Shown here: positions 1-64,000 of the stretch, piece after piece
Position numbering within the stretch: the stretch's first letter is position 1
Layout: each line of letters begins with the position of its first letter
NCBI RefSeq assembly: GCF_004339015.1
Contig: NZ_SMFQ01000003.1
Location: 1 to 64,000 of the forward strand
DNA length: 64,000 nucleotides
From: Cocleimonas flava
GTDB lineage: Bacteria > Pseudomonadota > Gammaproteobacteria > Thiotrichales > Thiotrichaceae
Direction: 5' to 3'
The notes under the pieces: model-generated
Told to the model about the DNA's origin: nothing
The model's database searches: none
Seen by the model: only the letters and a program-made list of their open reading frames with translations
Made by a program: the position numbers and the translations under genes

Positions 1-600
1 AACAAAATAAACTACCGCGTCAACCCATCATTAAGATTACAGGGTAAGTTCAACTACTCAGACACCAAAGATCAGGTGGGCGATACAAACGATGCGACCT
101 TTACCGAAGCAGCGGTAGGCTTTGCCTACAGACCGATCAACCATGACCGTTTAAATGTACTGGGTCGTATCACGTATCTTTACGACTTACAGCCCGTGTC
201 ACAAAGTATCGAGCCTGATGAGAAATCATTAATCGCCAGTTTGGAATCAAGCTACCAGCTCAACCAACGCTGGGAGCTCGGTGGTAAACTTGCGCATAAA
301 GAAGGCGAAATCAGAAGTGACAGAGACGCAGGAAACTGGTCACGCAACGATGCCACACTTGCGGCAGTACGAGTGCGTTATCACATGACCAAGAACTGGG
401 ATGCGATGGCACAATACCACTGGTTAAACTCAGACGAATCACAAGACACCCAGCACGGTGCCATGATTGCCGTTGATCGTCATATCGGAGAAAACATGAA
501 GATAGGATTAGGTTATAACTTTACAAACTTCAATGATGACTTAAGCAATACCGACGGTGATGCTGAAGGCTGGTTCATCAACTTAGTGGGCAAATACTAA
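1..600 (+). CDS. Outer-membrane beta-barrel protein, C-terminal part (5' truncated)
   Basis: The frame is open from base 1, so only the last 199 residues of a longer protein are visible. The sequence alternates polar and aromatic residues in short strands (for example LNVLGRITYLYDL, AMAQYHWLNS, MKIGLGYNFTNF) and ends in GWFINLVGKY. A terminal aromatic residue after beta strands is the usual signature of a BAM-inserted outer-membrane barrel. Such barrels occur alone or at the end of very large repeat proteins, and the N-terminal part needed to choose lies outside the window. A rho-independent terminator follows, so this is the last gene of its transcript. The ligand or role cannot be told. Confidence 0.75.
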   Translation, partial: NKINYRVNPSLRLQGKFNYSDTKDQVGDTNDATFTEAAVGFAYRPINHDRLNVLGRITYLYDLQPVSQSIEPDEKSLIASLESSYQLNQRWELGGKLAHKEGEIRSDRDAGNWSRNDATLAAVRVRYHMTKNWDAMAQYHWLNSDESQDTQHGAMIAVDRHIGENMKIGLGYNFTNFNDDLSNTDGDAEGWFINLVGKY

Positions 601-643
601 AAGCAATTATCTTCAAGCAAGCGAAGAAACAAGAGTAAAAACA

Positions 644-668
644 AAAAGCCCAGAGATGGGCTTTTTTT
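644..668 (+). terminator. Rho-independent terminator after the beta-barrel gene
   Basis: The arms AAAGCCCA and TGGGCTTT enclose a short loop and are followed by a run of T. It lies about 45 bases after the stop codon. Confidence 0.8.
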
Positions 669-756
669 ATGCCTGAAATAAACCCAGATCAAAACAATCG
701 ATTAATCAACAACCAACAACTAAATCAAAACAAACCAAACCAATTAAATAAAGCTA

Positions 757-789
757 AAGGCACCCCCCCACCTTACAGGCACTTTTTCA
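757..789 (-). repeat. G-rich dispersed repeat, copy 1 (inverted)
   Basis: Reverse-complement copy of the element with core GCCTGTAAGTAGGGGGGTG. It faces copy 2, so the two can pair into a long imperfect hairpin. Confidence 0.85.
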
Positions 790-797
790 ACAGTACG

Positions 798-829
798 AAA
801 AAAAGGCCTCAAAGTAGGGGGGTGACTTT
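798..829 (+). repeat. G-rich dispersed repeat, copy 2
   Basis: Direct copy with the variant GCCTCAAAGTAGGGGGGTG, preceded by an A run and followed by ACTTT. It is the second arm of an inverted pair with copy 1. Confidence 0.9.
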
Positions 830-860
830 GATTATTAAGTAACTATACAAATAAAGTCGC

Positions 861-1580
861 TTACTCAGTCGATGCTTTCTTTTGAGAAGAATTGGCTTCT
901 ATATCAATTTCATTTGCCTGTTTATTAGCATCAGTATTGATAGGATCAGTTTTCAACGCTTCATTTTTATTCTGCATTATTTTTGTTGCAGGTTTTTGTG
1001 GTACAGGCTGATTAAAATTAGGATTCACCAAAGTTCTGGGAGAAAAGCGAGGTTGAATTACGGGTCTTTGTTGCATCAAAGGTGAAAATCTATTGTCATT
1101 GTAATAACGATTAGGCCCATTATTCCATGGACCTTGTTGATTATTCCAATTGAAATTTGGCATGCCCAAATTAGAACCATTATTGTAACCATTTCTATAG
1201 TTGTTCCCCCAGTTCATGTTTGGCATGTTCCAGTTCGAACCGTAACCATTATTATTTCCCCAATTCATGGATGGAATATTCCAGTTATTATCACCACCAT
1301 TATTACCCCAATTGAAGTTTGGCATATTCCAATTATTGCCATTGTTATAACCATTTCTGTTTCCCCAGTTCATGGACGGCATGTTCCAGTTAGACTGATT
1401 GTTATAGCCATTGCCATTACCCCAATTCATATTGGGCATATTCCAGTTTGAACCATAATTGTTATTGTATGGTACAGGTGAATTATTGGAAAAATAACGC
1501 GGTGGGTTGGTTACATTATTGGGTGATGCATGCAATGTATTTGATAATAATAATGTCAATAATAGTGTTAAATATTTCAT
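861..1580 (-). CDS. Exported Asn/Trp/Gly-rich repeat protein, function unknown
   Basis: The 239-residue protein starts with a clear Sec signal peptide (MKYLTLLLTLLLSNTLHA, likely cut after Ala18). Residues 40-150 consist of about six imperfect copies of NWNMPNMNWGN separated by Gly/Asn/Tyr-rich linkers. A Pro/Arg-rich stretch follows, then a hydrophilic Lys/Asn/Glu tail. The start is supported by an AAGGAG ribosome site seven bases upstream. It is a single gene flanked by a repeat pair downstream and by cmk, transcribed the other way, upstream. Low-complexity Asn/Trp repeats suggest a disordered or self-associating surface or periplasmic protein, but I do not recognise the family. Confidence 0.75.
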   Translation of the reverse strand: MKYLTLLLTLLLSNTLHASPNNVTNPPRYFSNNSPVPYNNNYGSNWNMPNMNWGNGNGYNNQSNWNMPSMNWGNRNGYNNGNNWNMPNFNWGNNGGDNNWNIPSMNWGNNNGYGSNWNMPNMNWGNNYRNGYNNGSNLGMPNFNWNNQQGPWNNGPNRYYNDNRFSPLMQQRPVIQPRFSPRTLVNPNFNQPVPQKPATKIMQNKNEALKTDPINTDANKQANEIDIEANSSQKKASTE

Positions 1581-1724
1581 GTTGTTCTCCTTCTCGTGAA
1601 ATTTATTCTTTCATTTTAAAATAGAATAAGAATATATGTATATACTAATATATAGATAGAAGTCATGAGTTTTCTCAATAAAACAGGCATAATCTCTATT
1701 TTCTTCAACTATGAATCAGTATTA

Positions 1725-2411
1725 ATGAATTTAGCGCGTGAAAATGTACCAATTATCACTATTGATGGTCCTGCAGGGTCAGGTAAAGGAACGATATCCC
1801 AGTCTATTGCTACGAAATTAGGTTGGAATTTACTGGATAGTGGCGCTTTATATCGTCTGGTTGGTTTAGCCGCTACAATCAAAGGAATAGCATTAGATGA
1901 TGAAGTTGCACTAAGTGTTATCGCGCGTGATCTTGATGTAAGTTTTAAGCCCGGTGATAGTGGCATTGTTGATATTATTCTAGATAACAATTTGGTCACC
2001 GATGATATTCGTACTGAAGAAGCCGGTGCGTCAGCCTCAAAAGTTGCAGCTGTTTCTGGAGTGAGAAAAGCCTTGCTAGAGCGTCAAAGGCAATTTCAAA
2101 CGGATCCAGGTTTGGTTGCAGATGGAAGAGATATGGGTACGGTTGTTTTCCCTACGGCTAAAATAAAGATATTCCTTACTGCCAGCGCTGAAATTCGTGC
2201 AGAACGCCGTCTTAATCAGTTGAAACAACAAGGGATAAATGCTAACCTGCGCGGCTTGATTCGTGATATTGAAGAACGCGACGCCCGCGATACTAATCGT
2301 AAGGATGCGCCACTGATTCCTGCAGAAGATGCCATTATTATTGATACCAGTACTATGAGTATCGATGAGGTTGTAAATACTGTGATGGAAGCGGTTGAAA
2401 AAGTCTACTAA
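1725..2411 (+). CDS. cmk: Cytidylate kinase
   Basis: The enzyme transfers phosphate from ATP to CMP or dCMP in pyrimidine nucleotide salvage and synthesis. The P-loop DGPAGSGKGT lies near the N terminus, followed by LLDSGALYRL of the CMP-binding region, the conserved ADGRDMGTVVFP and ERDARDTNR. I take the ATG at 1725 (MNLARENVPIITIDGPAG), which gives 228 residues, the usual length. A 20-residue extension to 1665 is possible but lacks family resemblance. It precedes rpsA, the typical gammaproteobacterial arrangement. Confidence 0.95.
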   Translation: MNLARENVPIITIDGPAGSGKGTISQSIATKLGWNLLDSGALYRLVGLAATIKGIALDDEVALSVIARDLDVSFKPGDSGIVDIILDNNLVTDDIRTEEAGASASKVAAVSGVRKALLERQRQFQTDPGLVADGRDMGTVVFPTAKIKIFLTASAEIRAERRLNQLKQQGINANLRGLIRDIEERDARDTNRKDAPLIPAEDAIIIDTSTMSIDEVVNTVMEAVEKVY

Positions 2412-2595
2412 TTACACATCATATTAAATCATAATTTTAAAAAATAGTGGTCCTTAAAAGCCCGATAGAAAACAGAAGTAACTATCTTTATGTATCGCTA
2501 TTTAATGAACACCTTATGTCTATCAATAATGATTGGCGAAGGTTTAATTTAACCGTTTAGTATGGGTTTACTAACGTATATATAGGTTTTATACC

Positions 2596-4260
2596 ATGAG
2601 TGAAAGTTTTGCGGAGTTATTTGAAGAAAGTCTAACGTATATCGAAATGACCCCTGGGTCTTTGATTACTGCGACTATCGTAGATGTAACTCCAGATTTT
2701 GTAACAGTAAGTGCCGGCCTTAAATCAGAAGGCGTTATCCCATCAGACCAGTTTAAGAACGAAGCAGGCGAGTTAGTTGCTGAAGTTGGTGATGTGGTTG
2801 AAGTTGCACTGGAAAGTGTTGAAGATGGATTTGGTGAAACCAAATTATCTCGCGAGAAAGCCCGTCGTTTACGCGCTTGGGAAATTCTTGACGAAGCACT
2901 AACTAACGATGAAATTATTACGGGTGTGATTACTGGCAAGGTTAAAGGTGGATTCACCGTTGAGCTTGGCGATATTCGTGCCTTCCTTCCTGGTTCATTA
3001 GTTGATGTACGTCCAGTACGCGATACTGCATACCTTGAAGGCAAAGAGCTAGAATTCAAACTTATCAAACTTGACCAAAAGCGTAACAACGTTGTTGTTT
3101 CTCGTCGTGCAGTTGTTGAAGATGAGTACAGTGTTGAGCGTGAAGCTCTTCTAGAAAGCATCGAAGAAGGCAAGCAAATCAAAGGTGTTGTTAAGAACCT
3201 TACTGATTACGGCGCGTTCATCGATCTTGGTGGTATTGATGGTTTACTACATATCACTGATATGGCTTGGAAGCGTGTTAAGCACCCATCTGAAGTTCTT
3301 GAAATCGGTTCTGAAATTGACGTATTGGTTCTTAAGTTTGATAAAGAAAAGAGCCGTGTATCACTAGGTCTTAAGCAAATGGGTGATGATCCATGGCAAG
3401 ATCTTGTACGTCGTTACCCTGTTAACACTGTACTTACAGGTAAAGTTAGCAATCTTACAGACTACGGTTGTTTCGTTGAAATCGAAGATGGTGTTGAAGG
3501 TCTTGTACACGTATCTGAAATGGATTGGACAAACAAGAATGTTAACCCAGCTAAAGTTGTAACACTTGGCGATGAAGTTGAAGTAATGATCCTTGAGATT
3601 GATGCTGATCGTCGTCGTATCTCTTTAGGTATGAAGCAATGTAAAGCTAATCCTTGGGATGAGTTTGCGAAAACTGCAACTAAAGGCGAGAAAGTTAAAG
3701 GTGTTATCAAGTCAATCACTGACTTCGGTATCTTTATCGGTCTTGACGGCGGAATCGATGGTCTAGTTCACTTGTCTGATATCTCTTGGAATGTTCCAGG
3801 TGAAGAAGCAGTACGTGACTACAAGAAAGGCGATGAAGTTGAAGCGACTATTCTTGCGATTGATCCTGAGCGTGAGCGTATCTCTCTTGGTGTTAAGCAG
3901 ATGGATCAAGATCCATTCTCACTATTTGTTGCAGCGAACGAGAAGGGCAGTATCGTTAAAGGTACTGTTACTGAAGTTACTCCTAAGATGGTTAAGATTG
4001 ATCTTGGTGAAAACATCGAAGGCGTATTACGTGCATCAGAAATCTCACGTGATCGTATCGAAGATGCATCAACAGTGCTTAGCGTTGGCGATGAAGTAGA
4101 AGCTAAATTCATGGGTGTTGATCGTAAGACTCGTGCAATTAACCTTTCTATTAAAGCTAAAGATTACGCTGAAGAAGCTGAAGTAATGAAAGAGTACAGT
4201 TCTGCATCTGCAACGACTGGTACTTTAGGTGATATCTTTAAAGAGCAGTTAGATAAGTAA
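2596..4260 (+). CDS. rpsA: 30S ribosomal protein S1
   Basis: S1 binds mRNA on the 30S subunit and helps initiation on messages with weak Shine-Dalgarno sites. The 554 residues contain six S1 (OB-fold) repeats. The last four are easily seen through recurring GxVxxxTDYGxFV and GLVHxSEM-type strands ([34 protein letters not shown]). Length matches the E. coli protein (557). The leader has only a weak AGG before the ATG, as expected for a gene whose translation S1 itself controls. The 184-base gap after cmk is the likely regulatory leader. Codon use is that of a highly expressed gene. Confidence 0.98.
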
Positions 4261-4296
4261 ACTTTATAATGTAAGTTTATTTACCAAGTGTCACTT

Positions 4297-4334
4297 AAAA
4301 AGCCGATTATGTTTATGCATAATCGGCTTTTTTT
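4297..4334 (+). terminator. Rho-independent terminator after rpsA
   Basis: AAAAAGCCGATTATG and CATAATCGGCTTTTT form a perfect stem with a six-base loop and a T run. Confidence 0.9.
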
Positions 4335-4346
4335 ATGTAATTTCAG

Positions 4347-4375
4347 TTGCTTATTGAATCCTGTATACTTATTAT
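4347..4375 (+). promoter_or_regulatory. Possible sigma-70 promoter for ihfB
   Basis: TTGCTT and TATTAT are separated by 17 bases, just after the rpsA terminator and about 75 bases before the ihfB start. This is a match by eye only. Confidence 0.4.
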
Positions 4376-4448
4376 GTAAAACATAATTAATAATAAAATA
4401 ACATTTTCTGTCTTTTAATAGATCGTCTGAAATGCAGGGAGAGCATAA

Positions 4449-4754
4449 ATGACCAAATCAGAAATAATAAATATACTTGCGAGAAAACAAAGTCACTTAA
4501 GTAGTAAAGATATAGAACTATCAGTTAAGATTTTATTAGACCAAATTAGCGATACTTTAACCTCAGGTGAAAGGATCGAAATACGAGGTTTTGGTAGTTT
4601 TTCGTTACATCATAGAACCGCTAGAAAAGGGCGTAATCCTAAAACTGGGGAACAAGTTCAGTTATCACCCAAGCATGTGCCACATTTTAAACCAGGCAAA
4701 GAAATGCGTGAGCGTGTAAATGAGAACAAAGATAAGTATCCCATACAAGATTAA
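4449..4754 (+). CDS. ihfB: Integration host factor, beta subunit
   Basis: IHF is a heterodimeric nucleoid protein that bends DNA sharply in recombination, replication and sigma-54 promoter activation. The 101 residues show the HU/IHF fold: [10 protein letters not shown] start, [16 protein letters not shown] beta arm base, and [13 protein letters not shown] with the DNA-intercalating Pro in its arm. A GGGAGA ribosome site precedes the ATG. It follows rpsA as in other gammaproteobacteria, but from its own putative promoter. The partner gene ihfA is not in the window. Confidence 0.95.
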
Positions 4755-4838
4755 TTCTATAAATTAGTACGTTTTCAATTTAAGTTTTATTTGCAGTGAA
4801 AGTCTGTAATTTTAAGTTAGATATATTTGGATATATAA

Positions 4839-6022
4839 ATGGTAGAGATTCTCTTCTTACTACTTCCACTTGCTTTTTATTCGGGCTGGCGAGCAGCCCG
4901 GAAAAGCTTGCAAAGTAATCAAAAAAAAAAGCACAACTCTCTGATAGTTTTGTAAAGGGTGTAAATCATCTTCTCAGTGAAGAGCCTGATAAAGCACTGG
5001 AAGTATTCCTCAATTATCCTGATATTGATGAATACACCGCTGAAACATTTCAACTTCTAGGTAATTTGTTTAGAGATCGAGGCGAGGTCGATAGGGCTTT
5101 GCGCGTCCATCAAAACGTGATTGCGCGTTCTAATTTAAATGCCAAGCAAAAACAGAAGGCCATGTTCGCATTAGGACTGGATTTCTTCGCCGCTGGTATG
5201 CTTGATAGGTCTGAAAGTGTATTTCAGGAGTTGCTGGAAAACGATGTTAAATGGATTCCTAAAGCGGATATATGCTCATCCTTAAGAACGATCTACGAAC
5301 AAACGCAAGAGTGGCAAAAAGCGGTCGAGGCGACGCATTGTGTTAAACAAAACACCAAAAAATCTGATGCTTTAAGTCACCTGATCAATCATGACAGTCT
5401 TATCTCGCATTATTATTGCGAGTTGGCGGAGATGGCCTTACAAGAGGGTAATCTACATGAAGTCGATGGTTATATTGCCAAAGCCAAAAAAGCGTATAAA
5501 TTATCCACGCGTTTGATGACGTTGCAGGGTGATACAGCGCTGCATCAAAAACAGTATAAGCAAGCATTAAATCATTACCTGAAAGCCGTGAATGAAGATA
5601 GCCGTGTATTGAATATGTTGTTATCAAAAATAGAAGAAACTGCAAATCAAACAGGTGAGTTATCTTTTGTATTAGATTCACTATTAACGTTATTTAAAAA
5701 GAATCAAGATAAGAGTATTTTCGAAGTGATTCTGACGTTATCCACTAAGTACAAATTAACTGAAAATGTAGATTCTTTGATTTCTGAGTCCCTAGCCAAC
5801 AAGAAGTTGAATATTGAGTCGATCTATAAAGCATCAGAATATATTAATACAGGGGAGGGTGAGATTACTCCTGAAACGGGAATGGTTCTTGTGAATCAAT
5901 CATTAGGAAATTATTTGAAGGGAGTACCTGCCTTTCTATGCGAGCATTGCGGTTATAAAATGCATGATTACCTATGGCGTTGTCCTGCATGTCATCATTG
6001 GGATACGGTTGAGCACGCGTAA
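4839..6022 (+). pseudogene. lapB: LPS assembly regulator LapB (YciM), reading frame broken in an A10 tract
   Basis: LapB is an inner-membrane-anchored TPR protein that delivers LpxC to FtsH and so limits LPS synthesis. The N terminus (MVEILFLLLPLAFYSGW, a membrane anchor) is read from 4839. In the run of ten A at 4921-4930 the frame shifts and would stop at a TAA some 30 bases on. With one more A the frame continues through NHLLSEEPDKALEVFL and GNLFRDRGEVDRAL, TPR repeats, and a C-terminal rubredoxin-like knuckle (CEHCGYKM, CPACHHW). The restored product has 394 residues, close to the usual 389. Slippage, phase variation or a sequencing error could explain it. The usual neighbour lapA is absent: only 84 bases separate ihfB from lapB. 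Confidence 0.85.
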
Positions 6023-6049
6023 CCTCTTCACCTAAATCGGATAATCACT

Positions 6050-6081
6050 AAAAAAAGGCCTGTAAGTGGGGGGGTGACTTT
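6050..6081 (+). repeat. G-rich dispersed repeat, copy 3
   Basis: A run plus GGCCTGTAAGTGGGGGGGTGACTT. It lies 46 bases before the pyrF start. Confidence 0.9.
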
Positions 6082-6126
6082 ATCTATAATAAGGCACTAT
6101 TAATTTTATTATTTTGAGAAAATATC

Positions 6127-6816
6127 ATGTCTAGCAGGTTAATTATCGCCCTTGATTTCCCAACTAAAGAGCAGGCGCTTCAATTTATAGAGCCGCTGTC
6201 TCCACAGAGTTGCAAACTAAAAGTAGGCTTCGAATTATTTGTGGCAGCAGGTCCAGACTTTGTTAAGCAATTGGTCGATAAAGGTTTTGATGTATTTTTA
6301 GATCTGAAGTTTCATGATATTCCGAATACCGTTGCATCTGCATGTAAGAGTGCAGCTTCACTGGGTGTATGGATGATGAACGTTCATGCGAGTGGCGGTC
6401 AGAAAATGATGCTTGCTGCAAAACAGGCGCTCGAAGAAACACAATCTAACGCTAAGTTGATTGCAGTGACTGTTTTAACATCTATGGATAGCGAGCAATT
6501 AGCAGGTACTAATGTTGCGTCTTCTCCAGAAGAGCAAGTCAAACATTTGGCAAAACTCACAAAGGCATCGATGTTGGATGGCATTGTATGTTCAGCTAGA
6601 GAAGCTAAGATGCTCAGAGAAATTTTAGGTCCTGAATTTTTACTGGTAACGCCAGGTATCAGACCTGCTGGCTCAGCTCAAGGTGATCAGCATCGTGTCA
6701 TGACTCCAGCTGAAGCGAATGCCAGTGGCGTTAATTATATCGTGGTCGGAAGACCTATCACACAATCTGCAGATCCTTTAGCTGTGATAGATCAGATCAA
6801 TCTAGATATGCAATAA
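6127..6816 (+). CDS. pyrF: Orotidine 5'-phosphate decarboxylase
   Basis: The enzyme converts OMP to UMP, the last step of de novo UMP synthesis. The 229-residue TIM-barrel protein has the substrate motif IIALDFPT near the start, the catalytic DLKFHDIPNTV (Lys-Asp network), VTVLTSMD, and the phosphate-binding VTPGIRP and NYIVVGRPIT. Its position after lapB is the conserved order. It converges with rapZ, with 27 bases between the stops. Confidence 0.97.
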   Translation: MSSRLIIALDFPTKEQALQFIEPLSPQSCKLKVGFELFVAAGPDFVKQLVDKGFDVFLDLKFHDIPNTVASACKSAASLGVWMMNVHASGGQKMMLAAKQALEETQSNAKLIAVTVLTSMDSEQLAGTNVASSPEEQVKHLAKLTKASMLDGIVCSAREAKMLREILGPEFLLVTPGIRPAGSAQGDQHRVMTPAEANASGVNYIVVGRPITQSADPLAVIDQINLDMQ

Positions 6817-6843
6817 GAGTTCTATAAGTGATGAATCGATTAC

Positions 6844-7692
6844 TTAATCAAGCTCTCGATGTTGCACTATGACAGAATCTTTATAAATTGTTTCAAAGTG
6901 TTTTGCGAGTTTTTCAATTAAGTAAACTGATCGATGATGTCCGCCCGTACAGCCAATTGAAATAGTTAGATAGGCTCTTTGGCTTGAAATGATTTTGGGA
7001 ATCCATTTTTCGATGAAATACTTAAGATCGTTTTCCATTTCATTGACTAATTCATGAGACGATAACCATTCGGATACTTCTTTATCCAGTCCTGTGTATG
7101 GGCGTAGATCATGAATCCAGTATGGGTTGGGTAGGCAGCGAACATCAAATAAATAATCTGAATCTCTTGGTGTTCCATGCTTGAATCCGAATGATTGAAA
7201 CATAAGCGATAGAGACTGATGCTGTGTATTGCTTACTCTAGAAGTGATTTTAGATGCGAGTTCGTAAATATTGGTGGTGCTGGTGTCAATCTGGATGTCA
7301 GCTATAACTCGGATGGGTTCGATTAGATCGTATTCTTTCAGTATTGCATCCCTGAGGGTTGTATCGGGGGAGCTTAGTGGGTGTTTTCTGCGTGTTTCAT
7401 CGTAACGCTTAATAAGAACCGACTTACCCGCGTATAAATATATGACATCTGTCTTAAACTTGCGTTTAAGTTTGGTCACCATTTCTGGTAATTTTTTTAA
7501 GTATTTTTTGCCGCTTCTGATATCAACACCTACAGCAATCTTTTGATGCTTTAACAGTCGTTCGGTTTCAAATACGTTTTCAAATAATTCCAGAGGCAGA
7601 TTGTCAATACAGTAATATCCCTGATCTTCAAGCGTATGAAGTACTTGTGTTTTTCCGGCTCCGGACATTCCACTTACAATTATGATATGCAT
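6844..7692 (-). CDS. rapZ: RNase adapter protein RapZ
   Basis: RapZ binds small RNAs (GlmZ) and presents them to RNase E, tuning glucosamine-6-phosphate synthesis; it also senses GlcN6P. The N-terminal P-loop domain has VSGMSGAGKT at residues 6-15 and a CIDNLP motif. The C-terminal domain contains the conserved SFGFKHGTP, DVRCLPNPYW and SIGCTGGHHRSV (GlcN6P and RNA site). I choose the ATG at 7692, which overlaps the ptsN stop as TGATG; an in-frame GTG one codon earlier is less likely. In many relatives npr (ptsO) follows; here the next gene is the convergent pyrF. Confidence 0.95.
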   Translation of the reverse strand: MHIIIVSGMSGAGKTQVLHTLEDQGYYCIDNLPLELFENVFETERLLKHQKIAVGVDIRSGKKYLKKLPEMVTKLKRKFKTDVIYLYAGKSVLIKRYDETRRKHPLSSPDTTLRDAILKEYDLIEPIRVIADIQIDTSTTNIYELASKITSRVSNTQHQSLSLMFQSFGFKHGTPRDSDYLFDVRCLPNPYWIHDLRPYTGLDKEVSEWLSSHELVNEMENDLKYFIEKWIPKIISSQRAYLTISIGCTGGHHRSVYLIEKLAKHFETIYKDSVIVQHRELD

Positions 7693-8165
7693 CACATGTC
7701 CTCAAAATTAAAAAACTGATCAAAATATTGTGCAACTAATTCTGCATTTTCTGATTTAACCATCGTGTCTAATTCTTTATCTTTCAGAAGGCTTCGGTAA
7801 TAGTCAGAGAGTATCGCAGAGCATTTTTTTTGTTGTTTTTGTGGAACCAGTATCGCAAGAAAAAGCTTAATATCTTTTTTATCGGCGCTATTTAAACTCA
7901 AGCCTCGTTTTAATACCAGTAAAGCAGCACGAGGATTGGTGATATCCAGGTGCGCTCTAGGGAGTGCAATACCATTTCCAATGTAAGTGTCGCCGAGTTT
8001 TTCGCGGGAAACTAATGCATCAAAAATTTGGTTTTTAGTAACTTCTTTTTGCCCTTTTTCAAGTAATTCAGTCAAAGCATCGAATACACATTTCTTGCTT
8101 TCCATCTTTTTGACGAAAGATACTCTTTCAGGTACTAACACAGGAAGCTTTTGTTTATCAGTCAT
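7692..8165 (-). CDS. ptsN: PTS IIA-like nitrogen regulatory protein PtsN with displaced active-site histidine
   Basis: PtsN (EIIA-Ntr) is the end acceptor of the nitrogen PTS and regulates potassium transport and stress responses. The 157 residues have the EIIA mannitol/fructose fold, with the conserved TYIGNGIALP before the active site. In the family this is followed directly by the phosphorylated His (typically LPHAR or IPHGK). Here the codons read CCT AGA GCG CAC, giving PRAHLD, so Arg sits at the phospho-acceptor position and a His lies two residues on. The rest (LLVLKRG, LFLAILVP) looks intact. It is upstream of and overlaps rapZ. Confidence 0.9.
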   Translation of the reverse strand: MTDKQKLPVLVPERVSFVKKMESKKCVFDALTELLEKGQKEVTKNQIFDALVSREKLGDTYIGNGIALPRAHLDITNPRAALLVLKRGLSLNSADKKDIKLFLAILVPQKQQKKCSAILSDYYRSLLKDKELDTMVKSENAELVAQYFDQFFNFEDM

Positions 8166-8312
8166 GCACTATGAATCTCTATCGGATTTATATTTAAAGT
8201 TCGGATGGCTAGTTGTTGATATTACAGAAAAAAATATAGCGATTCTATTACATTAGAATGAATTGGGTTATTGTCTTGGTGTCTTATGGGAGTGTATTAT
8301 TTTTATTGATTA

Positions 8313-8343
8313 GCATGTCTCTTACTCAGCGTAAGAGACATGT
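8313..8343. other. Perfect 12-bp hairpin between ptsN and hpf
   Basis: CATGTCTCTTAC and GTAAGAGACATG are separated by five bases. No T run follows on either strand, so it is not a typical terminator. It could be an RNA-processing or stabilising stem in the minus-strand transcript. Confidence 0.6.
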
Positions 8344-8369
8344 CTATAAGTTAACAGCTTGTAGAAAAA

Positions 8370-8705
8370 TTAAGCATATTGATCCATAACAATATTTCTA
8401 TGGTTGCCTTCGTGTTTACGATGGCTGCGAATTTTTTCTTTATGCTTAAGAATTTGTCGATCTAGTTTATCGGCTAAGGCATCTATTGCTGCATACATGT
8501 CTTCTTCTTGTGCATCAGCGTAAATATGATTACCGCTAACATTGATTGAAGCTTCTGCCTTATTGTGATGTTTTTGAACTTCTAATATGACGTGAATGTT
8601 GAGTACTTGATCAAAATGACGCGTTAAGCGTGTTACTTTTTCCCGAATATAATTATTAAGTAATGGGGTTACGTCAATGTGATGACCAGTAATATCTAAT
8701 TGCAT
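8370..8705 (-). CDS. hpf: Ribosome hibernation promoting factor, short form
   Basis: HPF binds the 30S A/P site in stationary phase and promotes inactive 100S dimers. The 111 residues begin MQLDITGHHIDVTPLL and have the beta-alpha-beta fold with DMYAAIDALADKLDRQI. The C-terminal Lys/His-rich tail (HKEKIRSHRKHEG) is that of the short gammaproteobacterial form, without the long-form dimerisation domain. It lies between rpoN and ptsN, the conserved arrangement. Confidence 0.95.
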   Translation of the reverse strand: MQLDITGHHIDVTPLLNNYIREKVTRLTRHFDQVLNIHVILEVQKHHNKAEASINVSGNHIYADAQEEDMYAAIDALADKLDRQILKHKEKIRSHRKHEGNHRNIVMDQYA

Positions 8706-8807
8706 ATTTTCACTCCTATCATTGAGGTTGTTGCGACTATTAACCTGAAAGCCCTTTCAGTAAATCGCAGTGTGAAGATCTTGATACTTTTACTATACAG
8801 TTAACTC

Positions 8808-10265
8808 CTATGCGAAAGCTTTACGATCGTGAGAAGATGGTATCGATTGTGCTTCACGGTATTTTGCGACAGTACGTCGCGCTACATTGATTCCCTGCTC
8901 ATTGAGCAGATTTGTCAATTTGTTGTCACTCAGCGGTTTTTTTGGATTTTCTTTAGCAATTAAGCTTTTGATCATTGCTCGAATTGCGGTCGCAGAGCAT
9001 TCTCCACCTGCATCTGTACTAACATGGCTGGAGAAAAAGAATTTGAATTCATATACGCCTCTGGGAGTGTGCATATATTTACGAGTGGTTACTCGAGAAA
9101 CGGTAGACTCATGAATACCTAATTGATCGGCTAAATCACTTAATACCATAGGTTTCATGGCTTCTTCTCCGTATTGAAGAAAAGGTAGTTGATTTTCGAT
9201 AATGGCATGAGCCACGTTAAGAATGGTGCTGTTACGGTTTTCCAGACTATTAATAAACCATTTAGCTTGTTGCAGGTTGTCTTTGATGTACTTATTTGTT
9301 TCCTGGCTGGCCGCAGTTTTTTGAGTTGGTTCTTTTAGCATATCTTCGTAGTAGCTATTAACTTTTAACTCCGTTTTCGTGCTTCCGTTAAGTGATATTT
9401 TCCACTTACCATTGATATTTTTCACATATACATCTGGAACAATATAGTCAGTAGAAGAATTATTATAGAGTTTACCAGGTTTAGGATCTAATTTACGGAT
9501 CAGATGAATCAGATTTTCCAGTACCGTATCGGTTACTCTTAAGCTTCTTTTAATTCCTGTATAATCCCTTTTTTCAAGCAAGTCCAGATGTTTTTCTAAT
9601 AAGCGTTTGGCTTTTTTGAATAAAGCATGATCGGCGTAATCATGTTGTAACTGAAGAACCAGGCATTCTCCAAGCGATTGGGCAGCAATTCCAGTAGGTG
9701 AAAGATGTTGCACATAAGTCAGTACTGCTTCTACTTCATCAAGCTCTACAAGTAGAATATCTTCCAGTGTTTCATGAATTTGTTCGAGTGGCTCAGTCAG
9801 ATAGCCATCATCATCCAGATAATCAATAATGAGTTTTGCGATTTCTTTATCTTGAAAACTGAGATTGCCCATCTCTACTTGCCACATTAAATGTTCAGTG
9901 AGGCCTTGCTCAGTTGAGTGCATGGTTTCTATGAAATCGGATGTGCTATTTGCATTTGAACTGTCAGAATTTGTTGTTTTCCACTCAGGATCGTAAATAT
10001 CATCCCAGTCAGCATCGATTTTCATATCTTCAGGGATATGCTCTTCGTTAGCGTCTTTGCCTTCTAATTCGGTGTTCGATGTGGGTTTTTCTTCAATGGG
10101 TTGAGCATCATCTGATCGTTCTAGAAGAGGGTTGGTATCAAGTACTTCCTGAATTTCCTGTTCAAGTTCTGTCGATGAAAGTTGCAGCAGCTTTATCGCT
10201 TGTTGCAATTGCGGGGTCATGGACAAAGATTGTCCAAGTTTGATATTTAAACCCTGTTTTATCAT
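8808..10265 (-). CDS. rpoN: RNA polymerase sigma-54 factor
   Basis: Sigma-54 directs polymerase to -24/-12 promoters that need AAA+ activators. The 485 residues show region I at the N terminus (LGQSLSMTPQLQQAIKLLQ), an acidic region II (about 60-110), a core-binding domain, a helix-turn-helix region, and the RpoN box ARRTVAKYRE near the C terminus that reads the -24 element. Length is typical. It follows lptB in the same direction with a gap of 116 bases. Confidence 0.97.
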   Translation of the reverse strand: MIKQGLNIKLGQSLSMTPQLQQAIKLLQLSSTELEQEIQEVLDTNPLLERSDDAQPIEEKPTSNTELEGKDANEEHIPEDMKIDADWDDIYDPEWKTTNSDSSNANSTSDFIETMHSTEQGLTEHLMWQVEMGNLSFQDKEIAKLIIDYLDDDGYLTEPLEQIHETLEDILLVELDEVEAVLTYVQHLSPTGIAAQSLGECLVLQLQHDYADHALFKKAKRLLEKHLDLLEKRDYTGIKRSLRVTDTVLENLIHLIRKLDPKPGKLYNNSSTDYIVPDVYVKNINGKWKISLNGSTKTELKVNSYYEDMLKEPTQKTAASQETNKYIKDNLQQAKWFINSLENRNSTILNVAHAIIENQLPFLQYGEEAMKPMVLSDLADQLGIHESTVSRVTTRKYMHTPRGVYEFKFFFSSHVSTDAGGECSATAIRAMIKSLIAKENPKKPLSDNKLTNLLNEQGINVARRTVAKYREAQSIPSSHDRKAFA

Positions 10266-10381
10266 TTTCTGATATCTATGTGCTCTTTATTTATTGTTAA
10301 TAAAGTGTAACACGAGTTGAGTTTTTTTTATAAAAAAATGATTAATGGTACGGTTATTGCATAGGTTCATTATAACTGCGT

Positions 10382-11131
10382 TTATAATTTAAAATCTTCA
10401 CCTAAATAGATTTCGCGTACTTGTTTATTATTCAAAATATCTTCTGCAGAGCCTTCTGCCAAGATATCGCCATTACCTAATACATAAGCGCGATCACAAA
10501 TACCTAATGTTTCTCTAACATTATGATCTGTAATCAAAACTCCAATGCCTCGCGCCTTGAGGTGAGAAATGATTTTTTGAATTTCAATCACAGAAACAGG
10601 GTCTACTCCAGCAAAAGGCTCATCTAATAGTATGAAAGAAGGTTCTGTAGCAAGTGCTCTAGCAATTTCAACGCGTCTACGTTCGCCGCCTGATAGACTT
10701 ATGCCCAAACTATCGCGCAAGTGCGTAATTTGAAACTCTTCTAGCAGATTTTCAAGCTTGTCTCGGCGCTCTATTTTATTAAGATCTGCTCTGGTTTCTA
10801 AGATGGCAAAAATATTATCAGCGACACTCAGTTTTCGAAAAATACTGGCTTCCTGAGCAAGATATCCAATACCTTGGCGCGCTCGTAAATGCATTGTAAG
10901 TTTGGTTAAATCAACAGCATTCTCGTTACTTGAAGTGCTCGATTGAATCTTGACGCTACCTTTGTCAATAGCTACTAGACCTACTACCATATAAAAACAA
11001 GTCGTTTTTCCCGCCCCATTAGGGCCGAGTAAACCAACGACTTCAGCGCTATTTATTTCTAAAGAGATGCCTTTTAAAATGACGCGCTTGCCGTAACTTT
11101 TATGTAAGTCTTTTGCGATTAGTACACTCAA
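10382..11131 (-). CDS. lptB: LPS export ABC transporter ATPase LptB
   Basis: LptB powers LPS extraction from the inner membrane with LptF and LptG. It has Walker [14 protein letters not shown]-loop GYLAQEAS, signature [15 protein letters not shown], Walker [11 protein letters not shown] and switch His in [10 protein letters not shown] start at the TTG at 11131 ([13 protein letters not shown]), which has an AGGT ribosome site seven bases upstream and matches family N termini. A TTG six codons earlier is also open. Confidence 0.95.
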
Positions 11132-11193
11132 TGGTTTACCTATTATCAATCATCAACGAGATTATCTTTATTGTAAGTTTTGGGTGAATGACG

Positions 11194-11736
11194 TTATTTA
11201 GTCTTATTGGTAGGGTAGAAAATTGCTTTAACGCGACCTTTACCAGGTGCTTTTTTGTCACCAGCTTTTAGTTCGCCATTTACCGTGGAGTATTCGATGT
11301 GATTACTTGCGAACTGGTCATTATTTTGAGAAATACTCGCATTACCATCAAGCACTATGCGTTTTTCTTTTACTTGATAAATCACTCTATTGGCTTTTCC
11401 TTTAGCCAGTTTTCCATCATCCATTTTTTGCTGAAAACTAACAGGAGAGCCACTCGCTGTAATTCGGCTAATTTCATTATTTACAGCATTGATTTCAATT
11501 TTAGATGCTCTGATATCAAGTGTTCCCTGAACAATTGTCACGTTTCCTTCGTATACGGCTAACCCTTTTGCTTTATTGAATAGAACGCTATCGGCATTGA
11601 TATGAACAGGTTTTTCTATGTCATCTTTAAGTGCATAGACAGGTGATAAAACTATTGTAGAAAGTGCAATGGATGCGATAAAAAAACAAACAGTCTTGTT
11701 TAGTTTATTTACTAGGGATAAGTATAGCTTGTACAT
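11194..11736 (-). CDS. lptA: LPS transport periplasmic protein LptA
   Basis: LptA forms the periplasmic bridge that carries LPS to LptD. The 180 residues include an N-terminal hydrophobic signal (residues 15-35, cut near SPVYA) and the OstA-type beta-jellyroll (KPVHINADSVLFNKAKGLAVYEGN). The ATG at 11736 has AAGGA nine bases upstream. The gene begins 32 bases inside lptC, consistent with translational coupling. Confidence 0.93.
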   Translation of the reverse strand: MYKLYLSLVNKLNKTVCFFIASIALSTIVLSPVYALKDDIEKPVHINADSVLFNKAKGLAVYEGNVTIVQGTLDIRASKIEINAVNNEISRITASGSPVSFQQKMDDGKLAKGKANRVIYQVKEKRIVLDGNASISQNNDQFASNHIEYSTVNGELKAGDKKAPGKGRVKAIFYPTNKTK

Positions 11737-12271
11737 TTTTATGTATCCTTAATTCTTCTTCATCGAGTTTAGTGTTAAAGCCTTGGCCTTTTATGATACC
11801 GTTTACAGAATTCAGGGTAATTTCTTCTTCTGAAGATAGTTCTCTTATCAAAGGATTATAAGTCAAATTTCGAGTTAGCAATTCAAAACTTTTTGTAACT
11901 TCTGGACTATCTTTGATCGCAATAACATCTCCATTTAGGTTTATAGGTCCGTTTTTTTCTGCCTGTTCTGCTTTTTTAGCGGTTAAAGTAATAACGACAC
12001 CATCCGTATCTTTGGCTATTAATTCGGGTGAAAATATCTGGCTAGCCCCAGTTGATTGCTGATGAACAAGGTGTTCACCTTTAATCTGGTATTTCATGTT
12101 TCCGTTTGGATAAGTATTTAAAACGCTAAAATCACTTAAATAATAATCAATGAGTTTTTCGTTTTTAGAAACAGAGAAGCCTTTAAATGAAAGCCACGTA
12201 GAGTTTAACCAGGTAAATCCCAGTGCAATAACCGTCGCCAAAAACAAGAAGAGTAAGCCGCTTCGGTTCAT
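11705..12271 (-). CDS. lptC: LPS export protein LptC
   Basis: LptC is a bitopic inner-membrane protein that passes LPS from LptBFG to LptA. It has one N-terminal membrane segment (LLFLFLATVIALGFTWL) and a periplasmic jellyroll with MKYQIKGEHLVH and the LNGDVIA strand. Length is 188, as in relatives. It sits between kdsC and lptA. Confidence 0.93.
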   Translation of the reverse strand: MNRSGLLFLFLATVIALGFTWLNSTWLSFKGFSVSKNEKLIDYYLSDFSVLNTYPNGNMKYQIKGEHLVHQQSTGASQIFSPELIAKDTDGVVITLTAKKAEQAEKNGPINLNGDVIAIKDSPEVTKSFELLTRNLTYNPLIRELSSEEEITLNSVNGIIKGQGFNTKLDEEELRIHKNVQAILIPSK

Positions 12272-12311
12272 TTAGATATGTTAGTTAAGGTTGTCTGCAT
12301 GGGGTGTTATT

Positions 12312-12872
12312 TTAACTACGAATATAGCTTTGTAAAATATCATCAAGAAGTCCGTGTGCTTCGAGTATAAATTCGCAGGCTTCCCGACCTGCGCCTCTGC
12401 CACCATTTAATTGACAAATCAAATCCGAATTTTGTTGCACAAACCAGTGTGCATCCGCAGTCGCAATAGATAAACCAACCTGACTCATAATGGGTAGATC
12501 TATGACGTCATCACCAATAAAGGCAATATTCTCTTTCTCAAGTTTTGTCTTTTCCAGTAGCTCATAAAAAGCGGGGACTTTATCTCGGTAACCCTGGTAG
12601 ATATATTCTTTAGGGATCTTTAAATTATTTGCTCTATGCATAACAAGCTCGGATTTTCTGCCGGTTATTATTGCAACGTTAATACCATTATCCAGTAATA
12701 ATCTGATGCCATGGCCGTCCTTCGAATTGAACGCTTTATATTCCTGACCCTGATTATCAAAAAACAAACTGCCATCTGTTAATACGCCATCAATATCGAA
12801 AATCAGCAGCTTAATTTTTTTTGCTTTTTCTAGTAGCTCCTGTCTTTTTTCTTTATCTGAAATTTGATTCAT
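12312..12872 (-). CDS. kdsC: 3-deoxy-D-manno-octulosonate 8-phosphate phosphatase
   Basis: KdsC removes phosphate from Kdo-8-P in Kdo synthesis. The HAD motifs are visible: FDIDGVLTDG (nucleophile Asp), IITGRKS, and FIGDDVIDLPIM with the metal-binding aspartates. The C-terminal GGRGAGREACEFIL is the KdsC-specific tail. At 186 residues it is full length. It starts directly after the kdsD stop. Confidence 0.96.
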   Translation of the reverse strand: MNQISDKEKRQELLEKAKKIKLLIFDIDGVLTDGSLFFDNQGQEYKAFNSKDGHGIRLLLDNGINVAIITGRKSELVMHRANNLKIPKEYIYQGYRDKVPAFYELLEKTKLEKENIAFIGDDVIDLPIMSQVGLSIATADAHWFVQQNSDLICQLNGGRGAGREACEFILEAHGLLDDILQSYIRS

Positions 12873-13856
12873 TTATACGATCCCAGCTTTTAGTAAGTCA
12901 TGCATATGTATGATACCTTTTATTTTTTTATGTTCATCAGTAACCGGTAAAACAGTGATTTCTTTATCTTGCATAAGGTTTAAAACATTTACAGCGAGTT
13001 CATCACTGTGTGTAGAAATACATTCTTTATGAGCGATATCGCCAATCTTAACTGTCTTTAAGTCGATGCCATTTTCAAAAGTTCTACGCAAATCGCCATC
13101 GGTGAAGATACCTAGCAATGTATTATCCTTATCACTGATCAACGTTGCGCCGAGTTTTTTACTGGTCATTTCCAGAATTGCATTGCTTAATGTTGTTTCG
13201 GGCAAACAGATAGGAGTTGCTTCGCCTTCTTGCATAATATCTCTAACGTGAACCAGTAGTCGTTTACCTAAGCGACCACCAGGGTGGGATCGGGCAAAAT
13301 CATCAGGCGTAAAGCCTCTCGCTTCTAATAATGCCACTGCCAGAGCATCACCCATAACTAAGGTAACCGTTGTGCTGGACGTAGGCGCTAATCCCAAAGG
13401 GCACGCTTCTTTTTCTACCGCAATATCCAGATGGTAATCAGATATTTCGGCTAATGGTGAGTGTTTATCGCCAGACATTCCAATGACAACAGCGCCTAAT
13501 CTTTTAACAACTGAGGCTATGGTTACGACTTCTTCTGTGGTTCCTGAATTTGATATCGCCACAACCACATCTTCAGCAGTAATCATACCCAGATCACCAT
13601 GCAATGCTTCACCGGGGTGAACAAAAAAAGCAGGCGTTCCTGTGCTGGCAAGTGTTGCAGCAATTTTATTACTGATGTGTCCGGATTTTCCCATGCCTGA
13701 AATAATGACACGGCCTTTGCAGGATAAAATAGCTTCACAAGTCTTTATGAAATTTTCATCAAGTCGATGCTTTAAAGCTTCAACAGCTTCAATTTCAGCA
13801 GCGATAACAGCTTGAGCCAATCCTATAAAATCGGGTTTATCTTTGTTGATAGTCAT
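12873..13856 (-). CDS. kdsD: Arabinose 5-phosphate isomerase
   Basis: KdsD converts ribulose 5-phosphate to arabinose 5-phosphate, the first step to Kdo. The N-terminal SIS domain carries GKSGHISNKIAATLASTG and AISNSGTTEEV. Two CBS domains fill the C-terminal third (ARSHPGGRLGKRLLVHV precedes them). Length 327 matches the family. It heads the kdsD-kdsC-lptCAB run after yrbG. Confidence 0.96.
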   Translation of the reverse strand: MTINKDKPDFIGLAQAVIAAEIEAVEALKHRLDENFIKTCEAILSCKGRVIISGMGKSGHISNKIAATLASTGTPAFFVHPGEALHGDLGMITAEDVVVAISNSGTTEEVVTIASVVKRLGAVVIGMSGDKHSPLAEISDYHLDIAVEKEACPLGLAPTSSTTVTLVMGDALAVALLEARGFTPDDFARSHPGGRLGKRLLVHVRDIMQEGEATPICLPETTLSNAILEMTSKKLGATLISDKDNTLLGIFTDGDLRRTFENGIDLKTVKIGDIAHKECISTHSDELAVNVLNLMQDKEITVLPVTDEHKKIKGIIHMHDLLKAGIV

Positions 13857-13969
13857 GAATAGTGCTAATCCGTCGCAATGCCATATAACGGGGCATTTGA
13901 GTAATTAATGTTAATTAAAAGACTTTAAACATTCATTCATACAGTAGGTATCAATGATAATTTAGAAGG

Positions 13970-14947
13970 CTATTGAATAGTTTTAAAGTAGAGTAATGCT
14001 TCATAGGCGATAAACGCCAAAAACAGTACTAAGCCATTCATTTTCGTAATTTTGAAACGGGCGTTTTTAAAACAACCATAGCTAAATATTAACAGGATAA
14101 CAGTCAAACCTAGCATAACCCAAATATCTCTATCTAATACACCTTCAGGAATGGCTAGTGGTTGTATTAACGCCGGAATAGGTAGAACAGCAAGCGTGTT
14201 AAACAGGTTTGACCCAACAATATTGCCAACAGCAAGGTCGGTTTCACCTTTACGTGCACTGCTTATTGTTGCGGCTAACTCAGGTAAGCTGGTGCCGATT
14301 GCAACAATGGTCAGCCCTATAACTAAATCACTTATTCCCATGACACTGGCGATGCTTGAAGCACCCCATACGAGTAGTTTAGAGCTCACCAAAAGGAGTA
14401 ATAATCCCACAATTGTCCATATCATGGCCTGTTTGAAAGGCATGGTTTCTGGTAATTCACCGAGCGTTTCATCTACCAGTGGGTCATGGGTATGTCGGTC
14501 TTTTCTTGCAGAAGATATCATCCAGTAAAGAATACCTGCCATTGCACAAACAAGAATGACACTATCCAGTCGAGAGAAGTAATTATCCAGCATAAGCAGC
14601 CAGGCCAGAATGGCGGAGGCTAAAACCAGTGGAATTTCTTTTTTCAGCAAGCTTGAATGCACAGGAAGCACAAAGAACATCGCTGTCACACCTAACACCA
14701 GTGTGATGTTAGTGATGTTAGACCCTATCGCATTGCCAATACCCAAACCAGGATTGCCTTGTAAGGCAGCAGCAGCAGAAACCAGCATTTCAGGTGCTGA
14801 AGTGCCAAGGCCGATAATAAGCATGCCCACAATAAGAGGCGATATACCCATCGTTCGGGCGATATTAGATGCACCATCGATAAAACGATCAGCGCTCCAT
14901 ATCAGTAGAAATAGCCCAAAAATAATGGCTGCAACAAAAGTTAACAT
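13970..14947 (-). CDS. yrbG: Calcium/sodium antiporter family protein YrbG
   Basis: This is an inner-membrane exchanger of the CaCA family with about ten membrane segments. The two inverted alpha repeats are clear: GLGTSAPEML with GNAIGSNITN, and AIGTSLPEL with GNIVGSNLFN, which carry the ion-binding acidic and Asn residues. A hydrophilic loop (SARKDRHTHDPLVDETLG) separates the halves. It is the first gene of the locus, as in E. coli. Its exact physiological ion is not settled in the family. Confidence 0.93.
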   Translation of the reverse strand: MLTFVAAIIFGLFLLIWSADRFIDGASNIARTMGISPLIVGMLIIGLGTSAPEMLVSAAAALQGNPGLGIGNAIGSNITNITLVLGVTAMFFVLPVHSSLLKKEIPLVLASAILAWLLMLDNYFSRLDSVILVCAMAGILYWMISSARKDRHTHDPLVDETLGELPETMPFKQAMIWTIVGLLLLLVSSKLLVWGASSIASVMGISDLVIGLTIVAIGTSLPELAATISSARKGETDLAVGNIVGSNLFNTLAVLPIPALIQPLAIPEGVLDRDIWVMLGLTVILLIFSYGCFKNARFKITKMNGLVLFLAFIAYEALLYFKTIQ

Positions 14948-15102
14948 AAGGAGATTAGTTCTTGGAAAAACGAGAGATTATACAGGCTTTAAGCGATCAC
15001 GATAAACACTTAAAGATTATAAAAAGCGTATAAAATATTTAAACCGGGTTTGTAAATAATTGTTTGTTCCTGAGTACATTTCTCAACACATAAGTTAACT
15101 AT

Positions 15103-15134
15103 AAAAAACGCCTCAAAGTAGGGGGGTGTCATTT
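15103..15134 (+). repeat. G-rich dispersed repeat, copy 4
   Basis: A run plus CGCCTCAAAGTAGGGGGGTG, then TCATTTT. It lies 54 bases before the next gene's start. Confidence 0.9.
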
Positions 15135-15187
15135 TATTTGATAGCGTTATAATAAATCTTAGTATTTCTAATTAGACCATCCCATCA

Positions 15188-16132
15188 ATGAACAATGATT
15201 ATCAGCATAATAAAAACAAAGGTTATTTTGAAATAGCGCGTGAGCCTTCCAGTATTTCGTCAGAAGTATTTACAGAAAAATATTATAAAACCGAAACGCC
15301 AGTAATCATTGAAAATATCGGACAAGATTGGCCTGCAATTTCTACCTGGAGTGAAGACTATATTAGAGAGAAGTTAGCCAAAGACGCTAAAGCAAAAGCT
15401 GCTTCGCTTTGGTACTGGATGGAGAAAGGCTCTTTAGAAGAAGACTATCAAACCCCAGAAATCATTGATCAATTACTAGACACAGAAAATGTGTTTCCAC
15501 GTAACGAGTTAATGCGAATTTGGGCACACCCACAAGGGAATGTCTCCAGCTGGCATTACGATGCCAATATGGTGAACGTTTTTAATGTGCAGATGACAGG
15601 TAAAAAGAAATGGTATCTGGTTTCTCCTGAAACACCATTAGATTGCTATCCATTCACTAGTTTTGCGATTATGGATGGTAATGATGAGAAGATTTTTAAC
15701 AACAAAAACTACACTCGTGTCATTTTGAATCAGGGTGATATGCTGTATATACCGCCGTTATGGTTTCATAAGGTTGTATCACTAGAAGAAGAAAACCTTA
15801 ATTTGAATTGGATCTTCACTAAAAAAACTACTAATGTTGTGTCCACAACTTTAAAACGTGAATTAGATCGCTACTCGCTGCAATCGTATCTTTCAAATCA
15901 TCGTTACCAATGGGTGCAAAAGACGTTTTCGAATATCAACCAGAATATTCCCGGATACCTTCGCTGGAAATGGCGATACCCCGAAATGATCGAAACTCCA
16001 GTTAAACCGAGAGTATTCGCATTGACGCGTTTAACCCTTAAAGAGATCTCCTCATTAGCTAAGGTGGCGCTGCATGCAAAAAAAATCAAACCTTATATAG
16101 AGAGCATTCGCTCAATCAAAAAGTTAAGTTGA
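15188..16132 (+). CDS. Cupin/JmjC-type Fe(II) 2-oxoglutarate oxygenase-like protein
   Basis: The 314-residue protein has the cupin_8/JmjC core. WHYDAN (about residues 121-126) gives the HxD pair of the iron site. NVQMTGKKKWYLVSP is the following strand and GDMLYIPPLWFHKV supplies the distal His. Related enzymes hydroxylate protein side chains or tRNA, or act on small molecules; the target here is unknown. The start ATG lacks a convincing ribosome site. The gene stands alone between yrbG (divergent) and the adk-like gene. Confidence 0.8.
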   Translation: MNNDYQHNKNKGYFEIAREPSSISSEVFTEKYYKTETPVIIENIGQDWPAISTWSEDYIREKLAKDAKAKAASLWYWMEKGSLEEDYQTPEIIDQLLDTENVFPRNELMRIWAHPQGNVSSWHYDANMVNVFNVQMTGKKKWYLVSPETPLDCYPFTSFAIMDGNDEKIFNNKNYTRVILNQGDMLYIPPLWFHKVVSLEEENLNLNWIFTKKTTNVVSTTLKRELDRYSLQSYLSNHRYQWVQKTFSNINQNIPGYLRWKWRYPEMIETPVKPRVFALTRLTLKEISSLAKVALHAKKIKPYIESIRSIKKLS

Positions 16133-16424
16133 TTATTAATTTCTGATATGAAGAGAAATTAATCAGTAATGAAGAGGAATTAGATTATTGTGCTTTTTTG
16201 TGTTTGTTGAAAAGTCAATAATAGTTCATAAGATACATAGTGAATATTAATAATTGCCAAAAACGGACTAAAATTGTTGTGGCGTCTTTTAAAGTGAAAT
16301 CTTTTCAATTACCCTATAAGAAAATCAAGATTTTGTGATATAAGTATAAAATAATTTTTACTTATGATTATTATAATAAAATATCATGATGTGAGTTCGA
16401 CCAAATTTTACTAGGGAGAAGTTA
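16133..16424. other. Intergenic region with no recognised feature
   Basis: A+T-rich spacer. It holds the presumed promoter and the AGGGAG ribosome site of the adenylate kinase gene at its right end. I see no hairpin, repeat or coding remnant. Confidence 0.5.
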
Positions 16425-17099
16425 ATGAATATTTTGGCCTTCGGTCCAAATGGAAGTGGCAAAGGCACTCAAGGTGCTATCGTGAAGAAAAAATATGGTC
16501 TTGATCATATTGAATCTGGAGCCATTTTTCGTGAGCATATTAAAGGTGGGACCGAACTAGGACTCAAAGCCAAAGAATACATCGATGAAGGAAATTTAGT
16601 CCCTGATGATCTAACTATTCCCATGGTATTAGAAACACTCGCAAATTCTAAAGAAAACGGTTGGTTGCTTGACGGTTTTCCCCGTTCGTTAGCGCAAGCA
16701 GAAGCGCTGGATAAGGCGTTAACAGAATCAGGTATGAAGCTTGATTATGTTATCGAAATTGTCTTAGATCGTGATATAGCCAAAGAACGTATAATGGGTC
16801 GGCGTTTATGTGCAAACGATAATAATCACCCTAATCATATTGCCTTTGATGCGATTAAACCTGTTGAAAAAGACGGCGAGCTAGTATGTCGTGTGTGTGG
16901 CGGAGAGTTATCAGCCAGAGCCGATGATCAAGATGAAGCTGCGATCAATAAACGCCATAATATCTATTACGATGATGTTACCGGGACGATGGCTGCTGTT
17001 AACTATTTCAAAAATAATACCGATGCAAAGATAATATCTATCGATGGATCAAAAGGCATTAAAGAAATATCTGAAGAGCTAATTAGTCAGTTGCCTTAA
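16425..17099 (+). CDS. adk: Adenylate kinase of a divergent subtype
   Basis: It would interconvert ATP + AMP and 2 ADP. Visible are the P-loop GPNGSGKGT (Asn replaces the usual Pro-side residue), the AMP-site HIESGAIFREHI, WLLDGFPRS, the LID entry GRRLC, and DDQDEAAINKR with late arginines. The LID carries Cys at RRLC and CRVCGGEL, suggesting a zinc-type lid, though the first cysteine pair is incomplete. At 224 residues the length is close to standard Adk, yet the GGTELGLKAKEYIDEG segment and LID differ from the usual gammaproteobacterial enzyme and recall versions I know from deltaproteobacteria. Whether a standard adk exists elsewhere cannot be seen. Confidence 0.85.
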   Translation: MNILAFGPNGSGKGTQGAIVKKKYGLDHIESGAIFREHIKGGTELGLKAKEYIDEGNLVPDDLTIPMVLETLANSKENGWLLDGFPRSLAQAEALDKALTESGMKLDYVIEIVLDRDIAKERIMGRRLCANDNNHPNHIAFDAIKPVEKDGELVCRVCGGELSARADDQDEAAINKRHNIYYDDVTGTMAAVNYFKNNTDAKIISIDGSKGIKEISEELISQLP

Positions 17100-17159
17100 T
17101 CAGTTGTTTTGAACAGTGTAAAAACGAATTGATTACTTCAATGTGATACTAAGTATTTT

Positions 17160-17198
17160 AAAGCCTGACTCATCATAACGATGGCTCAGGCTTTTTTA
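17160..17198 (+). terminator. Rho-independent terminator after adk
   Basis: AAGCCTGA and TCAGGCTT form the base of an imperfect stem followed by six T. Confidence 0.8.
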
Positions 17199-17244
17199 TT
17201 AAACGATGATTTAGAATGATTTCATACTCAATATTTTGAATATG

Positions 17245-17276
17245 AAAAAAACGCCTGTAAGTAGGGGGGTGGCTTT
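17245..17276 (+). repeat. G-rich dispersed repeat, copy 5
   Basis: A run plus CGCCTGTAAGTAGGGGGGTG and GCTTT. It lies about 100 bases before the SulP gene. Confidence 0.9.
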
Positions 17277-17378
17277 AGAATTTATAATAGATTGAAGCCT
17301 TTTTATCCTTGAGCTAATCAATTTAGAGGCATACAATCCGCTCCCATTATTATTACTCCCTAATATAGTGATAGACTG

Positions 17379-19109
17379 ATGAACATTGTAGCTCTGTTTC
17401 CCTTTTTGGCTTGGTTTAAACTCTTAACTAAAGAGACGATAAAAGCGGATATCATTGCAGGGCTGACAGGTGCGGTCATTGTGCTTCCGCAGGGCGTAGC
17501 TTTCGCTACAATAGCGGGTCTGCCTCCTGAATATGGTCTTTATACGGCAATGGTTACTCCGATCATTGCGGCATTATTTGGCTCCTCATTTCACCTGGTC
17601 TCTGGTCCCACCACTGCGATATCCATCGTTATTTTTTCTGCGGTTAGTCACCATGCAGAACCTGGCACTCCAGAATTCGTATCAATGGCGTTAACGCTGA
17701 CTTTTCTGGCGGGTATTTATCAATTAAGTTTTGGTATCGCTCGTTTAGGGGCTTTGGCTAACTTCGTATCGCACACGGTTGTTATTGGCTTTACGGCTGG
17801 CGCAGCAATTTTGATTGCAACCAGTCAGATGAAAAATATTACGGGTATCTTTGTGCCAAAAGGAGAATCCTTTGTGCATACCTGGATAGAAATAATCACA
17901 GGCTTTGCTCAAACCAATATCTATCTTGTGTTGATTGCAGTGGCTACTATGATTGCTGCTCTCAGTATTAAAAAGTTTATACCGCGTTCGCCGTATTTAT
18001 TATTCGGCATGATAGTCGGTAGTTTGCTCGCATTATTTTTTGGTCAATTTACCGACGACATAAAATTAGTGGGAGAAATACCGCGACACTTACCGCCGTT
18101 TTCAACGCCTGATTTCTCATTTGCTAATCTACAACTGTTAACCTCTGAGGCTTTTGCGGTTGCCTTATTAGGACTTATCGAAGCGGTATCCATCAGTCGT
18201 GCAATATCCACGAAATCCGATCAGCGCATAGATTCTAATCAGGAATTTATTGGGCAAGGCATGTCTAATATCGTTGGTAGTTTCTTCTCGAGTTACGCTG
18301 GCTCAGGTTCCTTTACCCGTTCAGGTATTAACTATGAAGCAGGTGCGAGAACGCCTTTATCAGCCATATTCGCTGCTTTGTTCTTGGTTGTAATCGTGTT
18401 GTTGGTGGCGCCATTAACCGCTTACTTGCCAATTGCATCTATGGGTGGCGTTATATTGTTAGTTGCGTATAACCTGATAGATATTCCACACATCAAACAA
18501 ACATTGGCCTTTAGCAAATCGGAGTCTTCGGTGCTGATAACCACGTTTCTGGCGACACTGTTTCTGGAACTTGAATTTGCGATCTACCTGGGTGTGTTGT
18601 TGTCGCTGGTTTTATTTCTGGCAAAAACCTCTACGCCGAAAATACCTGTGTTATCTATCGATGATGGCCCAAAAAACACGCATCGTAAGTTTATCGATAT
18701 TCGCGAAAAACCCATTCTACAATGCCCACAACTTAAAATAATTCGTATTGATATGTCGATTTATTTTGGTTCGGTGAATCACATTCAAAAGAAATTCGCC
18801 AAGATCTCTGATACTGAAAATATTAATCACATCCTGATAGAAGCCAGTGGTATTAACTTTATCGATCTGGCTGGTTCAGAAATGTTAGTTGCTGAAAATA
18901 AACGTCTTGATAAACAAGGGGGCGGCCTCTATTTCGTAGGAATGAAGCCCGGCGTTTATGCGGATGCGGCAAAATCCCACTTTATCAAAATGATTGGTAA
19001 TGATCATTTCTTTGACTCTAAATCGCAGGCAATAAGACTCATCAAGAAAAGACTTGATGATAATAAATGCGCAAGGTGTCAGGTCAGAATATTTAATGAG
19101 TGTAATTAA
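17379..19109 (+). CDS. SulP-family anion transporter with STAS domain
   Basis: The 576-residue protein has the SLC26/SulP membrane core: VLPQGVAFATIAGLPPEYGLYTA at residues 35-58 is the family signature (split here across two helices), with about 12-14 membrane segments to residue 415. It ends in a STAS domain (residues 440-550, SGINFIDLAGSEMLV). Members carry sulfate, bicarbonate or other anions; the substrate cannot be fixed from sequence. The short Cys-containing tail (CARCQVRIFNEC) is unusual. It is transcribed alone or with the small gene that follows. Confidence 0.88.
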   Translation: MNIVALFPFLAWFKLLTKETIKADIIAGLTGAVIVLPQGVAFATIAGLPPEYGLYTAMVTPIIAALFGSSFHLVSGPTTAISIVIFSAVSHHAEPGTPEFVSMALTLTFLAGIYQLSFGIARLGALANFVSHTVVIGFTAGAAILIATSQMKNITGIFVPKGESFVHTWIEIITGFAQTNIYLVLIAVATMIAALSIKKFIPRSPYLLFGMIVGSLLALFFGQFTDDIKLVGEIPRHLPPFSTPDFSFANLQLLTSEAFAVALLGLIEAVSISRAISTKSDQRIDSNQEFIGQGMSNIVGSFFSSYAGSGSFTRSGINYEAGARTPLSAIFAALFLVVIVLLVAPLTAYLPIASMGGVILLVAYNLIDIPHIKQTLAFSKSESSVLITTFLATLFLELEFAIYLGVLLSLVLFLAKTSTPKIPVLSIDDGPKNTHRKFIDIREKPILQCPQLKIIRIDMSIYFGSVNHIQKKFAKISDTENINHILIEASGINFIDLAGSEMLVAENKRLDKQGGGLYFVGMKPGVYADAAKSHFIKMIGNDHFFDSKSQAIRLIKKRLDDNKCARCQVRIFNECN

Positions 19110-19190
19110 CTCTAAATAAAACTCATTAAATACAGTGAATGTTTTGTTATCGTTTGAATTTTGTAGGTTTGAAGATTGTAGGTTTGTAGA

Positions 19191-19442
19191 ATGAAAAGAG
19201 AAGAAATTGTTGATACGTTAAAGCTTATGGCGGCAGAGAATAAGACGCCTGCTGAGATGTTGCGTTTTTTAGTCTTGGAGCAAGAAATAGAGCAGCAATT
19301 AGAGTGGATGACACTCTTTTCTGAAGCTTTTGATGTAACACTGGGTGAAGTAACAGCATTGAGCGGATGGTGGCACGATGAAAGTGCTGAGCTCAACGAT
19401 AATGATATCAATGCTTATATTGCACCGTTGATAAAACAGTAG
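19191..19442 (+). CDS. Small hypothetical protein (83 aa)
   Basis: A hydrophilic, probably helical protein (MKREEIVDTLKLMAAENK, then EQQLEWMTLFSEAF and ALSGWWHDESAEL). It lacks membrane segments and signals. It follows the SulP gene by 81 bases in the same direction. Start support is weak. I do not recognise the family, but the composition is protein-like. Confidence 0.6.
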   Translation: MKREEIVDTLKLMAAENKTPAEMLRFLVLEQEIEQQLEWMTLFSEAFDVTLGEVTALSGWWHDESAELNDNDINAYIAPLIKQ

Positions 19443-19531
19443 AACATTGATCGAATAATAGCCCATTGATTTATTGGTCGATAACTGACGAAACAGCCGT
19501 TTCTATAATCAATAAAAACGGCTCACAACTA

Positions 19532-20245
19532 TTAAGACTTTAGCTTCTTATCTACAACGTTTTTCATAGCGATAAGAAAGCCCATAACCAAAAAAGCACC
19601 TGGTGGCAGAATAGCTAAAAGAAAGCCCTGATATTCTTCGAAGGGTTTGATGTACCAGTCTTTTGCAATATCACCAAACATCAATGATGCATCTGCAAAT
19701 AAGGTGCCACTGCCGATAATTTCACGTATTGCGCCTAAAGCAATCAAAACCAAGGTGAAACCTAAGCCCATCATGAATCCGTCAAGAGCCGCACGTTTAA
19801 TGGTGTTCTTGGATGCGAACGCTTCTGCACGCCCTATAATTAAACAGTTGGTTACTATCAAAGGGATAAAGATACCAAGCACACTATGAAGTTCTGGCGT
19901 GATGGCATTCATACTCAGATCTATCATGGTAACAATGGATGCGATTACTAATACATAGTATGGAATTCGAATTTCTTTTCGTACCCAGTTACGAGTAAAA
20001 GCAATAATGATGTTTGATACCGTCAACGTGATAATGGTTGCGATACCTAGACCTAAGCCATTGATCAAATTTCCAGTTACTGCTAGCAACGGACATAGAC
20101 CTAATAATTGAACCAAGCCCGGATTATTATGCCAAAGGCCATCCATCGTGATTTTTCTGCGTTCACTTTTATTCCAGACAGTTCCTTTCGGAGGTGATAC
20201 GTCGTCCAGATCTATGCCTGTATCAGTGGGTGATGTGGCAGACAT
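19532..20245 (-). CDS. rnfE: Electron transport complex subunit RnfE
   Basis: RnfE is a membrane subunit of the Rnf/Rsx complex, which couples ferredoxin and NAD(H) redox to ion movement, or in E. coli keeps SoxR reduced. The 237 residues have six membrane segments, with [18 protein letters not shown] at the first and a conserved Cys at the cofactor site between RnfA and RnfE. Its ATG overlaps the rnfG stop as TAATG. It is the last gene of the operon; no nth follows, unlike E. coli. Confidence 0.95.
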
Positions 20246-20919
20246 TATTGTGTACCCTTGGTTTTAGATTGTTTATTGCTATTAGGCACAGAGTTTAGAT
20301 GCGTCATAAAAATTCTGTCCATATTTTCTTGTGCGTAGAGTAAGGTAGATCTGGTAGCATTAACGATGGCTCTTGGTGTGATAGTAGCCCCCGTGAATTG
20401 ATCGAAATCGCCCCCATCTTTTTTAACATGCCATTGCTCAATATCCGGATTGCCTAAGGATTTTCCATCAAAACCAAGTACCCAGTCACTCTTGCGAATT
20501 TCCATTTTATCACCGAGCCCCGGGGTTTCGTGGTGACTTACAACACGAAGACCGTCTACTGATTTATCGTCTACATTGATGCCTAATAAGAATGTGATCG
20601 CACCGCTATAGCCCTTCAATGTAGTCACTTCGAAAATGGCAGTTACAGGTTTGCCTTTTAAGGTGGCAAGGTAGACAGGTGTTTCTCGAATAAAGCCATT
20701 CTCAGCAGGATCAATAATGATTTTGCTATTTGCCAGATCATTGTCATAGGAATTGTTGGGGGCAATCTGGTTAAGTGCCTTTAACAACATCTTTGCCTGA
20801 TTTTCTTCAATTTTATGCTTGGTTAAGCTATTCGTTGTCGACACTAGCACCACGCTAATGAAGGCAAATAATGCCAACGAAGCACCCGCTTTTTTCATCG
20901 CTTCAAAATGCTGTTTCAC
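20245..20919 (-). CDS. rnfG: Electron transport complex subunit RnfG
   Basis: RnfG carries a covalently bound FMN on the periplasmic side. One N-terminal membrane segment ([14 protein letters not shown]) precedes the domain; [18 protein letters not shown] and the flavinylation motif [14 protein letters not shown] (FMN on the second Thr of TGAT) are clear. I choose the GTG at 20919, which has AGGA seven bases upstream and lies 13 bases after the rnfD stop. The frame is open further upstream into rnfD, but that extension is not family-like. Confidence 0.93.
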
Positions 20920-20932
20920 GGCTCTATCCTGA

Positions 20933-22015
20933 TCATAGCTTTTTATCCTGTTTTCGCTGTGTAGCACCAGAAGAAAAGAACGAAGGTTTGTGACCAAATA
21001 CGCGAGGCTGTGTGTAGTAATCAATCATCGGTACAGCCATATTCATGATGAGTACCGCAAATGCGATGGCATCTGGATAATTGCCCCAGACCCGAATAAT
21101 GTAGATAAAGAAACCAATGCTGGCTCCGTAAATCAACTTGCCTACGGGTGTGGTACTGGCTGAAACGGGGTCAGTAGCGATGAAAAATGCGCCAAGTATG
21201 GTCGCGCCACTAGTGATATGAAACAAAGGGCTGGCAAAACTATCTGCAGAAAAAAGATAAAACACAGCTGAAAGTAAAAACAATGTACCTAACAAGGCAA
21301 CGGGTATCTGCCATTGAATAACTTTTTTATAAAGTAACCAGATGCCACCTAACATGAAAGCCAAACTACTCCACAACCAGGTGTTTTGTGAGAGCGTTTG
21401 TAAATAGGAAGATTCTTTCATTACACTGCTGAAATCTGTGCCTGCGCGCAAGCCTGTCTTCACTTCATCCAAAGGTGTTGCCATGGTTATGGCATCCCAG
21501 GCGGGTTTTTGATTGCCAAAAATAAAGGAAAGTTTTTCCATAAGGCTAAAATCATAAGCGCCGAGATCACCAAAGGTTCGCGGGTGTACCCATTGGCTCA
21601 TTTCAAAAGGAAAAGAAACAATTAATACGGCGAAACCGACCATAGCAGGATTGAAAGGGTTATATCCCAGGCCTCCATATAGATGTTTTGCAATGATGAT
21701 CGCAAAGAAAATGCCAACAAAAATTATCCACCATGGCATTAGTGGAGGTAGCGTTAACGCAAACAACCACGCGGTTACTATGGCGCTTAGATCGCTTAGA
21801 AAAGGCAATAAAGGACGTTTGCGAATGATCAGGGCGAGCGTTTCCAGAGACACCGCAAAAACAATTGAAATGATTACATTCAATAATATCCCGGTGCCGA
21901 AGAAGTACATCAACGTTAAGGTGCCAGGTATTAAAGCTAATAGCACTTGCAACATCACACTGTTGATGTTCTGACTGCTATTCAAGAAAGGGGATGTTTT
22001 AGTTTTAAACTTCAT
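20933..22015 (-). CDS. rnfD: Electron transport complex subunit RnfD
   Basis: RnfD is a membrane flavoprotein subunit. The 360 residues have about nine membrane segments. HITSGATILGAFFIATDP contains the SGAT motif, whose Thr is the covalent FMN site, and GYNPFNPAMVGF is conserved. It is three bases downstream of rnfC. Confidence 0.95.
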   Translation of the reverse strand: MKFKTKTSPFLNSSQNINSVMLQVLLALIPGTLTLMYFFGTGILLNVIISIVFAVSLETLALIIRKRPLLPFLSDLSAIVTAWLFALTLPPLMPWWIIFVGIFFAIIIAKHLYGGLGYNPFNPAMVGFAVLIVSFPFEMSQWVHPRTFGDLGAYDFSLMEKLSFIFGNQKPAWDAITMATPLDEVKTGLRAGTDFSSVMKESSYLQTLSQNTWLWSSLAFMLGGIWLLYKKVIQWQIPVALLGTLFLLSAVFYLFSADSFASPLFHITSGATILGAFFIATDPVSASTTPVGKLIYGASIGFFIYIIRVWGNYPDAIAFAVLIMNMAVPMIDYYTQPRVFGHKPSFFSSGATQRKQDKKL

Positions 22016-22018
22016 TGT

Positions 22019-23716
22019 TTATTGAGCTTCTTCAGTACTGGCTTTTGCAACAGTCTTGGTATCAGATTCTTTGGTATCCATTTTCTCAGACTCTGTGCGT
22101 GCCAGTTTTTTTGCTTTAGCTCGTTCCATAGCTGCTTTTATAGCATCTGCTTTCGGAGAGGAGCTTTGCCCACCTGTTGTACTGTCTGATTTTGACGCGG
22201 CTTTTTTCTCTTGTAATGCTGCCTTGTGTGCTGCGCGTTTTTCTTCTCTTTCGCGTTTATCGCGTTCTTTTCTGTAGAGTAAGAATTCATGTCTTTGGCG
22301 TGAGAGATCGGCTTTCTCTAATGCTACTTTCTGTTCACGTATTTCACTTTTACCAAATCTAAAATAGTCCACGAGTGGTATATGACTAGGGCAAACATAG
22401 CTACAACAGCCACAATCAATGCAATCTCTTAAACTGTGATCTTCTGCTTTTTCAAAATCTTTTGCGCGAATATGCCAGTAGAGTTGTTGTGGTAATAATT
22501 TTACTGGGCATACTTCCATGCATTTGCCGCAGCGGATACATGGCAGTGTTGGTTGATTAGAGAATGCAGGATTAGATTCACGTAAAGATGTTGCAGAAAT
22601 AAACAAGGCGCAGTTGGTCGCTTTAATAACGGGAACGGCATCATCCGGAATGGCAAAGCCCATCATTGGACCGCCCATGATTAAATTCTCAGCCATTTTT
22701 GTATAGCCGCCAGCTTTTTCTGCTAAATGACTAAAAGGTGTGCCAATTAACACTTCGAAGTTTTGCGGGTGTTGAATGCCATTTCCAGTAACGGTAATTA
22801 TTCTTGAAATTAAGGGTTCGCCTAAATAAATCGCTTTGTAGATACTGTAGCTTGTACCTATATTCAAACACATCAGGCCTAATTCAATCGGTATGCCACC
22901 CGAGCGTACTTCTTTTCCGGTGAGAATTTCGATCAGTTGTTTTTCACCACCACTAGGGTAAATAGTAGGAATGGCAACCACTTCAATATTTGATAACTCT
23001 GCTGTGGCGTTGCGCATTGCTGCAATGGCTTCAGGCTTGTTATCTTCAATAGCAATCAAGCATCTTTGCGGTTTTACCAATGCTTGTAACAATTGAATGC
23101 CTTTTACAATATCAGCACTACGATCTTGCATTAAACGATCGTCGCAGGTGATGTAGGGTTCGCATTCCGCACCATTGATGATCAGGGTTTCAATGTGCTT
23201 TATTCCAGAACTGGCTAGCTTTATGGATGTAGGAAAAACGGCGCCACCCAGACCAACAATACCAGCCTGTTCAATTCGCTCTAATAAAACTGACGAGTCC
23301 GTGTTATCCGGGTCTTCTATTGGTGGTAGTTTGAAGTGACCCCAATCATCCTCTCCATCTGTTTCGATTATCACGCAAATTTCTGCCAGCCCAGATGGAT
23401 GGGGAATTGAGTGCTCACCGATATACGTAACTGTTCCAGAAGTCGGCGCATGAATAGCAGCACTAATAACATCTGATTTTTCTGCGATTAATTGACCCTT
23501 TTTGACCAAGTCTCCGACATTAACCACTACCTCAGCACTTTTACCAATGTGTTGATGAATCGGTACAATTAATTTACTTGGTATGCCTGCTGACTCGATA
23601 GGTTTTTGATTTGAATCTTTTTTGTGAAACGGGGGGTGAACACCGCCATGAAACTTGTACAGTTTTATACTCGTCGTTTCAGCTAATGAACGATTAGATA
23701 AAAGCGAAGCATTCAT
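22019..23716 (-). CDS. rnfC: Electron transport complex subunit RnfC
   Basis: RnfC is the NADH- and FMN-binding peripheral subunit. It begins with the FHGGVHPP motif, has a Rossmann/NuoF-like region (IINGAECEPYITCDDRLM) and two 4Fe-4S sites, CIRCGKCMEVCP and CIDCGCCSYVCP. The C-terminal 100 residues are a charged Lys/Glu/Ala coiled-coil tail, shorter than in E. coli. Total length is 565. Confidence 0.95.
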   Translation of the reverse strand: MNASLLSNRSLAETTSIKLYKFHGGVHPPFHKKDSNQKPIESAGIPSKLIVPIHQHIGKSAEVVVNVGDLVKKGQLIAEKSDVISAAIHAPTSGTVTYIGEHSIPHPSGLAEICVIIETDGEDDWGHFKLPPIEDPDNTDSSVLLERIEQAGIVGLGGAVFPTSIKLASSGIKHIETLIINGAECEPYITCDDRLMQDRSADIVKGIQLLQALVKPQRCLIAIEDNKPEAIAAMRNATAELSNIEVVAIPTIYPSGGEKQLIEILTGKEVRSGGIPIELGLMCLNIGTSYSIYKAIYLGEPLISRIITVTGNGIQHPQNFEVLIGTPFSHLAEKAGGYTKMAENLIMGGPMMGFAIPDDAVPVIKATNCALFISATSLRESNPAFSNQPTLPCIRCGKCMEVCPVKLLPQQLYWHIRAKDFEKAEDHSLRDCIDCGCCSYVCPSHIPLVDYFRFGKSEIREQKVALEKADLSRQRHEFLLYRKERDKREREEKRAAHKAALQEKKAASKSDSTTGGQSSSPKADAIKAAMERAKAKKLARTESEKMDTKESDTKTVAKASTEEAQ

Positions 23717-23718
23717 GG

Positions 23719-24456
23719 TTATGCTGCTCCTCTTGTTTTTTCATTCAAATCATTTTTGCTTTTTTTATCGACGTCGGGGTTGGAATCAGATGAGCTAGAT
23801 AGACCAGTAGTATCACTCTGATTATCTTGTGTGTCATTTAAGGGCGTAGAGGTTGCCATTGCAGAAGGCTCTTTAATGGTTGTCTCAATAATTGTTGGCA
23901 CCATGTGATAAGTCTTTTCAATCGATTTTGGCTCAATCCATTTCCAGCTATCTGGCGTTTTTTTGAGAGGTTCCATGACTATGCAGTCAACCGGGCAGGG
24001 TGGCAAACATAGTTCGCAACCAGTGCATTCAGATTCGATGACCGTATGCATCAGTTTTGCAGCGCCAACAATAGCATCCACTGGGCAAGCTTGAATACAC
24101 AGAGTACAACCAATGCAATCCTGCTCGATAATGACCGCAACTTCTGGTGTTTCAGGAGCAGCTTCAGCATCTTCGTCGAGTTCCATGGGCTCTACGTCTA
24201 ATAAATCAGCCAGCGCCAAAATAGTGGTTTCTCCACCAGGAGGACATTTGTTAATCGGTGCTTCGCCTTTTGCTATGGCTTCTGCGTACGGTCTACAGCC
24301 TGGGTAACTACATTGCCCGCATTGCGTCTGGGGTAACAGGCTATCCACCTGATCAGACAAGGGGTCACCTTCGACTTTAAACTTTACTGATGCATAGCCA
24401 AGGACTAATCCAAAGAATACCGCAAGGCCAACCAAAATGAGTATAGCGGTTAACAT
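23719..24456 (-). CDS. rnfB: Electron transport complex subunit RnfB
   Basis: RnfB is the ferredoxin-like subunit that accepts electrons. An N-terminal membrane helix is followed by the 4Fe-4S motif [16 protein letters not shown] and two ferredoxin clusters, [12 protein letters not shown] and [13 protein letters not shown] Ser/Asp-rich tail of about 60 residues ends the 245-residue protein. It is two bases upstream of rnfC. Confidence 0.95.
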
Positions 24457-24457
24457 A

Positions 24458-25039
24458 TTATCCTTTGATCAAGCCTGTAAAGCCCATGAAGGCCAGTGCC
24501 ATTAAACCCGCGGTAATCATGCCAATTGCATTGCCTTGAAAAGCTTCTGGCACATCAGCTGCTGCAAGACGTTCGCGCATTGCGGCAAATAACACCAGAA
24601 CCAAGGTAAATCCAAGAGCGGAACCAAAACCGTATAATGCAGATTCGATAAAATTATTCGATTGCTGAACATTGAGGAGAGCAACACCGAGTACTGCACA
24701 ATTTGTGGTTATTAATGGTAAATAAATACCTAAAACATTGTGAAGTAAGGGGCTGGTCTTATGTACGACTAACTCTGTAAAACCAACAATAGCGGCAATC
24801 ACAAGAATAAAACTAATTGTGCGTAGGTATTCAAGGTCAAAAGGCGCTAATAAGTATTCATGGACCAAATAACTGGAAATAGATGAAAGTGTCAGTACAA
24901 ATGTAGTTGCCAGGCCCATACCCATAGCTGTCTCAAGCTTGCGCGATACACCCATAAACGGGCACAAACCAAGAAACTGGGCGAGAACAATATTGTTCAC
25001 CCAGACGGTTCCGACGATGATAAGTAGGTATTCAGTCAT
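24458..25039 (-). CDS. rnfA: Electron transport complex subunit RnfA
   Basis: RnfA is a six-helix membrane subunit, homologous to and inverted relative to Rnf[20 protein letters not shown] carries the conserved Cys of the intramembrane FeS site. It has 193 residues and is the first gene of rnfABCDGE, with one base to rnfB. Confidence 0.96.
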
Positions 25040-25243
25040 TTTGTAACTATTGCGAGTTTAGTCGAATTGGCGTGGTTTCATGTAAATGAAACCTGATACT
25101 TAAAAAAAGCGCTATTTTGACATATTTGGGCACATAACCTAACTGATTTTAATAGCCTGAGATATAAAACATACTATTTTTGTTGGTTATTACGATCTGA
25201 GTCATGAAAGTTTTCATTTATCGAAATTTGTCATTAAAAATAC

Positions 25244-25271
25244 TTGATAAGTTAGTAAATAATAATATACT
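25244..25271 (+). promoter_or_regulatory. Promoter-like sequence for a candidate small RNA
   Basis: TTGATA and TATACT are spaced by 16 bases. No protein gene follows on this strand; a terminator lies about 80 bases on. Confidence 0.5.
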
Positions 25272-25277
25272 GAATTT

Positions 25278-25380
25278 GTCTATTTGTTTCATTCTTTTTT
25301 ATGGGTATGTAACAAGAATGGTAATAGACAATTTAATACCCTCCTAGCGGTTGGCGCTCCTCTTTGGGGCGTCTTTTTTT
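25278..25380 (+). ncRNA. Candidate small RNA, about 100 nt
   Basis: The interval runs from a good sigma-70-like promoter to a strong terminator in a gap where both flanking genes are on the other strand. No ORF of useful size is inside (only Met-Gly-Met-stop). It carries two C-rich anti-Shine-Dalgarno-like stretches, ACCCTCCTA at 25338-25346 and GCTCCTC at the terminator arm and loop. It matches no RNA family I know. Expression is inferred. Confidence 0.45.
25353..25380 (+). terminator. Rho-independent terminator in the rnfA/DMT gap
   Basis: GGCGCTCC and GGGGCGTC pair (with two G-T pairs) around a TCTTT loop and are followed by seven T. It is orphan with respect to annotated protein genes. 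Confidence 0.75.
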
Positions 25381-25397
25381 GCCTAAAATAAATAGCC

Positions 25398-25430
25398 AAA
25401 AATATCGCTGTAAGTAGGGGGGTGCCTTAA
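25398..25430 (+). repeat. G-rich dispersed repeat, copy 6
   Basis: CGCTGTAAGTAGGGGGGTGC with a preceding A-rich stretch. It lies 38 bases past the 3' end of the DMT gene. Confidence 0.88.
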
Positions 25431-25468
25431 GAATAAATCTAAATTCATATTTTCATCATGGGTGATGT

Positions 25469-26341
25469 TTAATTTTGCAATGAACGCTTCTTTTCACGAT
25501 TTGCTATTAAGAACGAAGACATTCCTGCAGCGATCAAGATAATCAAACCGATAAAACTCAAATGATCTGGCCATGTATTAAATACCACTACACCAAAAAT
25601 GGTAGCCGCCACTAATTGAATATACACAAATGGGGCAATGACACTTGCTGGTAATTGACGGCTTGCTTCTATGATTAAAAGATTACCAATAGCGGATGAC
25701 AATGAACTAAGTAATATCAATAGTGAAAAATTTATAGTGAGTTCTGGTACCTCCTTAAGGCCGAAAGGTGCTAATACAAAACTGCCAATCACCAGTGTTG
25801 AAATTAAAATCAAACGCGGTCTAAAAGTGCCTGCGAGCCATCTATTGGTCACGAGAAAAAAGCCGTAAAATGTTCCGGCCATAACAGCATAAATCATGCC
25901 TGTACTCATACCGAAACCAGGTTTTATGACTAATAAAGCGCCGCCAAAACCCACAAATAACAACGTAGATCTCGCTAGTGTAATGGGCTCTTTCAGAAAA
26001 ATCGCGGCAATAAAATAAGATAAAATAGGGCCAATAAAGAAAGCACCAAATACATTGGCTATGGATTCTGTTTTAACCGCAGTCAGAATAGAAGATACAG
26101 AGGCGATGAAAAGAGCTGCGCGAATAAGTAGCCGCCAGTTAAAGAAATGACGTAATTCTGAAAGTTTTAATCCGCTGAAAGGCAACAAACATAAAGCGCC
26201 AATAGCAAATCTAGACCAGGCAACAAAAATGGGGGTTACTCCCTGTTGCATGAGTAATTTGCCTGCTGTATCTCCCAATGGTATAAGCGTCATCGCTAAT
26301 AAAATCATTGCAATAAATAGCAATTTATTATTTGAAGTCAT
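25469..26341 (-). CDS. DMT-superfamily (EamA) transporter
   Basis: The 290-residue inner-membrane protein has ten predicted membrane segments in two EamA repeats (MTLIPLGDTAGKLLM and AVMAGTFYGFFLVTNRWLAG regions). Family members export amino acids, metabolites or drugs. No substrate can be named from sequence or context. It is a single gene. Confidence 0.85.
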   Translation of the reverse strand: MTSNNKLLFIAMILLAMTLIPLGDTAGKLLMQQGVTPIFVAWSRFAIGALCLLPFSGLKLSELRHFFNWRLLIRAALFIASVSSILTAVKTESIANVFGAFFIGPILSYFIAAIFLKEPITLARSTLLFVGFGGALLVIKPGFGMSTGMIYAVMAGTFYGFFLVTNRWLAGTFRPRLILISTLVIGSFVLAPFGLKEVPELTINFSLLILLSSLSSAIGNLLIIEASRQLPASVIAPFVYIQLVAATIFGVVVFNTWPDHLSFIGLIILIAAGMSSFLIANREKKRSLQN

Positions 26342-26533
26342 TGGTGAAAACAGCCTATTTTAAAACGTCATTGAGCAACTAAAGGAACAAACCAGGTCAA
26401 AGAAATAGATACAAAAATTAATTAAAGAAGTAAATTGAAGAAGCTATTTGTAATAGCTATTTGAAATATCTAGTCGAAGAAATACTTTGTGTAACTATTT
26501 GAAGTAACTGAGAGGCGAATGAGAATAGTAACT
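26342..26533. other. Intergenic spacer with degenerate short repeats
   Basis: Imperfect tandem units related to AGCTATTTG (AGCTATTTGTAAT, AGCTATTTGAAAT, AACTATTTGAAGT) lie between 26438 and 26510. No gene or clear promoter is seen. Confidence 0.45.
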
Positions 26534-26566
26534 AAAAAAACGCCTGTAAGTAGGGGGGTGACCTTT
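26534..26566 (+). repeat. G-rich dispersed repeat, copy 7
   Basis: A run plus CGCCTGTAAGTAGGGGGGTG and ACCTTT. It touches the bolA stop codon. Confidence 0.9.
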
Positions 26567-26870
26567 ATTTACTTCCACCTTCACATTGAGGAGAATCTGC
26601 AACTTTTCCGGCTTTTTCAAAGTATTCACTTGGTGTCATGGTATGCAGTGCCAATGCATGAATCTGTTGTAATTCATCGGCAAGAGCTGCATTGATCATG
26701 CGATGACGGGCAATTAACATTTTTCCTTCAAAAGCATCACTTACCGCGATAACTTTAAAATGAGACTCGGTCGCTGGACCGCTATGCATGTAACTTTCAT
26801 TGATAACTTCCAATACTTCAGGAGCAAGTGTTTCTGTTAATTTTTCTTCAATGGTTGTCTGCATATTCAT
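26565..26870 (-). CDS. bolA: BolA-family protein
   Basis: BolA proteins pair with monothiol glutaredoxins around 2Fe-2S clusters and affect morphology and stress genes. The 101 residues contain HSGPATESHFKVIAVSDAF, FEGKMLIARHRMI (helix-turn-helix-like) and HALALHTMTPSEY. This pattern is closer to BolA than to IbaG. It is monocistronic by context. Confidence 0.92.
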   Translation of the reverse strand: MNMQTTIEEKLTETLAPEVLEVINESYMHSGPATESHFKVIAVSDAFEGKMLIARHRMINAALADELQQIHALALHTMTPSEYFEKAGKVADSPQCEGGSK

Positions 26871-27001
26871 AATTCTGGCTCTTAATTCATAACACTCGGG
26901 TAGGAGTGGCTATTATGCGGTCTAGTCAAATTTAAACAAGGTGATATTGATTTACGTTAAAGCATTAAATGTAAATTATTATTCTCGAACCAGTGAGCCA
27001 A

Positions 27002-27976
27002 TCATGTCGGTTTGGGGTAGACCAAATATTTATTAAATGTTTTGTCACTGATTGCTTTGGCCAGTCTGACTAAAATGGCGGTTAGTAACAAGGCGAATAA
27101 TACGCGGAAATAGAGCGCCCCAGTAATATCTGCGCCAAGTAACATGATGAGTAAAGTGTCCTCGATAATGCTGTGGCATAAAGCTAACAGCGTGAGTGAT
27201 CCGAAAATATCCATTTTGGAAATGCGTCCACTTTTTGCTTCATTGATTAAAAGTGACCCGCCATAAACAACGCCAAGCGTAATACCGATAATAGTGATTG
27301 AGGTGGTTTTTTCGCCTAAGCCTAATAGCTTTAATACAGGTTTGAGTAACCAGCTCATGAGTTTTTCAATCCCACTGCTTTTTAGTAACCGTAAAAAGAT
27401 AACCAAAGCGCTAATAACAAGAAATACCTTAAATAATGTTTCTAATTGCAACATTAACCATCCCATTAATGAATCATTTGTGCTGACTTCGGGGTTGAAT
27501 AACGAGGTGCTTGGTGTGTCTAAGTATCCACCCAAGCTGTAAACTTTGTGACAGATAAAGCCTAAAAGTAACGCACCACCCACTCGCAATAACAATAAGT
27601 AGATAACCCGAACTCCCGCTTTTTGGGCGATGCGTAACTCAATAGGTAAAGCATGTGCATATAACATCATCGCACCAAGTACGGTAACTTGAGCGACTGT
27701 TAAAGGTTGCTCGATAGCCATGGTGACGTAGATGATCATGCCGCCGTAGATATTACTGATTAATGTTGTTGCCCAGACCAATCCCATAGAGGCAGGTAAG
27801 CCAACCATTTGCATAATGGGTTCAAGGATAATGCCTATATATTCAATGCCACCCAGTTCTTCAATGATTTTGACAACGATAATGATAGGGATCATTAGCT
27901 TGAATAAGTTGTACGTGATAGCAAAGATTTCTATCACCAGGCTTTTCAGCCAGCTTATAAAGACGGTGTATTGCAT
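27002..27976 (-). CDS. Nucleoside-recognition (Gate) domain membrane protein
   Basis: The 324 residues form about eight membrane helices in two Gate-like halves (IPIIIVVKIIEELGG and a second at LLKPVLKLLGLGEKT, VVYGGSLLINEAKSG). The family includes SpmA/SpmB- and YjiG/YjiH-like proteins of uncertain transport function. It precedes no partner in the same direction; gluQ is upstream with a 73-base gap. Confidence 0.75.
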   Translation of the reverse strand: MQYTVFISWLKSLVIEIFAITYNLFKLMIPIIIVVKIIEELGGIEYIGIILEPIMQMVGLPASMGLVWATTLISNIYGGMIIYVTMAIEQPLTVAQVTVLGAMMLYAHALPIELRIAQKAGVRVIYLLLLRVGGALLLGFICHKVYSLGGYLDTPSTSLFNPEVSTNDSLMGWLMLQLETLFKVFLVISALVIFLRLLKSSGIEKLMSWLLKPVLKLLGLGEKTTSITIIGITLGVVYGGSLLINEAKSGRISKMDIFGSLTLLALCHSIIEDTLLIMLLGADITGALYFRVLFALLLTAILVRLAKAISDKTFNKYLVYPKPT

Positions 27977-28049
27977 AGGGTATATTTCATTAAAGAAGTC
28001 AAAAATAAATTCTTATTTAATGTATTCGCATCAAATGAAGACTGGAAGT

Positions 28050-28997
28050 CTAGGTGAATTTAGTAGGTTTTGTCATGACTTTTGGAATTTTGTCATTATC
28101 CCAATGTTGAAAAGCCCATTTCCATAAATCATTTATTGATTCGAGGTTAGAACGTTTCGGTGGATTCTGTCCCAGAAATTCAAGCGAGGCTAGTAATGAT
28201 TCCATTTTTTTATCGCTTGAATCATTATCTGTGAGCACAGGTGGGGAATGATTTTGTTTGCTGAGTTTTTTGCCATCAGCTGTAACTGCTGTAGGAAAAT
28301 GCAGGTATTCTAGTTGTGGATAACCTAGTAACTGCTGTAAAAAGATTTGTCTTGGCGTGTTGTCTAATATATCTGAACCACGAACCACTTGATTGATTTC
28401 TTGAAAAGCATCATCGACAACAACGGCTAACTGATAAGCAAATAAACCATCTCTACGTTTTAAAATAAAATCACCAATTTCCTGTTCTATGCTTTGGCCG
28501 ATAACGTGGGGCTGACATAGATCTTGGAAACATATTTCCTGTTTGTTGGTTTTTACCCTGATGCTGGGATTTTGTATGTCCGGATTGTTAATACCATTTC
28601 TACAAATGCCAGGATAGAGGTAACCGTAGGTGCTAATGTCTGATAAAGACTGCAGGTATTTACGTGTACAACTACAGGGGTAAATGTGATCTGATATGCG
28701 TTCTAAAGCAGTTTGATATCGTTCTGTTTGTTCGCTTTGAAAAAGGATATCGCCATCCCATGCAAAACCAAAAGACTCAAGCGTTTGAATAATGGATTGT
28801 GACGCGCCTGGCTGTTCGCGCTGAGTGTCAACATCTTCAATTCTTAAAAACCATTTGCCGTTGTTTTGTGTTTTTGCCGCTAGATAGCTGGCAACGGCAG
28901 CGACCAAAGAGCCAAAATGCAAAGGTCCAGTGGGTGAGGGGGCAAATCTGCCTATGACTGAATTGATTTTCTTTTGTGATTGATGATTAAAACCCAT
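28050..28997 (-). CDS. gluQ: Glutamyl-Q tRNA(Asp) synthetase
   Basis: GluQ attaches glutamate to queuosine at position 34 of tRNA-Asp. The protein resembles the catalytic half of glutamyl-tRNA synthetase: GRFAPSPTGPLHFGSLVAA (HIGH-type motif), IRVKTN, and KLSKQNH (KMSKS-type). The zinc site CSCTRKY with a later CRNG is visible. It lacks an anticodon-binding domain and has 315 residues. Pairing with dksA is conserved. Confidence 0.94.
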   Translation of the reverse strand: MGFNHQSQKKINSVIGRFAPSPTGPLHFGSLVAAVASYLAAKTQNNGKWFLRIEDVDTQREQPGASQSIIQTLESFGFAWDGDILFQSEQTERYQTALERISDHIYPCSCTRKYLQSLSDISTYGYLYPGICRNGINNPDIQNPSIRVKTNKQEICFQDLCQPHVIGQSIEQEIGDFILKRRDGLFAYQLAVVVDDAFQEINQVVRGSDILDNTPRQIFLQQLLGYPQLEYLHFPTAVTADGKKLSKQNHSPPVLTDNDSSDKKMESLLASLEFLGQNPPKRSNLESINDLWKWAFQHWDNDKIPKVMTKPTKFT

Positions 28998-29091
28998 TGA
29001 TACACGTTAGATGATCTAAGTACTAAAAACAATGTTCGCTTTAATTTAACAATCATTCAACAGCAATATCTGAATGATAAAAGTCAGCGTT

Positions 29092-29122
29092 AAAAAAAGC
29101 CCTGTAAGTAGGGGGGTGACTA
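29092..29122 (+). repeat. G-rich dispersed repeat, copy 8
   Basis: A run plus GCCCTGTAAGTAGGGGGGTG and ACTAA, between gluQ and the dksA terminator. Confidence 0.9.
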
Positions 29123-29138
29123 ACGCACATAATTTAAT

Positions 29139-29177
29139 CCAAAAAAAAGGAGTGACAGCTGAAACTGTCACTCCTTT
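29139..29177 (-). terminator. Rho-independent terminator after dksA
   Basis: Perfect 13-bp stem AAAGGAGTGACAG / CTGTCACTCCTTT with a six-base loop. On the minus strand it is followed by eight T. It lies 31 bases past the dksA stop. Confidence 0.9.
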
Positions 29178-29207
29178 AGAGATTGATGTAATCCGGATTA
29201 CATCAAG

Positions 29208-29657
29208 TTAAGCGATTTGCTTTTCTTTGATCTCTTCTGTTGTTTTACAGTCAATGCAAAGTTCTGCAGTCGGACGAACTTCTAGACGTTGTAGTCCAAT
29301 TTCTATGCCACATGCATCACAGTAGCCGTAGTCATCGTTATCTACACGTGTAATCGTTTTGTCGATTTTACGTACCAGTTTGCGTTCTCTGTCGCGTGCA
29401 CGCAGTTCAAGCGTAAACTCTTCTTCTTGAGTTGCTCTGTCAGCAGGGTCAGAAAAGTTACTCGCTTCTTCTTGCATGTGGCCCATGGTGCGATCTACTT
29501 CTTCCATGAGTGCTTTTTTCCAGGCAATTAAGATACTTCTAAAGTGCGCAAGTTGGTTTTCATTCATATATTCCTCATCTTTCTTAGGAACATAAGGCTC
29601 AATACCGTCAACAGGTAAAGCGGACTTGCGTGTTATTGGCGTGTTATTTGTTGCCAT
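29208..29657 (-). CDS. dksA: RNA polymerase-binding transcription factor DksA
   Basis: DksA enters the polymerase secondary channel and, with ppGpp, drives the stringent response. The coiled coil carries the functional DPADRATQEEE tip; the zinc finger is CDACGIEIG and CIDCKT. I choose the ATG at 29657 (MATNNTPITRKS), giving 149 residues with an AAGGAG site ten bases upstream. The frame is open upstream to 29780, but that part is Arg-rich and unlike the family. Confidence 0.95.
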   Translation of the reverse strand: MATNNTPITRKSALPVDGIEPYVPKKDEEYMNENQLAHFRSILIAWKKALMEEVDRTMGHMQEEASNFSDPADRATQEEEFTLELRARDRERKLVRKIDKTITRVDNDDYGYCDACGIEIGLQRLEVRPTAELCIDCKTTEEIKEKQIA

Positions 29658-29920
29658 ACTTCTACGTCTCCTTGTTTGCATTTTGCTTACCATAGTTATA
29701 AATGTAACCATGTTGCGGCAAAATTTTACGCGCGTATTGTACCTGAATTTTCTGTTAGGTAAATTAATACTTTCAATCAAGCATTTTTAAGTTATAAGTT
29801 ATTCATAACATTAGTCTTAATCAGTTTAATATTGATATACTTTTCTACTAACGGGGCTTTTACTGCGCTTATTGACTGTTTGATCAGTGCCGATACAGCA
29901 TTCAAAGGCCATAAAGTTGA

Positions 29921-32027
<2,107 letters not shown>

Positions 32028-32077
32028 ACGCGCCTCGTTGAGACGGCTCTGGTGGCATGAGTTGTTGATGATACGAA

Positions 32078-32153
<76 letters not shown>

Positions 32154-32158
32154 AATAC

Positions 32159-32193
32159 AAAAGCCAATCATTTTATTATGATTGGCTTTTTTG
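32159..32193 (+). terminator. Rho-independent terminator after tRNA-Gly
   Basis: AAAAGCCAATCA and TGATTGGCTTTT form a 12-bp stem and run into T. The following tRNA must therefore be read from another promoter or by read-through. Confidence 0.85.
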
Positions 32194-32407
32194 TTTCTTG
32201 AGTGTTACTTCATAGTTTAAGAAGGAATATTTAAGAAATAATGTAGAGATTATTCAGTATTTTTTATTATTAGTTGCTTAGAGATGATGATGAAAATAGG
32301 TGCTGAAAATTTATACAAATTACTTACCCCCCAATGGTCGTCATAAAAGGTGCCGTTGATCATGGTGAGTATAGTTTGAGCAAAGGCTTTTATTTATATT
32401 TGTTCAC

Positions 32408-32480
32408 GGCTGGATGGCAGAGTGTTATGCAACGACCTGCAACGTCGGATACCCTGGTTTAATTCCAGGTCCAGCCTCCA
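32408..32480 (+). tRNA. tRNA-Cys (GCA), structurally degenerate copy
   Basis: The 73-nt sequence has acceptor GGCTGGA / TCCAGCC with CCA, and anticodon GCA in a CTGCAAC loop. The T-loop reads TTTAATT in place of TTCGATT and the D-loop has lost one of the paired G18-G19. The top of the anticodon stem has an A-G mismatch. The lost G and the altered C56 would normally pair in the elbow. It may be a pseudo-tRNA or a specialised Cys tRNA. Confidence 0.7.
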
Positions 32481-32492
32481 AATTTAAATAAG

Positions 32493-32526
32493 AAAGCCTT
32501 AGGATTAATCATTCTAGGGCTTTTTT
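32493..32526 (+). terminator. Terminator-like hairpin after the degenerate tRNA-Cys
   Basis: AAAGCCTTAGGAT pairs imperfectly with ATTCTAGGGCTTT and is followed by T. Confidence 0.65.
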
Positions 32527-32603
32527 ATTGAAGTAACAAAAAGGTTTGAAATAGGCATTCCATCCGTTAATTTTTGATGCTATCATCCCGCCCCTAGTGA
32601 AAA

Positions 32604-32677
32604 GGTTGAGTAGCAAAATGGTTATGCAGCGGTTTGCAAAACCGCCTATCCCGGTTCGATTCCGGGCTCAACCTCCA
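32604..32677 (+). tRNA. tRNA-Cys (GCA), canonical copy
   Basis: 74 nt with CCA. Acceptor GGTTGAG / CTCAACC, anticodon loop TTGCAAA in a GCGGT/ACCGC stem, D-loop with GG, and a normal T-loop TTCGATT. Confidence 0.96.
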
Positions 32678-32758
32678 CTTTTTAAAAGTGTGACTGAAAA
32701 CTGTGTTAGCCAAACACTTAAAACTTAGGCTAGATTTATAAGACCATCTAAGTAGTAT

Positions 32759-32845
32759 GCCCAGGTGGCGAAATTGGTAGACGCAAGGGACTTAAAATCC
32801 CTCGGTGGCAACACCGTGCCGGTTCGATTCCGGCCCTGGGCACCA
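32759..32845 (+). tRNA. tRNA-Leu (TAA)
   Basis: 87 nt with CCA and a long variable arm (CGGTGGCAACACCG). Anticodon loop CTTAAAA, T-loop TTCGATT. The Gly-Cys-Leu order is common in gammaproteobacteria. Confidence 0.96.
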
Positions 32846-33124
32846 TATCTTTCTGGATAAATACAATCTCTTGTAAATTCTCTTCTGAAATCTAACTAAA
32901 CATTGTTTGTCAATTATTGTTCATGATTTTGTATCTCTGATATTTTCTTCAAATTCTAAACTTTTCTGTTCAATTTTGCTCAATGATTGAGCAAGTGCTA
33001 CTAACTAATTATTATATCAACCAATAGTATATTTAATTTCAAGTATCCTCATGATAGTCTGTGATATTTTTAATATTGTTTCGAATAAACAAAAGTTTAT
33101 AACCATCACATAGAAGAATTTTGC

Positions 33125-34759
33125 ATGAGTAAAGATATTTTCAAAACTATTAGATTAAATGTATTACTGTTTTTGGTTTCGTTTTCTGTTATTGCATGTG
33201 GCGGTGGTTCAAGTACAGATTTGGCCAGTGGTTCAGGTTCTTCTAGTTCGTCTTCAACTTCAGGTGGTTCGGGAGTTTCTTTAATATCTACGGACAACAT
33301 AACGTGGCAAAAAGGTATATACAATTCATCTGGAGAATTTGCTGGACTTTGTGAGATCCCAAGAGAAGAGTTAGATTTGGTCTCTCAACAGACATTGTAC
33401 CCTGATGTATTGGGTAGCTTAAATGATGAAAAAAATTGGCTAAGGTCCTGGAGTGATGAAAATTATCTTTGGTATAATGAGATAGAGGATATGAATCCTG
33501 CTTTATTTAGCACTCCTTTAGAGTATTTTGATCAGTTAAAAACTTTCGAAACCATATCATCAGGAAAACAAAAAGATAGATTTCACTTCACTCAGAACAC
33601 AGATGTTTTTCTTGATGAGGCTGAAACTGGACTAACAATAGGCTATGGCTTCACAGTTGTCCTAACATCTAATCAAGTGCCTCGTGAAGCTGTTATTGCA
33701 TATACACAGCCAAATACGGTTGCTACGAGTGATACAATTAATCTAAAACGTGGAGACAAAATATTAGCGGTTGATGGAATTGATATAATCAACACTTCTT
33801 CAGATGATCTTTCTTTGGCAAATGCTTATTTAGGATTATTTCCTGAAGAAGTTGGAAAGTCTCATACGTTTACTATTCAGGAAAAAAACTCTAATACTAT
33901 TAGAGAGATATCTTTGACTTCAGCTTATGTAACTTTACAATCTGTGCAAAATAATAAAATTATTGAGACAGCCGAAGGGAAAATAGGTTACTTTTTATTT
34001 AACGAGCATATTGAAACCGCTGAATCTCAATTAATAGAAGCAATGTCTATATTCCATAGTGAAGGGATTTCTGATCTGGTTCTTGATATTCGATATAATG
34101 GTGGGGGATTAATTGATATAGCTAATGGTTTGGCATCGATGATTAGTAGTACTGAAAAAACTAATAATACAACGTTTTCTATACCAACATTTAATGATAA
34201 ACACCCTGATATTAACCCATTTACTGGTGAAGAAATCACAGGTACTAATTTTTACCAAACTTCTAGTGAAGACTTCACTCTACCTCATTTGAATTTATCT
34301 CGAGTATTTGTTTTAACAGGAGAAGCTACATGTTCTGCCAGTGAATTAATTATTAATGGGTTAATAGGAATAGATGTTGAAGTCATTCAGATAGGCTCTT
34401 CGACTTGTGGAAAACCCCATGGTTTCTATCCTACTGATAATTGTGGGACTACTTATTTCAGTATTAATTTTAAGAGTGAGAATAATAAAGGCTTTGCAGA
34501 ATTTGATGACGGTTTTGCGCCGATAGATAATACTTCTTCAGTGGGGGCAGTTTTACTTTCAGGATGTTCGATTCCAGATGATTTTACTAAAGATTTAGGA
34601 GATCCGGAAGAAAGCCGATTAGCGGCTGCTATTTTTTATAAAGAAAATGGAGAGTGCCCTGATATTACTCTAAGTAGACAATCTAAATTAATAAAAAAGA
34701 ATGAGATTCCTTTCAAACCTTCTTGGTTGAATAACGCTATAGGTACAATAAGAAGATAA
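33125..34759 (+). CDS. S41-family C-terminal processing protease, lipoprotein
   Basis: The 544-residue protein starts with a lipoprotein signal (lipobox VIAC, Cys25) followed by a Gly/Ser linker. A PDZ-like region lies around residues 180-260 (KRGDKILAVDGIDI). The protease core has LVLDIRYNGGG, then the nucleophile in TGEATCSASELI and the Lys of STCGKPHGF, the Ser-Lys dyad of tail-specific proteases. Substrates are unknown. It follows the tRNA cluster with 279 bases of A+T-rich spacer and stands alone or with the next gene. Confidence 0.85.
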   Translation: MSKDIFKTIRLNVLLFLVSFSVIACGGGSSTDLASGSGSSSSSSTSGGSGVSLISTDNITWQKGIYNSSGEFAGLCEIPREELDLVSQQTLYPDVLGSLNDEKNWLRSWSDENYLWYNEIEDMNPALFSTPLEYFDQLKTFETISSGKQKDRFHFTQNTDVFLDEAETGLTIGYGFTVVLTSNQVPREAVIAYTQPNTVATSDTINLKRGDKILAVDGIDIINTSSDDLSLANAYLGLFPEEVGKSHTFTIQEKNSNTIREISLTSAYVTLQSVQNNKIIETAEGKIGYFLFNEHIETAESQLIEAMSIFHSEGISDLVLDIRYNGGGLIDIANGLASMISSTEKTNNTTFSIPTFNDKHPDINPFTGEEITGTNFYQTSSEDFTLPHLNLSRVFVLTGEATCSASELIINGLIGIDVEVIQIGSSTCGKPHGFYPTDNCGTTYFSINFKSENNKGFAEFDDGFAPIDNTSSVGAVLLSGCSIPDDFTKDLGDPEESRLAAAIFYKENGECPDITLSRQSKLIKKNEIPFKPSWLNNAIGTIRR

Positions 34760-34849
34760 AGTAAATGAAGAACCCAAAATAATTAGAGAAAGTAAGATAA
34801 AACTTAGCTATTTGGCTCTAATTAAATTATTTATAGATGAGGAGGGACA

Positions 34850-35875
34850 ATGAATAAAAACACTATTTCCCCTTATACTCTCGACTCTCTAAAATATGAA
34901 TTAACCTCAGAATCTGCGTTGGCTGTCTACGTTGTTTTGCCAATCTGTTTATTAATTATCATTTATGATTATCTCTTAGGTAATGGTGTTGTAATTTCAT
35001 CCTTACCTGAAAACCCTTCATCACTCGCTTTATATAATATGTTATTTGGTCTTCCACATATCATAGCAGGTCATTCATTGGTTCTTAATAAAGAGCATAG
35101 GGGGGCACATCGGAAAAATATATTATTAGGATCATTTCTGGTGATAATGACTATTGTCACTGCAAGTTATTTATTACCCCTTTATGTGAATTTAACTGCC
35201 TTTATCATCATTACATTAGTCCATGTCTTAAGACAACAATTTGGTTTAGTAAAAGTATTTTCTTCAGTTGGGGGTGTTTTGGTAGATTTATGGACTTGGT
35301 TAGCTATCGGTGTCGTTGGAACTTTAGCTTTTGTTTTTGCTGCAAAAGCACAACTTGATCCAGATATCATAAAAATTAGTTATATTTTAGTTTATTTACT
35401 CAATATCTGTTTTGTGGTTTTAGGTTTTTTCTTATATAGAAAGGTAGTTTCAACAAAAGGTAAATATTTTTTCTTAGTTAATTTGTTATCAGTTCCACTA
35501 GCAACATTTTTTTATTTTTCTGGTTATACATTTTTTGCAATCCTTACAATTAGAGTAATACACGACACAACTGCATTCATGATTTACCTAGTGCACGATA
35601 AAAACAAGAATTGGTCCAAGCTTTCTAAATTAAATGCAGGTTTTATTTCTTTTTTTACGGTCGTTTTGTTTAGTATTGCTCTTGCCTTTATATTAGAAAA
35701 TTATCTTATAGATGTGATTGTATTTTTTACAAAAAGTCATTTGTCATATGCAATTATGAGTACGATCACGCTTTCTGTCATTGTTTACATTGAAATGATG
35801 CATTATTACTTAGAATCCAAGATATGGAAGAATTCATCTTCTTGCAGAAAATATGTAAGGTTTAACGTTCAATAA
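34850..35875 (+). CDS. Polytopic membrane protein, function unknown
   Basis: The 341 residues make about nine membrane segments. Histidines recur in helices: FGLPHIIAGHS, LVHVLRQQFGL and RVIHDTTAFMIYLVHD. The GLPH motif recalls Brp/Blh carotenoid oxygenase-like proteins, but this is only a resemblance by eye. A GAGGAGGG ribosome site precedes the ATG. It is 90 bases past the S41 protease gene and may be cotranscribed. Confidence 0.7.
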   Translation: MNKNTISPYTLDSLKYELTSESALAVYVVLPICLLIIIYDYLLGNGVVISSLPENPSSLALYNMLFGLPHIIAGHSLVLNKEHRGAHRKNILLGSFLVIMTIVTASYLLPLYVNLTAFIIITLVHVLRQQFGLVKVFSSVGGVLVDLWTWLAIGVVGTLAFVFAAKAQLDPDIIKISYILVYLLNICFVVLGFFLYRKVVSTKGKYFFLVNLLSVPLATFFYFSGYTFFAILTIRVIHDTTAFMIYLVHDKNKNWSKLSKLNAGFISFFTVVLFSIALAFILENYLIDVIVFFTKSHLSYAIMSTITLSVIVYIEMMHYYLESKIWKNSSSCRKYVRFNVQ

Positions 35876-35948
35876 TTGCATTCTAATAGTTTAAAATTAT
35901 AGTGTTATGGCGATTATAATTGCTAGTTCAATTTCTACTTCATCAATT

Positions 35949-35969
35949 GTAGAGGGGGGGGTGAAATTG
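35949..35969 (+). repeat. G-rich dispersed repeat, copy 9 (degenerate)
   Basis: Only the TGTAGAGGGGGGGGTGAAAT part remains; the A run and GCC segment are lost. Confidence 0.5.
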
Positions 35970-36095
35970 ATAAGTGCGTAACATTACAAAATACATTTTT
36001 ATAGTTCTCATCGATACTATCTATTTAACTTTGACGAGCTCTAAAGATAGATATTCACAATCTATTATCTTATTCTTTAGACGGCTTTAAAGCCT

Positions 36096-39000
36096 CTATG
36101 GGGCAAGGGTTGTATCATCATCTCCAGGCTCGGGATATGGAGGTGCATATATATGAACTCTAGAAGGGTCATCTACAACCTCTATATTTTCACTTGTGTA
36201 TGTTTCTATAAAAGTATTTTCGGTCATACTATTACTTACAGCACCCCAAACCGCGCTAGCTGGAGTAAATCTGTTTATATTACTGCCTGCTTTTTTTATT
36301 ACATCTCCGATTTTTCCTCCAATTTGATCACCTAAATCTTCTGTTTTACCTCTATTAAAGGGAGAGTATTCCCAGATTTCTGCGTCTTTACTATTATTTT
36401 GTTCTTGAGTAACGTTAACACTATTAATTGCATCTGCACCGTAAACAGCTGACAAGTAATTAGTTAAGTTATCTAGCTTGGGTGTAGGGCTATCTTTGAT
36501 AGAAGAATGTGAGTCTAGAGCAATGCTGATTTCATCATTTAATGCTGTAGATCCATAGAGTTTTTCGGTCCCAGGTGGTGTAGGTATTTTACCATTGCGT
36601 TGTATTTCGAAGAGCTCATTAGCCATATCTACCGCATACTGCGCTTTTTCTGAGTCTGATAGCTCCTCTCTATTACGCCACTTTGCCCCAGAGAGAAAAT
36701 CTAAAGAATGATCGGTGATTAAATTTTCTTGTGTAATTAATGGGTTTCTATAAGGAGTATTTGTAATTTTTCTAGGATCTAGACTGATAACAATTTCTTT
36801 ATTAAAATTTTGACCATTTTGTATATGGACATCTGCACCTGTTGATTTATTATGAATTTTGATTTCAATATTAACTAATTCATCTCCAATATAGGTTCGT
36901 TTGATTTCTGTAGAATCGTATGTTGCATCCCAGATATCCTTTTCAGTTCCAACACGAGTCCTTGCTCTGTTGCTATATTTATAAGTTTCGATATCAGTCT
37001 CAGTATATCCATCTGGAGTTTGTTCTCTTACTGTATGTCCACTGTTTTCTATGCGTCCTTCATATCCGACCATATTAGCCCAAAAAATTGACCCATGTCC
37101 GTCGGCTCGATTTTCATAGCCGTTTTCTATTGTTCTAGTTGAAACCTGCAGTTGATCTAAACACTCAGAAAATCCAATACCACTATCACCATCTCTTCCA
37201 TCATGGTTAGATACTGGTTCAGAAAGTTTTGGTAATCCCAGATTTCCATATCCACCTTCCATATCCCAATCATTAAGTGGTGTATTATCCATTGCGCGAA
37301 AGTAATTAACGACATTAATTGCTAGATCTGCATCATCTGCTATATATGTTTTTTGAACACCGCTATAATCCATATCCCTGATTTGAGCATAAAGTTGTGC
37401 TGCATCAGGTTTTATTTTTCCATTGTCATCAAAGATAGATTCAGGTAGTGGTACCCAATCAGGAAGATTATCTACGTAACCTTGTATTTTTTCCGTACTT
37501 TGTTCAGATAATCCAAGCCATTTTGATATGCTTGTTTCCCAAGATATTCCGTTCTTATCTAATGTATAAGTCGAAATTTCATATTTACCATCTTCGCGTT
37601 TAGTGACTTTTGTCTTAATAGCACTTTGTGTTTGGTAATTATCAGGGATAGTTAATCCTAATGCAGAGGTTACTAATCCTCCTGCTTTACCAAGATTACT
37701 ATTCCCTATTTTTTTAATCCTGTCTTTCAATTTATCGCTAGTGTTTACATCTAAAAAATCTGATAAATTTAAATCTATACTGAAAGAATCCCGTGTTATT
37801 AACTCAATATTACTTCCGACGGAAAGATTGGTAATTCTATCAACCAGTCTTTCTTCCCCGAATAGAAGACCATCATGATATAAGTCATCAAAGATAATTC
37901 CATCAGCCTGGGCTTCTGCAACATAATCAGGTGGTGTAGCACCTTCACACTTATCAACAGGAGGGGGGTCTACTACTGTTGGTACTGGCTCAGAAGTGTC
38001 TGTATCCGTAACGATGATCTCCTGACCAATGTAAATCAAGTCTATGTCATCAATAAAATCTTCATTAAGTTTGATAAGGTCTTCAAGTGGTATGCCAAAT
38101 TGCTCTGCCAACTCAGACAGAGTGTCGCCACATACCACAGTATAGCTAGGATGGAATTGTGCAGTATCACCTTCTAAGGGTATAAGTAGCGTATCCCCAG
38201 CCCTAATTTGGTTTATGTTTTCTATGTCGTTTAAAATTTGTAGCCTATCTGTCGATGTTCCATGGGCTATGGCTATATTTGCTAAGGTATCTCCACTTGC
38301 TATTGTATATACAGTAGTGATATCGGGTGCTTGATTATTGTCTGTTACTTGAATGTTCGCTGTATTTGAGCATTGATTTGCGGTTGTTTGATTTAAAGCG
38401 GATAAAGGACTGGTATTAATAGAACTGCAGCTATTTGTACTAGGCTTAAGACTATCTCTAAGATAATCTAATCGACTGTCATTTGGTGCAAGACCTAAAC
38501 GATCGCTTAGCTCTAGAGGATTGTTTTTGACGTATGCATAAGTATTGATACCACCTTTGAGCCCAATAGGATCGCTAGTAATATAGCGACCAGTTTCAGG
38601 GTCGTAATCTCGTAAATAGTTATAATGAGTGCCCGTTTCCTGATCTTCGTATTGCCCTGGAAGTCTAAGATTTATTGCAATTGTGTTGTTGGTTACAGTT
38701 GCTTTACCAAAAGGTGTGTAACTCGCCTTCCAAACAGTCTGTTTTTGGTCATTACTAGCAGCCTTAGGTGTGCCTAAAAGATCGCTATGGATGGCATACA
38801 GTTGTTTATTTTCAAGCTTTGCAATGGGTTGTTTGTTAAGGTAAATGAATTGATTGAAAGTCACCCCCCCACTTACAGGGACTTTTTCTATTTCAGTAGT
38901 TAAAGTATGACCATCATATAGATAATAGGTTGTTTTAGATTGCTTGCCTCCCGAATAACTGACCTTCTTAATTCGTTCCCCAAAGCTGTTGTATTGGTAT

Positions 39001-42000
39001 TCTGCCAATAGTTCATGGTTATTCGTGTCGTTGTCTTGTACCAGTTTAAAAACTTTTACAGGTCTTTGATTTGCATTGTACTCGTAGCTGAAGAAATCAC
39101 TTGTCTCGGGGCTGCCGCTCTTATTGTATTTTATTGTATTGCTGTCACCATTGAATAGTTTTTGTAATCCTTGGGGAAAATCTTTTTTTATTGTTGATAT
39201 GCGCTGTGTGTTTTTTGGTTGTTTACTGTTGGTTTTGCTTTTTGCTTTAGTGTTGTCTTCTGTTGATATTTGAAGGTCAGGTATTTTTATTTTTACATCT
39301 TGAAACTTTTTAGAGTATTTTTCAGCTAGCGTTATTAGTTTTCTATTTTCTGCTTTGGATGCGATAGTATTAATCTTTGTGTTTTCAGAAGTATTAGCTT
39401 TATGTAACTTCGAATTGTCGTGCTCTTCATTTTTTTCGTTTAAACGATGTCCTACTTTTTTATACTGGCCCTTTGTAGAAATGTTTTTAGAAATAGTTAA
39501 TTGTCCCTGAGTTTTATTTTTAGATAAAAGCCGATTACCTTTTGTTTCTTCAGGATATTCATAACTATCTGCTTTTACAGTGCCGTCGTCGAGGTGGACT
39601 CTATGGGTACGATTGCCTACCTTGTCGTAGCTAAACTTATATAAGCCAGTTAGTGTGTCTGCATAAGACAAGCGTCCTTGGTCATAATCATAGCTTTGCA
39701 GAGTACCGTTTTCATCAATACCAGTGATATTGCCTTTTGGATCATAGGTATATTGAAGTTTTAAGGTATTTGCTATTTGTATTCCCTGTAATTGTCCATC
39801 TTCCCTATAGGTATATTGGGTCTGTAAGCCGTTGTGTGAAAGGTAGCTGCTTTTACCGTCTGTTGAATCATGGTCTATTTCACTAACAATGTTTTCTTGC
39901 TTCATACCAAATAGGCTTTCACGGGTAATAGCGCGAAGTTTACCTGTTTGATGATTATTTTCGTTACCAAGATCACCTTGAGCATAGTAGTGATAACGAA
40001 GTGTTTGACCATCTGGTAGATGCTTTTTGTACAGTTTGTCTTGCTCGTTGTATTCGTAGCTTGTAGTGAATGACTCTGTATCTATTTTTCGTGTATGGGT
40101 AATCAGATGGCCTTCATTATTGTAGTCAAAGGACTCTGTAGTGTACTTGTTCGAAGTACTTGCAAGTTTTCCTGTATTCACGTCATAGGTGAAAGTTGTT
40201 ATACCATCGGTGTTTTCATTGCTAATGATTTGGTTTGCTGCATTCCATTGATAGGTGGTTATATTGCCATCCGCATCCGTGCGTTGAATGCGATTACCAG
40301 ATGCGTCATAACTATATAGATTCGTGCCTGTATCAGGGCTGATATGTTGCACTGTTCTGCCAAAGTCATCTTTCATGACTTGAGTTTTATTATCTCTGGG
40401 ATCTGTCAGAGCGGTATTTTGGCCTTTATTGTCATAACTATATTGGGTAGCAACATCCCCAGGTTGCGTTACGCTAAGCAATTGTCCAAGGTCGTTATAA
40501 TTTAAATCTATTGATTTGTTGTTCTTTGATACGTGGACTAGCTGACCTTTGTCATCATATTGGTAATCTATTTCTGACTCATCATCAAGGGTTTTAATTT
40601 GGGTTTTAGCTAAGCGTCGTTGGGCATCATAGAGATAGCTAATAGAATTGAGTACATCACCATTAGAACCTATAAGTTGAGTTAGCGTTCGACGACTTTC
40701 AGAGTCATGAAGCTGTTTTATTTTGCGCCCTTTATGATCACTTATCGAACTTAATCGATCGGCATCATCGTATTTCAACGTACTAACATCGCCATCAGCG
40801 GATGTGAGTTTTGTCAGGCGACCTTCGATATCATAGGTGTATTGTATGCTACGTTGGCGTTGTTTTATTTCTGATATTTTGCCTTGAGGGTTATAGCTGA
40901 TAAATAAAGGGCTTTGGCTGGATTGCTGTATTTTGGTGGGACGTCCATTCACATCATATCCAAGCACATTAATGATCTGGCCATCTGCTTGAGAAAGCGA
41001 TTGAATGCGATTTTGCTCATCATAACTCAGCTTGGTCAGGTCTTGAACATCATTTCTAGGTCCGTCAATAAGAGTTAAATTACCCTGTGAGTATTGTAGA
41101 TTTGTCGTGCGTTCTATCGTTTCGAAACTACCATCAGGTAATGGGCTAAATCCTGTTTCTGTCAAACTCACTGGTAACTGCTGTTCGTTATAAGTTACTT
41201 TGGTAACATGTTCTCCATTACTATTAACACTGGGTCTTGCAATGAGTGTAGGGCGGGATAAATTACCATCATATTCGTATCTTGCAATAAGTGTTTCAGT
41301 TGAGTCCTTCAACTTTTTAACAATTTTAGTAGTACGTCCTAATGCATCGTAATCATAAACGATGATATCCCCTGATTTTGTGTCGGTAGAGGTCGCAATC
41401 TGGTATCGGTCATTATAGGTATATATTTTATTAGTAGGTGGGCAAGTTACACAACCTGGTCCTTCGCTGCTTAGTAATAAAAATTGGCTGATTGAGTCAT
41501 GAAAGCGCCATGTATAGGTGTTTTTCTGCCCCAGAGAATTGGTTGAAATGGTCGTTCCTATTTCCCCCATGACTTCCGGGATACGGTATTCCAGGGTTAC
41601 CTTTTCAGCGCCATCCGCGTGGGTAGATAAGTTAGCACGTCCTTCATCAGTGTATGCCCATGTGGCATAGCGAACACCTGATCTGTTTGTAATACCTGTT
41701 AAGTGATTGGGAAAACCAATATCTTCATAATGATAAATTCGGCTCGTACCATCTGGGTAGGTGGCTTTAGAGAGATTGTGATCAGAGTCATAGCTATAAG
41801 AAATCACTCCGCCATCGGGTAAGGTTATAGATTGTAGATGGCCTGCTAGTTCCAATTCATTGCTTGCATCTTCATAGAAATTAGCCAGCGCACTGCTGCC
41901 TTCAGAGTAGTTAAAGAGGAGGGTGCGTCCTTTGGCGTCTGTTACTTGTGAGAGTTTTTTATTTTGTGCTTTTCCTGTGTACTTTAAGGTATAGCTATGA

Positions 42001-42596
42001 TTTCCCGGATAGACTATTTTAGTCGGAAAGTTACTGTTAAAAATAATTTGTCGACCGTCTTGTAGAATCCAGGTTGGCCATTTACCAACCCGTCCAACTG
42101 TTCCGTCTGAAGGAGATACTGCTCGATAGACTTTTGCTTTTGGGTCCAATGTAAAAATGATACGACGACCATCACTTTGATTTATTTGTATTGTTTTTTG
42201 ATCGTCTGAGTACTTCATTTGTACATCAAAAGAATGACTCCAACCTAGACCAATTCCTGTATCAGTTGAAATATTCAATGAGTTGTAATGACGTCTAAAT
42301 AGTAGAGAAGCGATTCCATTTGCAGGCTGGTAATCAATCTCATTTTGGTATTTATTACCCGTAATGATACTAATAGGGTTACCGTTAGTAGCGGAAGGGT
42401 TATTCGAGGGTGGTGCGCTAGCAGGTGATTGTTGTAGGCATGGATTTTCTCCTGAAAAAGGAGACCCGCTTGACGATGAACTTTGACCTGATCCTAGTGG
42501 ACATGAAGCCGCAAAAGATTGTATTGGAATTAAGAAAAAAAATGACAAACAAAAGAGAGTGATCTTTAGGTGTTTGAGCGATTTTTTAAAATCCAT
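36096..42596 (-). CDS. Exported YD/Rhs repeat protein 1 with LysM pair and unknown C-terminal domain
   Basis: The 2166-residue protein has a Sec signal peptide (residues 1-29, ending SFAA), a DUF6531-like start (NPISIITGNKYQNEIDY), many YD repeats from about 230 to 1300, and the Rhs core end YDPETGRYITSDPIGLKGG near residue 1350. Two LysM domains follow (TIASGDTLANIA and TVVCGDTLSELA, about 1425-1535), then about 620 residues I cannot assign. A Lys/Thr-rich insert (about residues 1027-1157) interrupts the YD array and is absent from paralogue 2. A G-rich repeat is translated at about residue 1241. No immunity-like gene follows, so a toxin role is unproven. The N-terminal 1200 residues are closely similar to the gene at 46661. 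Confidence 0.88.
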   Translation of the reverse strand: MDFKKSLKHLKITLFCLSFFFLIPIQSFAASCPLGSGQSSSSSGSPFSGENPCLQQSPASAPPSNNPSATNGNPISIITGNKYQNEIDYQPANGIASLLFRRHYNSLNISTDTGIGLGWSHSFDVQMKYSDDQKTIQINQSDGRRIIFTLDPKAKVYRAVSPSDGTVGRVGKWPTWILQDGRQIIFNSNFPTKIVYPGNHSYTLKYTGKAQNKKLSQVTDAKGRTLLFNYSEGSSALANFYEDASNELELAGHLQSITLPDGGVISYSYDSDHNLSKATYPDGTSRIYHYEDIGFPNHLTGITNRSGVRYATWAYTDEGRANLSTHADGAEKVTLEYRIPEVMGEIGTTISTNSLGQKNTYTWRFHDSISQFLLLSSEGPGCVTCPPTNKIYTYNDRYQIATSTDTKSGDIIVYDYDALGRTTKIVKKLKDSTETLIARYEYDGNLSRPTLIARPSVNSNGEHVTKVTYNEQQLPVSLTETGFSPLPDGSFETIERTTNLQYSQGNLTLIDGPRNDVQDLTKLSYDEQNRIQSLSQADGQIINVLGYDVNGRPTKIQQSSQSPLFISYNPQGKISEIKQRQRSIQYTYDIEGRLTKLTSADGDVSTLKYDDADRLSSISDHKGRKIKQLHDSESRRTLTQLIGSNGDVLNSISYLYDAQRRLAKTQIKTLDDESEIDYQYDDKGQLVHVSKNNKSIDLNYNDLGQLLSVTQPGDVATQYSYDNKGQNTALTDPRDNKTQVMKDDFGRTVQHISPDTGTNLYSYDASGNRIQRTDADGNITTYQWNAANQIISNENTDGITTFTYDVNTGKLASTSNKYTTESFDYNNEGHLITHTRKIDTESFTTSYEYNEQDKLYKKHLPDGQTLRYHYYAQGDLGNENNHQTGKLRAITRESLFGMKQENIVSEIDHDSTDGKSSYLSHNGLQTQYTYREDGQLQGIQIANTLKLQYTYDPKGNITGIDENGTLQSYDYDQGRLSYADTLTGLYKFSYDKVGNRTHRVHLDDGTVKADSYEYPEETKGNRLLSKNKTQGQLTISKNISTKGQYKKVGHRLNEKNEEHDNSKLHKANTSENTKINTIASKAENRKLITLAEKYSKKFQDVKIKIPDLQISTEDNTKAKSKTNSKQPKNTQRISTIKKDFPQGLQKLFNGDSNTIKYNKSGSPETSDFFSYEYNANQRPVKVFKLVQDNDTNNHELLAEYQYNSFGERIKKVSYSGGKQSKTTYYLYDGHTLTTEIEKVPVSGGVTFNQFIYLNKQPIAKLENKQLYAIHSDLLGTPKAASNDQKQTVWKASYTPFGKATVTNNTIAINLRLPGQYEDQETGTHYNYLRDYDPETGRYITSDPIGLKGGINTYAYVKNNPLELSDRLGLAPNDSRLDYLRDSLKPSTNSCSSINTSPLSALNQTTANQCSNTANIQVTDNNQAPDITTVYTIASGDTLANIAIAHGTSTDRLQILNDIENINQIRAGDTLLIPLEGDTAQFHPSYTVVCGDTLSELAEQFGIPLEDLIKLNEDFIDDIDLIYIGQEIIVTDTDTSEPVPTVVDPPPVDKCEGATPPDYVAEAQADGIIFDDLYHDGLLFGEERLVDRITNLSVGSNIELITRDSFSIDLNLSDFLDVNTSDKLKDRIKKIGNSNLGKAGGLVTSALGLTIPDNYQTQSAIKTKVTKREDGKYEISTYTLDKNGISWETSISKWLGLSEQSTEKIQGYVDNLPDWVPLPESIFDDNGKIKPDAAQLYAQIRDMDYSGVQKTYIADDADLAINVVNYFRAMDNTPLNDWDMEGGYGNLGLPKLSEPVSNHDGRDGDSGIGFSECLDQLQVSTRTIENGYENRADGHGSIFWANMVGYEGRIENSGHTVREQTPDGYTETDIETYKYSNRARTRVGTEKDIWDATYDSTEIKRTYIGDELVNIEIKIHNKSTGADVHIQNGQNFNKEIVISLDPRKITNTPYRNPLITQENLITDHSLDFLSGAKWRNREELSDSEKAQYAVDMANELFEIQRNGKIPTPPGTEKLYGSTALNDEISIALDSHSSIKDSPTPKLDNLTNYLSAVYGADAINSVNVTQEQNNSKDAEIWEYSPFNRGKTEDLGDQIGGKIGDVIKKAGSNINRFTPASAVWGAVSNSMTENTFIETYTSENIEVVDDPSRVHIYAPPYPEPGDDDTTLAP
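38857..38890 (-). repeat. G-rich dispersed repeat, copy 10, translated inside Rhs protein 1
   Basis: The copy is in the sense of the gene and reads in frame as VPVSGGVTF. The same site in Rhs protein 2 carries copy 13. Confidence 0.88.
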
Positions 42597-43061
42597 ATTC
42601 TACCTTAATTAATTGTAAATACTGGGGAAATTCAACTGGTCTTAAAGCTAGTTTGTATTATTTGGTAAAGTATCAATCAAAGAAAAATTATGATACATAT
42701 AATTCGCATATTTAGTATAAAAGTAGAAAATTTATACAGCACCTTCTTGTGAGTTACATAAAAGTGCTCGAAAGTAGGGGGGTGGCTTAAAACTACGCAC
42801 TACTTTAGGGCAATTTTTTTATTTCACCATTGCTTCCTTAAAAATATGATCTTGCTATTTTTAAAATAAATAGTGTACTAACCATAGATAGAAGGTGTGG
42901 GTATGCGGATGTAAATTTTTTTAAATTATATTGCATTTAAATCAGGATTTATCCTGAGAAAATTAAACAAATATGTTCAAAAAGTAGATAAGAAATGAAT
43001 CTCAAAACAAGATATGTATTTACTTTGATTAAAGTGAAAACTGGGGTCAAGTAGATGTATG
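42597..43061. other. Intergenic region upstream of Rhs protein 1
   Basis: Contains repeat copy 11 and presumably the promoter of the rhs gene, which I could not locate. The rest is A+T-rich. A GGGGTCAA motif near 43044 recurs at 44252. No coding remnant is evident. Confidence 0.45.
42760..42789 (+). repeat. G-rich dispersed repeat, copy 11
   Basis: Variant GTGCTCGAAAGTAGGGGGGT followed by GGCTTA, in the spacer between the PQQ-like gene and Rhs protein 1. Confidence 0.82.
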
Positions 43062-44150
43062 TTATTGGTTTTCTAAGATATAGATATTACTATCACAGTC
43101 AATGATGTACATACGATCATCATGAATAATAGGTGCTGAATTTAATGCGTTTGAAGCTTTCGAAATGATTTCAAGGTCAATTTCAATATCTACTAAACAT
43201 TCAAGTTCGTGGTTATCGGTATTAATTACGCCAACTTGAGGAAGGTAGGTTTTTAAAATTTCATCGTAGCCGTTACTGGCAAAATATAGATAACCGCCAT
43301 TTGAAAGATAGTTTTTATGAGTGCTAGCTCGCAGGTGAGGGTAATCAGATATAAAATCAATTTCTTTTTCAATAACACCAGAGATTGGGTTTACAACTTG
43401 GAATATGCTGTCACCAAAAGTATATAGCTTTTTACTTTCTTTGCTGTATTGATAAATTGGGTATAAAGGTTGTTTGAGAATCTCCCAGAGAACTTTACCC
43501 GTATTAACATTCAATCCAACCAGGTTGTAGTGGGTATTATTCTGGTATTCACCTTGGTTATGATATTGAAGTCCAATCACAAGAATATCATCAACGACTT
43601 GCATGTAGTGACGCCCACTCGAATCGTCATTAAAATCAAAGCGCCATAGCTCAGTATCTGTGTTTGGACTAATACGTTTTAAACATTTGTTGTTTGAACT
43701 TTCATCGCTAAGTAAAAGGTCGCCATTTACTATAGAATATAATGTATTTTTATAATTCCATTGATAGTAAGTATCACAAGATGATAATGACTTTAACTCA
43801 TAACTGTATGACCATTTAGGTTTTCTTGTTAGGGTAGAGCTTAGGCAATAGGTATCATCGAATATCAGAATATTCTTCTCGTTCGTTGTACAAACTTTCT
43901 CTAATGAAAAGTTATCAATGTGTAGTTTTTTTAAGGTATTGCCATAAGAGAGGTAAAGGTACTTTTCTGATATAACTTTAAAAATATTTCCTTTGCCTAA
44001 ATCTAGCAAAGGTGAAAAGTCATTTGTGGATAGAATTTTGAGGGTATTATTCTCTTCATAAATAGCTAAATATCCACTGTTCAGTAATTTTTCGGCACCT
44101 TCAGTATTAAAACCGCCCCATGCATATCGCTTATAAATTCCTTTCCACAT
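43062..44150 (-). CDS. PQQ-like beta-propeller protein, possible orphan immunity protein
   Basis: The 362 residues have repeated blade-like strands (GLNVNTGKVLWEIL, TELWRFDFND, YLYFASNGY, IYILENQ) typical of PQQ-like beta-propeller repeats. There is no signal peptide, so it is probably cytoplasmic. Its ATG lies two bases after the stop of a 35-codon open tail, the spacing expected for a toxin end followed by its immunity gene. I infer but cannot prove an immunity role. Its own upstream toxin body is missing. Confidence 0.6.
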   Translation of the reverse strand: MWKGIYKRYAWGGFNTEGAEKLLNSGYLAIYEENNTLKILSTNDFSPLLDLGKGNIFKVISEKYLYLSYGNTLKKLHIDNFSLEKVCTTNEKNILIFDDTYCLSSTLTRKPKWSYSYELKSLSSCDTYYQWNYKNTLYSIVNGDLLLSDESSNNKCLKRISPNTDTELWRFDFNDDSSGRHYMQVVDDILVIGLQYHNQGEYQNNTHYNLVGLNVNTGKVLWEILKQPLYPIYQYSKESKKLYTFGDSIFQVVNPISGVIEKEIDFISDYPHLRASTHKNYLSNGGYLYFASNGYDEILKTYLPQVGVINTDNHELECLVDIEIDLEIISKASNALNSAPIIHDDRMYIIDCDSNIYILENQ

Positions 44151-44152
44151 AT

Positions 44153-44260
44153 TTATTTTGCCAAAAATATTGTGTTGAACTGGTTGTCTACGTTTTCAAA
44201 AAGGCTTTCTATTGAACCACCATACTTATCCAAAGGAGTATGGATAATATCGGGGTCAAA
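44153..44260 (-). pseudogene. Possible C-terminal tail of a lost toxin gene
   Basis: An open stretch of 35 codons (HTPLDKYGGSIESLFENVDN) ends in TAA two bases before the PQQ-like gene. It has protein-like composition and is preceded directly by a stop. Homology is not recognised. Confidence 0.35.
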
Positions 44261-44370
44261 TTATTTTCGTTAAGACAGAATCGAAACTCGGTGCATGGGT
44301 TGATTATTGGGACAAAAATATTGGTGTCTTTAAGAAATTTTATAAAGAATTCTTTGATTATTATATTGTT

Positions 44371-44766
44371 TTACCAATCAATAAATGGAAATAACTCTCT
44401 GAAACGCCTCTCAATATGGGGATTTTCTTCAAGTGCTTTTAACGCCTTCTCCCTTGGTACTGCATCACTTACAAAGTCATCTCGCCTTTTATAGCCAATA
44501 CCTTCAAGCGCATAATCCTCTATTTTCGTGTGTTTCCAGTAAGGGTTAAAACCCATTACTGATAACGGCTTAAAATCAAACTTATTCTCTATATCTAAGA
44601 TGTCCCAAAAATACAAAGGAACATCTTTTTGAATTTCTATAACATGATAAATCCACTGTTTAAATTCATTAAAATCCAATATTCCAGATACAAGACAAGC
44701 TTTTGCAAAACCAACATCATCACAATCATTTTTTCCAACCGTAGAACCATATTTACTGCCCTGCAA
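44371..44766 (-). CDS. Probable immunity protein for an HNH-nuclease toxin
   Basis: A small soluble protein of 131 residues from the TTG at 44766, which has GGAG nine bases upstream and lies just inside the toxin remnant; the frame is open further up to 44784. It contains STVGKNDCDDVGFAKACL, then WIYHVIEIQKDVPLYFWDIL. It overlaps and follows the decayed HNH toxin tail, as immunity genes do. The function is inferred from position; I cannot name the immunity family. Confidence 0.6.
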   Translation of the reverse strand: MQGSKYGSTVGKNDCDDVGFAKACLVSGILDFNEFKQWIYHVIEIQKDVPLYFWDILDIENKFDFKPLSVMGFNPYWKHTKIEDYALEGIGYKRRDDFVSDAVPREKALKALEENPHIERRFRELFPFIDW

Positions 44767-44929
44767 TCTTTGCTTCTCCACCAATGTGATCCGTTTTGCT
44801 GTGAACTATCTTATCAACCAATTGTATTCTTCAACCATGTTGTTGATAATGCCATGTATAATTTGAAATTTTAGCATTTTCTGATTGAATAGCATTTAAT
44901 TGGTCAGCATTAAATATAGATCTTGGCTC
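44753..44929 (-). pseudogene. HNH-nuclease toxin C-terminal remnant with internal TGA
   Basis: Read on the minus strand in one frame it gives SIFNADQLNAIQSENAKISN, then YTWHYQQHG, a TGA at 44833-44831, RIQLVDKIVHSKTDHIGG and EAKIAGQ with a TAA. TWHxxQ, a hydrophobic QLV and H-x-GG in this order are the tail of HNH nuclease domains at the C end of Rhs and contact-dependent toxins. The upstream body is missing and the frame dissolves near repeat copy 12. The intact probable immunity gene follows directly. Confidence 0.7.
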
Positions 44930-44989
44930 TGGTTTACAATAAATAGGTCAGCAATAATAATATTATTAGGTCATACCTTTTAGTTATTA

Positions 44990-45016
44990 AAAAAGTTCCT
45001 GAAAGTAGGGGGGATA
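44990..45016 (+). repeat. G-rich dispersed repeat, copy 12 (partial)
   Basis: A run, then TTCCTGAAAGTAGGGGGGAT. It sits where the HNH toxin remnant loses its 5' part. Confidence 0.75.
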
Positions 45017-45111
45017 GAGTGTTCTAATTATTTAAATTTATTCAAGTTTAAGTTTATGAAAAACTATGGTGTGAGGTAAGTTAATTTTAAATAAGTACCC
45101 TAGGATTAAAA

Positions 45112-45762
45112 TTAGTAATTATTTGCATGCTCAAATTTTTTCATGGGGGTATTTTCATATTTAGTTACAAGCTTATTCCAGTGAGAATATAGTTCACCAA
45201 TAGTAAGTTCATTAAACTTATTATGTCCGCGTATTTCTAAGGTTCTTTCATCTTCAACTTTCATAAATCTTATATGCATTGAATAGTTTTGATCACTAGG
45301 ATTAAAGTGACTGAATTCAATCCAAGAAGCAGAATTTTTATTAGATTCTATTGGTAGAATATACTCGCCTGTCTTTAGATCAATTAATTCAAATACATCT
45401 TTTGCTGTTTTATTTTCTAGAAGACTTTTTAATGTAGAGTATCTTTCTGGGTTGTTTTTCATATCTTTAATATAAGATAAAGCAATATTTTTAGTATCGT
45501 TTTCAAACGAGGTACTAACTTCAAACATTAGTTTATAAGTATTAGCATCTATAATCCTAGATGATGCTTTTGGTTTGTTAGATTTTATATCTGCGTTAAT
45601 TAAACTGTTTTTCTTTTGTTGATTTAGTGCAGCTGATTTATTAGCTTCTAAGTAATAAATATATTCACCTTGAGGTTCCCTTCCAATGAATAAGTCTTCT
45701 ACGGTTGCAACATTTGTAGAGATAGTAGAAATGCTGAAAATCACGATTAAGTTTGGAATCAT
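45112..45762 (-). CDS. Exported hypothetical protein after PoNi
   Basis: The 216-residue protein begins with a hydrophobic signal-like segment (MIPNLIVIFSISTISTNVA) and is otherwise hydrophilic, with Asn/Lys-rich regions and a C-terminal domain (MHIRFMKVEDERTLEIRG). It lies 30 bases after the PoNi gene, so it is probably in the same operon. Function is not recognised. A periplasmic accessory or second immunity role is possible. Confidence 0.6.
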   Translation of the reverse strand: MIPNLIVIFSISTISTNVATVEDLFIGREPQGEYIYYLEANKSAALNQQKKNSLINADIKSNKPKASSRIIDANTYKLMFEVSTSFENDTKNIALSYIKDMKNNPERYSTLKSLLENKTAKDVFELIDLKTGEYILPIESNKNSASWIEFSHFNPSDQNYSMHIRFMKVEDERTLEIRGHNKFNELTIGELYSHWNKLVTKYENTPMKKFEHANNY

Positions 45763-45792
45763 TTTTATACCTAAATTTAAGAAAATTAATTT

Positions 45793-46605
45793 TTAGTTTT
45801 TAAAATGAACTAGATCATCTGGATAATATTCATTATCTCGGAAGGTTGTATCATCTATATCAAAAAACTTAACAACTAAGGCAACTTCCCAAGCCCAAAA
45901 TCCTTTATAAGTAGCGTTTTTTACTTCTAGCTCTTTATATAAGGTTTTGTTGGTAAGTTGTTTTTGTCTATGTATACCTAGTGACCCCAACCCTTTGAGG
46001 TTGGAGAGTAACTTTCCCCAGTCTTTTAAGTATAATTCAACAAGTGTGATACGTTTATTTTCATCAGCATCAATTATTTGGTCTAATAAAGTAAAAGTTT
46101 CTGGGTTACCTGAAATGTTCGAAATTTTTCGATCTTGTTGAAAGCGAGATAAAACAACATCTAGTAAACGGTCTTCACTTTCTGGTGCAAGAAAAGGGGC
46201 TATTTTTGAGATCTTATCTTTATTAATACCGAAACAAATAAACCAACTGAGTAGTGTATATAAAGATAAAATACGATGTGGGCTTACAAGTTTACCAGGA
46301 TAGAAATATGTTTTTCCCATATAGCCTTGTTTTTTAATTTCTTCCGCAACCCAGACATACCTGTCTATTGCTTCCAAGGCACGTTTTTCTAATAGACTTA
46401 AGTCATCACCTCTAGAATACATATAGGTGATATCCTCAATATAATCATTGGTATATCCACCTGTTAATGCTGCAAAATTTCGGGGTTTTGTAGGGTCTTC
46501 ATTTACTTTTTTATAAACAGCTATTTTATCTGTATTATGTGTATATTGTTGTTTTAGGTTCAAAATGTCATCAAACCACTCTCTGGGTTTTAATTTATCT
46601 CTCAT
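45793..46605 (-). CDS. PoNi-type immunity protein (DUF1910/DUF1911)
   Basis: The protein has 270 residues. MRDKLKPREWFDDILN opens a helical DUF1910-like domain. The second half matches the DUF1911 pattern, with LYLKDWGKLL and the diagnostic YKGFWAWEVALVVKFF followed by DNEYYPDDLVH. These paired domains define PoNi proteins, which neutralise PoNe DNase toxins. It follows the PoNe-ending Rhs gene by 55 bases in the same direction, the expected toxin-immunity order. Confidence 0.85.
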   Translation of the reverse strand: MRDKLKPREWFDDILNLKQQYTHNTDKIAVYKKVNEDPTKPRNFAALTGGYTNDYIEDITYMYSRGDDLSLLEKRALEAIDRYVWVAEEIKKQGYMGKTYFYPGKLVSPHRILSLYTLLSWFICFGINKDKISKIAPFLAPESEDRLLDVVLSRFQQDRKISNISGNPETFTLLDQIIDADENKRITLVELYLKDWGKLLSNLKGLGSLGIHRQKQLTNKTLYKELEVKNATYKGFWAWEVALVVKFFDIDDTTFRDNEYYPDDLVHFKN

Positions 46606-46660
46606 AATTTCTGTCTGTCTTAAAGTTATACAAATAAATGGTGTTTAAGAAACAATTTTC

Positions 46661-49600
46661 TTATGGTGACCATTCTGTGTTGGTAACTGTTGCGCCTTGA
46701 TCACCTACTCGAGTGACTTCTTTAAAGATAATTGTACCATTATCTGTAGCAACGTCTGTACCCCCAGTTTGTTGAGTTTGAACACCAGTAACTTCTGCTT
46801 TTACAGTTTTTAATGTGCCATCTTCTAATGCGTTCTTGATAGCTAGTTGATCTGCTTGAGGCAACCCTGAAGTTGCAAGACGATCATCTATCCATTTACT
46901 TGAAAGTTGGGTATCACCATCAACCGTCTGATTTAATGAACCAGTACTTCCTCCAGTTGAAGCTTTTGTTTCTACAATTACATATTCGTAAGTACCATCA
47001 CTCTTTTGTCTTTTGAATATTCCATCGATACCATTTTGACCTTGATACCCAGGAAGGTCATCATCAACTGTACCGCTACTTTTTTGTGTGTTTCCTAATG
47101 GAGTCCAGCCTGCGTCCTCCATAGCTTGTGTAGTTCGCTTTTCACCTACTAAGCCTGTCACAAATCTGCTGACATCAGATGCATCAAGTTTAACTTCAAC
47201 TTTCTTTCCATCCTCAAAAATATACTTTTTACCGCTGTTTTCATAAACTTGGTGACCTCGATATTCGGTGCCATTTAGTTTCGTATATATTCCTTCATTT
47301 GGTCCCCGTATATTATTGCCTAACGTGGAATAACCAGATGGTCTATTTGTGATAGGTGTATTTGGAAGATTCCTTATATCAGAGACTGAAACATTATTAT
47401 TTGTTGCAGCTTTAGATATCCGTCTAGAACCTCCGGATATAATATCGATTGCAGACTCGGCAAATTGTGATGTGGCATTACCAAAGCTAATACCTAAATT
47501 ACATAATTCAGTCCGAGTAGATGCTCTTGCTATACCGACTCCAGTCTTGATAATGCTATAAAGAAAATTTACACCGCTAGAGCCAAAGTTCCACCATCCC
47601 CATCCAAGAAGTACAGCATCTACAACTAAATTTAATCCTGGTACAGCTTGTAAAACAGCTATTCCAGCCATCATTGTAACCATGATGGCTATATTTTCAG
47701 GCTTTAACATATCGAGTAGCGCTTGTTTAACATTGCCAACAGCTTGTTCAAGAGCAACGTTCAATACGAAAGTTAATTTATCTGTGTATTCTGCAGTAGC
47801 TATTGGTTTATCAACGCCATCAAGTGTAATGGTGGTTTCATCAGGGGCTAAGCCTAAGATATCACTTGAAAATAGCGGGTTGTTACTAACATAAGCATAT
47901 GTGTTTATACCACCCTTGAGCCCAATAGGATCGCTGGTAATATATCTACCAGTCTCAGGGTTATAATCCCTTAAATAGTTATAATGCGTCCTTGTCTCTT
48001 GATCTTCATATTGCCCCGGAAACCTAAGATTTAGTGAGATTGTTCCTACGACAACTTCTGCTTTACCAAAAGGCGTATAATCCGCTTTCCAGACAGTCTG
48101 TTTTTTATCATTACTGGCAACTCTCGGTGTTCCCAGATGATCACTATGGATCGCATAAAGCTGTTTGTTTTCAAGTTTGGCAACCGGTTGATGCTTAAGG
48201 TAAATATATTGATTAAATGACACCCCCCCACTTATAGGCTCTTTTTCTGTAATTTCAGCGGTTAAGGTATGGCCGTCATACAAGAAGTAAGTAACGGTTT
48301 TCTGACTGCCCGAATAGCTAACCTTTTTAATTCGCTCGCCGAAGGTATTGTATTGGTATTCGGCTATTAGCTCTTTATTTGATTTGCTATTTTTAAAGAC
48401 TTTAATGGGGCGCTGGTTTGCATTGTATTCATAGCTAAAACCGTTAGTTTTTTCAGGGCTGCCACTTTTATTGTATTGGTAGGCTTTAGTTATGTTGCCT
48501 GATTCTTGGGAGTAGGATAGTAAACGATTACCTTCTCCATTTTCTGGGTATTGATAGCTTTCAGATGTAAAAGTGCTCTGTATATCCTGATGCGCTTTCG
48601 CCGTTCGATTACCTACCTTGTCATAGTCATAATGATACTGACCTGTAAGTGTATCGGCTAATGTGAGTCGACCTTGATCGTATTCAAAGCTTTGTAGAGT
48701 GCCATTTTCATCAATGCCCGTAATATTGCCATTCTGGTCATAGGTATACTTAAGTTTTAAAGTATCTGCGATTTGAATATTCTGTAACTGCCCATCTTCT
48801 CTAAAGGTGTATTCGGTTTTAAGCCCATTGTATGAAAGGTAGCCACTCTTACTGTCGGTTTTATCATTGTCAATTTCGGCAATGATACTTTCTTGTTTTA
48901 TCCCTAATAGAGATTCACGGGTAATCGCTTTAAGTTGGCCTGTTTGTTTATTATTCGTGTTGTTTACATCGCCTTCGGCGTAATAGTGATAGCGCAGGGT
49001 TTGACCATCAGGTAGGTGCTTTTTGTGCAGTTTATCTTGTTCGTTGTATTCGTATCCGGTGGTGAATGTGTGTGTGTCTATTTCACGCGTATGCGCTATG
49101 AGTTGACCTTCGTTATTGTATTGGAAAGATTCGGTGGTACTAGGGTTAGTAGTGCTAGCGAGTTTGCCTGTTTTTGAGTCGTAATCAAAGGTAGTGATTT
49201 CAATCTCGCCATTGTTGCTTGTGCTTACTTTTTTGACCAGTTGATTCGCTGCATTCCACTGATAAGTGGTGATGTTGTTTTCAGGGTCAGTACGTTTAAT
49301 ACGATTGCCCGATGCATCATACGCATAGATATTAGTGCCTGTATCAGGACTGATGTGCTGAACAGTTCTACCAAAGTCATCTTTGATGGTTTGGGTTTTG
49401 TTGTCTCTGGCATCAGTAAGGGCAGTGTTTTGTCCTTTGTTGTCGTAGTTAAACTGGGTGACGACTTCGCCGGGTTGTGTTAGGCCGAGAAGTTGACCGA
49501 GGCCGTTATAGCTTAATTCAACCGCTTGATCATCCTTTTCTACTTTAACTAACTGACCTTTCTCATCATATTGGTAGTCTGTTTCTGTCTCACCATCAAG

Positions 49601-51595
49601 ATTTTGTGTTTGGGTTTTATCTAACCTGCCTTGTGCATCGTAAAGGTAGCTTATGGTATTGAGCACCTTACCACTTGCGCCCATCAATTGTGTCTGTGTA
49701 GGACGACTTTCACTGTCGTGAAGCTGTTGAATTTTTCTGCCTTTGTTATCATTTAACGTATTCAGGCGACCCGCTTCGTCGTAGGCCATTCTGATTACTT
49801 CACCATCGGCAGAGGTGATTTGGGTTAAGCGTCCTTCGATATCATAGCTATATTGAACGCTACGGTTGCGTTGTTTGATGTCAGTGGGTTGGCCCTGAGC
49901 GTTATAACTGATGTGTAGGGGGCTTTGTTCGCCTTTCTGTATCTGTGTTGGGTGGCCGCTGATATCATAGGAAAGTACTTTGATGGATTGCCCATTAGCC
50001 TGAGTTAGGCTTTGCAAACGATTTTGTTGATCATAAGCAAGTTGAATTAAATCCTGTACATCATCTCTTGGGCCATCAATGGTTGATAGATTGCCATTGG
50101 TGTAATCGAGTTTTGTTCTACGCTCAATTGGGTCAAAACTGCCATCAGTAGTTGGGCTAAAACCTTTTTCTGTGAGTGTCGCCGGTTGTTGGTCATCGTT
50201 ATAAGTTATAGCAGTTATGTGTTCTCCATCAGGATTCACGCTAGGTCTTGCTATTAGGGTAGGGTGAGGTAAATTACCATTGTATTCATAGCGTACAACT
50301 AATCGATTTGATGATTCTTTAGCTGCTGTAGGCACCCCCCCACTTTGAGGGCTTTTTTGTTTGATAGATGATATGCGGCCTTGTTTATCGTAATTGTATT
50401 GTAAAACGTTGCCAGTTTTTGTATCTATTATAGATTCTATTTGATAGTCATTATTGTAGATATAGTTTTTATTCGGAGCAGGGCAAGTTGCACATCCTGG
50501 ACCTTCACTGCTCAATAACAGACGCTGACTTATGGTTTCATAATAACGCCAGGTGTAAGTGCTTTTTTGTTCTAAAGAATTAGTAACTATGGTTGTGCCG
50601 ATGTCACCCATTTGCTCAGGAATTTTGTATTCAAGTGTGACTTTTTCTGCGCCATCTGCATGAGTTGAAAGATTTGCTCGGCCCTCATCGGTATATCCCC
50701 AGGTTGCAAAGCGAATGCCAGATCTGTTGGTTATACCGGTTAAGTGATTGGGAAAGCCTATATTCTCATAATGGTAAATACGTTTGGTATTATCCGGGTA
50801 GGTTACGGAGCTAAGATTATGTTCATCATCATAGCTATAGTTTATGACTTTTCCGTCGGGCAGAGTGACTGATTCTAAGTGTCCCGGGAGCTTAACGTTA
50901 TTGTTTGTATTTTGCTCAAAGTTGCCTAGTGCAGTGTTGCCTTTTGAGTAAGAAAATAGAAGACTTCTGCCATTATTGTCTGTTACTTTTGAGAGGTGTC
51001 CATCAGGAATATTTTCATATTCTAACGTAAAAGAACGATTGCCTGGATAGGTGATTTCAACGGGGCGGGAACCAAGAAAGAAAATACTTCGCCCATCGTT
51101 TAATGACCATAATATTTTATTGCCTATAGCACTTATGACACCATCCTGGGGTGAAGTTGCTCTAAACTGTTTGGTATTGACGCTATCAAGAGTAAAGATG
51201 ATCCTACGACCATCACTTTGATTGATCTGAATTTTATTTTGCTTAGGATTAGTGACAAGTTTTATGTCAAAAGAATGGCGCCAACCAAACCCTAACCCAG
51301 TATCGGTTTCGATATTAAGTGAGTTGTAGTGTCGTTTAAATAAGAGCGATGCAACACCACCAGCAGCTTCGTAATCTATTTCTTGCTGATATTTATTACC
51401 TGTAATAACACTAATAGGATTGCCCACAGATGAGTTAGGGTTGGCAGATTGTTGAGTGCTTCCTGGTATTGGTGAACTGTTTGCCCCTGAGCAATTACTG
51501 TCACCGCCATCGTTCCCACCACCGTCACAGGCGTTTGCATTGAAGGTTAGTGATAATAGAGCAAAGAGTGTTACTAAAACATGAATTAGTTTCAT
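46661..51595 (-). CDS. Exported YD/Rhs repeat protein 2 with C-terminal PoNe DNase domain
   Basis: The protein has 1644 residues. A Sec signal peptide (residues 1-22, ending NANA, next residue Cys) precedes a Cys/Gly-rich stretch, NPISVITGNKYQQEIDY, and YD repeats to the core end YITSDPIGLKGG near 1235. A hydrophobic region (about 1290-1350) and a linker lead to the C-terminal domain (about 1460-1644). There NGIDGIF and YVIVETKAS give the D...ExK catalytic set of PoNe, a PD-(D/E)xK DNase. The PoNi gene follows. The start ATG overlaps the TadE-like gene by four bases. Two G-rich repeats are translated at about residues 417 and 1121. Most Rhs toxins of gram-negative bacteria lack a Sec signal, so the export route is unusual. 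Confidence 0.88.
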   Translation of the reverse strand: MKLIHVLVTLFALLSLTFNANACDGGGNDGGDSNCSGANSSPIPGSTQQSANPNSSVGNPISVITGNKYQQEIDYEAAGGVASLLFKRHYNSLNIETDTGLGFGWRHSFDIKLVTNPKQNKIQINQSDGRRIIFTLDSVNTKQFRATSPQDGVISAIGNKILWSLNDGRSIFFLGSRPVEITYPGNRSFTLEYENIPDGHLSKVTDNNGRSLLFSYSKGNTALGNFEQNTNNNVKLPGHLESVTLPDGKVINYSYDDEHNLSSVTYPDNTKRIYHYENIGFPNHLTGITNRSGIRFATWGYTDEGRANLSTHADGAEKVTLEYKIPEQMGDIGTTIVTNSLEQKSTYTWRYYETISQRLLLSSEGPGCATCPAPNKNYIYNNDYQIESIIDTKTGNVLQYNYDKQGRISSIKQKSPQSGGVPTAAKESSNRLVVRYEYNGNLPHPTLIARPSVNPDGEHITAITYNDDQQPATLTEKGFSPTTDGSFDPIERRTKLDYTNGNLSTIDGPRDDVQDLIQLAYDQQNRLQSLTQANGQSIKVLSYDISGHPTQIQKGEQSPLHISYNAQGQPTDIKQRNRSVQYSYDIEGRLTQITSADGEVIRMAYDEAGRLNTLNDNKGRKIQQLHDSESRPTQTQLMGASGKVLNTISYLYDAQGRLDKTQTQNLDGETETDYQYDEKGQLVKVEKDDQAVELSYNGLGQLLGLTQPGEVVTQFNYDNKGQNTALTDARDNKTQTIKDDFGRTVQHISPDTGTNIYAYDASGNRIKRTDPENNITTYQWNAANQLVKKVSTSNNGEIEITTFDYDSKTGKLASTTNPSTTESFQYNNEGQLIAHTREIDTHTFTTGYEYNEQDKLHKKHLPDGQTLRYHYYAEGDVNNTNNKQTGQLKAITRESLLGIKQESIIAEIDNDKTDSKSGYLSYNGLKTEYTFREDGQLQNIQIADTLKLKYTYDQNGNITGIDENGTLQSFEYDQGRLTLADTLTGQYHYDYDKVGNRTAKAHQDIQSTFTSESYQYPENGEGNRLLSYSQESGNITKAYQYNKSGSPEKTNGFSYEYNANQRPIKVFKNSKSNKELIAEYQYNTFGERIKKVSYSGSQKTVTYFLYDGHTLTAEITEKEPISGGVSFNQYIYLKHQPVAKLENKQLYAIHSDHLGTPRVASNDKKQTVWKADYTPFGKAEVVVGTISLNLRFPGQYEDQETRTHYNYLRDYNPETGRYITSDPIGLKGGINTYAYVSNNPLFSSDILGLAPDETTITLDGVDKPIATAEYTDKLTFVLNVALEQAVGNVKQALLDMLKPENIAIMVTMMAGIAVLQAVPGLNLVVDAVLLGWGWWNFGSSGVNFLYSIIKTGVGIARASTRTELCNLGISFGNATSQFAESAIDIISGGSRRISKAATNNNVSVSDIRNLPNTPITNRPSGYSTLGNNIRGPNEGIYTKLNGTEYRGHQVYENSGKKYIFEDGKKVEVKLDASDVSRFVTGLVGEKRTTQAMEDAGWTPLGNTQKSSGTVDDDLPGYQGQNGIDGIFKRQKSDGTYEYVIVETKASTGGSTGSLNQTVDGDTQLSSKWIDDRLATSGLPQADQLAIKNALEDGTLKTVKAEVTGVQTQQTGGTDVATDNGTIIFKEVTRVGDQGATVTNTEWSP
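48215..48248 (-). repeat. G-rich dispersed repeat, copy 13, translated inside Rhs protein 2
   Basis: In frame it reads EPISGGVSF, at the same place as copy 10 in the paralogue. Confidence 0.88.
50328..50358 (-). repeat. G-rich dispersed repeat, copy 14, translated inside Rhs protein 2
   Basis: In frame it reads KSPQSGGVP. The aligned site in Rhs protein 1 (IVKKLKDSTETLIARYEY) has no such sequence, so this copy is an insertion or a deletion between paralogues. Confidence 0.88.
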
Positions 51596-52710
51596 AGTGA
51601 ACTTGTTGACGTTGGAATGGGAGTAAAGTTTGGGATATCAATTTCGCATATACACGATGCGCCAGTAGAGGGATCGCAGACTTCAACGCAAAGACCTATT
51701 GGGCTTGTGCTGCAGTCATAGCATGTGCCCGTATTTGCGTCACAATAATCCTGGCCATTTGTTCCACAACTAGAAACAGTAGGGTCACAAGTTGAAGGTC
51801 CCGATGGTGTTATTGTGTATGGGTCGTCATAAACGACGGATTCATCAATCGCACTATCTGGCAGTGGATTAACTGTTGGATTGATAATGCTATCGATTTC
51901 ATTGTCTGTTAATAGGTTTCCTCCGCTTTCTCCTGCAAAAACAGGGCTTTGCATTCTTGCAATGGCATGAGATCGAATAGCTATATAGTAGCCCCTACTT
52001 TTACCAAATACAGTATTTGTTAGGGAGGTTGATGTGTTATTTTGTGATAATTTGTTACATTGTTTTTGTTCTTGGCTGCCACTAAACCTCAGGACCGAGT
52101 TATAAAATAATCTGTCTAGACCAGGAACCGAAAGCTTTTGGCACCAATAGGTTTTTATTTTCAAAAGGTTAGCATCCTGTATTCCAATATTCCTATTTAC
52201 TCCTCCAATTGACACATTTTTTTCGGTAGGATCTCTCCACTTCAAATTATCATTTGGAATTACGTAGTTTTTTTCCTGAGTACTTCCCACTACATTAACT
52301 TTTAGTTCTACTTTGAATACGTCATAAATCTCTTTTGAGGGGCTAATTACGGTTAATGCTTTTTGGTTGTTGCCAGTGTCCATAAACGTTTGAATTAATC
52401 TAGCGCAATTATAGCCCGCAGCAATTATTGTACCTTGACCAACACCAGGGCATTTCTTTTTAGATGCGTATAAAGGAGCCATACCTTCAGCAAAAGCAGT
52501 TTTAATTGAATCTAGATCAGCATTGTTAAGTGTACCTTTTCTTACAGCTTCTGCTGATGCCAGGTTTAAAGTATTTTTAGCTTTATAGATGAAGGTCATT
52601 TCGACCATGCCAAAAATTATAATAAAAAATATAGGCAAAATATAAAGAGCTTCAGCTAAGGTTGCTCCAGATTGATATTTAGTGTGACTATTTTTAATAG
52701 TTGCGCGCAT
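51592..52710 (-). CDS. TadE-like pseudopilin with Cys-rich C-terminal extension
   Basis: The 372-residue protein has the TadE N terminus: a basic leader, then GATLAEALYILPIFFIIIFGMVEMTF, with the +5 acidic residue after the cleavage Gly and a long hydrophobic helix. The periplasmic part holds the usual Cys pair and a late Cys/Asp/Thr-rich tail (about residues 300-355, CDPTVSSCGTNGQDYC). The length is about twice that of standard TadE. Its stop overlaps the start of Rhs protein 2, so the two are translationally coupled. It diverges from the main Tad cluster. Confidence 0.8.
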   Translation of the reverse strand: MRATIKNSHTKYQSGATLAEALYILPIFFIIIFGMVEMTFIYKAKNTLNLASAEAVRKGTLNNADLDSIKTAFAEGMAPLYASKKKCPGVGQGTIIAAGYNCARLIQTFMDTGNNQKALTVISPSKEIYDVFKVELKVNVVGSTQEKNYVIPNDNLKWRDPTEKNVSIGGVNRNIGIQDANLLKIKTYWCQKLSVPGLDRLFYNSVLRFSGSQEQKQCNKLSQNNTSTSLTNTVFGKSRGYYIAIRSHAIARMQSPVFAGESGGNLLTDNEIDSIINPTVNPLPDSAIDESVVYDDPYTITPSGPSTCDPTVSSCGTNGQDYCDANTGTCYDCSTSPIGLCVEVCDPSTGASCICEIDIPNFTPIPTSTSSL

Positions 52711-52909
52711 GATTTAATATTACGTAATAGTAAAAAAATTTGATAGGGGTGATTTAAATATTTATTACACAATAAATGTGATAAATAAAGTGAATCTTGT
52801 ATTAAATGTATTTCTATAGTGATAATAAGTTATATGATGTTATTTTTAAAAAGAAATTTATGTAATAAAATGTTTTTCTTTTTAAGGCGTTAGTTTAGAG
52901 GCAGTATTT

Positions 52910-53098
52910 ATGGATATGACATTAGCGGGTCAAATAGTTGGTCGTATTTTATTATCATATTTTGTTGTTTTAGTTATTATGTTTTTGGTTTCTAATTTTA
53001 ATTTGAAAAGGGCTTTTTATCATACGCACCGCTGGTATGGTTTTATTGCTCTCGTTTTTATTTTCTTAGTAGGTATATCCTCGCACTTTTATAACTAA
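52910..53098 (+). CDS. Small membrane protein (62 aa)
   Basis: It has two hydrophobic segments (IVGRILLSYFVVLVIMFLVS and YGFIALVFIFLVGISS) joined by a His/Arg-rich turn (RAFYHTHRW). A GAGG site lies upstream. It begins the rightward group after the divergent pseudopilin-Rhs operon. Function unknown. Confidence 0.6.
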   Translation: MDMTLAGQIVGRILLSYFVVLVIMFLVSNFNLKRAFYHTHRWYGFIALVFIFLVGISSHFYN

Positions 53099-53268
53099 TG
53101 GACTAATCTGAGGAGATGTTGAGTTTTTATCATCTTAGTCTTTTTATAAGAAATTTCATTATTCCGTGGTGAATAGTCCTATTAACTTGATTCTTATTTA
53201 TTCATTTATTTATATTTAGACTTTTTACATATTACTTATTGATGCAATAGGTTAGGTTTTCTTTATTC

Positions 53269-54123
53269 GTGTATATTTATCTTTCTTTTTTTATATTTAT
53301 TCTGTTCTCGTTTAAAGTGAATGGTTATGAATTAATTACTTCAAAAAGTGTAACTCAAGAAACGTCTACTAAAAAAGTAATAATTGGTGCGCGCAATTTT
53401 CAGAAGAAAAAAAATCTGAGACGCAAGTATGCCAATTTAAGTTCTTGTCATAAAAATAATACATATGATGCGTTTATTAATGAAACTGGATATTTGTATG
53501 GAGTTGATCCGTATTTTATAAAGGCGATTATTGCTTCCGAGAGCTGTTTTAAAGTTGATGCAGTTTCACATAAGGGTGCAGAAGGTTTAATGCAATTAAT
53601 GCCATTTACGGCCAGAAGATTCGGAGTAATTGATAGCTTTAATGCAAAACAGAATATTGTTGGCGGGGTGAAATATTTAAAATTTTTACAAAACCGTTTT
53701 AAGTATAAGTATGAATTAATAGCCGCTTCTTATAATGCAGGTGAAGGAGCCGTTGATAAATATCGAGGTATTCCACCCTATAAGGAAACAGTCAATTATG
53801 TCAGAAAGGTAATGAGTATTTATAATCAAAAAAATACTTTTAAAAAGGAAGGAAAAGATTCTCTAATTGGAATACCAAACAATATACCTAACTCATGCCA
53901 TACAAATTTTAATAAAAAGCGTTACACATATGTTGAAGTGAATGGAACCACTGTTCGTGGTTTTTTTAATGGCTCAAATTCTGACAATTTATTGAAAGTT
54001 TCTAGAAAAACTGGGATACCGCTTAAGGTTATAAAACGTTTAAATAAGAAAAATACCGAAGTTCAACAACAAGGTCTGCTGGGTAAAACAAAGATTTTAC
54101 TTTGGCACTGCGATATTAAATGA
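53269..54123 (+). CDS. SLT-type lytic transglycosylase
   Basis: The 284-residue protein has an N-terminal signal sequence and an SLT domain at about residues 65-190: the catalytic Glu in IIASESCF, GAEGLMQLMPFTA, NIVGGVKYL and ASYNAGEGAV. The C-terminal 70 residues look like a degenerate peptidoglycan-binding or LysM-like fold (NNLLK- and GIPLKVIKRLNKKN-like). Such enzymes open the cell wall for pilus or secretion machines. The start codon is GTG. It lies at the head of the Tad cluster. Confidence 0.85.
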   Translation: MYIYLSFFIFILFSFKVNGYELITSKSVTQETSTKKVIIGARNFQKKKNLRRKYANLSSCHKNNTYDAFINETGYLYGVDPYFIKAIIASESCFKVDAVSHKGAEGLMQLMPFTARRFGVIDSFNAKQNIVGGVKYLKFLQNRFKYKYELIAASYNAGEGAVDKYRGIPPYKETVNYVRKVMSIYNQKNTFKKEGKDSLIGIPNNIPNSCHTNFNKKRYTYVEVNGTTVRGFFNGSNSDNLLKVSRKTGIPLKVIKRLNKKNTEVQQQGLLGKTKILLWHCDIK

Positions 54124-54155
54124 ATTTAACTTACTTGTTTTTTATGTAGAGCAAA

Positions 54156-55670
54156 ATGCAGATATCTTACATTAGGTTAAAAGCAGAAAACTCAAATGTT
54201 ATTTACCCCCTCATACTAGGTGGTATATCAGCGTTGTCATTTATTGTTTCGTTTCCTGTACTTTTTATCTTGAGTAATGTTTTATTGATTGTGTTTTTGC
54301 AGAATAAAACTTTTAAACATGCAGATATAGTAGGTCTATCTTATGGTTTGTCGTACTACTTTGTGGGTTTGTATTGGTTTTTTGTAGTTGATAATAGTTA
54401 CGAGGCAACTAGTCATATAGTTCTACTGGGGTTTGAGGTGCTTGCTATATTTTTGTTAAGTTTACCTTTTGCTGTTCTTTGTCTTTTCTTAACGCTTTAT
54501 TCAAGAAAAAAGAGAAATTCGATAATCTGGTTTGTGGCAATTGTGGCACCCGCATTTACTTTAGTAGAGTGGGTTAAAACTTGGTATTTTTCGGGTTTTC
54601 CATGGTTTCAAGCCTCTCACGTTTTTTCAGGTACTTTTTTTCGTGGCTGGTATGCCATATTTGGAGAGTTAGGTGTAAGTTTTATTATTTATTTAGTAGC
54701 GTCACTTTTAGCCTTTGCTTTTATAAATATAAAGAATTCGAAAACTAATTTGTTAGTATTAAAGGTATTAACTATTTTGTTGCTCTCTACTTTTTTTGTT
54801 AATACCTTGGTCTATACCAAACAATATAAAGAACCAGTGGTTATTCAGGTTTTCAGTGATGGGTTAGGTTCAACTATAAATAATCAACTGGATGAGAGGG
54901 TGAAGTCTTCCAAGAACTTCCAGGATTTGGTTTTATCAGAAGATGCATTAGATTTATCTATTTGGCCTGAATCATCTACGGGCATAGGAAGTTATGCTGA
55001 TTTGAATGAATCTCTAAATGACGGATTTAAACAAATAGATGAAAAAAGCACCGAAGTTCTATTCGGTAGTTATGGCAGAGTTGGGGCTCAACATAAAAAC
55101 TCTATATTCTTGGGTAGTACCCAAAAAGAAGTTTATACAAAACAACATTTAGTTCCGGTTGGCGAATATATTCCTACTTGGTTTTCAATTTTAGATTTAT
55201 GGATACCAGGATCTTTTCAAAGTTCCACCGTTAGTGATTCTTCTTTAGGGGGTAGCATAAAAGCAAAAGGTTTAACTATAACGCCAATGATATGTTATGA
55301 GGTTATGTTTGGAAATGAGTTAAGAAAAAAGGCTGTTAATTCAAATTTGCTGGTTAATGTTGGGAACCTTGGGGCGCTTAAGCCTCTGTGGGTTAAAAAA
55401 TATTTTTTGAATTTAGCAAAAATACGTTCTTTTGAACTGCAAACCCCAATTGCTATTTCAAATAGTTTTGGTTTCGCGGGCTTTATATCTAAAAAAGGGG
55501 AATTAGACACTTTTTTATCAAATTATAGAAAAGGTAAAATTAAAGAAATAAAAGTCGTCACCGGTAACACACCTTATTCAAAATATGGTTCGGTTATTAT
55601 TTTGTTAGTTTGTTTTGCACTTTTGTGTATAGGTATTTTGATTTTTAGTAACCTCTTTAAAACTGTATAA
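54156..55670 (+). CDS. lnt: Apolipoprotein N-acyltransferase-like protein
   Basis: Lnt adds the third acyl chain to lipoproteins. The 504 residues have an N-terminal block of six to seven membrane segments with FPWFQASHVF, then a CN-hydrolase domain with the catalytic triad: Glu in SIWPESSTG (about 271), Lys in KQHLVPVGEYIP (about 328) and Cys in PMICYEVMFG (about 379). Placement inside a Tad cluster, not beside corC/ybeX, suggests a paralogue with a dedicated substrate. This is an inference. Confidence 0.85.
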   Translation: MQISYIRLKAENSNVIYPLILGGISALSFIVSFPVLFILSNVLLIVFLQNKTFKHADIVGLSYGLSYYFVGLYWFFVVDNSYEATSHIVLLGFEVLAIFLLSLPFAVLCLFLTLYSRKKRNSIIWFVAIVAPAFTLVEWVKTWYFSGFPWFQASHVFSGTFFRGWYAIFGELGVSFIIYLVASLLAFAFINIKNSKTNLLVLKVLTILLLSTFFVNTLVYTKQYKEPVVIQVFSDGLGSTINNQLDERVKSSKNFQDLVLSEDALDLSIWPESSTGIGSYADLNESLNDGFKQIDEKSTEVLFGSYGRVGAQHKNSIFLGSTQKEVYTKQHLVPVGEYIPTWFSILDLWIPGSFQSSTVSDSSLGGSIKAKGLTITPMICYEVMFGNELRKKAVNSNLLVNVGNLGALKPLWVKKYFLNLAKIRSFELQTPIAISNSFGFAGFISKKGELDTFLSNYRKGKIKEIKVVTGNTPYSKYGSVIILLVCFALLCIGILIFSNLFKTV

Positions 55671-55873
55671 GTCATTACTTCTGTTATTATAACTGTATGT
55701 TTTTTACACACATTTTTACCATTTATATTAAATTTGTATGACCTAATTTCATAAAACAGAATATAACTTTACTTTTTAGATAGTATTTTGCTATAAAGAC
55801 AATTAATGATTTGCTCGTCTCAAGGGTGCCTCATTTTAGGGATAGTTTTTTAATATAATGTAAGGAGTTTTCA

Positions 55874-56167
55874 ATGAAAAATGCAGTAAATATGAACATG
55901 AAAAAGCAACAATTAGGTCAGGGTATGACTGAGTATATTGTTATTGTTGCGCTTATCGCAGTTGCAGCAATCGGTGCATACGGTTACTTTGGTAAAACAG
56001 TTCAACATCAGGTTGCTAACTTGGCTGCGGAAGTATCTGGTGATCATGGTGCTGCAAGTACTTCTGCTGCTGCTGCTAAAACTACTGCGGGTAAAGCAGA
56101 AGAGAAAGCCAAGCAAGCTGTTGATATGGGTACTTTTGGAGCAAATACGAGTACTGGCGGAGAGTAA
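55874..56167 (+). CDS. flp: Flp/type IVb pilin
   Basis: The 97-residue prepilin has a leader ending at Gly and the class IVb motif QGMTEYIVIVALIAVAAIGAYG, with Glu at +5 of the mature protein followed by Tyr. The C-terminal part is Ala/Lys/Thr-rich. An AAGGAG site precedes the ATG at 55874. Two hairpins follow the gene, which may limit read-through so that pilin is made in excess. Confidence 0.9.
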   Translation: MKNAVNMNMKKQQLGQGMTEYIVIVALIAVAAIGAYGYFGKTVQHQVANLAAEVSGDHGAASTSAAAAKTTAGKAEEKAKQAVDMGTFGANTSTGGE

Positions 56168-56193
56168 ACGACTTTATATTTTGTCGTTTTCTT
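56166..56193 (+). terminator. Terminator-like hairpin after flp
   Basis: AAACGAC and GTCGTTT form a 7-bp stem followed by TTTCTT. It starts at the flp stop codon. Confidence 0.55.
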
Positions 56194-56201
56194 AGATAGC
56201 A

Positions 56202-56235
56202 AAATGCATATAGTTTATAGAAGCTATATGCATTT
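56202..56235 (+). terminator. Second hairpin after flp, probable attenuator
   Basis: AAATGCATATAG and CTATATGCATTT form a 12-bp stem. Only a short T run follows, so partial read-through into the TadG-like gene is likely. Confidence 0.55.
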
Positions 56236-56262
56236 CTTAAAATTATTGAGTGTTTTTTATTA

Positions 56263-57762
56263 ATGTTCTTATTTTTAGTTAAGAGATTTTATTTCTGTTT
56301 CAGAAACAAAATCCTCAATACTTATATACTTTCAAAGAGTGTAAAGTATAAACAGAGGGGTTATGCAACGGTTCTGACTTTAGTCATGTTCTCTGTTTTA
56401 GGATTATCTCTCTTAGCTATGTTTAATAGTGGTCAAGTAGTAACTCATAAATTAAAGTTACAAAATGCAGTTGATGCCGCTTCCTATAGTACGGCAGTAG
56501 TCGTGTCTAGAGAATTAAATTTCATGGCGTATACAAACCGTGCCATGATTGTAAATCAAGTGGCGATTGGTCAAATGGTGGGTCTTGTTTCATGGCAAAA
56601 AATGCTAATAGAAGCCACTGAAAATCTAAGCGACGTCGCTGACCTCGTTTCTTGGATTCCAATTATTGGGCAGGTTATCCAAGGCTATTTTAATGCTTTT
56701 GAAATTGCTGTATCGGTATCAGAGCCGATTATCGAAGGAATGAGCACGCTTCTTGTTTACGAAGCTAATGCTGTTATCCGGGCTTTATCTCAGGCTCAGT
56801 TCCTTTTGCATAACGCCACAAAAGGTTTAATTCAAAGTACTTTTCATGATGTGTTAAAAGATAATGATCCCGATGCAGTGATGAGTGCGATAGGGAATGC
56901 TAATTTATTATCTTTCGGCTTTCAAGATGTTGAAGCTTTTGCAAAAAGAACAGAAGAAGCTAATACAGGGACTTCTGACTTAGGGCGATATGATGATTTT
57001 GCATCTGTTGTAAAAGAGTCCGGCGATGATTTTATGAAGGGAAGAAGCTATGAATGGATTCATCCCCCTGCTATACCGTTATTCTTTGAAGCATGGATTG
57101 ACAAAAAAGGTGGGAATGAGTTTGATCGTAAAACTCAAAACGGGAAATATGTTTGGGAGTGGAGTGCTATGGATACGGTTAGTCTTTGGACCAGAACTTT
57201 TAGCTGGGATCCTAAGGACTTTGGCTGGCAGTCTCCAGAAGAAACCCTTCCTATAGGATGGGGCGCAGCACATACTTCTAATCAATCAGGTAATTATTCA
57301 AGTTATAATTCAAATAGTAAATGGGATAATGCTAGAGAAAATTCTATGTCAGCCGGGTTTGCAGTAAATGAATATGGGGATAATAAATTAGGTGGTACTA
57401 GTGGTCTTCAGCGTTTCTTCTATTTGGGGGATGATAATCAGAATCCTATACCACCATCATTTATTGCAGTTGCTGCCAAAGATGCAGGAAGTGTAAGAAC
57501 ATGGAAGGAGATTGTTGAAAGTAATGGTGGGCAAGTAGGCCCAAGATTTGATATTGAAGAAAAAGGTACTTTGAAATCGAGTAAAATGTACTCTATTTCT
57601 AAAGCTGAGCCATATTATTCAAGATCGTATGATTTGGATGCTTTTAGAAGGGAAGATCTTCAAGAAGAGTTTGGCAACTTATTTAATCCGTATTGGCAAG
57701 CTAGATTGGTTGCCATTAGTCCAGCGGAAAGGACTCAGATTCTTTTGACGATACCTAATTAA
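56263..57762 (+). CDS. TadG-like Flp pilus assembly protein
   Basis: The 499-residue protein has a basic leader, RGYATVLTLVMFSVLGLSLLAM (pilin-like membrane helix at about residues 32-53), then LQNAVDAASYSTAVVVSREL, the typical TadG N-terminal pattern. The rest is a large periplasmic domain with Trp/Tyr-rich segments. The start at 56263 lacks a ribosome site and the true start may be closer to the helix. It is directly followed by a TadE-like gene. Confidence 0.78.
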   Translation: MFLFLVKRFYFCFRNKILNTYILSKSVKYKQRGYATVLTLVMFSVLGLSLLAMFNSGQVVTHKLKLQNAVDAASYSTAVVVSRELNFMAYTNRAMIVNQVAIGQMVGLVSWQKMLIEATENLSDVADLVSWIPIIGQVIQGYFNAFEIAVSVSEPIIEGMSTLLVYEANAVIRALSQAQFLLHNATKGLIQSTFHDVLKDNDPDAVMSAIGNANLLSFGFQDVEAFAKRTEEANTGTSDLGRYDDFASVVKESGDDFMKGRSYEWIHPPAIPLFFEAWIDKKGGNEFDRKTQNGKYVWEWSAMDTVSLWTRTFSWDPKDFGWQSPEETLPIGWGAAHTSNQSGNYSSYNSNSKWDNARENSMSAGFAVNEYGDNKLGGTSGLQRFFYLGDDNQNPIPPSFIAVAAKDAGSVRTWKEIVESNGGQVGPRFDIEEKGTLKSSKMYSISKAEPYYSRSYDLDAFRREDLQEEFGNLFNPYWQARLVAISPAERTQILLTIPN

Positions 57763-58632
57763 ATGTTAAGAAGAAATCAAAATGGTGCTGTTTGGGTTGA
57801 GTTTCTCGTTGCAGCAAGTACTGTTCTGTTAAGCATGTTTTTCTTAATTCCGATGCTTGGTAAGTATATGGATATTCGACATTCTACAGAGAGTGCAGCC
57901 AGATATTCTGCTTGGGAAAGAACAGTATGGCACGGAAGTGTTGGTGAATATGATAGCTCTAATACACAGCAGAAACTATCATCCCATATAGAAAATGAAT
58001 CAAACCATAGAGTATTGGGGAATGGGAATACTTTAATTTATGGCGAACAAAAAAATGATTCAGATCAACAAAATATGAACGTGGATTCCATGCATTATTT
58101 TAATAATCATAATACTGAACAGTACGAAGAGTTATTAAAAACCAAGAGTAATACTGCGGATACATCAAAACAATACTTTTCATTGATTGAAAATCAAACT
58201 GAAGCGCCAGGTTTTAGTGCAATAGATACAATCTTTGGTCTCTATGGATGGATGATGGATGGTGGGTTCTCATCTTTAGAAGATAAAGGTTATTACACGG
58301 AAACCGTCAGTACTTCTGCCAAAACCCCAACTTGGATGGGTGAGTCTCAATATATTGAAAATTCAACACCTTTTGTAAATGATGTAATGTCTTTTACTGC
58401 ATCAAATTCTATCCTTGTTGATGGCTGGGGTGCTGGTGGTAGCGATGATAATATTGAAAGAGTTAGAGATATGAAGGCCAAGTTTCAAGAAGATAGTTTA
58501 GACTTTGTTGTGGAAGCGATGAAGTTTCCTTATATTTTCTTTAGACCGTTTGTAGAAGAGCTTTGGGACATCGATGTTGATAAAATAGATGATGAGTTGT
58601 TATTAGATGAAACCCATCTAGGACAGTATTAG
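57763..58632 (+). CDS. TadE-like pseudopilin
   Basis: The 289 residues start with a short leader (MLRRNQNGAVWVEFLVAAST): Gly, then Ala-Val-Trp-Val-Glu with Glu at +5, and a hydrophobic helix. A TESAARYSAWERTVWH segment recalls TadE-like tails. The C-terminal region is unassigned. The ATG abuts the previous stop, so the pair is coupled. Confidence 0.75.
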   Translation: MLRRNQNGAVWVEFLVAASTVLLSMFFLIPMLGKYMDIRHSTESAARYSAWERTVWHGSVGEYDSSNTQQKLSSHIENESNHRVLGNGNTLIYGEQKNDSDQQNMNVDSMHYFNNHNTEQYEELLKTKSNTADTSKQYFSLIENQTEAPGFSAIDTIFGLYGWMMDGGFSSLEDKGYYTETVSTSAKTPTWMGESQYIENSTPFVNDVMSFTASNSILVDGWGAGGSDDNIERVRDMKAKFQEDSLDFVVEAMKFPYIFFRPFVEELWDIDVDKIDDELLLDETHLGQY

Positions 58633-58635
58633 CGT

Positions 58636-59358
58636 ATGGTGAGAATGACAAAAACAATCTTATGCATCTTTCTGTCTTCATTATTAATCAATGGTGTTAT
58701 TGCAAAAGAAATCCCAGATATTAAATTTCCCAGTTTTATGAAGGTGAGTGAAGTTGCAGGAAAGGTAAATCTTGGTAAGCTTGATGTCAAAACGTATGTC
58801 TTTAGATCCTCTAAGGGTAATAAAGAAATATTAGCTTATTTCAATGAATTATGGGATGGAAAAGTCAAATCGGTAAAAACTTCAGAGTGGATATATCATT
58901 CTTACTTTGATGGAGAATTCTTGTATTCTATACAGTTACAGACAAAGGGCGAGGGCGGAACCTTTTTCTCTAGTGCTTCATCATATAATGGGATTATAGG
59001 AATTAGTCAGCCAGGCGCTGTAACAAATAATTCAAAAAGAATAAATATAGAAAAAATTTATCCCATAGCTCCTGGTACTAAAGTTTTAACTGATTTGTCA
59101 TCTATAGATTTAGGTAATAAAAGTAGAACTACCGTTTTAGATAGTCCTGGAAGTGTAATGAGTAATTTAATTCACTACAAACGTCATTTTGAACTAAATG
59201 AATGGAGTGAGGTGCTTAATAAAATGTCTCTTGGAATGGCTAAACAGCTTGGAGGGTCTAGCTTGGTGATGACAAAAGGGGTTGATGAACTTGCTATAAG
59301 TTTTATTCCTAGTGATGGTAATAGAACAAAAATAGTATCTGTTTTGGTAGAGAAATGA
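58636..59358 (+). CDS. Periplasmic protein of unknown function in the Tad operon
   Basis: The 240-residue protein has a signal peptide (MTKTILCIFLSSLLINGVIA, from the internal ATG at 58645, or the start at 58636). The remainder is a mixed alpha/beta protein with a repeated aromatic region (WIYHSYFDGEFLYSIQL) and no motif I know. It lies three bases after the TadE-like gene and overlaps the next by four bases. Operon position implies a role in pilus assembly. Confidence 0.7.
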   Translation: MVRMTKTILCIFLSSLLINGVIAKEIPDIKFPSFMKVSEVAGKVNLGKLDVKTYVFRSSKGNKEILAYFNELWDGKVKSVKTSEWIYHSYFDGEFLYSIQLQTKGEGGTFFSSASSYNGIIGISQPGAVTNNSKRINIEKIYPIAPGTKVLTDLSSIDLGNKSRTTVLDSPGSVMSNLIHYKRHFELNEWSEVLNKMSLGMAKQLGGSSLVMTKGVDELAISFIPSDGNRTKIVSVLVEK

Positions 59359-59558
59359 GTTTAAAGAAAATAAATAGAACTATAAAAAATCAGATAAAAG
59401 GGGCCTCAATGATTGAATATATAGTAGGTTTATCTGCTTTGGTTGTAGCTTTATCTGTGGTTCCTGTTTCTAATGGTCTATCTGCGATAGAACTACTTGA
59501 GTTGGCACTAAAAGAAGAGTCCTCTGGTTATTCTAATTCAATTTCTAGTCCTCGATAA
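59355..59558 (+). CDS. Small class IVb pseudopilin
   Basis: The 67-residue protein has a basic leader and KGASMIEYIVGLSALVVALS, the Gly-cleavage, Glu+5, Tyr pattern of Flp/TadE-type prepilins. The tail is only about 30 residues. The ATG overlaps the previous stop. It may be a minor pilin. Confidence 0.7.
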   Translation: MSLKKINRTIKNQIKGASMIEYIVGLSALVVALSVVPVSNGLSAIELLELALKEESSGYSNSISSPR

Positions 59559-59581
59559 TTTAATAAGTTTTAGGTAAAAAA

Positions 59582-60571
59582 GTGAAAAAAAAATCCAATA
59601 TCTGGTTGATGTTATTCATTGCTGTAGTTTTAGGTGGGGCCACGTTTTATTTAACCCAAACTTATTTAAAAAATAAAGAAAAAGAGTTACAAAACTCTTA
59701 TCAGCCGGAGAAAGCTGAAACTAAAAGAATTATTGTTGCAATAGGTGATATTAAAAAAGGTGATATTCTGAAGGGACCAATGGTTGCACCGGTAGATTAT
59801 CCTTCGCAATTTGTAAGTGAAGGAGCTATCTCTCCTGGTGATGCAGCAAGTTATTTTGGTCAAATTTCAAATGTGCCTTTAAAACGTGGTCAAATAATCT
59901 ATGCTTCAAATTTAGGGGGAGATGCTGTTGACCGTTTTTCAGAACTTTTGAAAGATGGAGGAACAGCGGTTACTTTAGAAGTAGATGCTAAAAAAAGTAA
60001 TTCACATATGCTTATCCCGGGTGATTTCGTCGACATTTTAGTATTAGCTGAGAAGTCTAAAATTGATCCTTTATCAACAAAAGATTTGTCTAAAGGTTTG
60101 AGTACGGACAAAAATAAAATGCTGGTACCTTTGTTATCAAAAATTAAAGTTCTTTCTGTTGATAGAAATCCTTTAGCTAGTGAAGATGAAAAATATCGTA
60201 TTCCGATAGATAAAGAGGGGCGTATTCCTACTTATAGTTATGTAACGGTAGGTGTTCCAATTAATGACGCTACTAAATTAGCGTTAGCCCAAGATTTAGG
60301 GGACATTGTTTTCTTCTTAAGAAATTCCGAAGATATGCGTAAAGTAAAAGTTAAAACCCTTGACGGACTTTTTGCTGTTTATAGCGATAAGAATGATTCA
60401 CAAGATAGTTATGAATATTATTCAGCAAAAAGTAGGTTAGTACTGACGCCCACATCAAAGTCTGATGATAATAAAAATTACAAGGCAAAAGATTCTGTAG
60501 ATTCACCAAAACTGATGTTTGAAAATACTTACCCTAGAATAATAGAGCCAGCGAGTACACAAGCTAACTAA
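59582..60571 (+). CDS. cpaB: Flp pilus assembly protein CpaB/RcpC
   Basis: The 329-residue protein starts with GTG and a membrane helix (IWLMLFIAVVLGGATFYL). An SAF domain follows (IIVAIGDIKKGDILKG, VPLKRGQIIYASNL), then the RcpC C-terminal domain (LIPGDFVDILVL). CpaB aids the secretin in the periplasm. It precedes the secretin gene, as usual. Confidence 0.9.
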   Translation: MKKKSNIWLMLFIAVVLGGATFYLTQTYLKNKEKELQNSYQPEKAETKRIIVAIGDIKKGDILKGPMVAPVDYPSQFVSEGAISPGDAASYFGQISNVPLKRGQIIYASNLGGDAVDRFSELLKDGGTAVTLEVDAKKSNSHMLIPGDFVDILVLAEKSKIDPLSTKDLSKGLSTDKNKMLVPLLSKIKVLSVDRNPLASEDEKYRIPIDKEGRIPTYSYVTVGVPINDATKLALAQDLGDIVFFLRNSEDMRKVKVKTLDGLFAVYSDKNDSQDSYEYYSAKSRLVLTPTSKSDDNKNYKAKDSVDSPKLMFENTYPRIIEPASTQAN

Positions 60572-60624
60572 AGTTAGACATTTAAAAATATAATAGAATT
60601 AGTTAATAAGGAATCATTGTTACC

Positions 60625-62130
60625 ATGGCGATAAAAAAAATAGCTTTATGTTTTTGGTTAGTAACCTTTTTGTTATTGATGAATACTCCATCTTTAGCTG
60701 ATCCAAATATGAATCTTTATGTAGGGCAAGTAAAACCTGTCTATGTAGGAAAAGTATCTAGGGTGGCTGTAGGTAAAGACTCTGTATTACAAACAGTAAT
60801 ATTAGATGATGGTAAGATTCTTTTTATACCCACGGCTGCTGGTGAAACAGATGTAAAAGTCTGGTTAAAGAACGGTAAATATATTGGTTACCACTTTAAT
60901 ATACTTGCAGAAAATATGGGGAGTAAAAAAGTTATCGCACATTCCTTGTTAAGAGCGTTTCCGGGCTTAAGGGTGGTAGCAGTTGATAAACATATAATAG
61001 TTGAAGGTAAGATTTCACCTGTTGATCAAAAAACATATGAAAATGTTATAGCTAAAATTGAGAATGTTGTTTCATTAGTAAATCCTAATAAATTTAATGA
61101 GTATCAAGCTAGGCAGCTTTTAAAAGCATTTGATATACAAGGTGTTCAAATCAAAAAAGCAGGTAAACGTTTGGTTATAGGTGGAGAGGTTGATCCACAA
61201 GATAAAAAGGCTTTTGATGCAGTAATATCTAAAATACCTAACATATCATCTCTTATTAGAGAGAAAAAATTTGTTAAAGAACGAATGGTCAGACTTAAGG
61301 TTCGTGTAGCTGAAATTGATTCAAACTATGGGCGTCAATTGGGTATTAAATGGGATGAGAGTGCAGCAGGCCCTATATTTAGTTTAGCTACTCCATTAAT
61401 AAGTAATGATTATTTTGGAATCGTTCCGTCTAGTTCAGAGGTGGGTGGTGTTGATTTTGTCGATCTATTACAGTCTGCACCAAATAAGACACTTACTGAC
61501 TTTCGTTTTACAACAAGTATTTTTTCTAGGTTGAATTTTTTGGAGTCAAATGGAAAGGCTAGAACTTTATCTCAACCTGAACTTTTAGCAAGAAGTGGGG
61601 CAGAAGCAAGCTTTAGTGTTGGTGGAGAGCTTCCTATTGTTTTTACAAATAATGATGGGCCTCAAGTGACTTTTAAACCATATGGTGTAAGTGTGAAAAT
61701 GAAGCCATTGGTTAACAGAAATAATGAAATAGTCTTGGATTTAACTACAGAGGTTAGTTCAGTAGATACATCTAATACGGTTTTGGGTGTTCCCGGTATT
61801 AAAACATCTAATGCAACTACAACCATAAATGCTTACGATGGCCGTACAATAGCAATAGCAGGCTTGCTAGATGTAACCGCAGGAAATGATACTGCTAAAA
61901 TACCGTTTTTAGGTAATATACCTGTGTTAGGTCATTTGTTTAAAACGAAAGGAAAGAATTTTGCTAAAAGAGAACTAGTTTTTTTGGTTACTCCTCAACT
62001 AATAACTCCTTCAAATGAAAACAATACCCCTATGCAGTTACGAGATGAGATAAAAAGCTTAGAAAACTTTCAAGTACCGTTAGATAGAGATATTAAAGGC
62101 TCTTCTTTTGTAACAGACATATTGGAGTAA
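60625..62130 (+). CDS. cpaC: Tad pilus secretin CpaC/RcpA
   Basis: The 501 residues have a signal peptide (cut near SLA at about 25), the N-terminal pilus secretin domain (RVAVGKDSVLQTVILDDG), two BON-like repeats (residues 105-200), and the secretin core (ESNGKARTLSQPELLARSG, AIAGLLD, IPFLGNIPVLGHLFK). It forms the outer-membrane pore of the Tad machine. Confidence 0.92.
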   Translation: MAIKKIALCFWLVTFLLLMNTPSLADPNMNLYVGQVKPVYVGKVSRVAVGKDSVLQTVILDDGKILFIPTAAGETDVKVWLKNGKYIGYHFNILAENMGSKKVIAHSLLRAFPGLRVVAVDKHIIVEGKISPVDQKTYENVIAKIENVVSLVNPNKFNEYQARQLLKAFDIQGVQIKKAGKRLVIGGEVDPQDKKAFDAVISKIPNISSLIREKKFVKERMVRLKVRVAEIDSNYGRQLGIKWDESAAGPIFSLATPLISNDYFGIVPSSSEVGGVDFVDLLQSAPNKTLTDFRFTTSIFSRLNFLESNGKARTLSQPELLARSGAEASFSVGGELPIVFTNNDGPQVTFKPYGVSVKMKPLVNRNNEIVLDLTTEVSSVDTSNTVLGVPGIKTSNATTTINAYDGRTIAIAGLLDVTAGNDTAKIPFLGNIPVLGHLFKTKGKNFAKRELVFLVTPQLITPSNENNTPMQLRDEIKSLENFQVPLDRDIKGSSFVTDILE

Positions 62131-62134
62131 ATAT

Positions 62135-63847
62135 ATGTTTGAAGTAGAAGCATGGACAGCTGGAGGAAAGAAAGTTGAAAAAATTGTATGTCATAAAAAA
62201 AATGCAATTATAGGTAAAGCACCTGATAGCCAATTGAGATTATATGGGTGGAGAATTGGGTCTAATCATGCTCAGTTGGTAGAGGCTGAAAATGGGGTAT
62301 ATATATATAATAACAAATCTAAAGGAAGTAGTACTTTTGTAAATGATTCTGAATATGAAGAGTACGGTCCATTATCAAGTGATGATGAGATTAGGATTCA
62401 TAATTATATAATAAAAGTAACTCATATTGGAGCTACCAAAAAAGAAGTACCCATAAATGATATAGAAAAAGCTAACAATACTAATAATGCTCATAAACCA
62501 CTTTTAGATGAAACTAACAACACTGCGGTTATTAGTAGAGAGGTTGACGCTAGTAATATTGAGAAACAAAAGTTATACAAACTTTGGCAAGTAACAATAC
62601 ATGAACAACTGCTGCAACAAATGGATTTGCGTAGATTAGCTGTTCATGAGATGTCCGATGAAGACTTAAGATCCCTCACTGAAAAAATTCTTATAGAAGT
62701 AATTGATAAAAATAAAAATTTTCCTGTCGAAATAGATAAAAAAGAGTTAACAAAAAGAGCCTTAGCTGAAGCGATAGGTCTAGGCCCAATTGAGCCTATG
62801 CTTGAAGATGATTCAGTAAGTGAAATAATGGTAAATTCTGCTGAAGAAATATACTACGAAAAAGATGGTAAATTATATAAATCCGATGTCACTTTTTCTA
62901 GCAATCAAGCGGTGCTTTACGCCATTGAAAGAATTGTTACCCCGTTGGGTAGACGTATCGATGAAAGTTCTCCGCTCGTTGATGCCCGATTAAAAGATGG
63001 GTCTCGAGTAAATGCAATCATTCCTCCTTTAGCACTTAAAGGACCAAGTATTACAATTCGTAAGTTTATGAAACAACGTCTTCATGGTGATGACTTGGTT
63101 AGATTTGGATCTGTTTCTAAAGAAATGATGGAATTTATAAATATGGCTGTTGCGAACAGGCAAAATATTATAGTTTCAGGTGGTACAGGTAGCGGTAAAA
63201 CAACTTTATTAAATATACTTTCTAATAAAATTCCTGATAATGAGCGTGTAGTTACAATAGAGGATTCTGCTGAACTTCGATTATATCAACCAAATCTTGT
63301 TTCTTTAGAGTCAAGGCCACCTAATCAAGATGGAAAAGGTGAGGTTAATATTCGTGATTTAGTAAAGAACAGTCTTCGAATGAGGCCAGATAGAATTGTC
63401 GTAGGTGAGTGTCGAGGTGGTGAAGCATTAGATATGATGCAGGCAATGAATACGGGTCATGATGGGTCATTAACGACTCTTCATGCAAATAACGCAACAG
63501 ATTGCCTATCAAGGCTTGAAGTTTTAATTCTCATGGCTGAAATGGATTTACCATCTAGAGCAATTCGAGAGCAAATTGCATCATCAGTGGATATTATTAT
63601 TCAGCAAACTCGTTTTCCATGTGGAAGCAGGAAAATTACCAGTATTAGCGAAGTCTCAGGTATAGATAGTGGCAGAATACAACTTGGGGAGATCTTCCGC
63701 TTTGAGCAAAATGGATATGGCGAAGACGATAAAGTAAAAGGTAAATTTATTGCTACAGGCCAAATACCTGGATTCTATGAGGAGCTCAGATCAAAAGGTT
63801 TGCCAGTTAATGTAGATATATTTGACAAGGGCAGGGTCGTGAAATGA
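62135..63847 (+). CDS. tadA: FHA-domain CpaF/TadA secretion ATPase
   Basis: The 570 residues start with a phosphopeptide-binding FHA domain (about 22-95: [27 protein letters not shown]). A linker and the CpaF ATPase follow: [14 protein letters not shown], Walker [14 protein letters not shown] (about residue 350), Asp box TIEDSAEL, Walker [17 protein letters not shown] and His box TTLHANN. In most Tad loci a TadZ/CpaE protein precedes this ATPase. Here none is present and the FHA domain is fused directly to the ATPase. Confidence 0.92.
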
Positions 63848-64000
63848 GTTCGATACTGTTGATTCCACTTTTAGTAACTGTAACCGTAGTAATACTTGGA
63901 TTAATTACTTTTAGTATAATTCAAAATGCATATGCGGAATACAAAAATTCATTTCATACTAGTATCCAAAAAAATATGATTGAAATGTTTTTATTCATAC
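63844..64000 (+). CDS. tadB: TadB-like inner-membrane platform protein, N-terminal part (3' truncated)
   Basis: The ATG overlaps the tadA stop as ATGA. The visible 52 residues begin with one long hydrophobic helix (LLIPLLVTVTVVILGLITFS) and a hydrophilic stretch. Position after tadA and topology fit TadB. The conserved GSPII_F region lies outside the window. Confidence 0.75.
   Translation, partial: MSSILLIPLLVTVTVVILGLITFSIIQNAYAEYKNSFHTSIQKNMIEMFLFI

What the first reader, a model, noticed from the sequence alone, without database searches (positions are those of the whole stretch)
45112..52710. Pseudopilin-coupled, Sec-exported Rhs/PoNe toxin operon facing a Tad pilus locus
The operon order is TadE-like pseudopilin, Rhs-PoNe (overlap of four bases), PoNi immunity, then an exported protein. 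It diverges from a full Tad locus. PoNe toxins are known mainly as type VI or other dedicated effectors; no VgrG, PAAR or Hcp is present and the Rhs protein has a Sec signal. The arrangement suggests that the Tad secretin or pilus displays or delivers a YD-shelled DNase toxin. That would be a new delivery route.
Basis: partly seen in the sequence, partly recalled or inferred. Interest (0 to 1): 0.78.

Follow-up and report, generated by a model that had tools for sequence, protein, structure and literature searches.

The report
Bacterial pilus carrying toxin-loaded tip proteins
A gene for the tip subunit of a bacterial surface fibre (the Tad pilus) is paired here, and fused outright in many other bacteria, with large toxin proteins that have matching antidotes, which suggests that some bacteria arm their adhesion fibres to kill neighbouring cells.

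Summary
In detail: a TadE minor pilin, a Rhs protein with a PoNe-like tail (ATGA overlap), then PoNi, diverging from a Tad pilus locus. TadE is fused in one reading frame to Rhs or to a HINT pretoxin in 22 distinct genes of 17 genomes (a few cut by contig ends). Seven of these lie at the end of a Tad locus, where tadE normally sits. C-terminal domains vary on conserved TadE-Rhs bodies (Tle1-like phospholipase, TseH-like, PoNe-like, others). TadE-linked Rhs cores fall on one side of one tree branch (support 97/97); the window's split pair nests among fused ones. The Tad marker RcpC was found in 14 of 16 toxin genomes tested, against 54 of 369 in the class. The window's Tad locus also ends in a second toxin: Flp-like pilin-HINT-AHH-like. 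Best reading: minor pilins are the trafficking module of polymorphic toxins displayed or delivered by Tad pili. Delivery is inferred; nothing here shows killing. Closest published: Myxococcus Kil pilus tips and one passing mention of Flp-pilin toxins. Caveats: the genome has a T6SS elsewhere, and more distant exported-looking Rhs proteins without TadE exist.

The parts
51592..52710 (-). TadE minor pilin (372 aa): class III prepilin signal G|ATLAE + hydrophobic helix, globular domain, long Cys-rich tail; only PF07811 gene over cut-off in this genome
46661..51595 (-). Rhs/YD-repeat toxin carrier (1644 aa), apparent Sec signal (by eye); starts inside the tadE stop (ATGA)
47849..51424 (-). Rhs core (about residues 58-1249), TadE-linked Rhs subfamily, ending in the RHS-associated core (TIGR03696)
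46664..47260 (-). PoNe-like nuclease domain (last 199 aa), motif GE...GIDGIF...YVIVETK
45793..46605 (-). PoNi immunity protein (270 aa)
45112..45762 (-). unknown 216-aa protein, gene next to PoNi
36096..42596 (-). second Rhs protein of the same subfamily (2166 aa), apparent Sec signal (by eye), LysM domains, unidentified C-terminus, no TadE next to it
52910..53098 (+). 62-aa membrane-like protein similar to the N-terminus of one member of the exported accessory family; similar 66-aa protein in the Methylomonas locus L142 (by eye)
55874..56167 (+). Flp major pilin candidate (GQGMTEY...); PF04964 below cut-off (18.0 vs 32.2 bits)
56263..57762 (+). Tad/TadG-like protein (PF13400)
57763..58632 (+). 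TadF-like protein by position (no Pfam family)
59582..60571 (+). RcpC/CpaB
60625..62130 (+). RcpA/CpaC secretin
62135..63847 (+). TadA/CpaF ATPase with an N-terminal FHA domain

Best explanation
The operon encodes a polymorphic toxin whose trafficking module is a Tad (type IVc) pilus minor pilin. TadE is inserted in the inner membrane and processed by a prepilin peptidase. It primes and caps the pilus, probably with the TadF/TadG-like proteins. In most toxin-linked relatives found, the Rhs or HINT toxin body is covalently part of TadE. In this genome, and in eight others seen, TadE is followed by a separate Rhs reading frame; here that is a Sec-exported-looking protein assumed to dock on TadE in the periplasm. 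The Rhs shell would carry the C-terminal PoNe-like DNase, cut loose by Rhs self-cleavage. Pilus extension through the secretin would carry the loaded tip to a neighbouring cell. PoNi protects the producer. Shown: gene order, overlap, fusions, prepilin motifs, C-terminal variability, immunity families, phylogenetic clustering, co-occurrence with a Tad gene. Inferred: tip position, passage through the secretin, docking of the split form, self-cleavage, entry of the toxin into a target, killing.
For: Fused TadE-Rhs (L017, 1799 aa) and TadE-HINT (L019, 730 aa) carry TadE and Rhs or PT-HINT over Pfam cut-offs in one ORF; L086 shows TadE, DUF6531, RHS_repeat and Tle1 over cut-off in one 1913-aa ORF. 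Of 98 distinct TadE ORFs, 24 exceed 450 aa and 22 of these match Rhs or HINT. Fusions lie at the end of a run of Tad genes, within 1.4 kb of tadD or its neighbour, in L079, L084, L086, L087, L089, L091 and L093. A G/A-x4-E prepilin motif with hydrophobic run is found in 20 of the 22 fused genes (L099 is 5'-open, L139 lacks it). Methylomonas locus L143 repeats the window's divergent arrangement, with TadE at 54% and Rhs at 72% identity over the 370 aa available. TadE-linked Rhs cores: 19 rows on one side of a branch, 97/97, 0 of 500 shuffles as low; window Rhs proteins nested among fused ones. C-termini: Tle1-like in 7 of the 10 tails; TseH-like, AHH and PoNe-like elsewhere; L082/L085 and L095/L101 share 53-55% identical bodies with no C-terminal match. 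PoNi_C next to three PoNe-like tails on two scaffolds. RcpC in 14 of 16 toxin genomes; within the class survey 8 of 9 against 46 of 360 others, Fisher p 1e-6.
Against: No functional data. Two of 16 toxin genomes lack a detected RcpC: G269 (87% complete) and Neptunomonas antarctica. The window's second Rhs, same subfamily, has no TadE beside it, so Rhs export without TadE is possible. Exported-looking Rhs proteins without TadE occur in the class. Disulfide docking of the split form got only weak support (Cys in last 40 residues 8 of 8 vs 38 of 57, p 0.05). A T6SS sheath gene exists in this genome. In the class survey 21 of 32 genomes with this TadE showed no Rhs or HINT on the flanks fetched (5 of these have under 0.6 kb downstream), so TadE looks ordinary in most of them. 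None of the 11 same-genus genomes searched has this TadE. How a folded Rhs cage would pass a secretin is unexplained.
Confidence: 0.68

Rival explanations
1. The Rhs protein is a Sec-exported surface toxin (as reported for large signal-peptide Rhs/WapA-type proteins) that reaches the surface without the pilus; the tadE overlap only ties expression of adhesion and toxin.
For: Apparent Sec signal on both window Rhs proteins (by eye); the second Rhs has no TadE; Rhs proteins with signal-like starts and no TadE in the class (by eye); review PMC10433427 (passages seen) says M. xanthus Rhs4/5 have signals and act without T6SS.
Against: One-frame TadE fusions in relatives, window Rhs nested inside the fused clade, fusions at the end of Tad loci, RcpC co-occurrence.
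Confidence: 0.15
2. Pseudopilus-type secretion: TadE works like a T2SS pseudopilin that pushes the toxin out through the secretin and releases it, without a long pilus or contact delivery.
For: Tad machines are related to T2SS (PMC10433427 passage); the same genes would be needed.
Against: TadE is covalently linked to the toxin in many relatives, and TadE-type pilins are proposed pilus tips (PMC12075869 sections read); a Flp pilin candidate is present.
Confidence: 0.12
3. The Rhs-PoNe protein is cargo of the T6SS encoded elsewhere in the genome.
For: VipB/TssC at G000:C2:873625; Tle1, TseH and Tlde1 tails bear T6SS effector names in Pfam or in recall, and PoNe was described in a T6SS effector.
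Against: No PAAR or VgrG domain found in the protein or its neighbours; apparent Sec signal here and pilin signals on fused homologues; 8 of 16 toxin-TadE genomes have no VipB match.
Confidence: 0.04
4. TadE-Rhs is a pilus adhesin that merely carries a former toxin domain.
For: YD-repeat proteins and Tad pili are both adhesive in the literature (recalled).
Against: Adjacent PoNi or Imm11 genes for several tails, C-terminal exchange on conserved bodies, repeated tail fragments with second immunity-like genes in L017 and L107.
Confidence: 0.03

Closest known systems
Kil Tad-like pilus of Myxococcus xanthus with KilLMN (TadEFG-like) Tips (PMC12075869: abstract, sections 8, 16, 17 and passages seen; PMC8460266: passages seen)
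   Same: Tad-family pilus, minor pilins proposed as interchangeable tips bearing variable domains, contact-dependent killing; FHA proteins (PMC10433427 passage)
   Different: 'Rhs' and 'hint' have 0 occurrences in the main text of PMC12075869; Tip function there is tied to a needleless T3SS and the toxin is left open. Here TadE itself carries or is paired with a typed toxin and antidote.
Flp pilin-ARC toxin mentioned in PMC12605009 (section 8 read)
   Same: Pilin as N-terminal partner of a polymorphic toxin domain
   Different: One item in a list in that section; 'Tad' and 'pilus' have 0 occurrences in the text. Closest to the Flp-HINT-AHH-like gene beside this window, not to TadE-Rhs
T6SS Rhs effectors and PoNe effectors (PoNe paper PMC6688995, passages seen; Rhs structures)
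   Same: Rhs body, polymorphic C-terminus, PoNe/PoNi pair, Tle1/TseH/Tlde1-type tails
   Different: T6SS ones bear PAAR/VgrG or FIX/MIX; here a prepilin or apparent Sec signal and TadE. The PoNe paper does note PoNe behind predicted Sec signals.
Exported Rhs/WapA-like surface proteins (review PMC10433427, passages seen)
   Same: Signal peptide, large YD-repeat body, C-terminal toxin, T6SS-independent
   Different: No pilin partner in the passages seen

Membership tests
Tad (type IVc) pilus locus | secretin RcpA/CpaC, RcpC/CpaB, TadA ATPase, TadB/TadC | tested here: met
   RcpC; secretin and T2SSE; T2SSF (TadC); TadB by homology to its neighbours' family
Tad (type IVc) pilus locus | Flp major pilin | tested here: inconclusive
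   PF04964 18.0 bits against cut-off 32.2; sequence GQGMTEY and position fit
Tad (type IVc) pilus locus | prepilin peptidase TadV/CpaA in the genome | not tested
   not searched
TadE minor pilin | PF07811 over cut-off and class III prepilin signal | tested here: met
   35.7 vs 22.9 bits; G|ATLAE + hydrophobic run
Polymorphic toxin system | conserved N-terminal body with exchanged C-terminal toxin domains | tested here: met
   bodies 53-55% identical over about 1500 aa with no C-terminal match (L082/L085, L095/L101)
Polymorphic toxin system | cognate immunity gene downstream | tested here: met
   PoNi in window, L097, L109; Imm11 in L139; DUF4303 after the Flp-HINT gene; SUKH in L019. The genes after several other tails matched no family. 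Neutralisation itself not testable here
PoNe DNase | motif Kx3GE..GIDx2Y..Yx3ExK | tested here: inconclusive
   window has TGLVGE, GIDGIF, YVIVETK: K to T and Y to F
PoNe DNase | DUF1911/PoNi gene immediately downstream | tested here: met
PoNe DNase | PD-(D/E)xK fold and DNase activity | tested here: inconclusive
   model pLDDT 66; best Foldseek rows E 0.04 or worse, several nucleases among them; activity not testable
T6SS Rhs effector | PAAR or VgrG N-terminus or neighbour | tested here: not met
   none
Kil predation pilus | KilLMN tip homologues with T3SS* dependence | not tested
   works-like comparison only

The most novel reading that the evidence does not exclude
A separate class of contact-dependent toxin delivery: Tad pili whose tip pilin (TadE, sometimes a Flp-like pilin) is the carrier of Rhs-caged or HINT-processed polymorphic toxins. 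It is spread over Gamma- and Betaproteobacteria, with interchangeable toxin tips encoded in the Tad locus and at orphan sites, and with an exported accessory family of PsbP/Mog1/DcrB-like fold (shared with Eag chaperones and some T6SS immunity proteins) serving as a periplasmic chaperone or adaptor for the HINT-type tips.
Probability: 0.55. Interest if true: 0.92.

Novelty: new variant of a known kind. Interest (0 to 1): 0.82.

Why it matters
Tad pili are common adhesion organelles. If their tip pilins are toxin carriers, loci annotated as adhesion or biofilm genes can be interbacterial weapons. The open question in the Kil predation work, whether a Tad tip itself carries a toxic activity, becomes testable with defined toxin genes in cultured species (Povalibacter uvarum, Amphritea balenae). 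It would also give polymorphic toxins a trafficking route that I did not find described in the papers searched here.

Tried and rejected
Chance or artefact: a gene split by sequencing error was considered and rejected, because Rhs has its own start with an apparent Sec signal and the split recurs in Methylomonas L143 and in L100, L103, L125 and L131. T6SS delivery was considered (see rivals). Disulfide docking: tested, weak. PoNe by Pfam: no hit; by PDB sequence: no useful hit; fold search: no row under E 0.001. The first TadE scan of named genomes with the window TadE alone found no relative in 51 pattern matches. Promoter and terminator scan: promoter count as in shuffles (44 vs 44.7), so not used. 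A strict lipobox was found in only 3 of 9 genes downstream of phospholipase-type tails, so periplasmic immunity rests on the eye only. Not followed: whether ordinary TadE loci hide more distant toxins, or a tree of TadE against TadA.

Sampling limits: the 73 named loci came from an alignment seeded mostly with fusions, so their toxin fraction is biased; the class survey is less so. RcpC and VipB were asked for 17 handles: the 8 toxin genomes then known from the class survey and 9 of the genomes behind the 28 toxin-linked named loci; one (L131) was not held. Counts of distinct TadE ORFs dropped loci seen twice (L014, L017-L019, L051, L053, L054, L061, L066, L067; also L078). One search also left out 3'-open ORFs, ORFs of 150 aa or less, L080, L148 and L151. 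The tree was given 19 hand-picked TadE-linked rows (window Rhs 2 counted as linked although no TadE adjoins it) and 10 unlinked ones; L080, L083's first part, L087, L088, L106, L135, L143, L149, L153 and all HINT types were not entered. L131 and L125 are long branches. The loci hold about 1.5 kb of flank, and four of the ten unlinked Rhs ORFs (L165, L172, L174, L175) have no resolved N-terminus. No missing row in Foldseek or VIA-align is read as absence of a fold.

Literature: absence claims rest on full-text searches of open-access PMC only, without preprints; searches showed 30 of 62 and 25 of 40 papers, and many listed papers were not opened.

Full report
What is in the window. On the minus strand lie TadE (51592-52710), a 1644-aa Rhs protein (46661-51595), PoNi (45793-46605) and an unknown 216-aa gene (45112-45762). 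TadE and Rhs overlap in ATGA. The Rhs protein has an apparent Sec signal (by eye), DUF6531, RHS repeats and the RHS-associated core. Its tail has the published PoNe motif with K to T and Y to F changes, and the next gene is PoNi over both Pfam cut-offs. A second Rhs protein of the same subfamily is at 36096-42596, with LysM domains and no TadE. On the plus strand a Tad locus begins: Flp candidate, TadG-like, TadF-like, RcpC, secretin and FHA-TadA. It goes on past the window with TadB, TadC, a gene called DUF192 here (a label from recall) and TPR genes. TadE is the only PF07811 gene over cut-off in the genome, so the TadE beside the Rhs toxin is probably the TadE of this Tad locus.

A second pilin-toxin in the same Tad locus. 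Just past the window, at the place where many relatives keep tadE, L020:2504-4363 encodes 619 aa: an N-terminus similar to the locus's own Flp candidate (36% over 47 aa, E 1e-11 in a two-sequence BLAST; its position +5 is Q instead of E), a repeat-rich linker, a PT-HINT domain (57.3 vs cut-off 27.7 bits) and an AHH-like tail (16.6 vs 22.3, below cut-off). A DUF4303 gene follows. It is 51% identical over 294 aa to the TadE-HINT-AHH protein of Neptunomonas antarctica, L139 (AHH over cut-off there).

Relatives. A first survey found this TadE in 7 of 115 genomes, own included, and in 0 of 11 of the same genus. One of the six others is a 1799-aa TadE-Rhs fusion (G098, L017) and one a 730-aa TadE-HINT fusion with a SUKH gene downstream (G105, L019). 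A profile (A1) over 369 genomes of the class hit 32, own included. With flanks fetched, 7 are Rhs-linked (own, G098, G117, G145, G269, G336, G410) and 2 HINT-linked (G105; G206, where TadE, HINT, PoNe-like and accessory matches lie in separate broken frames). G245 and G352 end inside tadE at contig ends and are unresolved. The other 21 showed neither on the flanks held; 5 of them have under 0.6 kb downstream. A scan of named genomes gave 73 loci. Of these, 15 have TadE+Rhs in one ORF, 5 TadE+HINT in one ORF (L109 has a second gene of this kind as well), 7 TadE followed by a separate Rhs ORF, 1 (L080) an interrupted case and 1 (L148) a fragmented TadE and HINT. Over both surveys I count 22 distinct fused genes in 17 genomes (L087, L088, L099 and L106 are cut by contig ends, L083's Rhs is interrupted). 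Among 98 distinct TadE ORFs, 24 exceed 450 aa and 22 of them match Rhs or HINT. In a phylum-wide draw, matches to a TadE profile (A2) were found in 18 of 398 genomes, several of them weak; among the nine loci given besides the own one, one (G711, L153) has TadE followed by a Rhs frame. Hosts of toxin-linked loci include Candidatus Thiodiazotropha, Povalibacter uvarum, Steroidobacter, Amphritea balenae, Neptunomonas antarctica, Methylomonas, Zoogloeaceae and one Verrucomicrobiaceae MAG.

Arrangement. In L079, L084, L086, L087, L089, L091 and L093 the fused gene lies at the end of a run of Tad genes, within 1.4 kb of tadD or of the gene beside it. In L085, L095, L101, L107 and L109 no other Tad gene was called close to the Rhs fusion (L109 has a TadA fragment and a TadE-HINT gene about 7 kb away), like dispersed tip clusters. 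Methylomonas L143 reproduces the window's divergent order with TadE then Rhs. L142, from the same MAG, has TadE running off the contig beside an accessory gene and a 66-aa protein like the window's 62-aa one. Fused proteins have a low-complexity G/D/N/P/S-rich linker between pilin and toxin bodies. Twenty of the 22 fused genes keep the prepilin motif.

Toxins. Tails: Tle1-like phospholipase in L052, L083, L085, L086, L095, L107 and L109, 7 of the 10, all over cut-off; TseH-like in L149 and AHH in L139 over cut-off, Tlde1 in L131 below it (27.4 vs 30.1). PoNe-like tails in window, L097 and L109 have PoNi_C over cut-off next door. Others are unnamed, as are several of the downstream genes. Bodies and tails are exchanged: L082/L085 and L095/L101 bodies are 53-55% identical over about 1500 aa with no detectable match between tails. 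Extra tail fragments and second immunity-like genes follow the main gene in L017 and L107.

Tests of the coupling. (a) Tree: 19 TadE-linked Rhs cores against 10 unlinked ones (from 10 of the 16 class genomes with a strong match) need one change, support 97/97, 0 of 500 shuffles as low; the window's Rhs 1 and 2 group with fused L089/L091 at 98/90. The linked rows were found through TadE, the others through Rhs, so sampling differs. (b) Tad machinery: RcpC in 14 of 16 toxin genomes searched (17 asked, L131's not held), misses G269 (87% complete) and G432 (Neptunomonas antarctica); base rate 54 of 369; within the class survey 8 of 9 vs 46 of 360, p 1e-6. (c) T6SS: VipB in 8 of 16 of these genomes, own genome included, so a T6SS is not required in general but cannot be dismissed here on absence.

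Accessory protein. An exported-looking or membrane-anchored family of about 200 aa lies near seven of the HINT-type loci (L020, L084, L093, L097, L109, L139, L148), with a weak match near G206's, and near L142; L090, with 1.1 kb left downstream, showed none. The model of L139's copy (pLDDT 85) resembles PsbP/Mog1/DcrB-type folds: VIA-align Z 12 for T6SS immunity Tsi3 and about 10 for the Eag chaperones SciW and EagT6. A shared fold shows no function; because the family accompanies different toxins, a chaperone or adaptor role is my guess.

Mechanism. Most likely TadE (with TadF/TadG-like proteins) forms the pilus tip, as proposed for TadEFG generally and for Kil tips (PMC12075869, abstract and sections 8, 16 and 17 read), and here presents a Rhs cage. 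The window's split pair nests inside a group of fused proteins, so docking of Rhs on TadE is likely but unshown. PoNi has no signal by eye, fitting a DNase that acts in the cytoplasm.

Novelty. Searches of open-access PMC for TadE with Rhs, polymorphic toxin or YD repeat, Tad pilus with Rhs, tight adherence with Rhs and toxin, and Flp pilin with toxin domain gave no description of TadE-Rhs or TadE-HINT toxins as far as their listings and the passages I opened show. The nearest are the Kil papers, a one-line mention of Flp pilins as partners of ARC toxins (PMC12605009, section 8), and Tad loci beside some T7SS loci (PMC11217815, passages). I file it as a new variant of a known kind: polymorphic toxins with a new trafficking module.

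Noticed in passing
L020:2504-4994 (G000:C2:66504-68994), just past the window: Flp-like pilin-HINT-AHH-like toxin with DUF4303 neighbour in the place where relatives keep tadE; its prepilin motif has Q instead of E at +5
   Followed up: partly
L020:5070-5672; L084:12794-13447; L093:13298-13858 and 14957-15643; L097:13595-14269; L109:4400-5071; L139:12756-13418; L142:8943-9515: Exported-looking accessory family with PsbP/Mog1/DcrB-like fold (one member modelled), found with toxins of different kinds; similar in fold to Eag chaperones and Tsi3
   Followed up: partly
window 36096-42596: Second Rhs protein of the TadE-linked subfamily with LysM domains and an unidentified C-terminus; the next genes downstream are on the other strand, so no immunity gene follows it directly
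   Followed up: partly
window 62135-63847; L018:10041-13621: TadA carries an N-terminal FHA domain; the L018 Tad locus also has a separate FHA protein and a PP2C phosphatase, suggesting phospho-control of these Tad systems
   Followed up: partly
L091:9929-15910: C-terminus after the Rhs core looks like a HINT-type domain followed by an HNH-like nuclease in a TadE-Rhs protein (by eye), so both processing modules may be in one gene
   Followed up: no
L017:695-4490: Transposase-like genes (by eye) between two copies of the immunity candidate and near an orphan toxin tail
   Followed up: no
window 32078-32845: Cluster of four tRNA genes (Gly, Cys, Cys, Leu) about 3 kb from the second Rhs gene, a possible integration hot spot
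   Followed up: no
L076:8734-11106 (G206): A TadE, HINT, PoNe-like and accessory set lying in separate broken frames, apparently a decayed copy of the same kind of locus
   Followed up: partly
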